Below, piece after piece: positions 1 to 64,000 of a DNA stretch of 64,000 nt (the stretch's first letter is position 1; each line of letters begins with the position of its first letter). A program made the position numbers and the translations under genes. The stretch covers positions 3,094,254 to 3,158,253 of the forward strand of contig JAJEKV010000052.1 in assembly GCA_021234155.1 (NCBI GenBank), in the 5' to 3' direction. Below the pieces are notes generated by a model that was not told the DNA's origin, did no database searches, and was given only the letters and a program-made list of their open reading frames with translations. The stretch comes from Isoetes taiwanensis (taxonomy: Eukaryota > Streptophyta > Lycopodiopsida > Isoetales > Isoetaceae).

Positions 1-801
1 CATGTTTGAGCCACCTTGGCATGTTGGAGCCCCGTGGCATGTTTGAGCCACCTTGGCATGTTTGAGCCACCTTGGCATGTTGGAGCCTAGGTGGCATGTT
101 CGAGCCAACCTTGGCATGTTGGAGCTAAGGTGGCATGTTGGATCCCACGTGGCATGTTTGAGCCACCTTGGCATGTTGGAGTCTAGGTGGCATGTTGGAG
201 CCCACGTGGCATATTTGAGCTTAGGTGGGATGTTGGAGCCTAGGTGGCATGTTTGAGCCACCTTGGTGTGTTGGAGCATAGGTGGCATGTTGGAGCCCAC
301 GTGGCATGTTTGAGCCACCTTGGCATGTTGGTGCCTAGGTGGCATGTTGGAGCCCCCGTGGCATATTTGAGCCACCTTGGCATGTTGGAGCCTAGGTGGC
401 ATGTTGGAGCCCACGTGGCATGTTTGATCCATATTGGCATGTTTGAGCCTAGGTGGCATGTTGGAGCCTAGGTGGCACATTTGAGTCACCTTGTCATGTT
501 GGAGCCTAGGTGGCATGTTGTGAGCCACCTTGGCTTGTTGGAGCCTAGGTGGCATGTTGGAGCCCGTGTGGCATGTTTGAGCCACCTCGGCATGTTGGAG
601 CCTAGGTGGCATGTTGGAACCCACGTGGCATGTTGGAGCCCACGTGGCATGTTGGAGTCTTGGTGGCATGTTGGATCCCACGTGGCATGTTTGATCCACC
701 TTGGCATGTTGGAGCCTAGGTAGCATGCTGGAGTCCACGTGGCATGTTTGAGCCACCTTGGCATGTTGGAGCCCACGTGGCATGTTAGAGTGGGTGTGGC
801 A
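1..801. repeat. Tandem array of 19-20 bp units (TGGCATGTTGGAGCC type)
   Basis: The block is built of three alternating monomers of about 19-20 bp that share the core GGCATGTT(G/T)GAGCC and differ in their last bases (CACCT, CTAGG or CCACG). Together they form a higher-order unit of about 58-60 bp. It starts at or before the window edge and fades out near position 800. The junctions create many CACGTG and CCTAGG palindromes. Both strands stay open for 60-96 codons, as expected of a tandem repeat without stops, and I do not treat these as genes. Confidence 0.93.
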
Positions 802-927
802 TGTTTGAGTCCTTCAAGAAATGCCTATATGATGCCAAACCAGTGTCTATCTTTGGTTTTTCGTATCAATGTGTCTTCTACAAGTTGCCAAGTGATGGAT
901 GTCTTCAAATTTCACGCTCTACAAGCT

Positions 928-946
928 CACACACACACACATATAT
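928..946. repeat. (CA)n/(AT)n microsatellite
   Basis: A short CA run is followed directly by ATATAT. Confidence 0.8.
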
Positions 947-1054
947 GAGGTCAAATGCTAGTGAGTGTGTCAAGCATGTATACAGCTCTTTTATGCCGCC
1001 ATTTTGTAGCAATAATGGCATGTGGACAACTTGGTCATACATGGATTCTTAGAA

Positions 1055-1330
1055 AACCATAAAAAACCACACCTCAAAAAAACACTACCTTAAAGAACAA
1101 CACTTAAAAAAAGAAAAACATCCCTTCAAAAAACCATACCGCCTGAGAAAACAACATATACTTAAAAAAGAAACTACACCTCCTTAAGAAACTACACATT
1201 CTTAAAAAAAAAAAGCTACGAATCCCTAAGAAAAACTATATCATATCCTTGAAAAACCACACCTCCATATAACTACGTGTAGGTTTTTTTCAAATCTTCA
1301 AAAAAACAATCCATATCTTGTTTTTACTGT
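1055..1330. repeat. A-rich degenerate AAACCACAC/AAACTACAC repeat
   Basis: The stretch repeats words such as AAAAACCACACCT, AAACTACACCT and AAAACCATACC at irregular 15-30 bp spacing. It resembles the AAACCAC-rich end of the nested transposon at 43,900-44,480, so it could be a remnant of the same transposon type. That link is inference. No coding potential is seen. Confidence 0.55.
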
Positions 1331-3660
1331 TGTTTTCAGCCGTGGACCAAATGTTGGGGTTATAGTGCCTTTCTAATACACAGGAGTGAGCATAGAGATA
1401 GAACATTATCATCCATAGAACTAAAATATAGAATAACATCTAATCTATCTACCTAAACATACATGGTTAGGTTCCTTCGTTAGAGGTTGAGATCTTGGAA
1501 TCTATAGGTCCTATAAGGCTAATAGAAGATGCTAACTCGGCCTAATGCCAGTTGGGAAGTTGGCGTTGCTCAACAGATTAACCACATACCAGATCCTTGA
1601 CTCGCTCCAACTCATGAAAGGCGTCCATGCTCTCGATCTGGTCTGAGACGATCGAATGCGCGTGATCTATTGGACAATGTTGGCTTCGCGGCGGCTGGCA
1701 AGGCGGAATGGCGCAGGCGCTTGGTCAAAATGGCGCTTGGAGACTGGAATCTGAAAAAGGAGACATTTTTTAGGGTTCCTGCCTCTTTATGCCCATGTTT
1801 TAGGGTTAGGGTCTAATGGGCCATATGGCTCATATAGGGTATTGCCACATGGCAATATAGGATATATTCACATGTTGCAGAACATGTGCAATATAATGGG
1901 TTCTAATTGTTGTACCCCATGGTACAATCCTTTACGGTCGCCATGTACATGTCCTCATAGTCGACATGTACTAATGATGTGGTAGTATAATATACGTATT
2001 TATACCATATGTTATGCTGGAACATCACAGACTTGCCACCCTATGGTTGATGAAGATGAAGTATGTTAGAAGTTTTTAGTATTTCTTTTCCTTGAAAATT
2101 TTTTAAAGATGTTTTTATGAAGAACATTTCGATATTAAGTTTTGTTAAGTTGTGATTCCAATTTTATGACCTACTTTTGAGGACCAAGTTGAAGACATGA
2201 AGATCAAACAAAAGATTTTTGAAGAATTCATTGGGAAGATGAATAACCTTGGGGGTGAATAATGTTGTGTGTTTTATTTTGATTATTTTAATATGATGTG
2301 CTTAAATTTGGGAAATATATTAATAAATGGAGAACTATATGGGTGTATTGTAGAGATAATGTAAGAAATGTGCAAATATTGTGGAGAAGCATGTGGAGGA
2401 ATATTTATGTTGTATTGAAGTGGAACCGTGTATTAAAATCCTTATGAAAATATTTTCAATGGTTGATATTTTAGTGATGTGTCGTGAATTCAGAGGGGCA
2501 TGGTAGTTGCAATATATGGCCTAGATTTGATGCTGAGATGGCAAAATCTAGTGAACTTATGGTAGTTAAAATTTGAATCTAATGTTGAGATTTGCCTAGA
2601 TCTAGTGGCTAGGATTAAGTGCAGTTTTCTATAAGTTAGCCAAAATTCATGTAGAAGCGAGGCCCAATTTGGGAAGATGACATTTAGGAAAAGTTCTTGA
2701 AGTTGTGATCTTTTTTTGATCAGTTGAATATTATTATGTTGAAGTATGATGTTTTGAATATGGTTATGTGATTCTCTCATCTGTTATCTCAATTTCTCTA
2801 CTCTCAAATCAAGTTTATGAATTGGTGCAAGATAATTATAATGGTATGATTATGTTGGTGATGTATGATGCCATTAGAGTGAGGCTTAGCCTATCTCATA
2901 TACTTTGAGATTTGCTTTGGTTTTTTGGTCTTCAGTTTGCCTTGGGTGCGTTGATCGAGCTAACAAGGATGAATGCCTCGATGATATCGAGAAAGACCAT
3001 CGAAAACTTCACTAGCTCCCACCACTATAGCGCCTTCCCGTCGAGCTGAATGTGTGATCATATCGTGTTGGCCCTATGCAGCTACATATAGTCAATGAAA
3101 AAAGGGATCAAGAGCTAGGATTATGAAACTAGGATAAGGTCGAGGTCGAGAATAAGGGCGAGGCTAGGTCCGAGGTTAGGTTAATGGTCAAGGAACATAA
3201 GCGGAGGTCATGTTATACTAAAAATTGAGAGTAAAAAGGTGTCAGTTAATGAGGAAAAAGGGAAAGTATGATGTGAACTTCAAAAAATGAAACCCATTAG
3301 AGAAAGATGATAGCAAAAGAGACGAATAGCATGCCAAAGAAAACAACATCCAAAAACCTCAAAGTTAAAAGCAATTACTTCTTGCCATGCATGAAGAAGC
3401 ATATAGCAGGGTACACTCAAGAGTGCCAGATATTTTTTTATATTGAAGGATGTCATTCTATTAATCATCACATCATGAGTACATTCTACATCACTTTATT
3501 CTACATATCACATGGAAGCCAATCCAGTACTTAGACGACACGATATGTTAGGAGCTGCTTTGCATGTGATTATTGAGTACATATGGCAGGTTTAAGGTCT
3601 CTACCACAGGATCGATTGGTCGTACTTGAACCTTTGACCTCAACGCAATGGATTTTTAAG
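1331..3660. other. Non-coding stretch with a cluster of short palindromes
   Basis: I see no gene. Open frames here are under 100 codons and resemble nothing I know. At 1,820-1,927 four different short inverted repeats follow each other: GCCATATGGC (1,820-1,829), ATTGCCA/TGGCAAT (1,841-1,856), CACATGTT/AACATGTG (1,869-1,888) and TTGTACC/GGTACAA (1,910-1,927). The rest is A/T-rich and may be degraded retroelement DNA, but I cannot identify a terminus. Confidence 0.5.
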
Positions 3661-3689
3661 GTCCCCATTACTATGCATTGCGGCAGTAC

Positions 3690-4190
3690 CTAGATGCTAG
3701 CTTCCTTGCCAAGCTCTGAGATGCAGATGCCCCGCTGCATGTTAAAATGGCACACTACAGGCAGCAAGTCAACCCCTGTCGGTGTTGCCAACAGGGCATC
3801 ATTTAGGATGAATGTCACGCCCTTCAGGCCTGCCCAGCGTTCGATCATATCCGGGCACGGTATGTTCAGTTAATTGTGCCTCACCAGCCTCTGCATGAGC
3901 TGTTGAACACGGCCTCCGTGGGCTTGTTGGGATCATACCTCCAGGAGGTTATGGATACACGGACTCAGTTGTGTCCTCTAATACAACATTGAATTGTCAT
4001 ATACGATTGTACAGTATACTAGCATCCTTATTACTGCTAAGGTTTTTCCCTCGAAAACCCTTCGGGGCGAGAGTTTTTTAATCCTAACAGTAATGCGCTT
4101 GCTGCTCTCTCTTTGTTTGGGTCCCATAGGCCAGTTGGTCTCCGTGGACGATAAAACACATATTCTATTCTATTCTCAAATGGCCCTTGA
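3690..4190 (+). mobile_element. 5'-truncated, internally deleted LINE copy (3' end only)
   Basis: Translation gives pieces of the C-terminal region of the LINE at 14-20 kb: the segment around YLDA, then the zinc-knuckle region with CHALQACPAF, then LLNTASVGLLGSYLQEV. About 200 bp between the first and second piece are missing relative to that LINE. The 3' end shares the same non-coding tail and finishes in ATTCTATTCTATTCT, the same pentamer tail as the larger copy in the opposite orientation. It is a dead fragment. Confidence 0.85.
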
Positions 4191-5701
4191 TATCGATAAA
4201 TAAATACAATTGCATGTTACAATTAAAAAATGCCAAAGTTGTGCATGATCCTAGAAAAACCAGGCCCTCTAAGCCACCCAAACGCACCCCACCCTGCATG
4301 AATACACGTATCTAGAAATTACTCAATATTCACGCGTCAGGCGTCCTGAAAAAAGAGGGAGAGGAAGTTCAAACTCATCACACGTTTAACTGCAGAGTTA
4401 ATACTGCACTCCCTTCTCATTCTTCTTGAGACCTTACAAGTTTTAAACTAATCCTCGAGAATGCTAAGCACTGTTACTATTTTTTGACATTTTTATGTTT
4501 AGATTAGCACTGTTACTATTTTTGGATATTTTTATGTTTGGATATTTTTGATATAATAAAAGATTACTGCACATTTTTCTCATTGTGGTTAAAACACAAC
4601 CACAATGAGGAAACACGCTCAGTTCGAACACGCTTGCTTGCTAGGCTATTTACTCGCCTGTTCATTGTGGATCCCATCGTTCAAATATCCCCCACAATCT
4701 TCCTTACTGGATAATGCCGGCTTGGATCTTTGCCTGCAACAGAAACATCTCCTGCCATGCAGTGTTTTGCGGCTTGCATCTTTACCCACAACCCAGAAAC
4801 ATCTCCTGCAGTGTTTTGGTTCTGATTCGTTTGGTTGTGGTTTTGTGTCTGATTCTCTCGATCGTTGCCCACACCCCAGAAGCATCTACTGCAGTGTTTT
4901 GCGTCTAATTTCTGTAACAGTTCAACTTCCACGCAATAGCTCGGTTTTGTTGAAAACATCTCAGGTATAAAATGCGCTGTATTTTCCTCTCTTTCTTGTT
5001 GCTCCAATTATTTGCTTGGATCTGCTCGGGATCAAAGGACTTTTTCTCTGTGTCTTGGTTACCTCTTATCTTGGCCACCTCTTATTTGGCATAGAAGGGG
5101 CAAAATGGTCTTTGGTGGTTGGTTTTGGGTATGTAAAGTTTTTCGCGGCACAAATAATACTAGTTTAATTTCTTATAGGAAACAGGGCGCTTAGTCTGTG
5201 GTGCACCTTTTAATCCTCGCAGTACAGCTCACCATATAATTTCTGTTTTCCTTTGGATTGATCTGGAACGGCATTTTCATAACGCATTTTTAGTCTGCTT
5301 GCAGAAAGAATAGAATGGAAGGGAATGGACATCTGAAATTGAAGGAATATTGTGCGACTTTGGAGCAACTGGCTATCAAGCACTCCTCTCTAGAGGCCCT
5401 GCCCACGAAGTGTTTTGTTCACAGTAACTTAGTAAACCTTCCTGGTCTTTTTCGACCATTCACGTCAACAATGGATCTTGGTTCTCCTAGCAATTACAGC
5501 GAAAAGATCTTCAAGATCCTGTTTTGAAGGCCTATCCTTTTCCAACAATCAAGGCTTAGAACCGATCTGTTTGTTCTACTATTTCTATGAACATCAAAGT
5601 AATAACTCTTTTGCCTGAATAGGTACACCAAAGTAATAACTTTTCTGCCTAAGTAGGTACACGAAATTGCTTAGAGTTTGAGTTGAATATTCACTTACAT
5701 A
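4191..5701 (+). other. Upstream region of the F-box/kelch gene
   Basis: No independent gene is convincing. At 4,735-4,905 the phrase AGAAACATCTCCTGCAGTG recurs three times in diverged form, about 60-85 bp apart. A possible 5' leader exon ends at CTCAG followed by GTATAAAA near 4,965. A small frame at 5,315-5,527 has no recognisable domain and would be an upstream ORF if transcribed with the kelch gene. Promoter elements cannot be fixed from sequence alone. Confidence 0.35.
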
Positions 5702-8700
5702 ATGGGAGGCATGCCTTATTATCTAGAGGACCGTATCATCCCAGGTCTTCCAGATGATGTTGCCACGCTGTGCCTTGCCCGTGTTCCCCGCGAGAAATTT
5801 CCAACTATGGGGCTTGTGTCTAAACTATGGAGAAAAGTAATCCAGAGTAAAGATTTCCACCAGACAAGAATTGAGGCAGGAAAACTTGAGGAACAGGTTT
5901 ACGTGCTCACGGTATCTGAAGATGTTCAGAATACCAGATGGCGTGCATATATTCCTTCAGAAGGCAGATGGGTTAGTCTTCCTCCTATGCCTGGAGGACC
6001 GAAGAACGGCTTCAACTATGCTGTGATTGATCAGCAGCTCTTTGTTATTGGAGGATTGTGCATGAAAGCAAACAAGGCTGTTGTTTCATCTGAGGTGTAC
6101 AAATATGATTCTGCTTTGAACTGGTCTGTTGCTATAACTCAGTTTATGTTATGGGTTGTTTCAGAGGTCTTGACTCTTGAGGTTTTCATGAGTTCTGATA
6201 AAACACACACTTGACGTGGCACGCTATCTCACCACCCAACCACGAGCCCTCAGCTATGACACAGCTGCCCCAGAGCTCTCCCCCGAGCTACTATATAGCA
6301 TGCACGCCCCTTTGGTCCATCTTTGGACCAAAGCCCTCTTTGGACCATAAGCCCCCTTTTGGACTAAAGGCCCTCTTTTGGCCTAAAAGCCATCTTTGGA
6401 CTCCACGCCCTTAGCATATAGCATTCCCCCCTCTTGACATTGCAAAGCGGTCCTCTGGCGCAAAAAGGGTATCTAAATACCTTTAGCCATCCGAGCATAA
6501 TCCTTCCTTGGCCCTCGCTTAGGGGCATATAGCTTTGGACTAAAGGCCCTCTTTTGGCCTAAAAGCCATCTTTGGACTCCACGCCCTTAGCATATAGCAT
6601 TCCCCCCTCTTGACATTGCAAAGCTAGTCCTCTGCACGCAAAAGGGTATCTAAATACCTTTAGCCATCCGAGCATAATCCTTCCTTGGCCCTCGCTTAGG
6701 CCGGCTAGTAGAAGCCCTTGTGCTTGGACTTCCTCTTGTCCCTCGGCTTCCTTTGCTTTCCGATCTTTATATTCTCTAAGAATATCCGGATAAGCTTCTA
6801 AAACATTGCCACGCACCCATGAAGCGTCCTCCAAAGGTTTGTGAGCGAACTTAACCAAATATTGTCTTGAACCACTAGTGGATTTATCCGCCAAAATTGT
6901 TTCCGGCTCTAGAACTTGAATCATCAATCAATTCGCGCTCGCTTAACCTCCCAAGTTGAGGTAACTCCTTACCATGATAAGCCTTTAGGAATGCAACATT
7001 CACTACATCATGCATTTTCCAACCTTGAGGCAATCTTAATTGATATGCATTCTCATTGACCACTTTAATAACTTGAAATGGTCCATGGAAACGGGGTGCC
7101 AACTTAAGATCCTTCTTGCGCGCATCTTTCTTAAAGTGGCCTTTATGGATCCTCATCCCTACCCAATCTCCTTCCTTAAAAACCATTGGTTGCCGCAACT
7201 TAGATGATTTATTTGCAAAAGATGCTTGAGCATCTCGAATACGAGCTTGAAGCAAGTCTATGAGATCCTTATGCTCAATAACCAAATCATCAGCAGCTGG
7301 AACATCTTCACACACTCGAAAGAGTGGCTCCCGCACAGGCTGACCATAGACCGCCTGAAAAGGAGTCATCTTTATGGTAGACTGATAGGTATTATTATAC
7401 ACAAATTCAGCAATAGGCAAATACTCTTCCCAATGACCTTGATGTTCATTGACAAACCCCCTTAAGATGGAACAAATAACTTTATTGACCACCTCGGATT
7501 GTCCATCGGGCCGGGTGAAAAGCAGTGGAGAACCTCAACTCTGTCCCCAATTGCATAAATAATGCCTTCCAGAATTTACTAGTAAACTTTGTATCACGAT
7601 CGGATACAATAATCTTTGGCAAACCATGTAGCCTAAATATCTCTTTGATAAAGAGCGAGAAGCACTATAAGCCATCAACTTATCCGAACAAGGAATAAAA
7701 TGAGCGTGCTTAGTTAAACAATCAACAATTGTCCAAATGACAGTGTTCTTGCGAGAACTGGGAGGAAGACCAACAATAAAATCCATAGTGATCTGTTCCC
7801 ACTTTGCCTCCGGAATAGGCAAGGATAAAGGAACACCATGAGGTTTCTTGTTCGCTTTCTTTATCCGTTGACAAGTAACACAATGCCGAATATGAACCAA
7901 AACATCTCTCCGCAATCCAGGCCAAATAAAGTATGGTTCAAGCTTTGCCAAAAGTTGCCCCCACGCCACGATGACCCCAGAGGGTGCATCATGGACTTCT
8001 TTAAGAATAAGTGACCGAAAGTTCCGCACAATGCATAGCTTTGGACCTTTATACAAGAACCCATTAACGATCTTATATCCATATGCATTGCCACTTTGAG
8101 CTAACAACCAAATATCTTTATAATCAAGGTCAGTGGCATACAATGGCTTCATTTCCTCCAAATGGTTGGATTGTGGTATAGAAAGAGAACAAACTGCATA
8201 GCGTCTACTTAAAGCATCAGCTACAACATTCTCTTTACCAGGACGATAATCCATCGAGAAATCATATTGCCGCATAAAAGCAACCCATTTCAACCGCCTT
8301 CCGATAATGTTTTCTGTGAAACAATGTGCCTAATGCTTTGGTGGTCAGTCAAAATATGAACTGTTGACCCTATAAGATAGTGTCGCCACACTTTCAAAGC
8401 ATGAATGACAGCCAGAAATTCCTTATCATAAACACTATATCTACTTTCCGTGTCAGAAAAACTTTCGACTTTCATAAGCAATAGGATGACCATCCCAAGA
8501 TCAAAAACCGCGCCCAAAACCACACCACTTGCATCAACACATAACAAGAAAGGTAGACCAAACTTTGGCAAACGCAGAACAGGAGGATTAACCATGGCAT
8601 CCTTTAAAACTTGGAAAGCAAACTGATGATTAAGATTCCATTGGAAAGGAACATCTTTTCAGAGCAACAAATATAAATCGAAGCTAAACGAGCAAAATTG

Positions 8701-11700
8701 CATTACAAACTTCCTATAATAACCGTGATAAGCCCAAAAGGAACATAATGCAAAGAATCAAGTAGGTATGCAGCCAATCCACAATTGCTTGTACCTTACT
8801 GGGATCAACTTTAAGACCCTCAGCGCAAACAATATGACCCAAATATTCAATTTCCGATTGGAAAAATATACTTTTCTTAGGATTAAGAGTAATAGACTCC
8901 GCCCTTAACCGACGGAAAACCTCTCGCAAATGCAAGTAATGATCTTCCTCGGACTTACTAAAAACTAATATGTCATCAAAGAACACGACAACATAAACAC
9001 CATGCACATCTTCAAATATTCGCCCCATTAGCCTCGCAAAAGAAGCTGGCGCATTTGTAAGTCCAAATGGCATGACTAAAAACTCATAATGTCCAAAGGT
9101 TGTCCTAAACGCAGTCTTGTGAACATCTTCAGGCGCAACCTTAAGTTGCCAATACCCTGACTTAAGATCAAGACGGCTAAAAACTGTGGCACCTTGGAGT
9201 TGATCAAACAAATCATCCGCCCTTGGTATAGGAAACCGATTCTTTATGGTTATCTTATTCAAAGCGCGATAATCTATACACATGCGCCAGGAATTATCTT
9301 TTTTCTTAACCAACAAGACAGGAGCACCAAAAGGTGAAGAACTATGGCGGATCAATCCAGCTTGAAGCAACTCATCAAGCTGGCGCCTAATCTCAACTTG
9401 TTGGCCATGCATTCTCCGATAAGGAGCTTGATTAGGAGGTGCTTTCCTGGGAAGAAGATGAATCGTGGTGGTCCTCCAAACGTTGGGGTGGCAAAGTTTG
9501 TGGAATTTCATTTGAAAAGACATCATCAAAATAATGCAAAAAAGACCTGTTTTGACGCTCATTTAATGGAGATACTTCTAACTTAGAACATAAAACCACC
9601 AAATACACAAAATGAGTTTTCATTGCCAAACGTTTAAACTGTACAACAGAAACTGTGGGAATAGGGGATACAATATCATCCTTCACAAACTTGAAGGTCT
9701 TTTTACCCCCTTCCAAGGATAACATAACAATACCCGCTTTCCAATCTATAAGAGGATTAATAGCCTTATGCCATGGCATGCCTAGAATAATATCCATACC
9801 TCCAAGGTCAGAAACCATGAAAGAACGTTTCTGAGATATATCCCCCGCAATTGAAATTCAACATCCTTGACCATAAATGAAGAAGGCGGAGGGGCAACAT
9901 TCAAGAAAGCAGAAGCTAATTCTACATCACTTGATAAAGGAATAGAAGTTAATTTGAGTTCTTTCACCAAGCGAGCAGAAATAAAATCAAACTCACTGCC
10001 CGGATCGAATAGGACATGTACTTTTTTTTTGATCTTGAATAGTAGCCCAAAATCGTAAGAGACTACTATTCTCAACAGAATCCATATCCGATTTTTCCCG
10101 GACCGTAGCCACCTTCTTCCCTTTTCCATCTCCGCGAACAGAAGCTACTTTCTTACTTTTATCTTCTTTCTTAGTCCCAGACTTAAGAGTAGGTGTAGCT
10201 TCCTTTCGTTCCCCTTTCTTCTTTTCCAAATAAGTAGGGCATTCATAAAACTTATGATCGGTTGAATAACAAACAAAACACTTATTTTTCGCATAAGCCG
10301 CTTCTTGCGTGCTTGATAATGATTCCTTTGGCTCTTTGGCCCCAACGGGTTCATTATCCTAACGTTCGTAATGCGGCCGTTTGAGCGGCCCGGACCACGG
10401 AGCAGATCCCATTGATTTATCCCGAAAACCACTTTCGCCTCTTTCGAGAAACTTTGAGGCCACGTTGAGCATTAATGGCTTCATGAAGGGCCAAACCTTC
10501 CTCCTCTACTTTTCTCGCCATCTTACAGAGCTCACCAAAAGAAAGATTGGCAACTTGCGGGTCGAGCTTTGCCCGCACTAACGATGCACCCCACCCATGA
10601 GTTTTTCGGACTTTCAAAGATCATTTTTACTAAGCTGAAGTCCTTTCTTTAAAACTCGTGCGGCGAAGGATCGAACAGTTTCCATGTTTTGTTGGGTCAA
10701 CTTATTCCATTCCGCGATAAGATCGCGCTCCCAATTATGACCCAAAAAACGATTTTTGATTTGCTTTTCAAATTCATAAAGGTAACAATAGGTTGATCGA
10801 CCGGCTGGTTCTTCCGGATATCCAACCACCGGTCCCTTAGCAACCCCATCCGGATGACTTCCAAAGCAAAATATAACTGAGTGTCCTCGTCATCCTTAGT
10901 CTTAGCAAAATATGAATTCAAATCCCGAAGCCACGCGAATAATTCATCCGCATCACTAGTGGCAGCGGAATACTTTTTGAATTCAATTTTGACATTGGCA
11001 CCCGTTTTGATGCCACTACGTGGGCGCCTCGCAGACTTTGCGCGAAGCTGCGCCACAAGGCCAAGCAGAGAATCCAATTCTTGCAGCTCCGCAATTCGAG
11101 CCTCGGCAGCTGCAAGTTTTTCTCTCATGAGCGAATTATCATGCTCTAACTCAAAAAGTTTTTCCTTGAGCTCTTCATCTTCCAAGTTAACATTGGCAGG
11201 GGAACCGGCCATCGAAACTTGTTGCTCTGATACCACTAAAACACACACTTGACGTGGCACGCTATCTCACCACCCAACCACGAGCCCTCAGCTATGACAC
11301 AGCTGCCCCAGAGCTCTCCCCCGAGCTACTATATAGCATGCACGCCCCTTTGGTCCATCTTTGGACCAAAGCCCTCTTTGGACCATAAGCCCCCTTTTGG
11401 ACTAAAGGCCCTCTTTTGGCCTAAAAGCCATCTTTGGACTCCACGTCCTTAGCATATAGCTTTGGACTAAAGGCCCTCTTTTGGCCTAAAAGCCATCTTT
11501 GGACTCCACGTCCTTAGCATATAGCTTTGGACTAAAGGCCCTCTTTTGGCCTAAAAGCCATCTTTGGACTCCACGTCCTTAGCATATAGCATCTGATCAA
11601 TGTGTTTTTTCTTAGGTGGACTAAAGTGGCAAGCATGCACACTGCAAGGTCAGACTTTGCCTGTGCAGTTCTTGGAGGTCTTGTGTATGTTGTTGGGGGG

Positions 11701-12233
11701 CAAGGGGCAAGTGATTGCCTTGCTAGTGTTGAAATGTATGACCCTGAGGGAGACATATGGACTGAGTTGTTGCCACTGAAGAGGCCTAGATGGGGGGCAT
11801 TTGCATGTGCTCTTGGGGGGGAAGTTGCACATCCTTGGCGGCCGTTCTAGTTTGATCATAGGCAGTCATCGCCAGATAGATGTCTATGATCCTCGGTCTA
11901 AGAAATGGGAACAAATAAGGAGTGGTTGTAACATGGTGGTAACTCATACTGTTTTGCAGGATTTTCTGTACTGTGTTGAGTGGAAAGACGAATGCAAGCT
12001 TGTGGTATTCAATCAGGCCGATAATGTTTGGAAAAGAATCAGCATGCCCATATTGAGTAGTGTGAAGCACAATTTCTGCCTGGGAAGCTTAGATGGGAAG
12101 TTGTTCTTGTTTCCCACAAAAGACTGTCCAACTCTTGTCTATGATCCTCAAGCCAAGGATGGGCAAGAATGGCAGATTTCTCCTATAAGGTCTGCTGGCC
12201 TTTGCATCTGTTGTGCATCAATAGCTGCTTGAC
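5702..12233 (+). CDS. F-box/kelch-repeat protein, one intron (exons 5,702-6,123 and 11,616-12,233)
   Basis: The product resembles plant F-box/kelch proteins of the Arabidopsis At1g67480 kind, which are substrate receptors of SCF ubiquitin ligases. Exon 1 encodes the F-box ([19 protein letters not shown], residues about 12-30) and the first kelch repeat (LFVIGG). Exon 2 continues with kelch repeats (YVVGG, EMYDP, LHILGG, DVYDP). The junction GAACTG/GTCTGT to TTCTTAG/GTGG restores N-W-W-T-K in frame with canonical GT-AG ends. The intron is 5.49 kb only because a 5.4 kb retrotransposon lies in it. Without that insertion it would be about 95 bp. In exon 2 a run of seven G (11,815-11,821) breaks the frame. 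Six G would keep the kelch reading frame, so this is either a recent mutation or a homopolymer error. The total would be about 346 residues, normal for the family. Confidence 0.88.
6194..6198. repeat. Target-site duplication TCTGA (left)
   Basis: The pentamer TCTGA immediately precedes the left LTR and recurs at 11,592-11,596 directly after the right LTR. This is the 5 bp duplication usual for LTR retrotransposon integration. Confidence 0.85.
6199..6599 (-). repeat. 3' LTR with an internal copy of the purine-tract region
   Basis: Compared with the other LTR, this copy holds an extra 177 bp. The segment 6,423-6,530 is a diverged copy of the sequence just inside the LTR (6,600-6,706), including the purine tract. 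It is followed again by the LTR word TTTGGACTAAAGG. The right LTR has at this place a simple array of a 65 bp unit. The likely origin is a slipped or double priming event during reverse transcription. Confidence 0.8.
6600..8293 (-). CDS. Integrase with C-terminal chromodomain (chromovirus, frame broken)
   Basis: The frame 8,293-7,535 begins with the end of RNase H and linker ([16 protein letters not shown]). It continues with the integrase zinc finger ([10 protein letters not shown]) and the start of the catalytic core ([16 protein letters not shown]). The core then loses frame, and 7,492-6,884 resumes with the end of the core ([18 protein letters not shown]) and the C-terminal DNA-binding part. 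The frame 6,927-6,700 holds a chromodomain: ETILADK, then [17 protein letters not shown]. Chromodomains in this position direct integration to marked chromatin in chromoviruses. There are at least two frame breaks, so this copy is probably defective. Confidence 0.9.
8290..9562 (-). CDS. Reverse transcriptase and RNase H (Ty3/gypsy)
   Basis: RT motifs appear in order on the minus strand: [20 protein letters not shown], then [37 protein letters not shown] and the catalytic [20 protein letters not shown] marks the connection region. RNase H follows with [25 protein letters not shown] and LTDHQS. There is a frame break around 8,600-8,720 between RT and RNase H. Catalytic aspartates are present in both domains. 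Confidence 0.92.
9563..10129 (-). CDS. Retroviral-type aspartic protease region
   Basis: The minus-strand frame contains [16 protein letters not shown] followed, after a frame change near 9,800, by [19 protein letters not shown]. These are the active-site loop and the flap-distal hydrophobic-hydrophobic-Gly motif of Ty3/gypsy proteases. The usual active site D-[ST]-G reads D-P-G here, which should impair or kill the enzyme unless it is a sequence error. It lies between the gag zinc knuckle and RT. Confidence 0.8.
10130..11212 (-). CDS. Gag (capsid and CCHC zinc knuckle), frameshifted
   Basis: The start chosen is the ATG at 11,212-11,210 just downstream of the PBS (MAGSPANV). An N-terminal charged coiled coil ([18 protein letters not shown]) is followed by a capsid-like region (KFKKY-type segment, [29 protein letters not shown]). 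Near 10,290-10,245 lies a zinc knuckle, C-X2-C-X4-H-X4-C, reading [14 protein letters not shown]. At least three frame changes interrupt the coding sequence. Confidence 0.82.
11223..11234 (-). other. Primer binding site of the intron element
   Basis: On the minus strand this reads TGGTATCAGAGC, complementary to the 3' end of plant initiator methionine tRNA. One base separates it from the LTR end. Confidence 0.88.
11236..11591 (-). repeat. 5' LTR of the intron element, with a 65 bp tandem repeat
   Basis: The 65 bp unit beginning CTTTGGACTAAAGGCCC occurs nearly three times in a row (about 11,395-11,460, 11,461-11,525, 11,526-11,590). The words TTTGGAC/GTCCAAA and GGCCCTCTTTTGGCC form small inverted repeats inside each unit. 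Confidence 0.85.
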
Positions 12234-14136
12234 ATGGAGTTCATTTAAGTTCTGCTCGTCTTTCCTCTAGCTCCTCAGATTTCTACAAATTTAGTATCTC
12301 TTTTTGCTAAGGGATTTTGTTCCACTTAAACTATCTTTTTCCTTGTTAGCAGTTTAGTATCTCTTTTTCTAAGGTATTCCAGTTAAATTATCTTTATTTT
12401 AACCCTGGACCTGGTCAGTGGCCTGATCTAAGGAACATTATCGCTTATCTATTCCACGTATCCACTCCTGTTGAGCATGTTAGCATACTTTTCCATGCTG
12501 CCTTTTCGTGCATCAGTTCCACCTATCTATCAAACCAGGTCCATTTAGGACATGACAAAATTAATATATTTTGGAAAACCTAGTGGACATGTTGGTGAAA
12601 GCCTGTTTCAAGCAGCTTAAAAAAATGGTAAAGGTTTGCTTAAAGAAATGGTAACGATCTGTGCAGGTTTACTTTGCCCATCAAACTCCTTTAATGTCAC
12701 AAGAATTAGCACACAAAAAATTAAACTTATGTGGCATGTTCTACTTTGTATGTTTAACTTTAGAATGCCTTCTATGCCATATGAGAAGAATCACAAAATA
12801 AAACTAAAATAAGAACAAAGCTACAACCAAGAGTAAAAAATAACTTTGGAAACTTTATCAGCTCTAGGCATAGCACTCCCAAGGACATAATTAAGCTTCT
12901 TTTGCTCCTAACAACTTCTAAGGTGAAGCAAAATTTTCAGGCATGCAGCCTCAAATTGTGCATTTACTTCTTGCTTCTTTCCTTGGTTGTTTCTCAAAGT
13001 GGATGAATAAGGGTGTTGCTTGAATTTAACATTGCAACTTTACAAGCAATAGTTCCTAATAAATTGGTTATTTCTCAAAGTGGATGAATAAGGGAATTGT
13101 CTGCAATTTAATATTCCAACCTTACAAGAAATAGTTCCTAGTAATTTAGAAACTCAAACTCCATTATGCATCTACTTTGCTACATAATTCAAAGAAGCAA
13201 CATCACATTTCTAAAATGAAATGAATAAGTAGCTGGATTATTTGCATTTACACACAAGTGATCTGCTAGCTGCATATGATTAGCCAAGAGCTCGATATCT
13301 TTCTTTGTCAAGCGCCCATGAAAAAGCTCATGTATCGGTAGGACCTTTTTGTTCATGCCTAGAGCATATGAACTCAGATCAAAGTGTTCTGTCATGATCT
13401 TTCCAATGGTGTGCAGATTACAGACGTTCTTTGGAGGATCATCAACATTTTAAAGCTGATTAATTTCGTCAATCTCAAGTCTCCCACAATGGTAGTATCT
13501 TTTTGCTCATATCTGGCATATCCAAACTCGAATCTCTCCAACGGTGTGCATAGTTGGAGGGGGAGGGGGGTGGCTGATTGCTGCTATAGATCTGCTCAAT
13601 TTCGGCTTTTCTGGAGCCGATGGCTCTCCTTTGCAGTAACAAGGGGGCTCTTTGGTGCATGTTAAATCCCTTTGCTAGTATATCAGCACCTCAATCAAAG
13701 CAGCTAGAGTCCGATTGACGCCCCTTCAGGTCTCCATGATCCACGGATAATAACATATACAAACATGAGTTCACTTAGCATTTAAATGAAGAACTCATTA
13801 ACGCCATGGGCAGCGGGGGTATGGCAGAGTTGCTTGCTATTTTAAGGATGCCTTTGCTCCATACATCATGTTTCATAAAGCTTAATTACCACATATGGAT
13901 CAGACTCCATTGCAGAAATTGTAGTGTCATTTTTATTGCTCCATGTTATTTTCCACCTATATCATTACCTTTCTATGTTGAATATGATGTAGATAGCAAT
14001 GAGGATGTGTGACTCTTTATGGATGTCTATCAATAATATTGTTTTGGCACGTTCATCGTCAAATGCTAAAAACTTGCCTCAACATTTGGAAGAGAACTCG
14101 TCGAATTATGGGACGTCATGAGATGGTAATTTGTAC
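12234..14136. repeat. Downstream flank of the kelch gene with a 70-80 bp tandem duplication
   Basis: No further gene is seen. At 12,983-13,140 a segment containing TTTCTCAAAGTGGATGAATA and ending CAATAGTTCCTA or AAATAGTTCCTA is present twice in tandem. Frames at 13,189-13,395 and 13,384-13,665 lack recognisable domains. 3' UTR and polyadenylation signals of the kelch gene presumably lie in the first 100-300 bp. Confidence 0.5.
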
Positions 14137-14140
14137 TGGA

Positions 14141-14171
14141 TTAGAATAGAATAGAATAGAATAGAATAGAT
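14141..14171 (-). repeat. (TTCTA)n LINE 3' tail
   Basis: The plus strand shows TTAGAATAGAATAGAATAGA. The same pentamer tail closes the LINE fragment at 4.16-4.18 kb, so it marks the 3' terminus of this LINE family rather than a random microsatellite. Confidence 0.85.
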
Positions 14172-14336
14172 TTTTTAACGTCCACGGAGACCGATTGGCC
14201 TATGGGACCCAAACAAAAAGAGAGCAGCAAGCGTATTACTGACAGGATTAAAAAACCCCCGCCCCGAAGGGTTTTCAAGGGAAAAACCTTAGCAGTAATA
14301 AGTATGCTGGCACGCTGTACAATTGTATAGGACAGT

Positions 14337-15363
14337 TCAATACCGTCCCTGAGGACACAACTGAGTCCGTGCATCTATAACCTCCTGGAGGTATGACCCC
14401 AACAAACCCACTGACGCCGTGTTCAATAACTCATGCAACAGTTGGCCAGGCACTAGTAATCGAACATACCGTTCTCGGATATGGGGAAACGATGGGCAGA
14501 TCTGGAGGGCATGACATTCATCCTCAATGGCACCGTGGTGGCAACACTGGCAAAGCCTTTCCTCCCGTGCTTCCCGGACCCAACGTCCTGTCTCAATGCG
14601 GAGACGATGTGCACCCGTGCGAATGGAAGCTATAAGTCTGTGCTTCTTCATGGGCAAATGGGTGTACAAATACTGGTGTGGGCCTCTCGTGAGCCTAGGA
14701 TTGACTTGATGCTGATAGTGTGCCAGCTTAACGTGCATCAGAGCATCTGCATCCCAGAGCTTGTGGAGGAAAGTAGCATCTAGGTACAGCTTAAGTGCCT
14801 TGTGATCTTTCTTTGTCCTTACATGTACGCATCTGTTTGCCTGTACACTCCAGCGTGAGAACCACTGATCTTGCTTGTCCTTCCAGCAGGCTTTGAGGCG
14901 TTGGGGACCCATCGCCATGGCCAAAGCAAGGTTGGGCAAACGTGTATCACCCATAGCGACCACCTTCTGGAAGTAAATGATACAGCGTTCCAATGCCGCC
15001 CGTTGAAGGGGTAGAAAACCTGTCTCCTAGAGTAGGATTTAGTATGGAACTCTGGACTTTACTCCAAGGGCTCATGCCAAGAAGGCCTTTTGCACCTGCT
15101 CGAGGTCATTCCAGGTGTTGAGGGATATCACCGGACCCCACACTTCTGCCCCATACAAGATGACCGGCTCGACCAAGGCCCGAAACAAGTGTGACTGGTG
15201 GCCCCAGGCATACAACTCTGCCTTGTGGCTGTTGTTCTGCATGGCATATAGTGCTTTTCAACCCGCCGTGACCCGCAACTTGATGGCAGCATCCCAGTGG
15301 GTGGTAGCAGAGAACTCGATCTTTAAGTACTTGTAGGTCGGAGCCACCTCTACATCTTGTCAC
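14337..15363 (-). CDS. LINE ORF2 C-terminal region with CCHC-type zinc knuckle
   Basis: The minus-strand frame 14,993-14,337 is open for 218 codons. It includes the knuckle CQCCHHGAIEDECHALQIC, typical of the C-terminal domain after LINE reverse transcriptases. Upstream, in another frame (about 15,340-15,110), the sequence reads ALVEPVILYGAEVWGP, the usual thumb-region motif. There is no RNase H domain. A frame break lies near 15,000-15,110. Confidence 0.85.
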
Positions 15364-15417
15364 TGGTAAGTGAATGAGGGAAGCCTTGGGTGACGGGATG
15401 ATGAAACTAGCAGCACC

Positions 15418-18214
15418 CTAGTTTTGGCAAGTTAACTCGCATGCCAGTGAATCGACAAAAAGTGTCAAGAGCATCCAGGTACATTGCATGTCCTCTGGAG
15501 TATAGGCCAGGAGGTTGACATCGTCAGCATATATGAGTTGCCGGATTGTGTGATGCATGAGATGGGTCCCCGCACCTCCATGCTCAGAGAGCCAATCTTC
15601 CAGCTGGTCAATGTATAGGCCAAAGAGTGTGGGGGAGAGGGGGCAACCCTGACGCACTCCAATACTACTGATTGCCGGCTGTGCTGACGATGTGATACGG
15701 CCTAAGCATGCCTCGTATAGCCTATATACTGCATTCTGCAAGTCAAGGGGGGTCCCCAACTGCCGCAGTCTGTCCCATAACATGTCCCAGGGCACTGTGT
15801 CAAAAGCTTTTGCAAAATCCACGAAACAAACAGTACAGGTTTTATCGGTGATTATTGCTATCCTCAATCAATGTGCGCAGAGTGAAGATATGATCAATGC
15901 CAACAGTTTTGCAAAAGGGTGTAAATATGGTAATGCTACCCAAAAAGCACTATCCGGACAAGTGCTTTAAGTGCTTTAGGTGCTTTACCCTCGAGTGCTT
16001 TTTCATTCAACGACCTCGGGGGGTTGTTACTCCAGAAATAGGATGGATCATTCCGTGGAGGTAAGGATCGATGAGATGGATGATCCCGCGGTGGGAGATC
16101 TCCGAAATGGTAAGGATCGCTGACGAGGATCTTCAAGGGCGGGAACTCCATTGGCGGGACAAGATTGATGGAATTTCTCTTTTTCAATGCAGTATAAGAA
16201 CACAAATTAGAGTTCAAATCGGCATAGAAATCATAGGTGAATTAACAATGTTTTATTGCAATTTGATTTAGATTGATAATTCAATCTCTGTTGCATTGGA
16301 GATTGAATTGTGGGCAGCTCTCTTGAAAGCATCCATTTAACCGGAAGAAGCTTTTTAGGATTCAAATCAAGTGAGAAGAGACAATCTGATTACTCTTTGT
16401 TTTTCTTAAGAGTATTTTTGTTCCATTCTTTCAATGTATTATGCATCTCTAATGTTGTATCCTAGATCTACGTTATTTTTTTTTCCCCAAATGGGAAAAT
16501 TGACGAGCACTCAGACATTGATATCTTGAGTTCTACCAATCTATTTGGAGCGATTTCATTTTGATCTAGAAGTATACTTCGGTCTCTTTCTTTTGCAATC
16601 AAAATCACAAAAATCCGATCTCTGAGGAGTGAGAAATAGCCTCTCAAACTTGGCTGATTTTCTGTTACAGTGGGTGCAGAAATTGATGTCACAAGAATAT
16701 ACAAAATTCAGACTTTAATATCTTGAGTGGTGCTGATCGGTTTTGAGTGATCTCACATGCATTTAAAACTAGACACTTAGCACTTTCTCTTGCAATTTAA
16801 ATCACTCAAATCTGAGCTATGAGGAGTGAGAAACAGTCTCTCAAAGTTCTGATTTTTTGTTACAGGTTCTGATTTTTTGTCACAGAAATATACCAAAACT
16901 CAGAATTTGATATCTTGAGTTTTAATGAATAATTTTTGATGATTTTACTTGCATCTAAAAGTAGACACTATGGCCTTTCTCTTGCAGTTTAAAGCAATTA
17001 AATCTGAGCTTGGATGCGGGAGAAATGACCTCTCAAATTTGGTCAATTTTCACTAATAGTGGGTTAACATTGTCTTTTATATGATCATTGTTGTTCTATA
17101 TTGTTGTGAGTAGTCTTGCGTGCATTCACATTTCGTCATTTACATTATTGATCAAGCTTTGTTAATCAGAGTTTTGAGATCCTTTTGTATCAAAGCAATC
17201 TTAATACATTCTTGCAATTCCGTCTCTGTATTAAAACAATCTTAATGCTATTCATGCAATTCCATTACTTCTTAGTTTTATCCTTGCAATTCCATTACTT
17301 CTTTTTGAACAGACAACCAGTCTTCCTTGTTTGTTATTTTCTCTCTAACTTTCTCCATACTCTATTGAAACCAATCCAACATCGAAACTGCCATGTAATG
17401 TATCTCAGCAAAAAAAAAAAATTGACATTACATGGCATCAAAATGCAAAGATTGGAGAGTATCAGAGGTGATAATTATTAATCTAACTTAGCCGAGAACA
17501 AAATACAGGAAGGAAGCATTTACGGCATGACTTTTGGCCGTGCGCAGCCAAGTGCTTTAAGTGCTTTAAGTGCTAAGTGCTTTCGCGTTTTTTTGGGTAG
17601 CATTACCATATTTACACCCAAAAGAGAGAGCTGACCATAATAGTACGACAGTTGGCCGGGCATTGAGGGTCCCTTGCCTTGTATATGGGCACAACTCTAC
17701 TAGTGGTCCACTGCGGAGGAAAGCCTTCTTGCAATGCTTTATTGAATAATGTCGTGAAGACAGGCACCAGTGGAGCCCCAGCCCATTTCAGAAGTTCCAC
17801 CTGCAAGCCATCTAAATCTGTTGCCTTCCCATTAGCTAGACATTGTAGGCCCATGATGACATCTCCCTCTGTGATAACCAAAGCAATGCCTATCTGTGGA
17901 GGGACTGGTGTCCGGCCCCCGAGCAGGTCGTAAAGCTGTTGCAAATACTGTACCCATTGCTCCGAGATGATGTTCCCTGCGGGCTGTGCAGCCTTGCTCA
18001 AGACCCTTCTCCAGAATGTCTTGGGGTGCCGATCCAGGAGACCGAACATCTGTTGCTGATGCTCTGCGAGGTATCTGGCTAATGGCCTGTGGGCGGGAAG
18101 CGGGATCAGTGACTTGCCGGAGTTCGCGTTTGAGCTCCCGACACTCATCATCGAACTATCTGTTGCGGGAGAAGGTGGCAGCGCCCGAGGTTCGCCGTGA
18201 GTGGCCTCTCCCAA
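15418..18214 (-). CDS. LINE reverse transcriptase, split by a transposon and partly deleted
   Basis: The first half (18,214-17,624) ends at the NxRxI motif region (CPANCRTIMVSS). The second half (about 15,916-15,418) resumes with IDHIFTLRTLIEDSN. It continues with FVDFAKAFDTVPWD (motif A, catalytic Asp), GVRQGCPLSPTLF (motif B) and LIYADDVNLLA (motif C). About 45-50 residues that usually lie between the NxRxI strand and the GF-K motif are missing at the insertion point. The insertion of the 1.7 kb element was therefore accompanied by, or followed, a local deletion. A stop and frame change occur near 15,866. Confidence 0.88.
15917..17619. mobile_element. 1.7 kb non-autonomous DNA transposon (30 bp TIRs) inside the LINE RT
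   Basis: The left end GGGTGTAAATATGGTAATGC (continuing to 15,946) is repeated in inverted form at 17,590-17,619. Inside each TIR lie several AAGTGCTTT / AAAGCACTT words, a subterminal repeat pattern common in hAT-like elements. Flanks are AAAA on both sides, which may be a 4 bp target duplication or chance. No transposase is visible. The superfamily is undecided. Confidence 0.85.
16505..17065. repeat. Three diverged tandem copies of a ~190 bp unit
   Basis: Within the 1.7 kb transposon three consecutive units (about 16,505-16,700, 16,705-16,905, 16,908-17,065) each contain in order: ATATCTTGAGT, a TCT(A)AAA(G/C)TA-like word, CTTTCTCTTGCA or CTTTCTTTTGCA, and ATC(T/C)GA. A run of GAGAAAT...CTCTCAAA... 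follows. They have diverged by perhaps a quarter of positions, so they predate this insertion. Confidence 0.75.
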
Positions 18215-18251
18215 AGCATCTCTTAGCAGCTGTCAGAAGCAGGTGAGTCAG

Positions 18252-19238
18252 TTAAACAGATTGTTGTTGAAGTGTGGGGAGTTGCAGCAGTCCTGCCAGG
18301 TCATGCTCAAGCAGCTGGGCATAGGTCCCTGCACGGTCGTAGTCCAGGCGCAGCTGGGGCACCTGGGGTGGTGAGGCAGTAGATGCACGGGGAGCTTGCC
18401 AATGGAGATATACGAACAGGGGCTGGTGGTCTGAGTCCAATTCCTCGTCCCGAGTGTCTGTTCCAATGGAAAAATGGGTAACCAGGTGCAGATCATGTTC
18501 CTCAACCAGCAGATAATCCACCACACTGGAGCCGCCCCTTTGGTTCTCCTGTCTATAAGTGCAGCGGCTGGAAGATGGCCATTGTGCCAACCCATTACAA
18601 ATAACCAGGTCAAAGATACTACCCAGCAACAATAACTGCCGGCCATAGCGCGAGATATGGTTGTCGTCTGATATCCTTGACCAAGCCACCTCTGTGGGGT
18701 TCAACTGCAAGATGTCCTCTGCCAGGGGCTCAAATTTTGGGACCTGCTCGACTCCTGTGCGTGCATTAAAGTCGCCAACCAACATAACCTTCAACTGTTT
18801 GTGCTGCTATATGTCATCGTATAGATCGACATAGGGCTACAATCTATCCACACCCGAATGAATGTTATAAAAGTTGCTCTCGGCATGTGGAAAATAGCAT
18901 GCTGCTATGAAGAGGATGCTGCCACTGTCATGCTGCACGCGCACACACAAGTAGCGATTGTACCTGTCTGTTTTGTGCAGCGAGACTAAGTGCCCCAAGC
19001 TTGCACGATAGTAGCAGGCAACCCCGCCATGCCCTCGCTTGCCTGTGCACTCATTGAACACCGAAAAATGCAGATAGCCTGGGAGGTTCGGCAGTTTGTA
19101 CCCTGCATGTTTCCATGTTTCCAGGAAAATGAGATCCCATATCTGGTGCAATAGAGTTGAGATTCTCCCCTTTCTGCCAAGGGAAGCCCCGACAGTTCCA
19201 AGATACCATCCGGAGGCACAGTTCCTATTTGTTGGCAT
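18252..19238 (-). CDS. LINE apurinic/apyrimidinic-type endonuclease domain
   Basis: The frame 19,238-18,837 contains LIFLETWKHAG (metal-site Glu region), GKRGHGGVACYYR and LFIAACYFPHA. The frame 18,794-18,252 follows with VMLVGDFNARTG (GDFN motif), GGSSVVDYLL and SDHQPLFVYL (SDH motif, catalytic His). The domain nicks target DNA to prime reverse transcription. A frame change around 18,800-18,840 separates the halves. Confidence 0.9.
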
Positions 19239-19239
19239 T

Positions 19240-20676
19240 TGATGTAGACGCTCGATGATCTATTCCAGTTGCAGGGGGAGCAGTGTGTGGCGCCTGAGCA
19301 GCAGTTGCAGGAGCAGTTGGAGCAGCGGGAGCAGGAGGTGCAGTAGGGGTGGCAGTAGCAGGAGTGGCAGCAGCTTGACGCATTGCATCGGTGACCTCAG
19401 CAGGCGCTGGCCTAAAAATGCGAAGCTTGTCTCGGACTAGGCCTGCAGCGCCCCCTCGCCCGACGGACGTCCCTGACTTGAGCCAACTGCTGCTGGCGAG
19501 ACTCCTGTTGCATCGGAGTAAGATCCTGGTCGACATACAGGGTAGTCCTACTCTGACGCAAAATTGCCTCACGCACTCGCATGTCTGCCACTGTGAAGGT
19601 GACAACGTGCGGGCGATCTGTGCGTTGAGCCCCAAGGTGGCTTGCTCGAATAATATGGACTGTAGTCTGAAATGCCATGCGAGATAGGATCTGATCCTGG
19701 ATGCGCTTGGTGAGATCCTCTCCTGCTTCCTCTGAGAGTCCACGTACCACCACATTATGACGTCGGCGACCCTGCTCTTGCTGCTCACTGAGTCACGTGG
19801 CAACATTAGCTGTCCCAGTAGGTGATGCCTGTTGTCTGGAGTGTGTGGGCTATTCACAGCAAGGGCGGTGTGGTGTGCAAGATGGAGCAGGTGGTGTCTG
19901 TCTGCCTATTTGGCAACTTGTGGGCTGTGGGGCATGTGGGTTTATCTGGCTCCGTGTTGCGGCCTCTGCTGCCTGGAGTCGGGAGCCTAGCTCCTGTTGA
20001 AATCTCTGCTGCTTGGCCAACTCATTCGTGCACTACTGTGTTCATGGACTTCGGCATGGAGGCCCCTGCCTCGCTGGGTAATGGTTTCTCGGAGCTCCTG
20101 TATCTCCTGATCTTGTGTCTAAGCCATACTCTGTAGGGTTCTTAGCTCTGGCTGGCTGGCTTCGAAGGCGGCTCGGATGTTTCGTATTATTGTGGCAGAC
20201 CCCTCAGCTTCGGACTTGAGGGGGAGATAGTTGCCACTGTATCCTGCTCAACACCCTGCTTGTCCCGTGCTATGGTCTCTATGGTGGTGAGGAGGGAATC
20301 CACGCGAGCTCGCAGGTCAGCAAGGCCCTGCTTATCCTGTTGCCTCTCAACGTGTGCCAAGCGAAGTCCGTCTTTTAACTGCTGCATGCGGGTCCCCATC
20401 TCTACAATCCGTTGCCTCTCCACTGCCAACTGTCTTTTGATGTTCCTCCATTTGTTTGATGGCCCTCGTCTACGCCTGTGTTTGGTGCGTTGTCGGGCTT
20501 GAGCAGCCTTCATCCGTCTCCCGGGTCGATCTGATAGATTGGGCCTTCGCCCGGGCCTCCTTCCTCATGGAAGAGGTTTCTCCCTTGTCCTTGTTATCCG
20601 ACCGAGGCCGTTTTAGCGGCGGTCCCTGGTTCTCCCAGGTGGGCTGGGGCTGGGGCTGGGGAATGTCTACCTCCAA
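19240..20676 (-). CDS. LINE ORF1 (coiled coil plus RRM-like domain), frameshifted
   Basis: Minus-strand pieces in order: a basic/proline-rich N-terminus (PQPQPQPTWENQGPPLKRPR), then a charged coiled coil at 20,513-20,187 (VERQQDKQGLADLRARVDSL). Next comes an RRM-like domain at 19,753-19,412 (VVRGLSEEAGEDLTKRI, then RPHVVTFTVADMRVREAIL). The tail is Ala/Pro/Thr-rich at about 19,390-19,260. This is the order of LINE ORF1 RNA-binding chaperones. Frame changes separate the pieces. Confidence 0.8.
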
Positions 20677-20700
20677 ATGGGGGTCTGGGCAATGGCCACA

Positions 20701-21520
20701 CTCTAAAGGTATTACATGCAGACATGATAGGCTGCAAGATGGTACTAGATTTAAATCTCATCTCTGATTTTTGGGTTGCCTCTACGGGGCAAACCCTGGC
20801 TTATGTGGGTTTGTGGCATATCTTAGGTATATGTTGGAATATACCTAGGATATGCTGGTGACTGCTCCAAACCTACTCTTACCTGTAAATTGGTGGTCGC
20901 CATTGTTTCTGGGCGGCTGGTGTGAAAACTGGCTAACTGACACCGCCATGGTTGTTTTGTACCTCCCAAGCCTTGGGAGCATTTCTGATGTCCAGTGTGC
21001 GTAGTCATATCCAGGATCATAAGCCTTCCCTTAGAGAAGGGGAAGTGTAGAAGCCATGGCATCCTGTTTGTGGCAGAAGCATAGCGATTTTTTCATGATC
21101 TTTTGGCTTATCCAAGACACTTGGCATTTTCATATCTTCTATATAGCTCTGTTTTACTACCAGTGAAGACACGGAGCAGCGAAAATTTGATGTGAGCTAA
21201 GCTAAGAAACCGATACTCCGTTGTTTTTTGTCTCTCTAATCAGTGATATTTCCATTCGTGTTTATTCCTGTTGTTTGAGCTCAAGGTACGGCAGATCCGA
21301 CATTACACCCTAGGGTACGAAAATAATCACTGCCTCATAGCTCCATTTGGTAATTGGTATACAAGAGTCCATTGAATTTTCTGGAGCTAAAGGAAGCTAT
21401 GACGATGGGATTCTTTAGCCAAGAGGTGCCTTCTGAGCTGATTCTGGTATCCCAATGTCTCATAAATATATTGCTTTTCCATCTACTCTTGAGCTGCTTA
21501 TATTGTGCTTATTTTGCAGA
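20701..21520. other. Intergenic, nothing recognised
   Basis: No coding similarity or repeat structure stands out. The first 100 bp may still belong to the LINE 5' region. Confidence 0.4.
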
Positions 21521-21529
21521 GCTTAGGCA

Positions 21530-22076
21530 ACGGGGCTTATCTTGATTGTCCTTGATGGTTGCAAGAATTGGGTTTGCAAAAGGGTTGGGGTGATCTATCC
21601 TTGAGATGATCCATTTACCATTGGATATCCTTCAAGCATCAGATCCAAAGATTCTTGGGAAAAATTCCAATGGTTTCCAGCAAATGTTCTCGACTTACCA
21701 GACACTAGAGGCCAGGTAATACCATAGGTAGTTGTTGCTATCATGCATGAAAATTATATTTTTTTGAATCCAGTTGGCTACATAATGCAGGTAGTTCATA
21801 TTTTGGATCAAGTTAGGACATTGAATGAAGAAATGCTTCAAAGGATCAAAGGTCAAGGACTTGATATGAAACCTCAGATTGTTGTGGTATGTCTTAAACC
21901 ACAACAGCTTTTTCCAAAGTATAATAAACTCTCAAACAGAATTGTACATGTCATTCACATAATAGATTCTTATTGTCAGGTTACTTGCCTCATCCCAAAT
22001 TCAAAAGGGACAATGTAGTCAACATGTGGAGAAGATAAGTGGCATTGAACATGGCAGTGAGAAAGGGGTATTGAAG
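21530..22076 (+). pseudogene. Sucrose synthase gene fragment
   Basis: Three consecutive exon-like pieces match the region just before and at the start of the glycosyltransferase domain of plant sucrose synthase. The first (about 21,530-21,716) gives LGLQKGWGD, LEMIHLPLDILQASDP and VLDLPDTRGQ in shifting frames. The second (21,791-21,886) gives VVHILDQVRTLNEEMLQRIK, with AG and GT at its ends. The third (from 21,980, after TTGTCAG) gives VTCLIPNSKGT, then shifts frame to EKISGIEHGSEKGVLK. The 5' and 3' parts of the gene are absent. Frame breaks, and loss of most of the segment between VLDLP and the preceding exon core, make it a pseudogene. Confidence 0.88.
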
Positions 22077-22089
22077 TTCCAGACGAAGA

Positions 22090-24285
22090 ACGATCAAAAC
22101 TTGAAGATCGAGCAACGGAGGCTTTTCTTATTGGCTACAACGAAGAAGAAAAAGATTACCGATTGTATAATCGATTAGCTTGTAGGGGCGATTCAAGCAG
22201 ATTCAATGCAGATTCAAAGTTTTTTTTTTTTTTTTTAAGATTCTTGCGATTTGAGCAAGCAAATGAAGTTTGGAAGCACGTACAAGGGTTCTTCTCCAGG
22301 TTACAGGAGTTCTACCCCTGTTTCTTGTTTTTTTTCTCTGTTTTTACTAAATAGAAGCGGACAAGGGTTCGTTCTAAGCTGATCCGGTATAAAAAATGCC
22401 TAAATCCACCTCCAAGAGTTATCCATTCCGGTGGCCCAGTAGCTAGCAAAGATCCAGGCGATAATCCTGGGAAATAGAAGATTCTGGCAGAGCAGAAAAG
22501 GAAAATAGAGCAAAACAATCCGCCTGGTGAATCATGCAGCTGAACAGCAAATAAAATAATGGCAGAAGGAGCTGCGGCTTCGAACTTGCCGACTTCATAC
22601 CGGAGCTTGAAGACACCATAGCTGCATCGAGCAAGAAAGAACCGAGGTTGTAGAAAAGGAAAACTACTTCTTGGCAGTGTTATGGCGGCGCCGCTTAAGC
22701 TTCTTATAACTAGGTTACTAAAAAGGAACAACTTGTATAATTCCAGGAATTCCCCCCTACTTGTGGTTTAGCATATCGGTTTAAAGGATATAATCTATTT
22801 GTTCCGATGCATCTGTAGCCCATGTTTTCCCATGTGTTGTCTGCTTACGTCTGCCCAATAAATTCGAAGGTTCTTTCTGGTTTAAGGAAGAAATTAGATG
22901 GTTCCCTTGTTGCTTGTTCAAGTGAAGATGAAAGCATGACAATGAACAAGAACTACATTTTCATATATTTGATTGGGTAATGCATGGGATTAGTCCCCTG
23001 GCACATTGCAGGGTCCTTTGGGGCATTGCATTATGCTACGAAAAGCACATTGAGACCAATAAATTGTGGGGTTCAAATCCCCATGCTTCATATCCTTTCT
23101 TTTTGTAATCTTTTTTGCTGCAACAAGTCAGTTCCAAACTGTATTTGACTTCATCTGCAGGCAAGCTCCTGTGACCTGAAGCCTCTTGTAATTTTTTTAG
23201 AGGCTTTGCCATGTGATTGCATATGCTTGCAGGTTTTGCTTTGGTGCACGGAGCCATCTTGATGGTTTGTCTGCTGGAAGCTTCTTATTTCATGTGTTGT
23301 GTTATGGCTTCCAACTAAATTTTAAAGCCACTTCATTGTTGGTTAATTATTTCAAACAATTTACTCCATGTTTGCTGATATCCAATTGTGGTAGATAATC
23401 ATTGGGAATTGTGTTGATGTTTCAAGCTTTCTGTTATGTATAATCCTCCACATTTGGCACATGAATATTACCAAAATTACCTTGCACCTAATTGACTGCA
23501 TCATTGACCCTGCTACCATGGATATGAAATCTTAGGGTGAGCTGGTAAAGCCAGTTTGACCCTATCTTCTCTTCCTTCCTAGGGTCAGGGTTAAAGGATA
23601 AGGAATGTCCATTGGAATATTACTTAAATGAATGGCTAGGATGTAACGAGTATAGGATTATGTCATGTGTGTGCGAGGAAAGATTTTGGCAATACATTAG
23701 GACCAATTAGATTCTCTTAAGCATATAATCCAGTGGAACAGGTACATCCGAAGCGCAGTCAGAGCATAGACTGTATCGATTATTTGGAAAAGAAGGAGAG
23801 CAATTGCCTTCCATGGAGAATACACTTCATACACACAATCAGTGAATCCTCTTGTGAGGCATTTAAGAAATACAAGTGCATACATGATTGTGAGGCTACC
23901 CAAAGTGCATACATGATTGTGAGGCTACCCAAAGAAGGTGGTCTATGAGACTTTCATCAAACTCTAGTGGGTAGAGGTTCTGCATACTATGTATAAGCTT
24001 GTAAGTTGAATTTGTAGCTACTCCCTTAAGCTTGTAAGTTGACTTTGTAGCTACTCCCTCTTTAAAGTTGTGCAGGAGAGTGTCTACTTGCTATGAAATC
24101 ATGTAACTTTTATTCAATATAATAAAATACCAACTTTACTTGTTTTGGGATACTATTGAACTCTAGAGGCTCTCCAGACTCCACCTTATAAAGTAGTTCA
24201 TCCAAATGCAAGTATCACCATGCAGAGGATGAAACCGAGGGACTTTGAGAAATGCGTGTTAGGGGTACTGCAGAGATGAAAAGGA
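22090..24285. other. Intergenic with small tandem duplications and a poly(T) tract
   Basis: No gene is supported. There is a T18 run at 22,219-22,236, which could be the reversed tail of a retrocopy whose other end I cannot place. A 29 bp tandem duplication (GTGCATACATGATTGTGAGG...) lies at 23,876-23,934. A duplicated word TAAGCTTGTAAGTTGA...GTAGCTACTCCCT lies at 23,994-24,060. A 139-codon minus frame at 22,312-22,731 has no recognisable domain. Confidence 0.5.
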
Positions 24286-24429
24286 AATTACATTAACAGA
24301 CTAAAATGGGAACAGAACATATGATGATGGAAAGTATAATACACGGAGCAATTGAGAAAACCGTTTAATCCTTTGGCATGTGGTGGAGGGGGTGGAGGGG
24401 GCGATATAGGTGGGGGTGGAGAGGGGTTG

Positions 24430-24972
24430 CTATTGAAAAAGGGGGTGGGGGTATGAAGTGAGGGAGGGGGGTGGGGGGTATGAAGCTTGCAAAGGGGGAG
24501 AGGGGGGCGTGGAAGATGGAGGGGAGGTGGAATTACTAAAGATATAGGGGTTCCCAAGGTCGTCCACACCTATGCTTAGACTAGACAAGTGCTCTTTCTC
24601 GTTGGCAGTAAGATTAGCCAGGATTCCATACTGCAAATAAGTTGTTAGGAATACATACCCAGTATCATCCAATGTGAGAGAGCAGAGATCCAAGGGGGAG
24701 AAATTCCCTAGCATTGCAAGGCCTGTAGTCAGACCCATTATTCCTGAGCTGTTGCCCTCTCCAAAATGGCAAGTCATCCCACTTGCCTGTTTTCTTACTG
24801 CTAAAAACAGGTAGTATTCTTTGTTTGGAGAATAGGTGAAGGGCTTCACTTGAGGAAAGGCCTTTGTAGAATTTGCAGCCATGGATGCAAAGATAGCATA
24901 TGTTGCTCCATGTACCTCCACACTAATCTGCAGGAAAAAAGCAAAAACTAGCAGCAGATCTCTTTTCCCCAT
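24430..24972 (-). CDS. Secreted protein with proline-rich tail (family copy 1, truncated)
   Basis: The protein family is unknown to me. The start gives a typical signal peptide (MGKRDLLLVFAFFLQISVEV, cleavage after VHG or GA). It is followed by a domain of about 130 residues with two conserved cysteines (MTCHFGEGN and DLCSLTLDDTGYVF) and several N-glycosylation sequons (NST, NSS, NLT). The tail carries SPPSSTPPSPP and SYPPPP, extensin-like. It stops at TAG (24,432-24,430) where the paralogue at 26.3-27.2 kb reads TAT in an otherwise matching stretch. The original proline-rich tail continues in the same frame after this stop, so this copy is truncated. Likely extracellular or cell-wall. No enzymatic motif is seen. 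Confidence 0.7.
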   Translation of the reverse strand: MGKRDLLLVFAFFLQISVEVHGATYAIFASMAANSTKAFPQVKPFTYSPNKEYYLFLAVRKQASGMTCHFGEGNSSGIMGLTTGLAMLGNFSPLDLCSLTLDDTGYVFLTTYLQYGILANLTANEKEHLSSLSIGVDDLGNPYIFSNSTSPPSSTPPSPPLQASYPPPPSLTSYPHPLFQ

Positions 24973-25827
24973 CCTTCCTTCTGGATTTGCAGCCTTTTCT
25001 TTCTGACCTTTTGATAGTCATGTTAATTTGATCGACTTGGCTTTGCCTGCCAGGCTGCTTCCTATCGTGCCTGCATTCTTTTTATATTGCCTTGGCACGT
25101 TGGCCTGTAGCTACAATAGTTTAGTGTTTTATTTGGTCAATTGCCTATGGCCCTTATCATTATATGTAGGTTTGAAGCTCCCAATTCATGATCTTATATG
25201 CTGCCATTGGATGGCAGGAATATACAAATTCCAGTTAATATTGGTTAAAATACCTGCACTTAGTTGAAGATGTTAAGTTGTCGAACTGATTCAATGCTTT
25301 AAACTGAGTCTTGTATTTACAGCAACAGGCTGGTGGAGACGTGCTATGAGCTTTATTTGGAGAATTTATTTACCAAAGATGACCAGGGCACAAATCATAG
25401 GACTTGTGTGAGTGAGAGATGGAAAGCAACATATGGTGGCTTTGGTTGCAGATTCGCCACAGGCATTTTCAGCGTCTAGACGTTCTTCAAACAATCTCTA
25501 CTACATGTCTTCTTTAAATTACAAACAGCGCTATTTAACAGCTGCTATTCAGAGAAGAAAATGTGATGAATGAGCTGCTAGTAAATCCTTAGATGTCAAG
25601 AACCAGCTACTAAAGTCAAAGGTTGAAGCAGGCAATTATGGGTAAGATATAACTGAAGATGTTAATTTATTGAAAGAAGACGAGACAACTTTAAACTTAT
25701 GAATGAAACGTATATATTTACAGAAAACAGGCTGGTGCTTTGAGTGCGCCGAAGGGCAGAATTATAGTAGACCCCATTTATATGTAACAGAACCAAGTGA
25801 CAGAGCTGACTTGCGAGAGATGGTCAG
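24973..25827. repeat. Bidirectional intergenic region, duplicated at 27.23-28.11 kb
   Basis: This divergent promoter region between a minus-strand and a plus-strand family member matches 27,290-28,106 over most of its length. Examples are CTGCATTCTTTT and GCAACAGGCTGGTG...GACGTGCTA. Both copies separate the same pair of gene types, so the whole divergent pair was duplicated as one block. Confidence 0.8.
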
Positions 25828-25887
25828 ATGGATGGGAAGAAGGGAGTGCTGTTAGGCGCATTCATCTGTCAGATTGTTATGCTAGAT
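25828..25887 (+). pseudogene. Remnant first exon of a secreted-protein gene
   Basis: The stretch encodes MDGKKGVLLGAFICQIVML, matching the signal peptide of the gene at 28,107 with one change (L to F). It then diverges completely. The rest of the gene has been lost and SINE-bearing DNA follows. Confidence 0.85.
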
Positions 25888-25967
25888 CGATACCCAAGAA
25901 GTTGCTAGAATCAAATTCTATACAATGACATAGCAATTCAGGTTCAACCCTACAAATGACCCATCGC

Positions 25968-26161
25968 TGTGGTGGTCTAGTGGTAAGGCCTTGGATTGGG
26001 GTGATCCCCACCAGAGTTTAAAACCCGCTGTGGTGGTCTAGTGGTAAGGCCTTGGATTGGGGTGATCCCCACCAACTGGTTACCATCTCACTGGTTACCA
26101 TCGGGTGGGAGACGTGGGTGGGTGCAAGTCCCACCAACCATGCCTTAAAAAAAAAAAAAAA
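25968..26161 (+). mobile_element. tRNA-derived SINE with duplicated head and poly(A) tail
   Basis: The head GCTGTGGTGGTCTAGTGGTA contains an A-box-like word (TGGTCTAGTGG). It is followed by AGAGTTTAAAACCC, a degenerate B box. The first about 50 bp are repeated immediately (25,971-26,020 and 26,030-26,076). A 16-17 bp A tract ends the element. TGCTAGAA occurs before (25,899) and directly after it, a possible but not proven target duplication. Confidence 0.7.
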
Positions 26162-26214
26162 ATGCTAGAAATGAGGACACCAACCACCTTATAGCCCAAC
26201 AATGCTATTTTACA

Positions 26215-26302
26215 ATGCAACCTTATTATTTCTAGGTCTCCAAAACATTACCAGTTCTAACCAACCTTATTATTTCTAGGTCTCCAACATTACCAGTTCC
26301 AA
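26215..26302. repeat. 40 bp tandem duplication
   Basis: AACCTTATTATTTCTAGGTC followed by TCCA...CATTACCAGTTC is present twice in tandem. Confidence 0.75.
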
Positions 26303-26331
26303 CCTGTGCCCAGAAACGCTGGGCACCTTAA

Positions 26332-27231
26332 CTAGTTCAATATAAAAGAATTTTTTATCCACAAGAAGAAAAAATCTAGCAACTTAATAAATTGTTCTAA
26401 GATGTTATTGAACCTAAAAGGCTGTCCAAACTCCACCTTATAAAGTAGTTCATCCAAAAGCAAGTATGAGTGTACAGAGGATAAAACTAACGGATGACTT
26501 CGAGAAATGCATACTATGGGTACTGCAAAAACGAAAAGAAAACTACATGAACAGACTAAAACTAGGTAGAATAAAATAGATGATGGAAAGTAGAATACCT
26601 GGAGCCAGTGAGGAAACCATTTAATGCTTTCACAGGGGGTGGAGGGGGGGCGTATAGGCGGGGGGTGGTGAGGGGGTTGATATTGAAGAAGGGGTGGGGG
26701 GATGAAGCTAACAAAGGGGTGGGGATATGAAACTAGGGAAGAGGGTGGGGGGTATGAAGCTTGTAAAGGGGGAGAGGGGGGTGTTGTAGAATTACTGGAG
26801 ACATAGATGCGCCCAAGGTTGTCCACATCTATGCTTACGCTAGATAAGTGCTCTTTCTGGTAGGCACTAAGATTAGCCAAGATTCCATACTCCAATTGAG
26901 TTGCTAAGAATACATAACCTGTATCATCCAATATAAGAGAGCAGAGATCGGCGGCGGAATAATCTCCCACCATTGCAAGGCCTCCAGCCACATGCATTAT
27001 TGCTGAGCTGTTGCCCTCTCCAATATAGCAACTCATCCCAGATGCCTTATTGTTTATTGCCAAAAACAGGTAGTATTCTTTGCTTGGAGAATAGGTGAAG
27101 GGCTTGGCTTGAGGAAAGGCCTTTGTAGAATTTGCAGCCATGGATGCAAAGATAGCATATGTTGCTCCATGTACCTCCACACTAATCTGCAGGAAAAAGG
27201 CAAAAACTAGCAGCAGATCTTTTTTGCCCAT
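26332..27231 (-). CDS. Secreted protein with proline-rich tail (family copy 2)
   Basis: Same unknown family as 24,430-24,972. The start at 27,231 (MGKKDLLLVFAFFLQISVEV) is chosen because it begins the signal peptide and matches copy 1. The ORF is open 17 codons further upstream. The core keeps both cysteines (MSCYIGEGN and DLCSLILDDTGYVF) and the sequons NST, NSS and NLS. The tail is rich in SYPPP and HHPPP. After CESIKWFPHWLQ the reading frame enters a very hydrophobic stretch. The bases CTCCAG/GTATTC at 26,599/26,598 look like a splice donor, so the hydrophobic C-terminus may be intron read-through rather than a membrane anchor. Confidence 0.7.
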   Translation of the reverse strand: MGKKDLLLVFAFFLQISVEVHGATYAIFASMAANSTKAFPQAKPFTYSPSKEYYLFLAINNKASGMSCYIGEGNSSAIMHVAGGLAMVGDYSAADLCSLILDDTGYVFLATQLEYGILANLSAYQKEHLSSVSIDVDNLGRIYVSSNSTTPPSPPLQASYPPPSSLVSYPHPFVSFIPPPLLQYQPPHHPPPIRPPSTPCESIKWFPHWLQVFYFPSSILFYLVLVCSCSFLFVFAVPIVCISRSHPLVLSSVHSYLLLDELLYKVEFGQPFRFNNILEQFIKLLDFFFLWIKNSFILN

Positions 27232-27381
27232 GCTTCCTTCTGGATTTGCAGCCTTTTCTTTCTGACCTTTTGATATAGTCATGTTTCATAATTTGATTGA
27301 CTTGGCTTTGCCTGCCAGGATGCTTCCTATTGTGCCTGCATTCTTTTGTATTGGCTTGGCACGTTGGCCTTTAGCTACAAT

Positions 27382-27580
27382 AGTTTAGTGTTTTATTTGG
27401 CCAATTACCTATGGCCCTACCTATACTTAATTGAAGATGTTAACTTGTCGAACTGATTCAATGCTTTAAACTGAGTCTTGTAGTTTAGTGTTTTATTTGG
27501 TCAATTGCCTATGGCCCTACCTGTACTTAATTGAAGATGTTAACTTGTCGAACTGATTCAATGCTTTAAACTGAGTTTGT
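27382..27580. repeat. ~103 bp tandem duplication in the divergent promoter
   Basis: TTTAGTGTTTTATTTGG(C/T)CAATT...ACTGATTCAATGCTTTAAACTGAG occurs twice head to tail. The upstream paralogous region at 25,1xx has it once. Confidence 0.8.
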
Positions 27581-28106
27581 ATTTACAGCAACAGGCTGGT
27601 GAAGACGTGCTAAGTATATGGGTTTTATTTGCAGAATTTATTTACTAAAAAATGACCAGAGCACAAATCATAGGGTTGACTTGTGTGAATGAGAGATGGA
27701 AAGCAACATATGGTGGCTTTGGTTGCAGATTCCCCACAGGCATTTTCAGCGTCTAAGCGGTCTTCAAACAATCTCTACTACATGTCTTCTTTAAATTACA
27801 AGCAGCGCTATTTAACAGCTGCTATTTAAAGAAGAAAATGTGATGAATGAGCTGCTAGTAAATCCTTAGATGTCAAGAACCAGCTACTAAAGTCAAAGGT
27901 TGAAGCAGGCAATTACGGGTAAGATATAATTGAAGATGTTAATTTATTGAAAGAAGACGAGACAACTTTAAACTTATGAATGAAACGTATATTTACAGAA
28001 AACAGGCTGGTGCTCTGATTGCGCCGAAGGGCAGAATTATAGTAGATTCCATTTATATATAACAGATCTAACCAAGTGACAGAGCTGACTTGCGAGAGAT
28101 GGTCAG

Positions 28107-28697
28107 ATGGATGGGAAGAAGGGAGTGCTGTTAGGCGCATTAATCTGTCAGATTGTTATGCTAGTTGAAGCAGCAACACATGGCACATTTGACTACATGG
28201 ATGCAAATTCGACACAGGAATTTCCACAGTTTCGGACCTCCTTCTATTCTGAAAACAAGGTGTACTACATCTTTTTGGCAATAGCGAACAAGGCAGGGGC
28301 AGGGATGCTGTGTTATTTGGGAGAACGCAACACCACAAATGTGATGAAATTGTGGGGAGGCATAGCCATGCTTGGGGATTACTCAGCTGCAGATAGCTGC
28401 GCCCTCGTAATAGATGACCAGGGTTATATAGCCCTGCGAACCAATGTCTCTTCGAGTATTATCTTTTATCTAAGTGATAGTGAGAAAGCCGACATGGCTA
28501 ATGTTTGGGTTGCTGTAACCAACTCTGGAGTTCTTACCCATTATCTCAACTCTACTTCATACCCTCCTCCTCCTAGTATTGTTTCATACCCCCCTCCCCC
28601 CTTGCTACCCTCCCAAAATTCCCCCCCTCCTCCTCTTGGCTCACATCCCTCCCCTCCCCCTCCCGCCCGATCTAGCATTTTTGCAGGGGCCAGGTAA
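28107..28697 (+). CDS. Secreted protein with proline-rich tail (family copy 3)
   Basis: A diverged member of the same family, reading outward from the divergent pair. The N-terminus MDGKKGVLLGALICQIVML is a signal peptide. The core has MLCYLGERNTTN and DSCALVIDDQGYIAL, aligning with the two cysteine motifs of copies 1 and 2, plus the shared N-terminal motif (M-x-A-N-S-T-x-x-F-P-Q). The tail contains SYPPPP and SHPSPPPP. The last codons overlap CCAG/GTAATAG, a plausible donor site, so a further exon may exist and the 196-residue product may be incomplete. The 3' two thirds are copied at 57,406 and 63,819. Confidence 0.75.
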   Translation: MDGKKGVLLGALICQIVMLVEAATHGTFDYMDANSTQEFPQFRTSFYSENKVYYIFLAIANKAGAGMLCYLGERNTTNVMKLWGGIAMLGDYSAADSCALVIDDQGYIALRTNVSSSIIFYLSDSEKADMANVWVAVTNSGVLTHYLNSTSYPPPPSIVSYPPPPLLPSQNSPPPPLGSHPSPPPPARSSIFAGAR

Positions 28698-28699
28698 TA

Positions 28700-31600
28700 G
28701 CTTCTCACCTCAACTATCAATGTTTTTCCATGTTCTCATTAAGTCATTGCTCTTATTAACTTATTGTTTTGCTTGTGCAACACCTTGATGACCTTGTCGT
28801 TCATGCGCCTTTCCCATCGTCCTTGTTTTTGCTCTTGTTGATTTGCTCTAGCATACTTACATTAGCGTAATAGTTGAGGATTCTTTACAACGAGAAGTCT
28901 TTGTTCTCTTTTGTCCAATTCGTTTTTTATTGAGTATTTCCTTGATTTTATAATCAGTTGTAGACTCTTGAATTAAAAAACATGTTATGCCTATTTGGTC
29001 CAGTTCAAATTTTCGTCTCCCTCTAAGTATGTCCCTTAGAACACTGCCTTCCTCCAAACCATCAATAGGCTGAAGTTTCAAAATAATTTCTCTCCATTGG
29101 ATCCTAGGCAAATTGATATTCCCGCTGTTGTGCACTCTATATTCCTTCATAAGAGCGTTGTACAAATAGTGTTCTCTGTGGTGTTTTTATCTTCTTGGTT
29201 TGAATTTGAGAAAGTGGATTGTTACAAAAAAAAATGCCAAAAGATTTGGAGGAGGGAGTATTCATGTTTCTTGTTTGCCTGATTTCTTCCCCCCTTGGTA
29301 CCCCTCCCCCCTTGGTACCCTCCCAAAATCCCCCCCCTCCTCCTCTTGCCCTTATCCCTCCCCTCCCCCGCCCGCCCGATCTAGCATTTTTGTCGGGTCC
29401 AAGTAATCTTCTCACCTCAACACCTCAACAAAAGTGTTTTGCTCGAGCTTTTTATACCTTTCAATGAGTGAAACAAATCTATAATATATAAATCTAGTTT
29501 TTGTGGTGTCTTGAGAATCTTAAAAGCATAGTCTTGAATGCATTCATTGAGGACTTCTATTATACACTATACATGGTTCTAGTTTTTGTGGTTCCCCGAT
29601 AAACTTTAAAGCATAACCTTTAACGTATTCATTGAAGATATTTGTCTTCTCCTTTGTTGTGTTTGAATATCTAGCACAATAATAGGGGGTTTTTTTGTGT
29701 TTTTGTACGCTTTTCACTAAGGTTTTCCTATGATTTCGTGATGTATTCAAATGGATGTACTAATGCGTACATCTAGAGTACACCATTTCTGAGCCATTGA
29801 TTTTAGCCTATTTTTTTTCAATGGTCAACAACCAATGGCTCACAACAAAAGCCCTTTTTTTTGTGCGTGTGGTGCATAATGGGCACATGAAGGGCCATTG
29901 ATTTTAGCCTTTTTTTTTCAATGGTCAACAACCAACGGCTCACAACAAAAGCCCTCTGTTTGCATAATGAGCACATGAAGGGCTTGAAGGGCGCATGTAG
30001 TGCAGTTTCCCCGCCGGCAACACATTTCTTATCATAACTTTTGATCCAGAGCTTTGTTTGAGATGATGTTTATTGCGTTGGAAAGCTCTCTCCGAGACCT
30101 TTTTGATAGTGTATGATATGGATATGTTTGGTTAAGTTATCTATGCTAAAACAACAATTTTTCGGCCAGGTTTGGTAGGCTTTCACATCCTACCAGCTGA
30201 TTAATACAGGATTGCGCTATTGGATATTGTTTTATGGCTCATTCTGAATGAAGCTTGAAAAAAATTACCATGCATTTTTAGATTTTGAGGCAGTTATTAA
30301 GCAAATTCCAAGGCTTCTAGATCCTTGTGCTAACAAGCAGAAAAGTTTCCCACTTTGGTTTCTCACCACAAGAATCCATGGAGGCCAAAGGCTGCTGTTC
30401 AATTCCAGTTGAAAAATGTTTGTTGCAAACTTTATGACTTTCAGAATAATGGGATCAATCTGCTCTATCTTTGTGGTAACTTTTACTTATGTTCTATTTG
30501 TTTTATTGTAATCAAATTCAAAAGCTACAGGTGATGAAAGGCTCAAATGAATTCTAGTTTTTTTCTGGTTTGAATTCTAAAATTTTTGTTGTGCCTCTTT
30601 ATTTTCTGTCCTTTCACTAATGCATCTCGCATTTGGATCTTAGTCATGACTTATCTGTTGGCCGCCTAATGTTTAGGGACTAGAATTGGCAAGAAAGCTT
30701 GAAACATATATAATTTGGCGTGTTGCAATGAGCAGGTTCACACTTTGCTCAAAGCTGTTTCAAATTAAATTCTTATTATCAAGCAAATGCTTAGTTTTAT
30801 GTAGCTTCACATTCATTGGGTTTAAATGGTTGGACTCAAAGGCCTTAGTGCTAAAGCAAAACACATTTGCACTATTGAAACTTCATGTCATTAAGTTTAA
30901 ATTGTTTGATTCAAAATTGTTAGTGTTAAAATAAAGCACAAGGATATGTTGGGTTCAATTTCCATGACATGACTTAACAGTCATCTTCTTAACAAATGTT
31001 CTTTATTCCATTGATAACTCTTCTAAATTACTTTAATAACCTGTTGACCTTTTTTGAGGCTCCACAATTGCTATATATCATTTTTTATTGTTATGTTGTC
31101 CATCTCCAAGGCCCCAAGGGAAAAAAAAACAAGGTTTGCAAGACGGAGTGTTGTTGCCCTCTGGGGCAGAGGGTGAAGTGGCTTAAATCATATTTCAAAG
31201 TCATATTTTCACAATCAAGCAAAATTGCTACTTCAAAACAATACAATACTTGATACTTGATTCTTGTTTTCAACAAGAATTTCTCCCTTGATCCCTAAAA
31301 TATTATTCTAGTTCTGGAAAGGGCCACAATCCTATAAAGATATGTTGCCAGAGTTTAAATCGTAATTGTAAACATGGCGTGTTATTTTAGCTTTCAGGCG
31401 CTACAATTTGTCTACTGTGATATGTGTTAATTTAGCTTGTGTGCTATAATTTGTTTGCTTTGCATGCTTGTCCTTCACATGGTTCAAATATTGTTCACAA
31501 CTATTCATTTTCTAGATATTCAAGTGATCACTTAATAAAAAGAAGAATATATTTTAAAGCACATCTTCTATACCCACATCGTTTCCAAAGATCATCCTCC

Positions 31601-31841
31601 AAGACCATCTCCAAATACAGGTATTACGTAATTGTAGTCAAACAGCAATTGCATTCAAACAGCAACATCTAACTAAAATTCACCATATAACAAAGGCAAA
31701 ATTCAAGCTGTTATTTTATTTTCAAATGAACTACATGTACATGGTTCAAAACTTAGAAAAAAAAAATACTTGCACAACATAATCACAACAGCTTGAAGTA
31801 ACAATTCACATTCGCACTGCAGAGACATGGAATGAGGCGTC
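28700..31841. other. Non-coding part of unit A
   Basis: It contains a second copy of the proline-rich tail plus donor-like end (29,279-29,408, PPPPLALIPPLP). A duplicated hairpin-forming motif GAGCCATTG...CCAATGGCTC lies at about 29,788-29,970. Small frames (28,857-29,165 minus; 30,686-30,934 plus) are conserved in unit B only because the DNA is duplicated. I recognise none of them. Confidence 0.55.
31837..31841. repeat. Target-site duplication GCGTC (left)
   Basis: GCGTC precedes the left LTR and follows the right LTR at 54,544-54,548. In unit B the same context has GCGTC once (GAGGCGTCAATGCC). Confidence 0.93.
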
Positions 31842-33448
31842 TGTGACGTTCCATGTATTTATACGGTCTACTATACGGGACACGTACAAATACAAGCACG
31901 TCACTCCATAAAGGTACGCTACCATGGGGGTATGGGAACTTAATTGCAACCTAGGGGGTTACCTTAAAAAGGATTAAATTAGCTATGCTAATTTAACACA
32001 TTAATAATAATAACCTATAACATAGGAAATTAGGCTAATTACCATTTGGGAAGGCGCCACCTGCCCCAATCGATTGGGCAGCATGGGGATTGCCAAGTTT
32101 GGATGCCAACTTGACCCCTATCCCTGGGATTGACTCACAAGATCGACCAAGGAGGGCGTGAGTCGGGCGCCATCATACACTTGCGTAAGCTCACCATAAC
32201 GATGCCCCTGTGGAAGTAACAAATTTGAATTCTCAACTCCCGTAAGATGGAGGCCCCATGGAAACGAGTCCGGCCGTAATTCGTAGGTGGCTATGTGAAT
32301 TCTAGTTAACACTTGGTTGTGTCTAGTCTCTCTCTGTTCTCTTGGTGAATCAATCATAGAAACTAACCCTTGATTGTACAAACAAGTTCTCTTTATATTC
32401 AATTCTTGTTCTTACTCTGAAAGGATGGATCGTTAGTTCTTTGTTTAGTCCGACTCAAGCGGGGGATTACGGGGGTAGAGGCCCCGAACCGTGTATTGTA
32501 GTATGCTCCTAGATAATACTGTAGAGTCCCATTAATTGCGGCTCAGGTGCAACAAGAACCCACCGGGTCCTAGATGCTATGGTCCGGCTTAGCACCGGAC
32601 AAGGAACACAGTGGTGACATGAGGGGTGGGGTCTTGCATGAGCATACAAGGCTCCCCGAGACTCCTACAATGGGCTAGGCCCGATAGCCGGCCTCGTTGA
32701 GGGCCGGGTATGGGTCCCGACACTCCACGGGTGTAGTGGTGTGATCCGTATGGAGCACCATGCACTTTGAGTAGATTTAGGGTGAGTAAGCCCGCACGGA
32801 TCGGGGTCGCTGATGCGCATTTATTCTCTAGCTCACCCATGGAACCACCGTGGATTGATTCGGAAGGGGACGCCCCCCCCGGCGCCTCATCGGACCAAAG
32901 GCCATGAACACGGAGTAGGCTCGGAGGGTGATGCCCGAGTTTGCGTCTCCGGAAGGCTATAGCAAAGCCATAGCATGAATTGACCCATCCGCAAAGTGTG
33001 CTTTGTGAGGGGCGGATGGAGTGGACAACCCTAGCCAATGCTCTATGCCCGATAGCGCCATGCCAAGACTGGGTCGCTGATCTCTTGAGGCTCGGCCGTC
33101 GGTCGATCCTCACGGGGAGTCTCGAGTGGGGTAGAACACGGGTTCCGGGTGTTTTCAGAGGATTAGATGCATATTCTATGCCGTTGGTATATTAGATGGA
33201 TCGCCACCCTTCGTGGTGGTTATTTATGTATATTCATCTTTGTGTGCTAACCCTTGTATTCATGCTTCCGCTGACGTAGGAGTCCCATCAAGGCGTGGGC
33301 GAATGACCCCTTCGTGTCCTTCTTTGGGCCTCATTTCATAGATGGACCGAAATAGGCGGAGGGCCCCGCTCATGGTGAGATGATTGCCATGGGAGGGAAA
33401 GTCCCCGCATGTATACGTCCGAGGGTCGTATATATTGCAGGGCGTCCA
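31842..33448 (+). repeat. 5' LTR of the large chromovirus
   Basis: It aligns end to end with 52,938-54,543. Differences cluster at CAG/CTG words (for example AACAAATTTGAATT at 32,217 against AACAGCTGAATT at 53,316). Frames on either strand are not conserved as protein. Confidence 0.92.
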
Positions 33449-33450
33449 GA

Positions 33451-33462
33451 TGGTATCGCAGT
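33451..33462 (+). other. Primer binding site of the large chromovirus
   Basis: TGGTATCGCAGT lies two bases after the LTR. The first seven bases match the initiator Met tRNA type site. The rest departs from the usual form at a CAG-containing position. Confidence 0.65.
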
Positions 33463-34200
33463 AGTGATTTAGGTTGCTTTCGGAATCATAGCGGCCGCCA
33501 AACACTAACTCGTAGCACGGTAGTTAGGAGGAGGCTAAGTCAATGTGTCGTTAGTTCTCTTTGATGTTTGGCTTGGTGTTAGGTTAAGTTAAGAAATTGT
33601 AGCTTTGAAGTGGAGGGGCCAAGATTGGAGGCCTAACAGGTGTCAGTGGGTAGCTTAAATGACGAAGGAGATGGTTTCCTTGGATCGGGCATACTTGAAT
33701 TACCCTAGAACAGTCAACTCCAGGCGAAAAATGGTCAAGGGCAGGCCCAAAAACGAATTCGGGCGCCGCTTGCCTTTTGTCGCTTTGCAGTCAAGTTCGA
33801 AGCGCCCGAAATGCTGTCGGCGCCCGACCCGTCAGACCCGAGTCAACGCGGGCCCGCCAGGTCAACTCGGGCGCCGCTTGCATTTCGACGACACCCAGTT
33901 GAGGGAAGTATTCAGTATAATGCCATCGGCGCCGGGGCCGTATGTGGGCGTATTTTCGGCCAGATAATTTTTTTAATAATAAAATTTTGAAGTTAATAAG
34001 AAATTTTTTTTTTGAAATTTTAAAAGTTAATTGGCCGTTTACCAAACCATTTCCTGTCATTTGTTTTTGCTTCCGTGCCTCCAACCACCGAAGCCGCCCC
34101 GCCATCGCCACCGCCAGGACCTTGATCCTGCGCCCTTGTGCCTTGTGCATCTTAGCGCCCCTTTGCCATCCCCTTCGCCGCCAGCGCCGCACTACCCGCT
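33463..34200 (+). other. Leader of the large chromovirus
   Basis: Non-coding. The GC-rich word GGGCGCCGCTTGC appears twice (about 33,761 and 33,869). An A/T-rich stretch at 33,963-34,030 precedes the first extra ORF. A similar A/T-rich stretch precedes the second extra ORF (44,870-44,960), which suggests separate promoters or introns. Confidence 0.45.
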
Positions 34201-35122
34201 ATGGCCATTACCAAGAGCGCTCCGGATCCGTCCACCATGAGCATCGTGGAGATCTACGCCATGATTGCTAAGCACATGGCTACTGACCCAGCCCTCATCG
34301 ACATCTTGTTGGATGAGTCGGTCAATAGGTTTGAGAACAACGATAGGATTCCATATCCTGTCTATCACTTCTCAGAGCCATTCCTCATCCGGCATTTGAA
34401 CCTACGCCAGCTCCCATATACCCTTGTTGAGCAACCTGATATGGTAATGATGCTCATCAAATTTTATCCTCCCAGCGGAAGGCCATACGAGGAGGAGGAA
34501 GATGTCGACTGAGGCCTAACCGTATTAGGGTTTTGCCAGGGAGGACGACCACCGGGAGATTGAGCGGGCTGACACAGCAGCTCGGGGTAGGGAGTACCGG
34601 TACCTCGGGGACGGCTTTTGGCCATTGATGGCGAGCTATTGAGGTTCCCCCATACCACCGGCATGAGGGTTCCAACGGCTTTGTCCGGGAGAAATCCCCG
34701 ACATTAGCATAGACTATCCGACAACTATTCAGATAGATATGGGTCTCGCGGCCACAACGGTACCATCGGCCCGAACTTAATCGCCGCGCCGCTTTGACCC
34801 GCCTTTTTGCCTCGGATCCAAGAAGACCTAAGGAGAGCTCGGAAAGAGCGAGAAGTTGGAGCAAGATGAGCGGGACCGACAAGATCAGCGGGACCAACAG
34901 GGAGGAGGTGCATCTGGGAGTGGCTCGAACCCAAAACTGACGCATCCGACCGTTAAGCTCCGGAGGAAGGGAGTTGGCCATAAGGCCGGCAGTCAATACA
35001 AGGATAAGTTAAGGACTGTCGGGGCTTTTGGGAAGAAGACCAGCTCCGACCGGAGGCAGCAGAGAGTGGATAACTCCCGGCCGGTTGCTGGGGCTAAGAC
35101 GGTGCCAACATCGTCGGGGCCT
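34201..35122 (+). CDS. Extra ORF 1, N-terminal part (unknown domain and basic linker)
   Basis: I do not recognise this part. The ATG at 34,201 is in a good context (GCTATGGCC) and opens a 104-codon frame (MAITKSAPDPSTMSIVEIYA; YPVYHFSEPFLIRHLNLRQL). Coding-like sequence continues in shifted frames: REIERADTAARGREYRYL, then QEDLRRARKEREKLEQDERD, a charged helix. A long basic Ser/Thr/Gly-rich stretch follows, with KLRRKGVGHKAGSQYKDKLR and KKTSSDRRQQR. It leads straight to the insertion point of the nested transposon. Directly beyond that transposon the sequence resumes as histone H3, so the basic stretch may be an extended histone-type tail. That joining is inference. Confidence 0.55.
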
Positions 35123-35143
35123 GCACAAGGCACCCAAAATTAA

Positions 35144-35540
35144 AACACTACATGGTTTTTCCTATGGTTATGACTATAAAACCATTCTACAAAACCAATG
35201 GGTGTTTGGGGGTAAATTTCATTAAAAACCATATGTGGCTAAACTACTTGGGTTTTCTTGTAGGATTTGTTAAAGTGGTATTATGGCATAGTAATTGCAA
35301 ATGGCTATTATGTAGTGTTTGTCAAAGTGGTATTATATGTTGGTAAACGGTATGGTATATATATAATGTTTCATGAGCACGGTTTGTTAATGTGGTATAA
35401 CGTGATGGCTCTGGACATGGTTTAATGTAGTGCTCTTTTCATGTGATTTTAATGTGGTGGCTATTGTGGTAAAAGTAGCATGGATAATTTTCATGGTAAA
35501 TGCACACGGTTTTCAATGTGTTATATGCAATAAAGCATCA
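35144..35540. repeat. Left subterminal TGGTTT repeat region
   Basis: Frequent ATGGTTT, GTGGTAT and ACGGTTT words occur at irregular spacing. The region is reciprocal to the AAACCAC-rich block at the other end. Confidence 0.6.
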
Positions 35541-36337
35541 GTATTTAATCGGTCAAAGTGTTTCGGTTATTGTCTTAAGCACTGTTATGTTTATCAAACT
35601 TAGATGTAATTCTTTTTTTCCTAAATGTCCGTGGTTTTGTAACCCATTACGCCTATTGTTATCATTTATAAACTAGTATCAGTTATTATCTTAAGCACTG
35701 TTATGTTTATCAAACTTAGATGTAACAGTGTTTTTCCTAAATGCGCATGATTTTGTAACACATTACGCCCATTGTTATTATTTATAAACTAGTAACCTTA
35801 TCTAGTTTAAAGCATTTGAAGTTACTAGTCTAAAGCATTTCAATTACTGCATAGAAACCATGGCGATCTTTTTCACTCAAGGTGTACTTGTAAGGTTGAC
35901 AAACCACTAACGATTTCTAGTCTTAAGCTTCTTAGGTTACTGCATAGAAAGAATGGCGATCTTTTCGCTGAAGTTCTTACAAGAATCTTGTTCTGCAAAA
36001 ATTACGGAGCCAGGGGATTTGAACCCCAACCATTTCCAAAACTCTTAAAGAATGATAAATTTATTTCCAGAAATATGCAGCAGCTGCTTTGAGTGCTCCA
36101 AATTTTGAGCTAATCAAGATATATGCATTCTGCAGATTTTGTACGACACCAAGATCTAAGGTTAGTCGGCTTAAGTTGGCTTACAATATGCGAGCTTGAT
36201 ATTTGATGGCTTGGACAATTTGGTTATTGTAACAAAAGAGTCGTCAACTCTAAATTCTGCAGAGGCAACGCATTAATTGAGTATCTACTAAAAGTATTGC
36301 TACGCAATTGAAGTTTTTCTAAGCAGAGATTACCAAC

Positions 36338-37671
36338 CTAATTGTCAAATCGAATTCCAAGACTTTGTAACTGCATCTCAATTGTACTGGCCCATTCCTT
36401 GTTGGCTTTTGGATTTGCAGGACTTGGATGCATGATTTCACCGACTCTGACATTAGTTGAAACACATTTACGAATTTCCTTCGCTGCATACTGCCCTGTT
36501 ATACCAATTAACCACGACTAATAAGCAACTAAGGAAGGAGAGTATAAAGAGTTCCTTCTCCCAATATGAAAAAGCATATGGTCAACTGCTTCAGTATAAT
36601 TTAGATACTATTGGCAACATTCTGATGCATGCCCAGTTTCATCAACAGACTATTAATTACAGAAACATGCCCAACCATACCAATCCAAATGATGTTGATT
36701 ACCTGCCAAACAAGTCCAAAGATGCAATTGGATGCTTTTCCAAATAAAATGCAGGTTATTCTCAACAAGTGTTACTGGGATGCTACATACCAATCCCAAC
36801 CACCGAAATAGGTTGTAGAAGTTCGATGGTTTTAGAAAGTGCATGGTTGCAAATGCTATTTATCACTTTTCGTTCTGCAGGCTTCAGTTGATTGGGAGTA
36901 CGATTCCTGTAAAAAGAATACTCAGATTATACTCTGCAAACAGATATTCCATACAAATTCCCAACAAATATTAACAGGAAAAAGGTCAGTGACATATTGG
37001 CAACATCATGTCTTAATGGGAAGACTTGAGGCTTTGATACATAGACAGACAGCAAAAGGCCACTGTAAAATTGAAGAATGACTTGCATAGACTGAGATTT
37101 CTTTATTAACTTAATAAGAGGAAGAAAATATGCAAGTTTCTATTCAGTTCAGTAACTTACTTGCCTGAAGCCTCCATAAACATGAGAGGACAATAGTTGT
37201 ATACCCAGAAGAGCTGAAAAAAATTCCCAGGAGTATGGAACTTCTCCTTTACCCATCCCTAGAGGCGTTGTCCACTCACCTAGAAGTAAAAATCTTCTGG
37301 AGATAAGAAGGGTCGCACCAAAAATGTAAAAGGATAGTTAACTCTTCGATCTCATGAGCTTAGTCCCATTAACTCAGAATTTTAATGGCATAATTTCGAC
37401 CCAGAGATCCATAAGGAACATATGATGTATGATTAATCCTTGAATCATTCTATCTGAACAGTCCAGGCACCTAGCATTCATTACTTTGAAGAGGCAAAGT
37501 AGGGTAAAAAGGATCCTTGCAGAAATATCCCTAACACCAGCTTATTGGTTATTGTAGTGCTGCTTTACCTGTCTAAGCACGAAATTAATGCCAAAAAAAT
37601 GTAAAATGTTAACCTCTCTCCTTTGACAATTGAAACCATGAATAGGCCGTTTTGGATGAAGTAGCTTTGGG
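36338..37671 (-). pseudogene. SMUG1-like uracil-DNA glycosylase fragment with introns
   Basis: Four exons on the minus strand join with GT-AG ends: 37,671-37,614 (LLHPKRPIHGFNCQRRE), 37,279-37,161 (VSGQRL, stop, GWVKEKFHTPGNFFQLF and NYCPLMFMEASG), 36,906-36,791 (NRTPNQLKPAERKVINSICN and VVGIG) and 36,495-36,338 (QYAAKEIRKCV and VGEIMHPSPANPKANKEW, then a stop). Order and spacing match SMUG1, the family-3 glycosylase of base excision repair. The catalytic-loop histidine in HPSP is kept. One in-frame TAG replaces an expected Trp codon (37,263-37,261). The exon with the NPGP catalytic motif is not found, so this is a truncated, probably dead copy. Retained introns show that it was captured as DNA, not as mRNA. 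Confidence 0.86.
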
Positions 37672-37939
37672 CTGCCAACCTGCCGGTATAGGGCACAGTT
37701 ACGAAACACAGTAATACTACATGGTCAAACTGAAACCAGGATAATATAACCACTTTGACATAAGTTTGACTATGCCCATAATATAAATATTTTGATCTAC
37801 AGAACTAATATAACATTTTTTGAATCACTTGATACTGCAAAAAACAAGGATACATAAAATAAAACATGCAACAAAACTTTAAAATTTGGAATATTTGGAA
37901 AACAACAAAAGATCACGGGTTAGTTTTCTACCTTGGGAT

Positions 37940-38500
37940 GAAGAAAGCAAATGTGAGAGTCTGCTAAGATTTGCCAAAGGAAAACCCCCATCGCCTGTGT
38001 AAAAAATGGAAAACCTTCATTCACCTGTGTGTAAAAAATGGAGCTAAGGCGGAAAGCATTTGTGCTTCAGAAAACTTTAAATGCATTAGCTAGATTGAAG
38101 AGCCATTCCTCACAGCTATAGATTTCCGACGACTCCTGCATACCAAAGAGAGCTGCGAATCCATTAAAAATCATAAGTAAAAAAGACCTAAAGGGTCCTA
38201 ACAGAAAAACCTTAGGATGTCGAAAAGCTGCCATGAATCGCCAAGGATTTGCAACTCCATCGTTGTTTCTTGAAAAGGGTCGGAATGGCCAGTTGAAGCA
38301 GGTTATCTAGTGAATCTTTGCCATGCAGGGCTGGTTGCGCAGACGCTTCCATCAGATCCGAGCTTCTACGCATCCAAAGTATCAGATCGGATATGTTCTG
38401 ATCAAGGACAGAAAAGCCATGGGCGCCATGGCTATGGCATCCGAGCCTCTGTAAGGGCAAAAAAATGAGCGGGAGAAATAATAATAAAACCAAATAAGGT
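37940..38500 (-). other. Possible upstream exons of the SMUG1-like fragment
   Basis: A 93-codon minus frame (38,493-38,212) contains SSDLMEASAQPALHGKDSLD and could encode the poorly conserved N-terminus of the same gene. I could not find the NPGP motif between it and 37,671. Assignment is tentative. Confidence 0.3.
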
Positions 38501-38536
38501 GGGAGAAATAAAATAGAACCTTAAATTAAAAAAAAA

Positions 38537-39182
38537 GGGAAAGTTACCCAAATGCCCTTGTGGAATGCAGATATTCCTGGAATGCCCATGCAAGATAAAA
38601 AATGCCCAAAATGCCCTTTGGGCGGCAGAGGCTTGATATATATTATCTCTATCTACTCAAACAAAAATCAAATTGATCCCTTGTTTTTGAATTCCATTTG
38701 CATGTGAATAATTTTGTTTTTTTATCAGGTTATTCCTCGAAGATCATGGCTAGGGCTTCTACTAGTATGCATGAGTTAATTTTTTAAAATTGTATAATTG
38801 GTTCCGGCAATCCGGTTAGAAAATGCCATTTCAAAGTTCTGAATTCTGCTAGGTCTGACGGTGGAGCTTCGAATTGGTCGAAAATTCTAGTGTTGATTTG
38901 AATTACTATGATCTTGTTGGGTTTTTGTCTGATCCTAATCTCTGATATAAATTTGGACATGGAGAACGAGGCATGCTGCAACGCAAGAAACCCACGAATT
39001 TGAATCAGGCCGTAAAACCCTTTGTCCCTTGTATTTAGAACCGGATCGTGGAGCTCTGTCTAACTCTACTCGCATCTCTACTCTGCCCATTGCGTGTCCA
39101 AAGGGCATTTTGGGCATTTTTTATCTTGCAAGGGCATTCCAAGAATATTTGCATTTGGCAAGGGCATTGTGGTAACTTTCCC
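38537..39182. mobile_element. 646 bp MITE with ~95-100 bp terminal inverted repeats
   Basis: GGGAAAGTTACCCAAATGCC... (38,537-38,630) recurs inverted at 39,081-39,182, including AAGATAAAAAATGCCCAAAA and CCCTTTGG. Both flanks are A-rich (eight to nine A on the left, six on the right), so a target duplication within poly(A) is likely but not resolvable. Long TIRs suggest a Mutator-like origin. Confidence 0.85.
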
Positions 39183-40280
39183 AAAAAACAAATCAATAAC
39201 CAAAAAGATTTTCGGCATTCTTTTGAGCCATTTCCATCAAAATTTCTAGGGTTTTTCGGGTAACTAAATACAATATTTTAAGTATTTTTGATAGTTTCAA
39301 TTATAAGCATGCATTTTTACTCCTACTCTACCCATCCTAATCGCTTTTTTTTAGCATCACAAAAAAACAAAGACCGTTCATTCAACCATTAAATCCTAGG
39401 AGAATTTAACCGTCGTACCCGTGGCAGAGAAGCGGGGGAAAATTGAGCAGAGAAGAGAAGCAAGAGACTCTGCGGGTTGCGGGATATGTTGGTTGCTTCT
39501 GCTTTCTTCCTTCCGTTCAACCTTCTGACCTTTTACCTTCAACAAACCATCGTCTCTTTTATTTTTCCTTGTTCACACGGCAAAGTCATGTCAGGCTGTC
39601 CTAATGGTCAGATAGAACAGAAGCAGATTCAGCAGCCCCAGATCTGCTTCAAGACCTCTAGATGCGATGCACACCTACAACTTATAATCGATAATTGAAT
39701 CCCCGGATATTCAAGGTGGGTTTGCTCACCTTTTATTTGGTAGTTTTCAACCATTAACATTGTCATTGCCTTATTTTAAAAGTAAGGCAATTATATTGCC
39801 TTATAAATTGACTTCACTCCCCATTATCTAGAAGAGAATCTAGAAGCAGTAGCATCAAGGCAATACCTAATCTAACGATGTTGGTGCGCCACAATAATAT
39901 ATACTAGATAAGTGCCCAATAGCACAAATTTTCTTTCCAAAGCTTACATGACATCTAGATATCTAGCATGTGCTATAGTTCCTAGTGTTATAACATCATA
40001 CTATAAAAGCATGCTAGCTTACACTAGTCACATGATGCAACATCGAAGGAGAGGCACTAAGGAAAGCTAGAAGTGCATTTGGTATCTTTCAAGAAAGAAT
40101 CTTTGAGATTCTGCCAAAGAATTCTATAATGTGCCTAATTTGCAGCTTGTGACGGAACAATGGAGGATGTTTTAATTGTTGTAGACATCAAATTGTCCCT
40201 TAACCATATGTCAAGTGGAAAAGTCTGATATTCTCTAGATATGGCAATCGAGCTTCTCAGATGGGGTCAGGACATAATTG
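39183..40280. other. Transposon interior, nothing recognised
   Basis: A/T-rich DNA with no supported gene. The short frame at 39,477-39,698 has no known domain. Confidence 0.4.
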
Positions 40281-40289
40281 TTGAGGATA

Positions 40290-40670
40290 ATAGAACTCTT
40301 TGATGGTATGTTGCAGCATGTTTTTCCATGAACCGTGGGCGCTAAATAGGATTATTCCCATCCATAAAGTTGGGGATAAAGGTTGTATGAAAAATTATAG
40401 AACCATCATGGTGGTGAGCAGTATGTTGGTCAAATTGTTTGAGGTAGTTTTGGAAATGAGATTGGGAAGTGGACGTAAGGGCAAAATGTCAGAGCTAGGG
40501 GACATAGTGGTTTTCGTCATGATCATTTAACCACGGATCATCTAGTCACTTTAAGCATAGTCATGGAAGGATCCAACGGAGTTGGTAATGCACTATTTTG
40601 CTGCTTCGTCGATTTTACGAAAGCATTTAACCGAGTCCTGAGGAGCAAATTAGGAGTCATGAGACTATAA
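40290..40670 (+). mobile_element. LINE reverse transcriptase fragment
   Basis: Translation gives RIIPIHKVGDKGCMKNYRTI and VKLFEVVLEMRL. After frame changes it gives TTDHLVTLSIVMEGSNGVGN and FVDFTKAFNRVLRSKLG. These are the NxRxI, template-contact and motif A regions of a LINE RT. Motifs B and C are absent. It belongs to a different LINE lineage from the 14-20 kb element and is a dead relic. Confidence 0.82.
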
Positions 40671-42224
40671 AATATTCCAGCCATACCATTGAACTATTAT
40701 ATTATGCCAAGAATAGACATGCATGTCAAGTATTTATAAATTTGGTGTGGCAAAATTTGGGTGTAACATAATCCTCACACCGGCCCAAATGGTATAAAAT
40801 TTCAACAAATAGTATCTTTTGAGGGTAGGAGATGTTTCAACATATAACATATGGTCCCTAAAGCAACACTGTGAGGTTGTATAGTCTCGTCCTTCCTGAA
40901 GTGGTGAATTGGATTGTCACTCTAAATACCTTGATCCATACACCACACTTGCGAAGCCCAAACTAACTAAAATGACCTAATAACATGAAGCCTATAGTTC
41001 AATGCTCAAACTTTTTCTTTCTTAGGCAAATTCTTGAAGCTATAAACCATTTTCTAGATAATTTTTCGTAAATATTCTAGGGAAACCATACCATTGAAAT
41101 ATTATATTACACCAAGAACAAACATGCATGTCATTACAAAATTGTTCTGGAAAAGTTTGGGCATAACTTGATTTTTGGATCCAAATGGTAAAAATGTCGA
41201 ACAAATGGTGTCTTTTAATGGTAGAATATTTTCCAATCAACAGATAACATACTATTTCTAGAAGCAATTGAAGTCAATGCTATGAGGTCGTATATAGTCT
41301 TGTCTGAATTGGTGGATTGGATTATCACTCTAAATCTCTAGGGTACATTTTGATTCATATGCCACATCTACAAATGTTTCAAACTAATTAAAATAACCTA
41401 ATAATATAAAACCTACAGTTCAATGCGCAAATTTTGCTTTTTTGGTCTAGTGGCAACACACTAGTTCTAGCAACTACAGGTGTCAAGTTCTAGACCGCCC
41501 AAAATCGTACTCTGAACTGTTGGGCGTCAAATCCCATAGATGCAATGTAAAGTGGTTGGGGGCAGGGCCCAATCGAGCAATGTAGTGTGGTGTGTGGTCA
41601 CATGTCCACTTGGATGATGTCTAGTGGCGTGACGTTAAAACAACTATCTATCTTTCTTGAGGCAAAATTTTAAAGCTGTATCTATTTTCTAGACAAGTGC
41701 AAACATATGTTACAATAAAAAAGAGAACCACAACAAAGCTCAAACACAGAAGGAGACTATCACTTTTATGTTGGGGCACTTGCCTTCATTGAGTTCTACT
41801 TTGAGAGTCCATTAAGGACTATATTTGACACCCAAAAGTTACATTTTGTAAGTTTATTCACATTTGTTAGGAATTGATGCCAAGGCTCATTTTGTTCATT
41901 GATTTAACTACCATACCATTGCCTTATCAAAAAGACATGAGGAGGTTCATTGGACGTGTTAGAGCTTCCTTGAAGTCATTTGTTGCTTTCATTTGTTATT
42001 GATGATTCTTCATGTAAATTATATCATTGATATGTGCTCGTTTTGGTTGCTAAATGTAAAAGGCCTTATGCTCCATCTTAGCACCAGGTTCCGTCATAAT
42101 CATTCTTTGCATGTCATTAAGATGCATATGTAGTATCATGTCATGGCTACTCCAGGACTATTATCTATTTGATTGTCTAGTAAGCTATGCAATCACCTAG
42201 TTCCTTAAATGAAGAAATCTATTG
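40671..42224. other. Transposon interior, nothing recognised
   Basis: Two loosely similar segments (about 40,680-41,000 and 41,090-41,420) share CCATACCATTGAA(C/A)TATTATATTA and GGTGGATTGGATT-like words, an old internal duplication. No gene is seen. Confidence 0.4.
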
Positions 42225-42237
42225 AAGACATTGTTTT

Positions 42238-43532
42238 GATTTTGAACGGATGAAGCAGCAAAGCGGCAGCGGCTAGGTCGTCTGCAGGAGAGGCTACCGC
42301 CGCTTCTCCTTGCCTTCGGATCAGCAGCGAAGCATGGAGAGGAGATTCTTGGGGATGGTGTCCAGGCCAGGACATTCTTTTGCGTTGAGATTGGTCCTTC
42401 ACAAGTTTGTTCCAGGTTTTCTTGAGATGTAACCTGTAGGCGATCTTCAACTTTGTTTCTTTTTTGCCGTATTAGTTCATTTCTTCCTTGCAGCTGTTGA
42501 TGGATCCAAAAAAGATTTTTCTACGGCTGGGTCGACCTGGGATTGATTGAAAAATATAGGCTGAATTGATGCAAATTGAAGCAGGTTAAGTTCTTGAGTT
42601 CTTTCTGGATAAGCTTATTTAAAGAAATACAATCTTGAAGTGATTTAGAATGTTCTGGTTTATTCTTTTCTGCTGGCGGAAAGACTAAATTTATGGTTCA
42701 GAGAAAGATCAGGTACTTATGCAGTTTTGGTCTTCTTTAGTATGTAATGCAAGTAGGTTGAATGGATTAGGCCGAGCTAGGGTTTTGCTGATATCTATAC
42801 ATCTTGCACCGGGCTTTAAAGGGAGGAGTCTGGCGGCTGGGCATATGCTTTGTCTAGCCAGCTTCAGATTGAAAGCTTACCCCGATAATGCAACATCAGA
42901 TCCAGTTTAATGTACAGGATAATTTGCTTGCTTATGATACGAGAAACTAGAATTCAAGAAGCAATGGCAGCTTCTATGAGCAGAGTGGCAGGCTGCTCTC
43001 CTAACACTGATCTATACTTTTCTTTATCATATTTTTAGTATCATGGTATGAGTAATGCAGCTTGGTGATAGGGCTTGTCCACCTATCCCACTTCCAATGT
43101 TATATACAGGTAGAAGTAATGGTGGTTGTTTCATGTTGTCTTCTGCATATGGTCGAGGATGTATGGGCTCCTTGATCTACATACAGTTGAGGATGTATGG
43201 GCTCCTTGATGGATAATGGAAGTGGAAGACGCCCTCTACAAGGTGACCCTTTCGTCTTGATTCAGAGGATACTGAAAGGTTCTGTGACCTTTATCTGATA
43301 TCTCTTTGGTTTTATTGCTGCTCAATTCAATAAGTTTCAGTTCATGGAGAGTGAAGATGTTGAGGTTTCTCCTGTAGTAGTCCTCTATGAAAGTTGAAGC
43401 ATTATATTTTGTACTTTTCATATATGTGCAGAAATACTTCCTATAAGATCCATGTGGGATCGTTGATGTAATTCTTCCTATCATATGAATAAAAAAGCAG
43501 TTCCGTTCCTTCAAAAAAAAAAAAAAAAAAAA
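42238..43532 (+). mobile_element. Poly(A) retrocopy with 13 bp target duplication
   Basis: A 1.3 kb insertion ends in an A21-22 tract at 43,513-43,534, with AATAAA at 43,488-43,493, about 20 bp before the tract. AAGACATTGTTTT flanks it on both sides (42,225-42,237 and 43,533-43,545). These are the marks of LINE-mediated retroposition of a polyadenylated transcript. No protein is recognised in it, so the source could be a non-coding RNA or a UTR-rich mRNA. The long uninterrupted A tract and perfect duplication point to a recent event. Confidence 0.85.
43153..43216. repeat. Short tandem duplication in the retrocopy
   Basis: GAGGATGTATGGGCTCCTTGAT occurs twice, about 35 bp apart, inside the retrocopy. 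Confidence 0.8.
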
Positions 43533-43879
43533 AGACATTGTTTTAATATTATCCAAGTGTTCTCATGGATTAATATCACCTTTTTGGTGCACCTTGCACA
43601 TACATTAAAGGGGACAATCTCGAAATCTATTGTTTTAGAATCATTGGGCACAAAAAATGTCCCAATTATTTGGAACTTATAGTAAACTTCATGATCTACT
43701 ATCAAGATTATGATTGTCGAATGTATTAAACTAAGACAACACTGATCAATTATAAAGGGCTTGTCTTGAATGCTTGTAGAAGGTATACTCATAATTCCTT
43801 AAAATATAAACTTTCATAGCATATGTTTAAGTAATAATTTAATTTACATCATGGAATGCATAATATCTATTGAAGTTTA

Positions 43880-44500
43880 TGAATAAGCACTATGAATAAC
43901 CACCCTTTTGGTTGGGAATTATAAATAACCACCATGCAAATTAAATTGGTATGGAAACCCATGCTACGAACCATAATCGATTTTTAGTAGACAATTCTGC
44001 AATTGAAAACAAGCATGAATAAGCACTAGATATTTATATTGGTAGTAAAAACCACCTTGTAAACTAAATTAATTTTAATAAACCATACTACAAAAGAAAA
44101 CCAATGTGGTCCACTTAAATAATAAATAATTTTGGCAATAGAAAACCAACATGAATAACCACTAGGTATTTAAATTGGCAGTGAAAACCACCTTGCAAAC
44201 TACACTAATTTTAGTAAACCATACTACAAAAGAAAGCCAACGTGGAAAATCATCGTCTCGCATTGAAAAACCATACCATAAACCATTACCAACTTAATAG
44301 CCCATGTTGTATCAATAAACTAACAAGAAAACCACGCTAGAAACCATTATCAATTTGAATAAACCATGTTGCAACAAAAACTAGCATGAAAAACCACATC
44401 CTGCTTATAAAAACCACTATAATGTGTGGTTTCTATTAAGATTATTATTTTTTGTATAGGTAACCACATGTACAGTGGTTCCTTAGTGGTTAATTACGGC
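43880..44500. repeat. Right subterminal AAACCAC repeat region
   Basis: AAACCAC, AAAACCA and AATAACCAC words recur every 15-40 bp up to the right transposon end. Larger internal near-repeats occur around 44,030-44,235 (AAACCACCTTG(T/C)AAACTA). Confidence 0.75.
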
Positions 44501-44525
44501 AGTTAAATTTTAAGATGCCTTGTGC

Positions 44526-44846
44526 TGGGCCACAGCGGAAGCCTCATCGGTTCCAGACCGCATGCGGGTGGCATTCGCGGGAGATCCGCCAAATTTTAGA
44601 GGTCCACGGACCTTCCGGATCGTGAAGTCGCCTTTTCAGAGGCCGGTATGGGGAGATCGCGACAAAGAATTTAAGACCGATCTCCGTTTCCAGACCTTTG
44701 CAATTTTGGCGCTCCAAGAGGCTGCTGAAGCCTACTTGGTAGCACTTTTTGGTGATGCCAACCTTTGCGTTATCCACGCAAAGAGGGTCACCATAATGCC
44801 TAAGGATTTAGCCCTCGCCCGTAGGATACGGGGGGAGCAACCTTAG
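44526..44846 (+). CDS. Histone H3 fold, C-terminal part of extra ORF 1 (frame-disturbed)
   Basis: The C-terminal 60 residues are unmistakable H3: [20 protein letters not shown], then [20 protein letters not shown], then [16 protein letters not shown] and the stop after QP. Upstream, in neighbouring frames, lie RKPHRF, REIRQ and LPF-like PFQRPV. That accounts for the alpha-N and alpha-1 region with two or three frame slips. Residues of the four-helix H3-H3 contact (Cys and His in NLCVIH, Asp in MPKD) are kept. There is no enlarged loop 1, so it is nearer canonical H3 than CENH3. The normal ART-K tail is absent, and the sequence abuts the nested transposon instead. Several slips coincide with expected CAG/CTG words. 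It lies on the element's coding strand, upstream of gag. Confidence 0.88.
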
Positions 44847-45085
44847 CCTACTTGCGGGGATCCGCGTTTGTACATATTTTTTTTGTGATAATTAATAAAA
44901 AGGCTTTTATTTTGAATTAAAAGTTTAATGTTTTTTTTAAAAATTTAAAATAAAATGCTGACGTCAACTTTAATAAGAGGGTTTAAAGGAATTTTGTGAA
45001 GGTTATTTTAAACGCTTCTTTTCCCTCTCCTCCCTTCTAGCGCCATGGCATACGCCGCCCGTAACCTTCTCCGCACGGTACCTTG
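44847..45085 (+). other. A/T-rich spacer between the extra ORFs
   Basis: The region consists of T-runs and A/T-rich DNA. CTTCTAG/CGCCATGG near 45,036-45,047 could be a splice acceptor or the start of extra ORF 2. Confidence 0.35.
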
Positions 45086-46424
45086 ATGGAGAGAAATGGG
45101 ATCCATTGTGTTCCCTTCGACTGCTTGACCTTTGCTATGCCCACGCGATAGATCTCCTTGCCAACATGTAATGGCATCCGGACTACGCCGGATTCCTTGA
45201 CTTTACATGGAGGAAATGCTTCCCTCTGTGTATTCCTCACGGGGATCCTCCCCACTTGTATTTGGAGCGGGGAGATAGTTCGACAGATGCTAGGCGGGGA
45301 CACACATGCTTATGATGTCCCGAAGGAGAAACTCCGATGGGGTAAACACCTACCGGTGGTCCAAAGATCGAGGGGCGAAGATCTGGAAGCTACTTTTGCT
45401 CTAGCCATCCTCATGGACCAATACGTTGAGGATGAAATCTTGCCGGCGCAGAGAAGGGCGGGGCTACGAGAATCCTCCGAGGAGGGGGATGACGAGCATA
45501 TAGGAATGGGCGACTTTGCGTTGGAAAGAGCTAGCGAGAGGAGCTACCACCGCCGCGTGACCAATCTATAGGCTTGTCGGGGTTAGACGGCCTTCCAATT
45601 ATTTATCACCGAGGCGGGAATACCTTCTCTTGGATGATTATATCCGGGCGTATCACGTGGTGGCGGATTTCGCGCGAAAAGCGCAAAGACCATGTACTTT
45701 ATGAGCTTGCGGAGTATTGTATGGATGATTTCATCGACTTCACTTCTACCGAAGCTTCCTCGGGAGGTGCACGGTACCGCTTGATTCGGGCCGGGGAGAC
45801 CCTAGAGCCGCGCGGAGACTCTATTACGTCTTCGCGACTGGTGATGCGAGGAACCCGCCCGCCTCCGCACGGATGCCTTCACGGCTATGGGACCTCACGC
45901 CCCAAACATTAATATGGTTGAGGTTCCCTCCGGCTCCGGATGATGAGGGTGAAGATTTATACCATAACCCTGCGACAAGAAGGAGGAGCAACGGGGAGCT
46001 CAAGGAGGAAGAAGTCCCCATGGACTTGGATAAGGAAGTGGCAAAGAATCGAGACCGCATGGGAAAGTCTTTGGGTAACCACCTTACCGTTTCTTTTTTG
46101 TCGGCCCGACATGGACAAGTCCTCTTCATAGCCCGAGATCTAGGGCCGGAGGTGAAGCTTCATGGTGGGCCCTCCGGTGCAATCTCTACACCGGCCGGCC
46201 CCACAAAGCTTCCCTATCGTACGTTTACGTATGTACTCGTACGACGGGATCTTGCCCTGACGGCCTTGGGTCAGGACATTGCGCCTTGGATGGGCATGAA
46301 GCTCCTCACGGCAGCCCCATTGGCCGTTGCCTATCCACCGGAGGTTGCATCCGCATTTGCGGCCGCCACGGTAGACCACAGGGTTACTCTGTATGATAAC
46401 CTAATAGCCTCCACCACCTCCTAG
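45086..46424 (+). CDS. Extra ORF 2 of the large chromovirus (unknown protein)
   Basis: I do not recognise it. Coding-like sequence runs through three frames: about 45,086-45,571 (FLTGILPTCIWSGEIVRQML; EATFALAILMDQYVEDEILP), about 45,574-45,912 (HVLYELAEYCMDDFIDFTST) and 45,873-46,424 (PPAPDDEGEDLYHNP; TFTYVLVRRDLALTALGQDI, ending STTS and a stop). Composition is ordinary soluble-protein with an acidic middle. It lies between the H3-like ORF and gag on the same strand. Extra ORFs upstream of gag are known in some plant Ty3/gypsy lineages, but I see no similarity to those. Confidence 0.5.
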
Positions 46425-46482
46425 GGCTAAGGATCAAGAGGCGGGGCCTAGTTCCTAGTATAATTTTGCTAAATGTATATAT

Positions 46483-46485
<3 letters not shown>

Positions 46486-46578
<93 letters not shown>
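46486..46578. repeat. (AT)n microsatellite, 93 bp
   Basis: An uninterrupted AT dinucleotide run of about 46 units lies between extra ORF 2 and the gag leader. Confidence 0.95.
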
Positions 46579-46581
<3 letters not shown>

Positions 46582-46699
46582 TTTCTAGTTTTATATATTC
46601 ATATATGTGTGTTGCGGGATTTTTTCGCTTGGCAATTGAATGGACCATATTGACAAATGGTGTACCTTACTTACTTATTAAATACAAAGTTCTCTTGAG

Positions 46700-47550
46700 G
46701 AGTATTATTGAATTGTGTTTTTTATGACATCCTCTTCAAAAGTATTAAAACTTTAGAATATAATGGAATTACAAAATGTTCTCTATTTATTCCAACTATG
46801 TTGGAGGAAACCATTTGGGAATATGAGGAGAGAATGCCCGATATGGTTAGGAGGGACGATCAGGGCCTTGAGACGGGGACTATGGCCAGAGATATGGTGA
46901 ATACCCGTGAGTGGGAGGAAGGCTATGAAACCGAACCACCGCCACCGAGGGAACTCTAACGACCACGACAAAGGGCTGGAGATAGTTAACATCCTCGGGG
47001 ATCGAGCTTTTCGAGGATCCGAAGATGACCCCGCGGTCGCACAGGACCTCTTGGAATATGACCGTGCCACGAAGCCGAGGGCGCCAAAGCGACCATCTTT
47101 GGCAACTCTTTTATGCGTCGAAGGCTCTTTAACCTTCGATTATCAGCCCAACATGGGAGTACCAAGCAATCATTGTCCAAGCACGCACACGCTATAAACT
47201 TCGTCCGAAGCCATGCGGGAGAGTACCGCTTCGTGATCTCAGTACCCTTCGCCAACCCCTAGGCTTGGTCTCTTCCGTTATGTTTTCGTTGTTGTGGTTC
47301 TTATTGTGCAAATAGAACTTTAAAAGTTCCCATTGTATCATACCTACTTTTGTCTCAATCCATGTATCAATCAACCCGTTGTTGTACTCAACTTGAATGA
47401 AATACAAATATTGTTTTACTGTTTGTATATACTTTTGTCTCGATTAATTTAAAAGGGATTGTACATTAATGTAAATGCTTATATTTTCATAAATGGTTCC
47501 TATAGGCGGTTAATGCGTAACGCAGCCTTTGGCAAACACCCTCCAACGCC
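46700..47550 (+). other. Possible further coding traces before gag
   Basis: Frames at 46,798-46,959 (LEETIWEYEERMPDMVRRDD) and 46,907-47,197 (VNILGDRAFRGSEDDPAVAQ) look like protein-coding composition but match nothing I know. They may be the N-terminal part of gag or a third extra ORF. Confidence 0.35.
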
Positions 47551-47569
47551 CGGAGGGTCACCCCCCGAA

Positions 47570-48710
47570 CAGAATTGATGTTAATGAAAAGGCAACTTCG
47601 GCGAAGTTACATGGGCTTATGTGTTGCATACCAATCCACCGCCACATACTCGGGAGGGCCGGACCGGAATTACCTCCCGACCATTGAGTCCACTCACAAT
47701 GACCATCTCCTCCCGAGCTAGCCCTATACGTACATAAAGGAGGACTCATACTAAGCGTCATCGGTTCCTCTAAGGATAGCGCCGCTTGCTCACATTCAAC
47801 CGCCGGGTTCTTAGGATCCTCGCTATCGGACAATGACCATTCAAGGCGTAAGGATAAGGAGTACAGAAAAACCGTTGATAATCTGACCATCACTAGTATA
47901 TGGAAAAACCGGAAGTTGGCTCGGGGTTTGATGGGAAATCCGAGGAGGAGGCTTGAATGCGGAATCTTGGTTGGACGAAATGAAGGAATTGGGAAGTCCT
48001 ACGGAATGACAGAGAGAAAGATCTGAGGGGAAGGTCGCCACCACAAACCTTACCGGAGCTGCCTGTATTTGGTGGAAGGGTTACGCCCGAGCTAAGCACA
48101 CGGACGAGGGAGTAGATGCAAGTTCAAGAAGTTCGCTAAGGCTTTTAAATCGCATTACGTGCCTCGCGGCGCACAAATGCCAATGTATGAGACCTTCTAC
48201 TGGGTTGGAACAGAAGGGCATGTCGGTGCAGGCCTACAGCTCATTTAATTCATGCGTTTGAGGTTGTATGTACCGGGAATGAATGAGAAAAGGGCAAGAG
48301 AGGGCTACATTGAAGGATTGGCCCCATCCATTAAACGTATGGTCAAGGCCATAGACCCAAAATCGATGCAGAGGCGGAAGCTAAGGCATTAAGCCTTGAG
48401 GAAGACACGCCAAAGAACAAAAGATCCGCGACACATTTCCTTACTCGCGCCCACGGCCCGTCCACACCTTACAAACCCCGTTCGCTAAGTCCAGGGGCCC
48501 TCTCTCAAAGACAATTCTTATGGCCGCCAGAGAAGAAAGTCGCCTTTAGCACGGATAAGCGAGAACAATGCTGGTAAGGAAGTTCGGGGCCTCTTAAGTC
48601 CATTCCTAAGGAGGCCGTGAGAACAGCTCCACGGGATAAGGCATGCTGGGGTGCATGAGGCCTGGACACTTCATTAATTGTCCGCACGCCACGCCAGATC
48701 GCTCAACCGC
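47570..48710 (+). CDS. Gag of the large chromovirus (frameshifted)
   Basis: Pieces of a Ty3/gypsy gag are spread over frames: a capsid signature TGAACIWWKGYARAKHTDEG (about 48,050-48,110), KAFKSHYVPRGAQM, RLYVPGMNEKRAREGYIEGL and ALSLEEDTPKNK. A zinc knuckle lies near 48,640-48,690 with C-X2-C-X4-H-X4-C (CWGC, MRPGHF, INC) if one missing base is allowed. Confidence 0.75.
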
Positions 48711-48929
48711 CATGGCCGACCTGGATTGGGAAGATTTGGAGTCCAATCTTGCTGCGGAGGACGAGGCTCCCGAGAGTACATTCATGGTGCGTCTCATATT
48801 CTTGCCGCTATAGAAACAGTAACGTTGAAAGTCGATATACATTATTTCTACAATAGGCCAAGTAGACAAGTAAGCCCTTCATAATTTTGATGGACACGGT
48901 AGAAATACGCATAATTTTGCTTCTCCTAG

Positions 48930-49310
48930 AATGGCCGAATGCTACCGTTTGAAACGCGTTGAGATCCCTAAGCCGGTCACATTAGCTAGCGGTAAGATCG
49001 CGGACACACTCATGGCCGTCGTATTAACCTTAAAATCACGGTTTGCCGGGTGCACCCGGTTGCCTTGGGTGCGAATTAATGGACATTGGCAAATATGATC
49101 TTATTGTGGGAATGGAGTTTTTAGCGTCTGCGGGGGCCCACATAGACTGCCCCGGAGAAACGGAGGTCACCTTCAACGCCGCTAATGGAGCACGTGTGAC
49201 GATAAAAGGTGATTCATTACACTCCGCCATGCAGTCAATCTCAATAAAGCAGTTAGGGAAAGCTATACGCAGGAATGAACTCCTTTGCCTCATTAAACTT
49301 CGCTTCCATT
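48930..49310 (+). CDS. Aspartic protease region of the large chromovirus
   Basis: PKPVTLASGKIADTLMAVVL is followed by MDIGKYDLIVGMEFLASAGA, the C-terminal half of the Ty3/gypsy protease fold. The active-site D-S-G segment lies in the damaged stretch around 48,880-48,930 and is not readable. Confidence 0.7.
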
Positions 49311-49329
49311 GAGTCGGACTCCAAACGGC

Positions 49330-50145
49330 GACAAGTAATCGGCGCTTTACCATCGGACATTGCTACCCTTCTTCGAGAATTTAGCGATCTTTTTTCCGGA
49401 TGAGATCCACAAGCTTCCTCCTTCGAGAGGGGTGGAATGTGAGATAACTCTTGAACGGTACTAAGCCTACCAGCAAAGCCCCTGACGAATGAGTCCTCGG
49501 GAGTTAGCGAGCTTAAAGCTTGACTACAAGAGTTCTTGAATTTGGGGTTTATTCGCCCAATGTTTCACCATTTGGCTCCTATTCTTTTTGTCAAGAAGAA
49601 AGATGGCTCCTTAAGAATGTGTATTGATTATAGGCAACTCAATAAGCATACCATCAAGAATCGCTATGCTTTGCCTAGGCGAGATGATCTTATGGACCCG
49701 ATTACAAGGAGCAAAATATTTCTCAAAGATTGATTTTGCTCCGGTTACCATCGGATAAGGATTAAGGGAACAGGACATCCATAAGTCCGCTTTTCGTACC
49801 GGATATGGGCATTATGAATTCACCTGTCATGCCTTTTGGATTGACCAACGCCTACCAGCGTTTATGCGGTTGATGAATGACATCTTCCGCCAATACTTGG
49901 ATGACTTTGTTGTCATTTTCTTTGATGACATTCTCATCTATAGTAAAACCTTGCAGCAACATGAACAACATCTTCGATTAGCTTTGCAAAAGCTAAGGCG
50001 CCATCGACTCTTTGCCAAGTTCTCTAAATGCAAGTTAAGCCACTCGAGGGTAGACTATTTGGGGCATATTGTCTCAGAAGGAATTGCTACAGACCCAGCT
50101 AAGATAGAAGCGGTAAAGGATTGGCCCATTCCGCCTAATGTTTGA
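49330..50145 (+). CDS. Reverse transcriptase of the large chromovirus
   Basis: Motifs in order across frames: [59 protein letters not shown], a damaged motif A region around 49,730-49,850, then [18 protein letters not shown] (catalytic Asp pair) and YLGHIVSEG. Frame breaks at about 49,500, 49,735 and 49,850. Confidence 0.9.
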
Positions 50146-50720
50146 GAGGTCCGAGTTTCTTGGGACTCGGGGGATATTATCGGAAATTTGTTAAGGATTT
50201 TGCAACAATTGCCGCACCTCTTACTAATCTCACAAGGCATGAGAAAGTAAAGGATTGGATGGAACATTGGAGAACAAAAGTCCAAGTCGGCTTTCAGAAG
50301 CTCAAGGATGCCTTAACATCCGCACGGTCCTTACCTTGCACGATCACGAAAAGGACAAAGCGGTAGCCACCGACGCTAGTAAGATAGCTCTTTGGTGGAG
50401 TTCTAATGCGGGAGGGGAGAGTTGTTGCTTACGATTCAAAGAAGATGAGCGATCATGCGAGCAGCGATATCCTACCCATGACCAGGAGTTCTTTGGCGGT
50501 TGTTCGTGCTCTCCGTATTTGGAGACACTACCTTCTTGGTAGAAGATTTCAGCTGGATACGGATCATCGAGTCTCAGCTATTTATCCACCTACCAAATCT
50601 CAATCTACGTCGGCCTTGAGATGGATGGAATTCCTCGAGGAATATGACTTGAGATTGTATATAAACCGGGGAAGCACAATGTGGTTGCGGATGCTTTGTC
50701 ACGTCATCCCTTCATAACCC
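50146..50720 (+). CDS. RNase H of the large chromovirus
   Basis: SFLGLGGYYRKFVKDFATIA (RT-RNase H connection) is followed by VATDASKIAL, VVRALRIWRHYLLGRRFQLD and TDHR, then RWMEFLEEYDLRL. Catalytic acidic residues of the Ty3-type RNase H are visible in broken frames. Confidence 0.85.
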
Positions 50721-50724
50721 GCAC

Positions 50725-51845
50725 CCATTGTAATGCCATTTCCACACTCACTCACCGAGTTTGGGAAGCAAATAGAAACAGACCTTGCCCACAGATCGAA
50801 TTCTCAGAATATTTGGGAAAGTTTGGGTAAGGAAGCCCGTCTCGATAGAGAACGCGTGAAGCATTCCGTTCATATAAGAAGGAGGACAAATTATTATATT
50901 ACAAAGATAAGTTGTGTGTTCCAAATGACTTGAGGGGTGCAAAAGTTCGATTCTCCATGATACACACAATGACCCTATAGCAGACATGCGGGTTTTATGA
51001 AAACTTACTTTAAGATCCGCTCCGGCTATTTTTGGCCTTCCATGAAGAAGGATATTGCTAGGTACATCAAAGCGATTTGTGGGGTTTGTCGACAAACCAA
51101 GGCCCGAGCAATTAAGAGTTCGGGGAGTTGCAACCTTTAGATGTGCCCAACGCCAAGTGGGAAGTCATAACCATGGATTTCATTGTGGGGCTTCCCGCAC
51201 TCTCGTGGGTATGATGCCTTAATGGTGGTAATTCGACAAATTATCAAAGATGGCTCACTTCACGCCATGTCGCACCACCGGACACCGCCCATTACACAGC
51301 CTTGCTCTTTGCAAAGGAAATTTTTCAGGTTGCGGGATGCGAGAGTAATTGTATGGGATAGGGATCCTAAGTTTGTCGATTGCATTCGGAAGGATTTCTT
51401 CGCCACCATCGGACCAAGCTTGCCATGAGTACGACCTACCATCCTCGGACGGATGGTCAAAAGCGAGCGTGTCAATCATTATTATCGAAGATATGCTAAG
51501 AAGCTATGTATGGAGTAAACGGTCACAATGGGCGGATTATATTTACTTGGTAGAATTAAGCCTACAACAATACAAAGCGGGGAGTCTTCTAGAATGTCTC
51601 CCTTCATGATAAATTATGGCTATCAATGTCTTACTCGGACGCGTGGCATAATCTGTTTCTAAAGTGGAGGTCTCTCAACAACTCCTTCTAGAAATGGGGG
51701 GCCTTGGTGGAAGAAGTTGAGGGGTTACTTATTGGCCGCGACGCCGCGGTCGTCGAGGAAAGAGTCTAGCGGATAAGCAGGACCCCACCGAATCTTCCAG
51801 TGGGCTTAATCAGTTTGGCTTAAGATCAAAAGTAAAACAAGCCAA
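50725..51845 (+). CDS. Integrase of the large chromovirus (zinc finger and core)
   Basis: HAGFMKTYFKIRSGYFWPSM and ICGVCRQTKA give the HHCC zinc finger. DFIVGLP-like, VIVWDRDPKFV and a garbled TDGQ-SERVNHYYR segment give the catalytic core. At least five frame breaks are present. Confidence 0.82.
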
Positions 51846-52406
51846 GCTTAAAATTGGTAAGCTTGAAGAAGTTGGCACCCGGATGGCTGGGCCGTTCGGG
51901 ATTGCGAGCGTGTGGGAGAAACAGGCATATCGCTTGGACTTGCCACCCCGCTTTGAAAATCCACAAGGTCTTTCCGTGGAGTCTTACGAAGCAACACACC
52001 CACGATCGAGAGGAGGTTTTGGATACCCCTACCCTCCACGGAAATGGCCGAAGAGCAACTGGAGATAGTGCGAAGCTCTTCTCGATCGAGCTTACAAGCG
52101 GACGGAAGGACTCAAATGTTGCAATACTTGGTCAAGTGGAAGCACTTACCAGTTGAAGATGCTACCTGGGTGATGAAGATAGACCTTGAGAAGCACTATC
52201 CGGACTTCATGCGGGAATCTCAAGGCCGCACCATCAACGATGCTATCAACCCCGCTCCCGGCGGTAAGCTTGAAGGCTTGATTGACCGAGAATCATGTTT
52301 TAGAGGGGTAGACGCATCGTATATGATAATAATAACCGATGATGAGATCACCGTGTTCTCTAGGACGTGGTTTATTGTTGATGTTGACATGACCGCGAAT
52401 TGCTAG
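51846..52406 (+). CDS. Integrase C-terminus and chromodomain
   Basis: GPFGIASVWEKQAYRLDLPP and SVESYEATHPRSRGG form the C-terminal integrase region. A chromodomain follows at 52,110-52,215: MLQYLVKWKHLPVEDATWVM, with the aromatic residues expected for methyl-lysine binding (Y and W in YLVKW, W in ATW). It marks the element as a chromovirus. The frame ends at 52,406. Confidence 0.9.
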
Positions 52407-52937
52407 AAAGGCATCTAGTAAATAGACTGTGTTCATTCCGGCTATACGGGGAACTCCACCATTCCTTATGCCACAATGAATTACAAACCGTACACATAAT
52501 AGATTCCCTTCTAGATATTTTTTTTCTTTTAATTGTAGGGGGTGGTCCCTTCAACCACAACTTAATCATATTATTAACCTACGGGTATATGGTTGTGTGC
52601 AGGCCAGTGAACAAGTCGTCACCTGCCTTGTATAGAGGGTTGCTGATGACCCAACTTTTCCCGTATTGGTTTTGTCTACATGTGTGATTTTTGCTCTCAG
52701 AATGTTTTAAATGGGACTTCGGTCCTAAACTCCCTTGATCATAAGTTTGTATCGGGCACCCTGGTGCTTGTACTTTGATATTTTAACTTCAATGTATTCT
52801 TGTCCAGGCTTACTATAATCTCAGCGTATTAATGTTATATTCTTACTTCATTTTCTAATTGATTGCTTTACTACGTATATGTATTCAATTAGCTAACCCC
52901 AATCTTTGAGGACAACAATATTTTTAGGAGGGGAGAA
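52407..52937 (+). other. 3' untranslated part and polypurine tract
   Basis: No coding sequence. It ends in TTTTTAGGAGGGGAGAA (52,921-52,937), the plus-strand primer, directly before the LTR. Confidence 0.8.
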
Positions 52938-54543
52938 TGTGACGTTCCATGTATTTATCACGGTCTACTATCACGGGACACGTACAAATACAAGCACGTC
53001 ACTCCATAAAATGCGCTACCATGGGGTATGGGAACTTAATTGCAACCTAGGGGGTTACCTTAAAAAGGATTAAATTAGCTATGCTAATTTAACACATTAA
53101 TAATAATAACCTATAACCTAGGAAATTAGGCTAATTACCATTTGGGAAGGCGCCACCTGCCCCAATCGATTGGGCAGCATGGGGATTGCCAAGTTTGGAT
53201 GCCAACTTGACCCCTATCCCTGGGATTGACTCCTGAAGATCGACCAAGGAGGGCCAGGAGCTGGGCGCCATCATACACTTGCAGAAGCTCACCATAACAG
53301 TCGTCCCTGTGAAGTAACAGCTGAATTCTCAACTCCCAGAAGATGGAGGCCCCATGGAAGCGAGTCCGGCCGTAATTCAGGTAGGTGGCTATGTGAATTC
53401 TAGTTAACACTTGGTTGTGTCCGTCTCTCTCTGTTCTCTTGGTGAATCAATCATAGAAACTAACCCTTGATTGTACAAACAAGTTCTCTTTATATTCAAT
53501 TCTTGTTCTTACTCTGAAAGGATGGATCGTTAGTTCTTTGTTTAGTCGACTCGAAAACGGGGGATTACGGGGGTAGAGGCCTCGACCGGTGTATTGTAGT
53601 ATGCTCCCTAGATGGCGCCTGCAGAGTCCCATTAATTGCGGCGTGCACAAGAACCCACCGGGTCCTAGATGCTATGGTGCTTAGCACCGGACAAGGAAAC
53701 GGTGGTGACATGAGGGGTGGGGTCTTGCATGAGCATACAAGGCTCCCGAGACTCCTACGAGTGGGCTAGGGCGATAGCCGGGTCTCGTTGAGGGCCGGGT
53801 ATGGGTCGACACTCCACAGGTGTAGTGGTGTGATCCGTATGGAGCACCATGCACTTTGAGTAGATTTAGGTGAGTAAGTCGGGATGCGGATCGCGGGGGT
53901 CGCTGATGCGCACGTATTCTCTAGCTCACCCATGGAACCACTGTGATTACGAAGGGGACGCCTCCCGACCTGCCTCATCGGACCCGGCGTCATGAACCTG
54001 GAGTAGGCTCGGGAGGGTGATGCCCCGAGTTTATGCGTCTCAGGAAGGCTATAGCAAAGCCATAGCATGAATTGACCCATCCGCAAAGTGTGCACGGGGA
54101 GGGGCGGATGGAGTGGACAACCCTAGCCAATGCTCTATGCCAGATAGCGCCATGCCAAGACTTCGGTCTGCTGATCTCTTGAGGCTCTGCCGTCGGTCGA
54201 TCCTCACGGAGTCCGAGCTGGGGTAGAACCGGATTACGGGTGTTTTCAGTAGGATTAGATGCATATTCTATGCGTTGGTATATTAGATGGATCGCCACCC
54301 TTTCGTGGTGGTTATTTATGTATATTCATCTTTGTGTGCTAACCCTTGTATTCATGCTTCATGACGTAGGAGTCCCCGGCGAAGGCGTGGGCGAATGACC
54401 CTTCGTGTCCTTCTTTCGGGCCTCATTTCATAGATGGACCGAAATAGACGGAGGGCCCTGCTCATGGTGAGATGATTGCCATGGGAGGGGAAAGTCCCCG
54501 TATGTATACGTCCGAGGGTCGTATATATTCTGGGAGCGTCACA
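52938..54543 (+). repeat. 3' LTR of the large chromovirus
   Basis: It is the same length as the 5' LTR to within two bases and ends GCGTCACA before the GCGTC duplication. More CAG/CTG words are intact here than in the 5' LTR in some parts and fewer in others. Confidence 0.92.
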
Positions 54544-54548
54544 GCGTC

Positions 54549-55574
54549 AATGCCAGTTTTTCCCATTTTACGATAGCTAGCATAAGATCCATATTAGCTT
54601 TCGCATAAGATGCATCTTTCAAGTTGTTTGGCTCACAGGCAATAAAACTTTCTTGTCTGCATTATTCTATGGCAAATCATCCACCAAAAAATGATGATGG
54701 ATACGTTTCTTCATTGGCCATATTCCAAAACCATATGTACATCTCTGCAATAGTTATAAGGCATCAAGTCAATGCATAAATTATAACTATATGTCATGCT
54801 TACTTTTCACGATGAACATCTTCCACGGCACCACTTGGTGACTAGCGATAGCGTGATATTAAAATATTCATCGACGGCGCCATACACCATGGAAGCGGTC
54901 GTGACATTTAGTGAATTGAACCATATAGAGTGGTATAAGTTAGACTTTGGAACGAGCAAAATGATAACAAGTGTTGTTCCATAGACATCTTAATTTGTTG
55001 CAAAATTATCAATACTTTGCTTTCATCTCATATGCAATGCGAGTCAACATTGCATCTTAAAGTGGCTTGTTTTGCAAAAAAAGCGGTAGCCGTGGTTGTT
55101 TAGCATTGATATTGCAAATTTGTCGAAATATTGTGGTCACTTTGCATTTCCGAGCTGCGGACTAGTTATTCATCAACAGTCAATGACAACCACCAAGCAA
55201 CTTTAGTGTAATCATTGCTGGTTATCCGGCCGAGAATATCGCTCTTTAACTCTGTTAAATTTTCTAGCACCACCAAGAAATCAAACTGATGGGTCTCAAA
55301 GGATTCCTTATTGTTAGAGACTTGCTTCGGACCCTTCCTTGATGTGCACTCATTGAACCCGGCGGGTTTCACACATTGAAGTGGGACTGAGCTCCTTCGT
55401 TTACTTTCTTGGATTTTGAACTTATCGGGGCGGCTTTCGGCCAGTATGGATCTTTTTGCGTTTACATCCTATTCGGAAAGATTCACATTATTCTTTTCCA
55501 TCTCCATCTTCAGTCCGAAACCCTTGGTTGAAAATGACTTATAGAACCAGTAGATGTTTTCAATGTGACCGGAC
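54549..55574. other. Unit A flank, non-coding
   Basis: It matches 60,976-61,995 of unit B. No gene is recognised in either copy. Confidence 0.6.
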
Positions 55575-57405
55575 ATTACTTAACGACCATGGCATATATG
55601 TTCGAGAGCAACACATAATTTGAGTCATTGGAGGGCTCTACACTCGAGAACATGTCCTAATGCTTGCTCACCTAGTTCCTTATTACCGTAAACTTTGCAT
55701 GCAGCTAGAAGGGAAGTCCAAGATTCCACATATTTGTTTCAAATGGCATCTTTGTTAATAAAATCGAGTGCCTGATGAAGCTGCCCTATCGTCCAAGCGG
55801 TCGAGTAATACAAACATAATGTTGCACTTTTCGGAGTAATGCCATAGTCCCACGTGATTGAAGAAAAATAATAACATCCTTTATCTAGCGGACATGCATG
55901 ATTGCAAGTCGACAAAGCAGAAATAAATGTGATATCATCGGCCTTACAAGATCGAGTAGCATGATTTCAAACATTTTCAAAGCCTCCATGCCATCTCCAT
56001 CTTTGAGCATATCCCGCAATGATTGCATTCCATGAGACAATATCTCGTGCATGGGCAAACTCGAACACGGCGCGGGCATCCTCTATCTTTGCCACATTTA
56101 GCATACATGTCAATAAGAGCATTGCCAATAATACTATTCAATTGAGGGATATTTTCTAAAATGCTTTTATGAATTTTCTTTCCCTCTTGCAAAGCTGCTA
56201 CACCGAACATGCACTCATCAAGCTTACAAAAGTAGCTTCATCGGGTTTAACACCTTCACATTGCCATAAGTATGAAAAGATCCGGAGCTTGTTTCGTCGC
56301 CAAGATTTTCTATATATCCCGTGAACATTGCATTCCAGGAGACAACGTCTTGTCTGAAAAGAATTTCAAACACACAACGTGCACTCTCTATGACTCCACA
56401 TTTAGCATACATACCTGATGAGGCTACTATTTATAAAGATGTCTAAGTGCTCTCCCATAAGTAATATGCTAGCATGGACCCATTTGCCATATTCCATGAC
56501 CATAGCGGATGTGCAAGAACTTAAAATGCTAACAAAACTGAATTTATCGGCTCAATAACCTCTATAGACATTTGCTTAAAAGTTGTAGGGCTCCCAAGTA
56601 ATCTCCATTGTGCACATATCCTGCTAACATTATGTTAAATGATACAATAGTATGTAGACTCACTGTTAAAAAACTTGGCACGCATTACTTATGTTACCAC
56701 GGCAAAGATACATGTCGACAAGTGTACTCCCAACATAAACATCGGACTCACATCTAGCTTGTAGTATATCAGCATGGACACGTTTACCTTGTCCCCGACC
56801 ACGAGCATGCACCTACAATGCTCATTAAAGTAACTTTATTGGGCTTGAAGCCTTGTTTTTGCATTTCGTTATAGTACTCAAGAGCTTCGGGCCCATCACC
56901 TTCTTGGATGAGACCACCAATCATTGCACTCCATGAGACAACATTTTTGTGCGGGAAGTCGTTTTGAATACCTGCGAGAATCTTCCATGCTTCCACATTT
57001 AGCATACATGTCAATTAAACTGCTTCCAAGAAAGATATCCAACTCAAACCCAACTTCCGAAATTTTAGCATGAAACAACTTTCCATTGTAGAACCGAATT
57101 AATAGCACAAGCATTTATAACACCTACAAAAGGTGAATTTATCGGGGGACACACCCTTCAATAGCATTTGATTGAACAGGATAAAAAGCTTACTTTACTA
57201 TCCCTATGTTCTACAAACCCGGCAATTATTGTAGTCCATGTGCGACATCTTGTGTGCGCATTCTAATGAAGACTCCATAAGCATCGACTATTATGGCTGC
57301 ATTTAGTATACATATTCAAGTAGTGTATTGCCAACATAAATATCATTCTCACATTTAGCCCTCAAGATGTTAGCATGTACCAATTTCCCTTCTTCCATAG
57401 CGAGA
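55575..57405 (-). pseudogene. PPR gene copy in unit A (apparently broken)
   Basis: It aligns throughout with the PPR sequence of unit B. It carries PPR pieces in changing frames: LIDMYAKCG (twice), NVVSWSAMIGGLIQEGDGPE and KQGFKPNKVTLMSIVGAC. Nearly all its frame breaks lie where unit B has CAG or CTG, so the copy may be less broken than it looks. The 5' end is cut at the duplication junction. Confidence 0.82.
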
Positions 57406-57835
57406 CATCTTTTTGGCAATAGCGAACAAGGCGAGGGGGGATCTTTGTGTTATTTGGGAGAACATAACACCACAAATGTGATGAAATTGTGGGGAGGCAT
57501 AGCCATGCTTGGGGATTACTCACCTGCAGATAGTCTGCGCCCTCGTAATAGATGACCAGGGTTATATAGCCCTGCGAACCAATGTCTCTTCGAGTATTAT
57601 CTTTTATCTAAGTGATAGTGAGAAAGCCGACATGGCTAATGTTTGGGTTCTTTGTAACCAACTCGAGTTCTTACCCATTATCTCAACTCTACTTCATACC
57701 CTCCTCCTCCTAGTATTGTTTCATACCCCCTCCCCCCTTGCTACCCTCCCAAAATTCCCCCCTCCTCCTCTTGGCTCACATCCCTCCCCTCCCCTCCCGC
57801 CCGATCTAGCATTTTTGCGGGGGTCCGGGTAATAG
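57406..57835 (+). pseudogene. 5'-truncated secreted-protein gene copy (unit B)
   Basis: It continues the sequence of the gene at 28,107-28,697 from codon 54 on (LCYLGE, then IDDQGYIALRTNV) without signal peptide or promoter. Frame slips near 57,428, 57,530, 57,650 and 57,800 again lie at CAG/CTG words of the full gene. Confidence 0.88.
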
Positions 57836-60800
57836 CTTCTCACCTCAACTATCAATGTTTTTCCATGTTCTCATTAAGTCATTGCTCTTATTAACTTATT
57901 GTTTTGCTTGTGCAACAGTGACACTGTCGTTCATGCGCCTTTCCCATCGTCCTTGTTTTTGCTCTTGTTGATTTGCTCTAGCATACTTACATTAGCGTAA
58001 TAGTTGAGGATTCTTTACAACGAGAAGTCTTTGTTCTCTTTTGTCCAATTCGTTTTTTATTGAGTATTTCCTTGATTTTATAATCAGTTGTAGACTCTTG
58101 AATTAAAAAACATGTTATGCCTATTTGGTCCAATTCAAATTTTCGTCTCCCTCTAAGTATGTCCCTTAGAACACTGCCTTCCTCCAAACCATCAATAGGC
58201 TGAAGTTTCAAAATAATTTCTCTCCATTGGATCCTAGGCAAATTGATATTCCCGCTGTTGTGCACTCTATATTCCTTCATAAGAGCAAGTGTTGTACAAA
58301 TAGTGTTCTCTGTGGTGTTTTTATCTTCTTGGTTTGAATTTGAGAAAGTGGATTGTTACAAAAAAAAATGCCAAAAGATTTGGAGGAGGGAGTATTCATG
58401 TTTCTTGTTTGCACAGATTTCTTCCCCCCTTGGTACCCCTCCCCCCTTGGTACCCTCCCAAAATCCCCCCCCTCCTCCTCTTGCCCTTATCCCTCCCCTC
58501 CCCCGCCCGCCCGATCTAGCATTTTTTCTTAGGGTCCAAGTAATCTTCTCACCTCAACACCTCAACAAAAGTGTTTTGCTCGAGCTTTTTATACCTTTCA
58601 ATGAGTGAAACAAATCTATAATATATAAATCTAGTTTTTGTGGTGTCTTGAGAATCTTAAAAGCATAGTCTTGAATGCATTCATTGAGGACTTCTATTAT
58701 ACACTATACATGGTTCTAGTTTTTGTGGTTCCCGAGAAACTTTAAAGCATAACCTTTAACGTATTCATTGAAGATATTTGTCTTCTCCTTTGTTGTGTTT
58801 GAATATCTAGCACAATAATAGGGGGTTTTTTTGTGTTTTTGTACGCTTTTCACTAAGGTTTTCCTATGATTTCGTGATGTATTCAAATGGATGTACTAAT
58901 GCGTACATCTAGAGTGCACCATTTCTGAGCCATTGATTTTAGCCTATTTTTTTTCAATGGTCAACAACCAATGGCTCACAACAAAAGCCCTTTTTTTTGT
59001 GCGTGTGGTGCATAATGGGCACATGAAGGGCCATTGATTTTAGCCTTTTTTTTTCAATGGTCAACAACCAACGGCTCACAACAAAAGCCCTCTGTTTGCA
59101 TAATGAGCACATGAAGGGCTTGAAGGGCGATGTAGTGCGGTTTCCGCCAAGCAACACATTTCTTATCATAACTTTTGATCCAGAGCTTTGTTTGAGATGA
59201 TGTTTATTGCGTTGGAAAGCTCTCTCCGAGACCTTTTTGATAGTGTATGATATGGATATGTTTGGTTAAGTTATCTATGCTAAAACAACAATTTTTCGGC
59301 CGGGTTTGGTAGGCTTTCACATCCTACCAGCTGATTAATACAGGATTGCGCTATTGGATATTGTTTTATGGCTCATTTCGAATGAAGCTTGAAAAAATTA
59401 CCATGCATTTTTAGATTTTGAGGCAAAGTTATTAAGCAAATTCCAAGGCTTCTAGATCCTTGTGCTAACAAGCGAAAAGTTTCCCACTTTGGTTTCTCAC
59501 CACAAGAATCCATGGAGGCCAAAGGCTGCTGTTCAATTCCAGTTGAAAAATGTTTGTTGCAAACTTTATGACTTTCAGAATAATGGGATCAATCTGCTCT
59601 ATCTTTGTGGTAACTTTTACTTATGTTCTATTTGTTTTATTGTAATCAAATTCAAAAGCTACAGGTGATGAAAGGCTCAAATGAATTCTAGTTTTTTTCT
59701 GGTTTGAATTCTAAAATTTTTGTTGTGCCTCTTTATTTTCTGTCCTTTCACTAATGCATCTCGCATTTGGATCTTAGTCATGACTTATCTGTTGGCCGCC
59801 TAATGTTTAGGGACTAGAATTGGCAAGAAAGCTTGAAACATATGTAATTTGGCGTGTTGCAATGAGCAGGTTCACACTTTGCTCAAAGCTGTTTCAAATT
59901 AAATTCTTATTATCAAGCAAATGCTTAGTTTTATGTAGCTTCACATTCATTGGGTTTAAATGGTTGGACTCAAAGGCCTTAGTGCTAAAGCAAAACACAT
60001 TTGCACTATTGAAACTTCATGTCATTAAGTTTAAATTGTTTGATTCAAAGTTGTTAGTGTTAAAATAAAGCACAAGGATATGTTGGGTTCAATTTCCATG
60101 ACATGACTTAACAGTCATCTTCTTAACAAATGTTCTTTATTCCATTGATAACTCTTCTAAATTACTTTAATAACATGTTGACCTTTTTTGAGGCTCCACA
60201 ATTGCTATATATCATTTTTTATTGTTATGTTGTCCATCTCCAAGGCCCCGAAGGGGCGAAAAAAACAAGGTGCTGCGCACGGAGTGTTGCCCTCTGTGGC
60301 CCGAGGGTGAAGTGGCTTAAATCATATTTCAAAGTCATATTTTCACAATCAAGCAAAATTGCTACTTCAAAACAATACAATACTTGATACTTGATTCTTG
60401 TTTTCAACAAGAATTTCTCCCTTGATCCCTAAAATATTATTCTAGTTCTGGAAAGGGCCACAATCCTATAAAGATATGTTGCCAGAGTTTAAATCGTAAT
60501 TGTAAACATGACGTGTTATTTTAGCTTGTGCGCTACAATTTGTCTACTGTGATATGTGTTAATTTAGCTTGTGTGCTATAATTTGTTTGCTTTGCATGCT
60601 TGTCCTTCACATGGTTCAAATATTGTTCACAACTATTCATTTTCTAGATATTCAAGTGATCACTTAATAAAAAGAAGAATATATTTTAAAGCACATCTTC
60701 TATACCCACATCGTTTCCAAAGATCATCCTCCAAGACCATCTCCAAATACAGGTATTACGTAATTGTAGTCAAACAGCAATTGCAGTCAAACAGCAACAT

Positions 60801-60968
60801 CTAACTAAAATTCACCATATAACAAAGGCAAAATTCAAGCTGTTATTTTATTTTCAAATGAACTACATGTACATGGTTCAAAACTTAGAAAAAAAAAATA
60901 CTTGCACAACATAATCACAACAGCTTGAAGTAACAATTCACATTCGCACTGCAGAGACATGGAATGAG
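57836..60968. other. Non-coding part of unit B
   Basis: It matches 28,700-31,836, including the second proline-rich tail (58,416-58,545) and the duplicated hairpin motif (58,925-59,105). No gene is recognised. Confidence 0.6.
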
Positions 60969-60975
60969 GCGTCAA

Positions 60976-61996
60976 TGCCAGTTTTTCCCATTTTACGATA
61001 GCTAGCATAAGATCCATATTAGCTCGCATAAGATCTGCATCTTTCAAGTTGTTTGGCTCACAGGCAATAAAACTTTCTTGTCTGCATTATTCTATGGCAA
61101 ATCATCCACCAAAAAATGATGATGGATACGTTTCTTCATTGGCCATATTCCAAAACCATACGTACATCTCTGCAATAGTTATAAGGCATCAAGTCAATGC
61201 ATAAATTATAACTATATGTCATGCTTACTTTTCACGATGAACATCTTCCACAGCACCACTGGTGACTAGCAGTAAGCAGATATTAAAATATTCATCAGAC
61301 GCGCCATACACCATGGAAACAGTCGTGACATTTAGTGAATTGAACCATATAGAGTGGTATAAGTTAGACTACTGGAACAGCAAAATGATAACAAGTGCTG
61401 TTCCATAGACATCTTAATTTGTTGCAAAAATTATCAATACTTTGCTTTTATCTCATATCTGTCTGGAGTCAACATTGCATCTTAAAGTGGCTTGTTTTGC
61501 AAAAAGAAGCAGCCGTGGTTGTTCGCATTGATATTGCAAATTTGTCGAAATATTGTGGTCACTTTGCATTTCCGAGCTGCGGACTAGTTATTCATCAACA
61601 GTCAATGACAACCACCAAGCAACTTTAGTGTAATCATTGCTGGTTATCCGACAGAATATCTGCTCTTTAACTCTGTTAAATTTTCTAGCACCACCAAGAA
61701 ATCAAACTGATGGGTCTCAAGGGATTCCTTATTGTTAGAGACTTGCTTCAGACCCTTCCTTGATGTGCACTCATTGAACTGACAGGTTTCACACATTGAA
61801 GTGGGACCTGAGCTCCTTCGTTTACTTTCTTGGATTTTGAACTTATCAGGAACGCTCAGCAGTATGGATCTTTTTGCGTTTACATCCTATTCTGGAAAGA
61901 TTCACATTATTCTTTTCCATCTCCATCTTCAGTCCAGAAACCCTTGGTTGAAAATGACTTATAGAACCAGCCGATGTTTTCAATGTGACCTGGACA
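60976..61996. other. Downstream flank of the PPR gene (unit B)
   Basis: No recognisable gene. Frames are short and unlike known proteins. Confidence 0.45.
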
Positions 61997-63818
61997 TTAC
62001 TTAACGACCATGGCATATATGTTCGAGAGCAACACATAAGCTGAGTCATTGGAGGGCTCTACACTCAGAACATGTCCTAATGCTTGCTCACCTAGTTCCT
62101 TATTACCGTAAACTTTGCATGCAGCTAGAAGGGAAGTCCAAGATTCCACAGCTGTTTCAAATGGCATGCTGTTAATAAAATCGAGTGCCTGATGAAGCTG
62201 CCCTATACGTCCAAGCAGGTCAGTAATACAAACATAATGTTGCACTTTCAGAGTAATGCCATAGTCCCCTGTGATTGAAGAAAAATAATAACATCCTTTA
62301 TCTAGCAGACATGCATGATTGCAAGCTGACAAAGCAGAAATAAATGTGATATCATCTGGCCTTACAAGATCGAGTAGCATGATTTCAAACATTTTCAGAG
62401 CCTCCATGCCATCTCCATGCTGAGCATATCCTGCAATGATTGCATTCCATGAGACAATATCTCGTACAGGCAAACTCCAGAACACCTGACGGGCATCCTC
62501 TATGCTGCCACATTTAGCATACATGTCAATAAGAGCATTGCCAATAATACTATTCAGCTGAGGGATATTTTCTAAAATGCTTTTATGAATTTTCTTTCCC
62601 TCTTGCAAAGCTGCTACACCAGAACATGCACTCATCAAGCTTACAAAAGTAGCTTCATCGGGTTTAACACCTTCCTGTGCCATAAGTACGAAAAGATCCA
62701 GAGCTTGTTTTACGTCAGCATTTTCTATATATCCTGTGAACATTGCATTCCAGGAGACAACGTCTTGTACAGAAAGAATTTCAAACACACAACGTGCACT
62801 CTCTATGACTCCACATTTAGCATACATACTGATGAGGCTACTATTTATAAAGATGTCTAAGTGCTCTCCCATAAGTAATATGCTAGCATGGACCCATTTG
62901 CCATATTCCATGACCATAGCAGATGTGCAAGAACTTAAAATGCTAACAAAACTGAATTTATCTGGCTCAATAACCTCTATAGACATTTGCTTAAAAAGTT
63001 GTAGGGCTCCCAAGTAATCTCCATTGTGCACATATCCTGCTAACATTATGTTAAATGATACAATAGTATGTAGACTCAGCCTGTTAAAAACTTGGCACGC
63101 ATTACTTATGTTACCACAGCCAGCATACATGTCGACAAGTGTACTCCCAACATAAACATCAGACTCACATCTAGCTTGTAGTATATCAGCATGGACACGT
63201 TTACCTTGTCCCTGACCTGAGCATGCACCTACAATGCTCATTAAAGTAACTTTATTGGGCTTGAAGCCTTGTTGCTGCATTTCGTTATAGTACTCAAGAG
63301 CTTCAGGCCCATCACCTTCTTGGATGAGACCACCAATCATTGCACTCCATGAGACAACATTTTGTGCAGGAAGTCGTTTGAATACCTGCCGAGAATCTTC
63401 CATGCTTCCACATTTAGCATACATGTCAATTAAACTGCTTCCAAGAAAGATATCCAACTCAAACCCAACTTCCAGAATTTTAGCATGAAACAACTTTCCA
63501 GATTGTAGAACCCAATTAATAGCACAAGCATTTATAACACCTACAAAGGTGAATTTATCAGGGGACACACCCTTCAATAGCATTTGATTGAACAGATAAA
63601 AAGCTTACTTTACTATCCCTATGTTCTACAAACCCAGCAATTATTGTAGTCCATGTGCAGACATCTTGTGTGCGCATTCTAATGAAGACTCCATAAGCAT
63701 CGACTATTCTGCTGCATTTAGTATACATATTCAGTAGTGTATTGCCAACATAAATATCATTCTCACATTTAGCCCTCAAGATGTTAGCATGTACCAATTT
63801 CCCTTCTTCCATAGCAGA
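61997..63818 (-). CDS. PLS-class PPR protein, 5'-truncated (unit B)
   Basis: PPR proteins of this class bind organellar RNA through tandem 31-36 residue repeats and act in RNA editing or processing in mitochondria or plastids. The frame 63,583-61,997 is open for 528 codons. It holds about thirteen P, L and S repeats (SSLIDMYAKCGSMEDSRQVF, NVVSWSAMIGGLIQEGDGPE, NALIDMYAKCGSIEDARQVF) and an E-motif region (SAYVLLSNIYA). It stops at MVVK with no E+ or DYW domain. Upstream, 63,818-63,600 holds further repeats (EGKLVHANILRAKCENDIYV) in another frame. One extra base near 63,598 separates the two and is present in both units. The N-terminus and targeting peptide are missing at the junction with secreted-gene DNA, so the locus is probably non-functional. 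Confidence 0.88.
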
Positions 63819-64000
63819 CATCTTTTTGGCAATAGCGAACAAGGCAGGGGCAGGGATGCTGTGTTATTTGGGAGAACGCAACACCACAAATGTGATGAAA
63901 TTGTGGGGAGGCATAGCCATGCTTGGGGATTACTCAGCTGCAGATAGCTGCGCCCTCGTAATAGATGACCAGGGTTATATAGCCCTGCGAACCAATGTCT
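63819..64000 (+). pseudogene. Start of tandem unit C: truncated secreted-protein gene
   Basis: It is identical in the visible part to 28,268-28,449 (IFLAIANKAGAGMLCYLGER) and runs off the window edge. It has no start codon or signal peptide of its own. Confidence 0.9.

Follow-up and report, generated by a model that had tools for sequence, protein, structure and literature searches.

Can an LTR retroelement carry a core histone gene as part of its own coding capacity? The question arises from a 64,000-nucleotide stretch of the Isoetes taiwanensis genome (the window), in which an initial annotation had placed an almost complete histone H3 fold inside a chromodomain LTR element, on its coding strand between primer binding site (PBS) and gag. 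The fold (44539–44843) and this location were both confirmed. The host element is a chromodomain Ty3/gypsy LTR element (chromovirus). Its LTRs, at 31842–33448 (5′, TG...CA, + strand) and 52938–54543 (3′, + strand), are each ~1.6 kb and were delimited by self-BLAST, LTR alignment and comparison with other copies. Identical GCGTC target site duplications (TSDs) flank them at 31837–31841 and 54544–54548; the first of these, like the end of the 5′ LTR, was read beside 10 other copies. The PBS lies at 33451–33461 (+ strand; TGGTATC... in this copy, TGGTATCAGAGC in several others) and is presumably of the initiator tRNA-Met type. A polypurine tract (PPT) occupies 52926–52937 (+ strand). The empty site of the element is present in a neighbouring tandem host copy, near 60969.

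The coding units of the internal region lie on the + strand. ORF A, the 5′-most long ORF recognised and separate from both gag and integrase, is found in two parts, at 34201–35123 and 44525–44846. The first encodes an N-terminal domain, a charged stretch and a basic linker, with a broken frame in the window copy; the second encodes the H3 αN and fold, from KPHR at 44539 to the stop codon at 44844–44846. ORF B (45045–46424, ~468 aa) is likewise broken in this copy, and is followed by the gag region (46600–48800, approximate boundaries, domains seen in copy L047) and by pol (48801–52403, frames broken). Reverse transcriptase (RT) and chromodomain pieces were detected by Pfam search in the window on the same strand as the H3, and the full set of protease, RT, RNase H, integrase and chromodomain was taken from copies L034 and L040. 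Copies L047, L034 and L040 together show gag with a capsid and the protease–RT–RNase H–integrase order of pol. The integrase C-terminal chromodomain matched PF00385 at 51957–52403 of the window (E 2.8e-7) and in L040 (E 6.6e-8). TG...CA ends, PBS, PPT and 5-bp TSDs were found in the window and in all seven other copies with two LTRs. The host surroundings (28267–31841 and 54544–64000) are a tandem array of a ~6.4-kb unit with PPR genes, one unit being occupied by the element and the adjacent one representing the empty site. A further array, with ~41 copies of a 19-bp repeat (CATGTTGGAGCCAACGTGG), was noted at 1–790.

The two parts of ORF A are separated by a 9.4 kb insert at 35124–44524, whose ends read CACAAGGCA.../...TGCCTTGTG and which is flanked by CTG, duplicated over 3 bp at 35121–35123 and 44525–44527. 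We take this nested DNA element to be CACTA-like; the similarity of its TIR-like ends is modest, being matched by 2 of 500 shuffles. It splits ORF A immediately ahead of the fold. The insertion site was uninterrupted in all six other copies compared, and the insert was absent from all ten copies fetched. The earlier proposal that a basic coding stretch had been cut off from the H3 by a nested transposon was thus borne out, as the two are joined in frame elsewhere. Its element length of 22.7 kb is inflated by the nested insert, which makes up 9.4 kb and leaves an element proper of ~13 kb. By eye, the insert also contains a non-LTR reverse transcriptase-like fragment near 40294–40667.

The H3 assignment itself is secure. 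The ORF at 44514–44843 (+ strand) matched the Pfam Histone family PF00125 (E 6e-22) and solved H3 chains in the PDB (E down to 6e-28). A frameshift-tolerant alignment to plant H3 covered residues 30–134 and scored 303, whereas none of 30 shuffled sequences exceeded 34. The αN/α1 half contains a single stop codon and six frameshifts, and residues 76–134 are free of frame breaks. A conservative-substitution test on the window H3 alone was not significant (0.08–0.12).

The window copy looks broken, through the CACTA-like insert and probably through assembly errors at CWG/CG sites. Of the 58 events in which its LTRs differ, 49 lay close to CG, where 28.9 were expected, and 41 close to CHG, where 20.0 were expected. 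Flanking host duplicates had the same bias (Y pair, CHG 69/81, 23.5 expected); another duplicate, at 24–28 kb, was without CHG bias (36/107 versus 36.2 expected). The host PPR copy beside the element retains 34 CAG/CTG sites versus 106 in its twin. Aligned to the 535-codon frame of that twin, it shows 20 frameshifts but no stop, and 35 of 514 residues are changed. We attribute this bias to systematic errors in base calling where CWG/CG sites are methylated; real mutation is the alternative. Such a reading agrees with the published assembly of the species, described in the available part of PMC8566536 as R9.4.1/Guppy nanopore with Illumina polishing (1658.30 Mb, 204 scaffolds and 909 contigs). 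Plant methylation likely lowers basecalling accuracy according to the accessible text of PMC9749173, where CHG is unnamed. The six frame breaks in ~105 codons of the window H3 come near the rate of the PPR copy (20 in 535). Residue changes are far more frequent than in that copy, so the divergence of the window H3 from host H3 is not due to error alone, a point settled by the other copies described below. Probable systematic errors at CAG/CTG and CG sites, seen as CWG depletion and stop-less frameshifts, span 28267–64000 of the window. Genes and transposons in methylated parts of the assembly may therefore look falsely broken.

Other copies were sought in the window's own genome (1.66 Gb; 1,658,258,908 bases, 1110 contigs), and every copy described here comes from that single genome. 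The H3 segment is repeated there at scattered sites: among the best 40 scored of 1422 first-look candidates, matches other than the window itself showed 89–92% identity and lay on many contigs. Thirty loci, chosen by similarity to the window H3 and including the window copy, were cut out. An H3 open from KPHRF to the stop was present in 24 (22 clean 99-codon folds and two with internal frame shifts). Seven had the whole ORF A open, from its ATG through the stop codon of the H3 (409–413 aa), and the other 23 did not; such intact-copy counts do not describe a random sample, since loci were picked by H3 similarity and later ones partly for long frames. Wider stretches were fetched for ten copies picked for long open frames. 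All ten contained a 5′ LTR (its start missing in two), a PBS, ORF A joined to the H3, and ORF B, and nine also had gag-pol together with all or part of a 3′ LTR. Internal gaps interrupt the gag-pol stretch of L035/L036 and L049/L050, and neither gag-pol nor a 3′ LTR was found within the stretch fetched for L043/L044. Across these copies Ty3 capsid, protease, RT, RNase H, integrase, SH3-like and chromodomain matches were obtained.

All seven copies with both LTRs in hand had exact 5-bp TSDs and PPTs. Their LTR pairs differ by 3.2–7.9% overall and by 0–1.1% away from CG/CHG sites; being nearly alike there, they suggest young insertions. The family thus also exists without the nested transposon, and all ten such copies carry the H3 in the same place, fused in frame to the basic N-terminal part as one ORF. 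This outcome runs against the possibility, raised at the outset, that other family members lack H3 here. It also refutes the idea of an independent H3 retropseudogene landing in one element, an idea for which no evidence emerged and to which we attach a negligible probability given the shared position and joined frame in 10/10 other copies. Between H3 and gag, ORF B forms a second accessory ORF (3458–4861, − strand, in L037), open over 468–490 aa in four of the ten copies (L037, L039, L041 and L049). No Pfam family matched it. A below-cut-off similarity of its residues 165–194 to NCBIfam PRK10183 (E 8e-5) may be chance; the match to YdiE in the PDB had E 0.78.

The H3 is not confined to close relatives of the window copy. 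A genome search with canonical plant H3, considered over the best 150 scored of 8952 candidates, returned 15 places at 94–95% identity followed by a gap. Three of these were fetched, and were canonical H3 genes with complete tails. The other 135 listed places were of element type (72–87%), five with an internal stop and 45 in frames of at least 400 aa. Ten of them, with varied identity levels and mostly long frames, were fetched from other subfamilies, and in each an open frame of 367–484 aa ran into the H3 fold. The frame was open from the ATG in seven of these picked relatives (404–448 aa) and opened after the expected start in L056, L060 and L063. Over the 14 copies with a frame open from ATG, the ORF A protein measures 404–448 aa. 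Two deep ORF A groups were apparent, with 29–37% identity in the N-terminal part (E 1e-41 to 1e-52). The groups were compared as L054–L063 versus L016, with L068 and L069 also included. We read this divergence as fast evolution, which may reflect an arms race. The RT of L068, whose ORF A belongs with that of L057 to the second group, is 97% identical to the first group's RT. Module swapping between subfamilies, suspected from this identity, was unsupported, the RT pS also being high (0.54).

Places were also selected by RT rather than by H3. From the best 150 scored of 28801 candidates in a genome search with an RT piece, four places were fetched with 5 kb upstream, and three carried the H3 (open in L065 and L067, frame-broken in L066). 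In the fourth, L064, LTR sequence occupies the place expected for ORF A/H3; this locus could be a deletion derivative or contain a nested LTR. By coordinates alone, an ORF A/H3 place lies 2.5–12 kb upstream on the same strand for at least 45 of 150 RT places, versus one at the mirrored distance downstream; the pairing drew on the best 150 and 155 places, making 45 a lower bound. A search with the N-terminal piece of ORF A yielded 2507 first-look candidates, and 40 of the best 150 lay in frames of at least 400 aa.

The substitution pattern was next compared between copies and against host H3, as the initial annotation had proposed. The H3 fold gave a dN/dS of 0.075 (24 sequences, 232 pairs, two sequences being frame-shifted inside). 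For the seven full ORF A copies the value was 0.118 over the whole ORF, with 0.078 for the N-terminal part, 0.130 for the middle, 0.165 for the linker and 0.081 for the fold. In the 22 clean copies, 22 variant codons were synonymous (72.3 sites) and 8 were nonsynonymous (224.7 sites). Variant codons shared between copies were exclusively synonymous (9 versus 0; binomial p 2e-8). Within this first set, fold pS was 0.06 as against 0.18–0.22 elsewhere in ORF A, probably because the loci had been picked for their similarity in H3. Between subfamilies the fold showed pS of 0.76–0.89 and pN of 0.07–0.13, and against three host-type H3 genes pS of 0.84–1.03 and pN of 0.10–0.14; synonymous sites are saturated in both comparisons, and dN/dS there is an upper bound. 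The segment is hence far from the near-identical host H3 pseudogene considered initially. In a tree of 19 rows, the five host-type H3 rows fell on one side of a branch (support 98/94), and L067, found via its RT, was intermediate; one host-type row, from Brassica, is a chimera over the first ten columns, and nine of the 15 inner branches are weak.

These data point to an old capture of a host H3, kept under purifying selection in many copies and several subfamilies, as synonymous sites are saturated while nonsynonymous differences reach only 7–14%. Capture from the host, as originally suggested, is supported by the copies, their shared position, the tree and the conservation. The suggestion had left a choice between recent capture and selection; selection stands (dN/dS ~0.08 in the fold) and recent capture does not, given the saturated synonymous sites. 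A single capture would be enough, and further captures may also have occurred. ORF A has the properties of an accessory ORF: many copies carry this additional frame at one position, and its dN/dS is below 1. Passive carriage of a functionless H3 fragment would fit the broken window copy, and plant LTR elements are well documented as gene capturers in the available text of PMC13317346, the transductions of maize Bs1 being a case of host coding sequence inside an LTR element. The Bs1 pieces described there are not full-length, unlike the element fold, which is kept across subfamilies at saturated synonymous divergence. Open frames in divergent subfamilies and a dN/dS of ~0.08 also speak against it, and neither dN/dS, variant codons nor pS/pN shows the neutral decay expected of such a fragment. 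We consider passive capture very improbable.

The ORF A protein begins with an N-terminal domain that is specific to the element and evolves fast; a charged stretch and a basic linker follow, and the H3 αN and fold form its C-terminal part. ORF A of L037 matched PF00125 with E 3.5e-41 and PDB H3 chains with E 4e-52, and αN, α1, α2 and α3 are all present with H3 residues. Identity to host H3 is 82–87 of 99 positions in the rows counted (85 of 99 between L016 and plant H3.3), and all 34 element rows agree with host H3 at 62 of the 99 positions. The seven residues that we assign to the H3–H3′ bundle are all unchanged in the 34 rows. Among 11 residues presumed to contact DNA, eight are unchanged, two are altered in one row each, and one shows K→R in six rows. 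CENH3/CENP-A also combines an H3 fold with a divergent N-terminal tail, and in this respect resembles the element protein; CENH3 is further marked by a loop-1 insertion and a divergent fold. The element folds differ from it in aligning gap-free over 99 codons with canonical host H3, at the identity and pN given above.

Within the fold, S86, E105, T107 and A135 differ from host H3 in 34/34 element rows, H87, G102 and I124 in 33/34 and V89 in 32/34. The chaperone site reads FAIL or FAVL in the element and HAIL in L067, as against HAVL or SAVL in three host genes. Changes at E105, T107, H87 and I124 could weaken chaperone binding. The altered chaperone-choice site (H87 and V89) speaks for integration targeting, where the fold would bind H3–H4 chaperones or H4 and so escort the pre-integration complex to chromatin that has just been assembled. 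As an address label, the fold would then have no need to stay in nucleosomes, and at 82–87% identity it would also suit chaperone binding without nucleosome entry. The element integrase already bears a chromodomain, and chromodomains are reported to steer integration (PMC9289625, available text). But ORF A is a separate ORF, with no fusion to integrase or gag seen, and chaperone binding alone would not need the DNA-contact residues, on our assignment, to be kept as well. We judge targeting rather unlikely.

The canonical H3 tail appears to have been replaced, in line with the earlier proposal. No similarity to ARTKQTARKS... beyond chance was detected ahead of the fold in nine of ten copies (shuffle p 0.18–0.84), the tenth giving p 0.04, and a tail was likewise unsupported by shuffles in the window copy. 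By eye, the linker had seemed to hold a conserved H3 tail, which these tests did not uphold. PDB alignments of ORF A extend into H3 residues 25–37. ARKS, the motif around H3 K9 and K27, occurs in the ORF A linker of L055, L061 and L063, away from the H3-tail place, as a possible histone mimic or by chance. Outside the fold, ORF A had no Pfam or PHROG match above cut-off, and no non-histone chain appeared among the best 60 of 184 PDB matches. Searches of protein databases revealed no relatives in other species within their scope. An N-terminal query, taken from a broken copy and so of limited reach, had 133 candidates, none of them with an E value as low as 0.1, and single-sequence structure prediction of the N-terminal piece gave a pLDDT of 51.6. 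Among proteins of up to ~193 aa, the best 120 of 7995 matches to a 110-aa H3 query were histone-type by names and Pfam rows; eight were inspected as sequences, and none was retroelement-like. For proteins of ~220–700 aa (best 120 of 4097), the top ones scored about twice a single H3. We take these for predictions with several histone copies, below which single-H3 fusions would rank. Viral contig scans found nothing.

In 12 copies the 80 residues ahead of the fold contain 21–28% K/R versus 4–7% D/E. Such a basic linker, in a long ORF upstream of gag, would suit a protein that forms a coat on the element's cDNA or RNA inside the particle or that uses the H3 nuclear import route, the histone fold serving as a nucleic-acid- or importin-binding module. 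However, gag has its own CCHC region (a weak Pfam match, in L047), and the kept H3–H3′ bundle residues, as we assign them, point to H4-paired tetramers. Packaging or import is in our view improbable, more so than targeting.

Our preferred reading, which we hold at about even confidence, is that chromovirus ORF A is an old capture of host H3 whose fold pairs with H4, enters nucleosomes and carries an element domain there. The protein would be translated from element RNA, its fold would pair with host H4, and host H3 chaperones would deliver it to nucleosomes, a route already proposed for single viral H3s. In place of the H3 tail with K4, K9 and K27, the nucleosome would then carry a domain belonging to the element. 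The benefit would probably be harder-to-silence chromatin on element DNA, or a chromatin anchor for element proteins during integration. More speculative, and held with clearly less confidence, is the version in which the retroelement places its own tail-swapped H3 variant on its own DNA and so obtains private, silencing-resistant chromatin.

Partly comparable systems are known. Gypsy elements of Phalaenopsis are likewise large plant Ty3/gypsy elements in which an extra ORF bears a host-type domain; the accessory in these orchid elements is an AlkB-like m6A demethylase and not a histone, and the domains named in the accessible text (CHROMO, PMD, AIR1, AlkB, G-patch, KOW, ArgoL2 and B3) include no histone fold (PMC9289625). 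Some additional ORFs of plant LTR retrotransposons are also in sense orientation upstream of gag-pol, although the most frequent known ones sit between pol and the 3′ LTR, unlike ORF A, and histone has no mention in the available text of that review (PMC7264820). Xenomavirus, DSLPV1 and Sylvanvirus, among others, likewise encode one H3-like protein, 73–87% identical to host in the fold (PMC9145170, available text, as for the following). Such single viral H3s, likely partnered by host histones, often have extended or divergent tails and altered chaperone sites (SAIL, TAIL). They belong to DNA viruses and not to retroelements, and their extensions amount to tens of residues, compared with ~310 residues including an own domain in ORF A (PMC9145170). 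The bracovirus protein CvBV-H4, said to be incorporated into host nucleosomes, is likewise a captured core histone in a virus-derived element; it is an H4 of an insect polydnavirus, unlike the element H3, and no word starting with 'retro' occurs in the available text of that review (PMC9145170). Among the papers listed by our literature search, neither titles nor abstract openings pointed to a retroelement with a histone fold, subscription papers being mostly outside its scope. As far as searched, the present element is a plant Ty3/gypsy element with an accessory ORF, whose histone accessory is unlike those found described.

Captured histones are thereby extended from DNA viruses to retroelements, as far as the literature searched shows. 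Hosts mark and silence transposons by way of core histones, and a lineage that kept a modified H3 until synonymous saturation has apparently found a use for it. This would permit a direct test of whether a mobile element can affect silencing or integration by supplying a nucleosome part. The chromodomain of these elements, in contrast, is thought to read histone marks rather than to supply such a part. Judged from sequence, these elements may themselves supply a component of chromatin.
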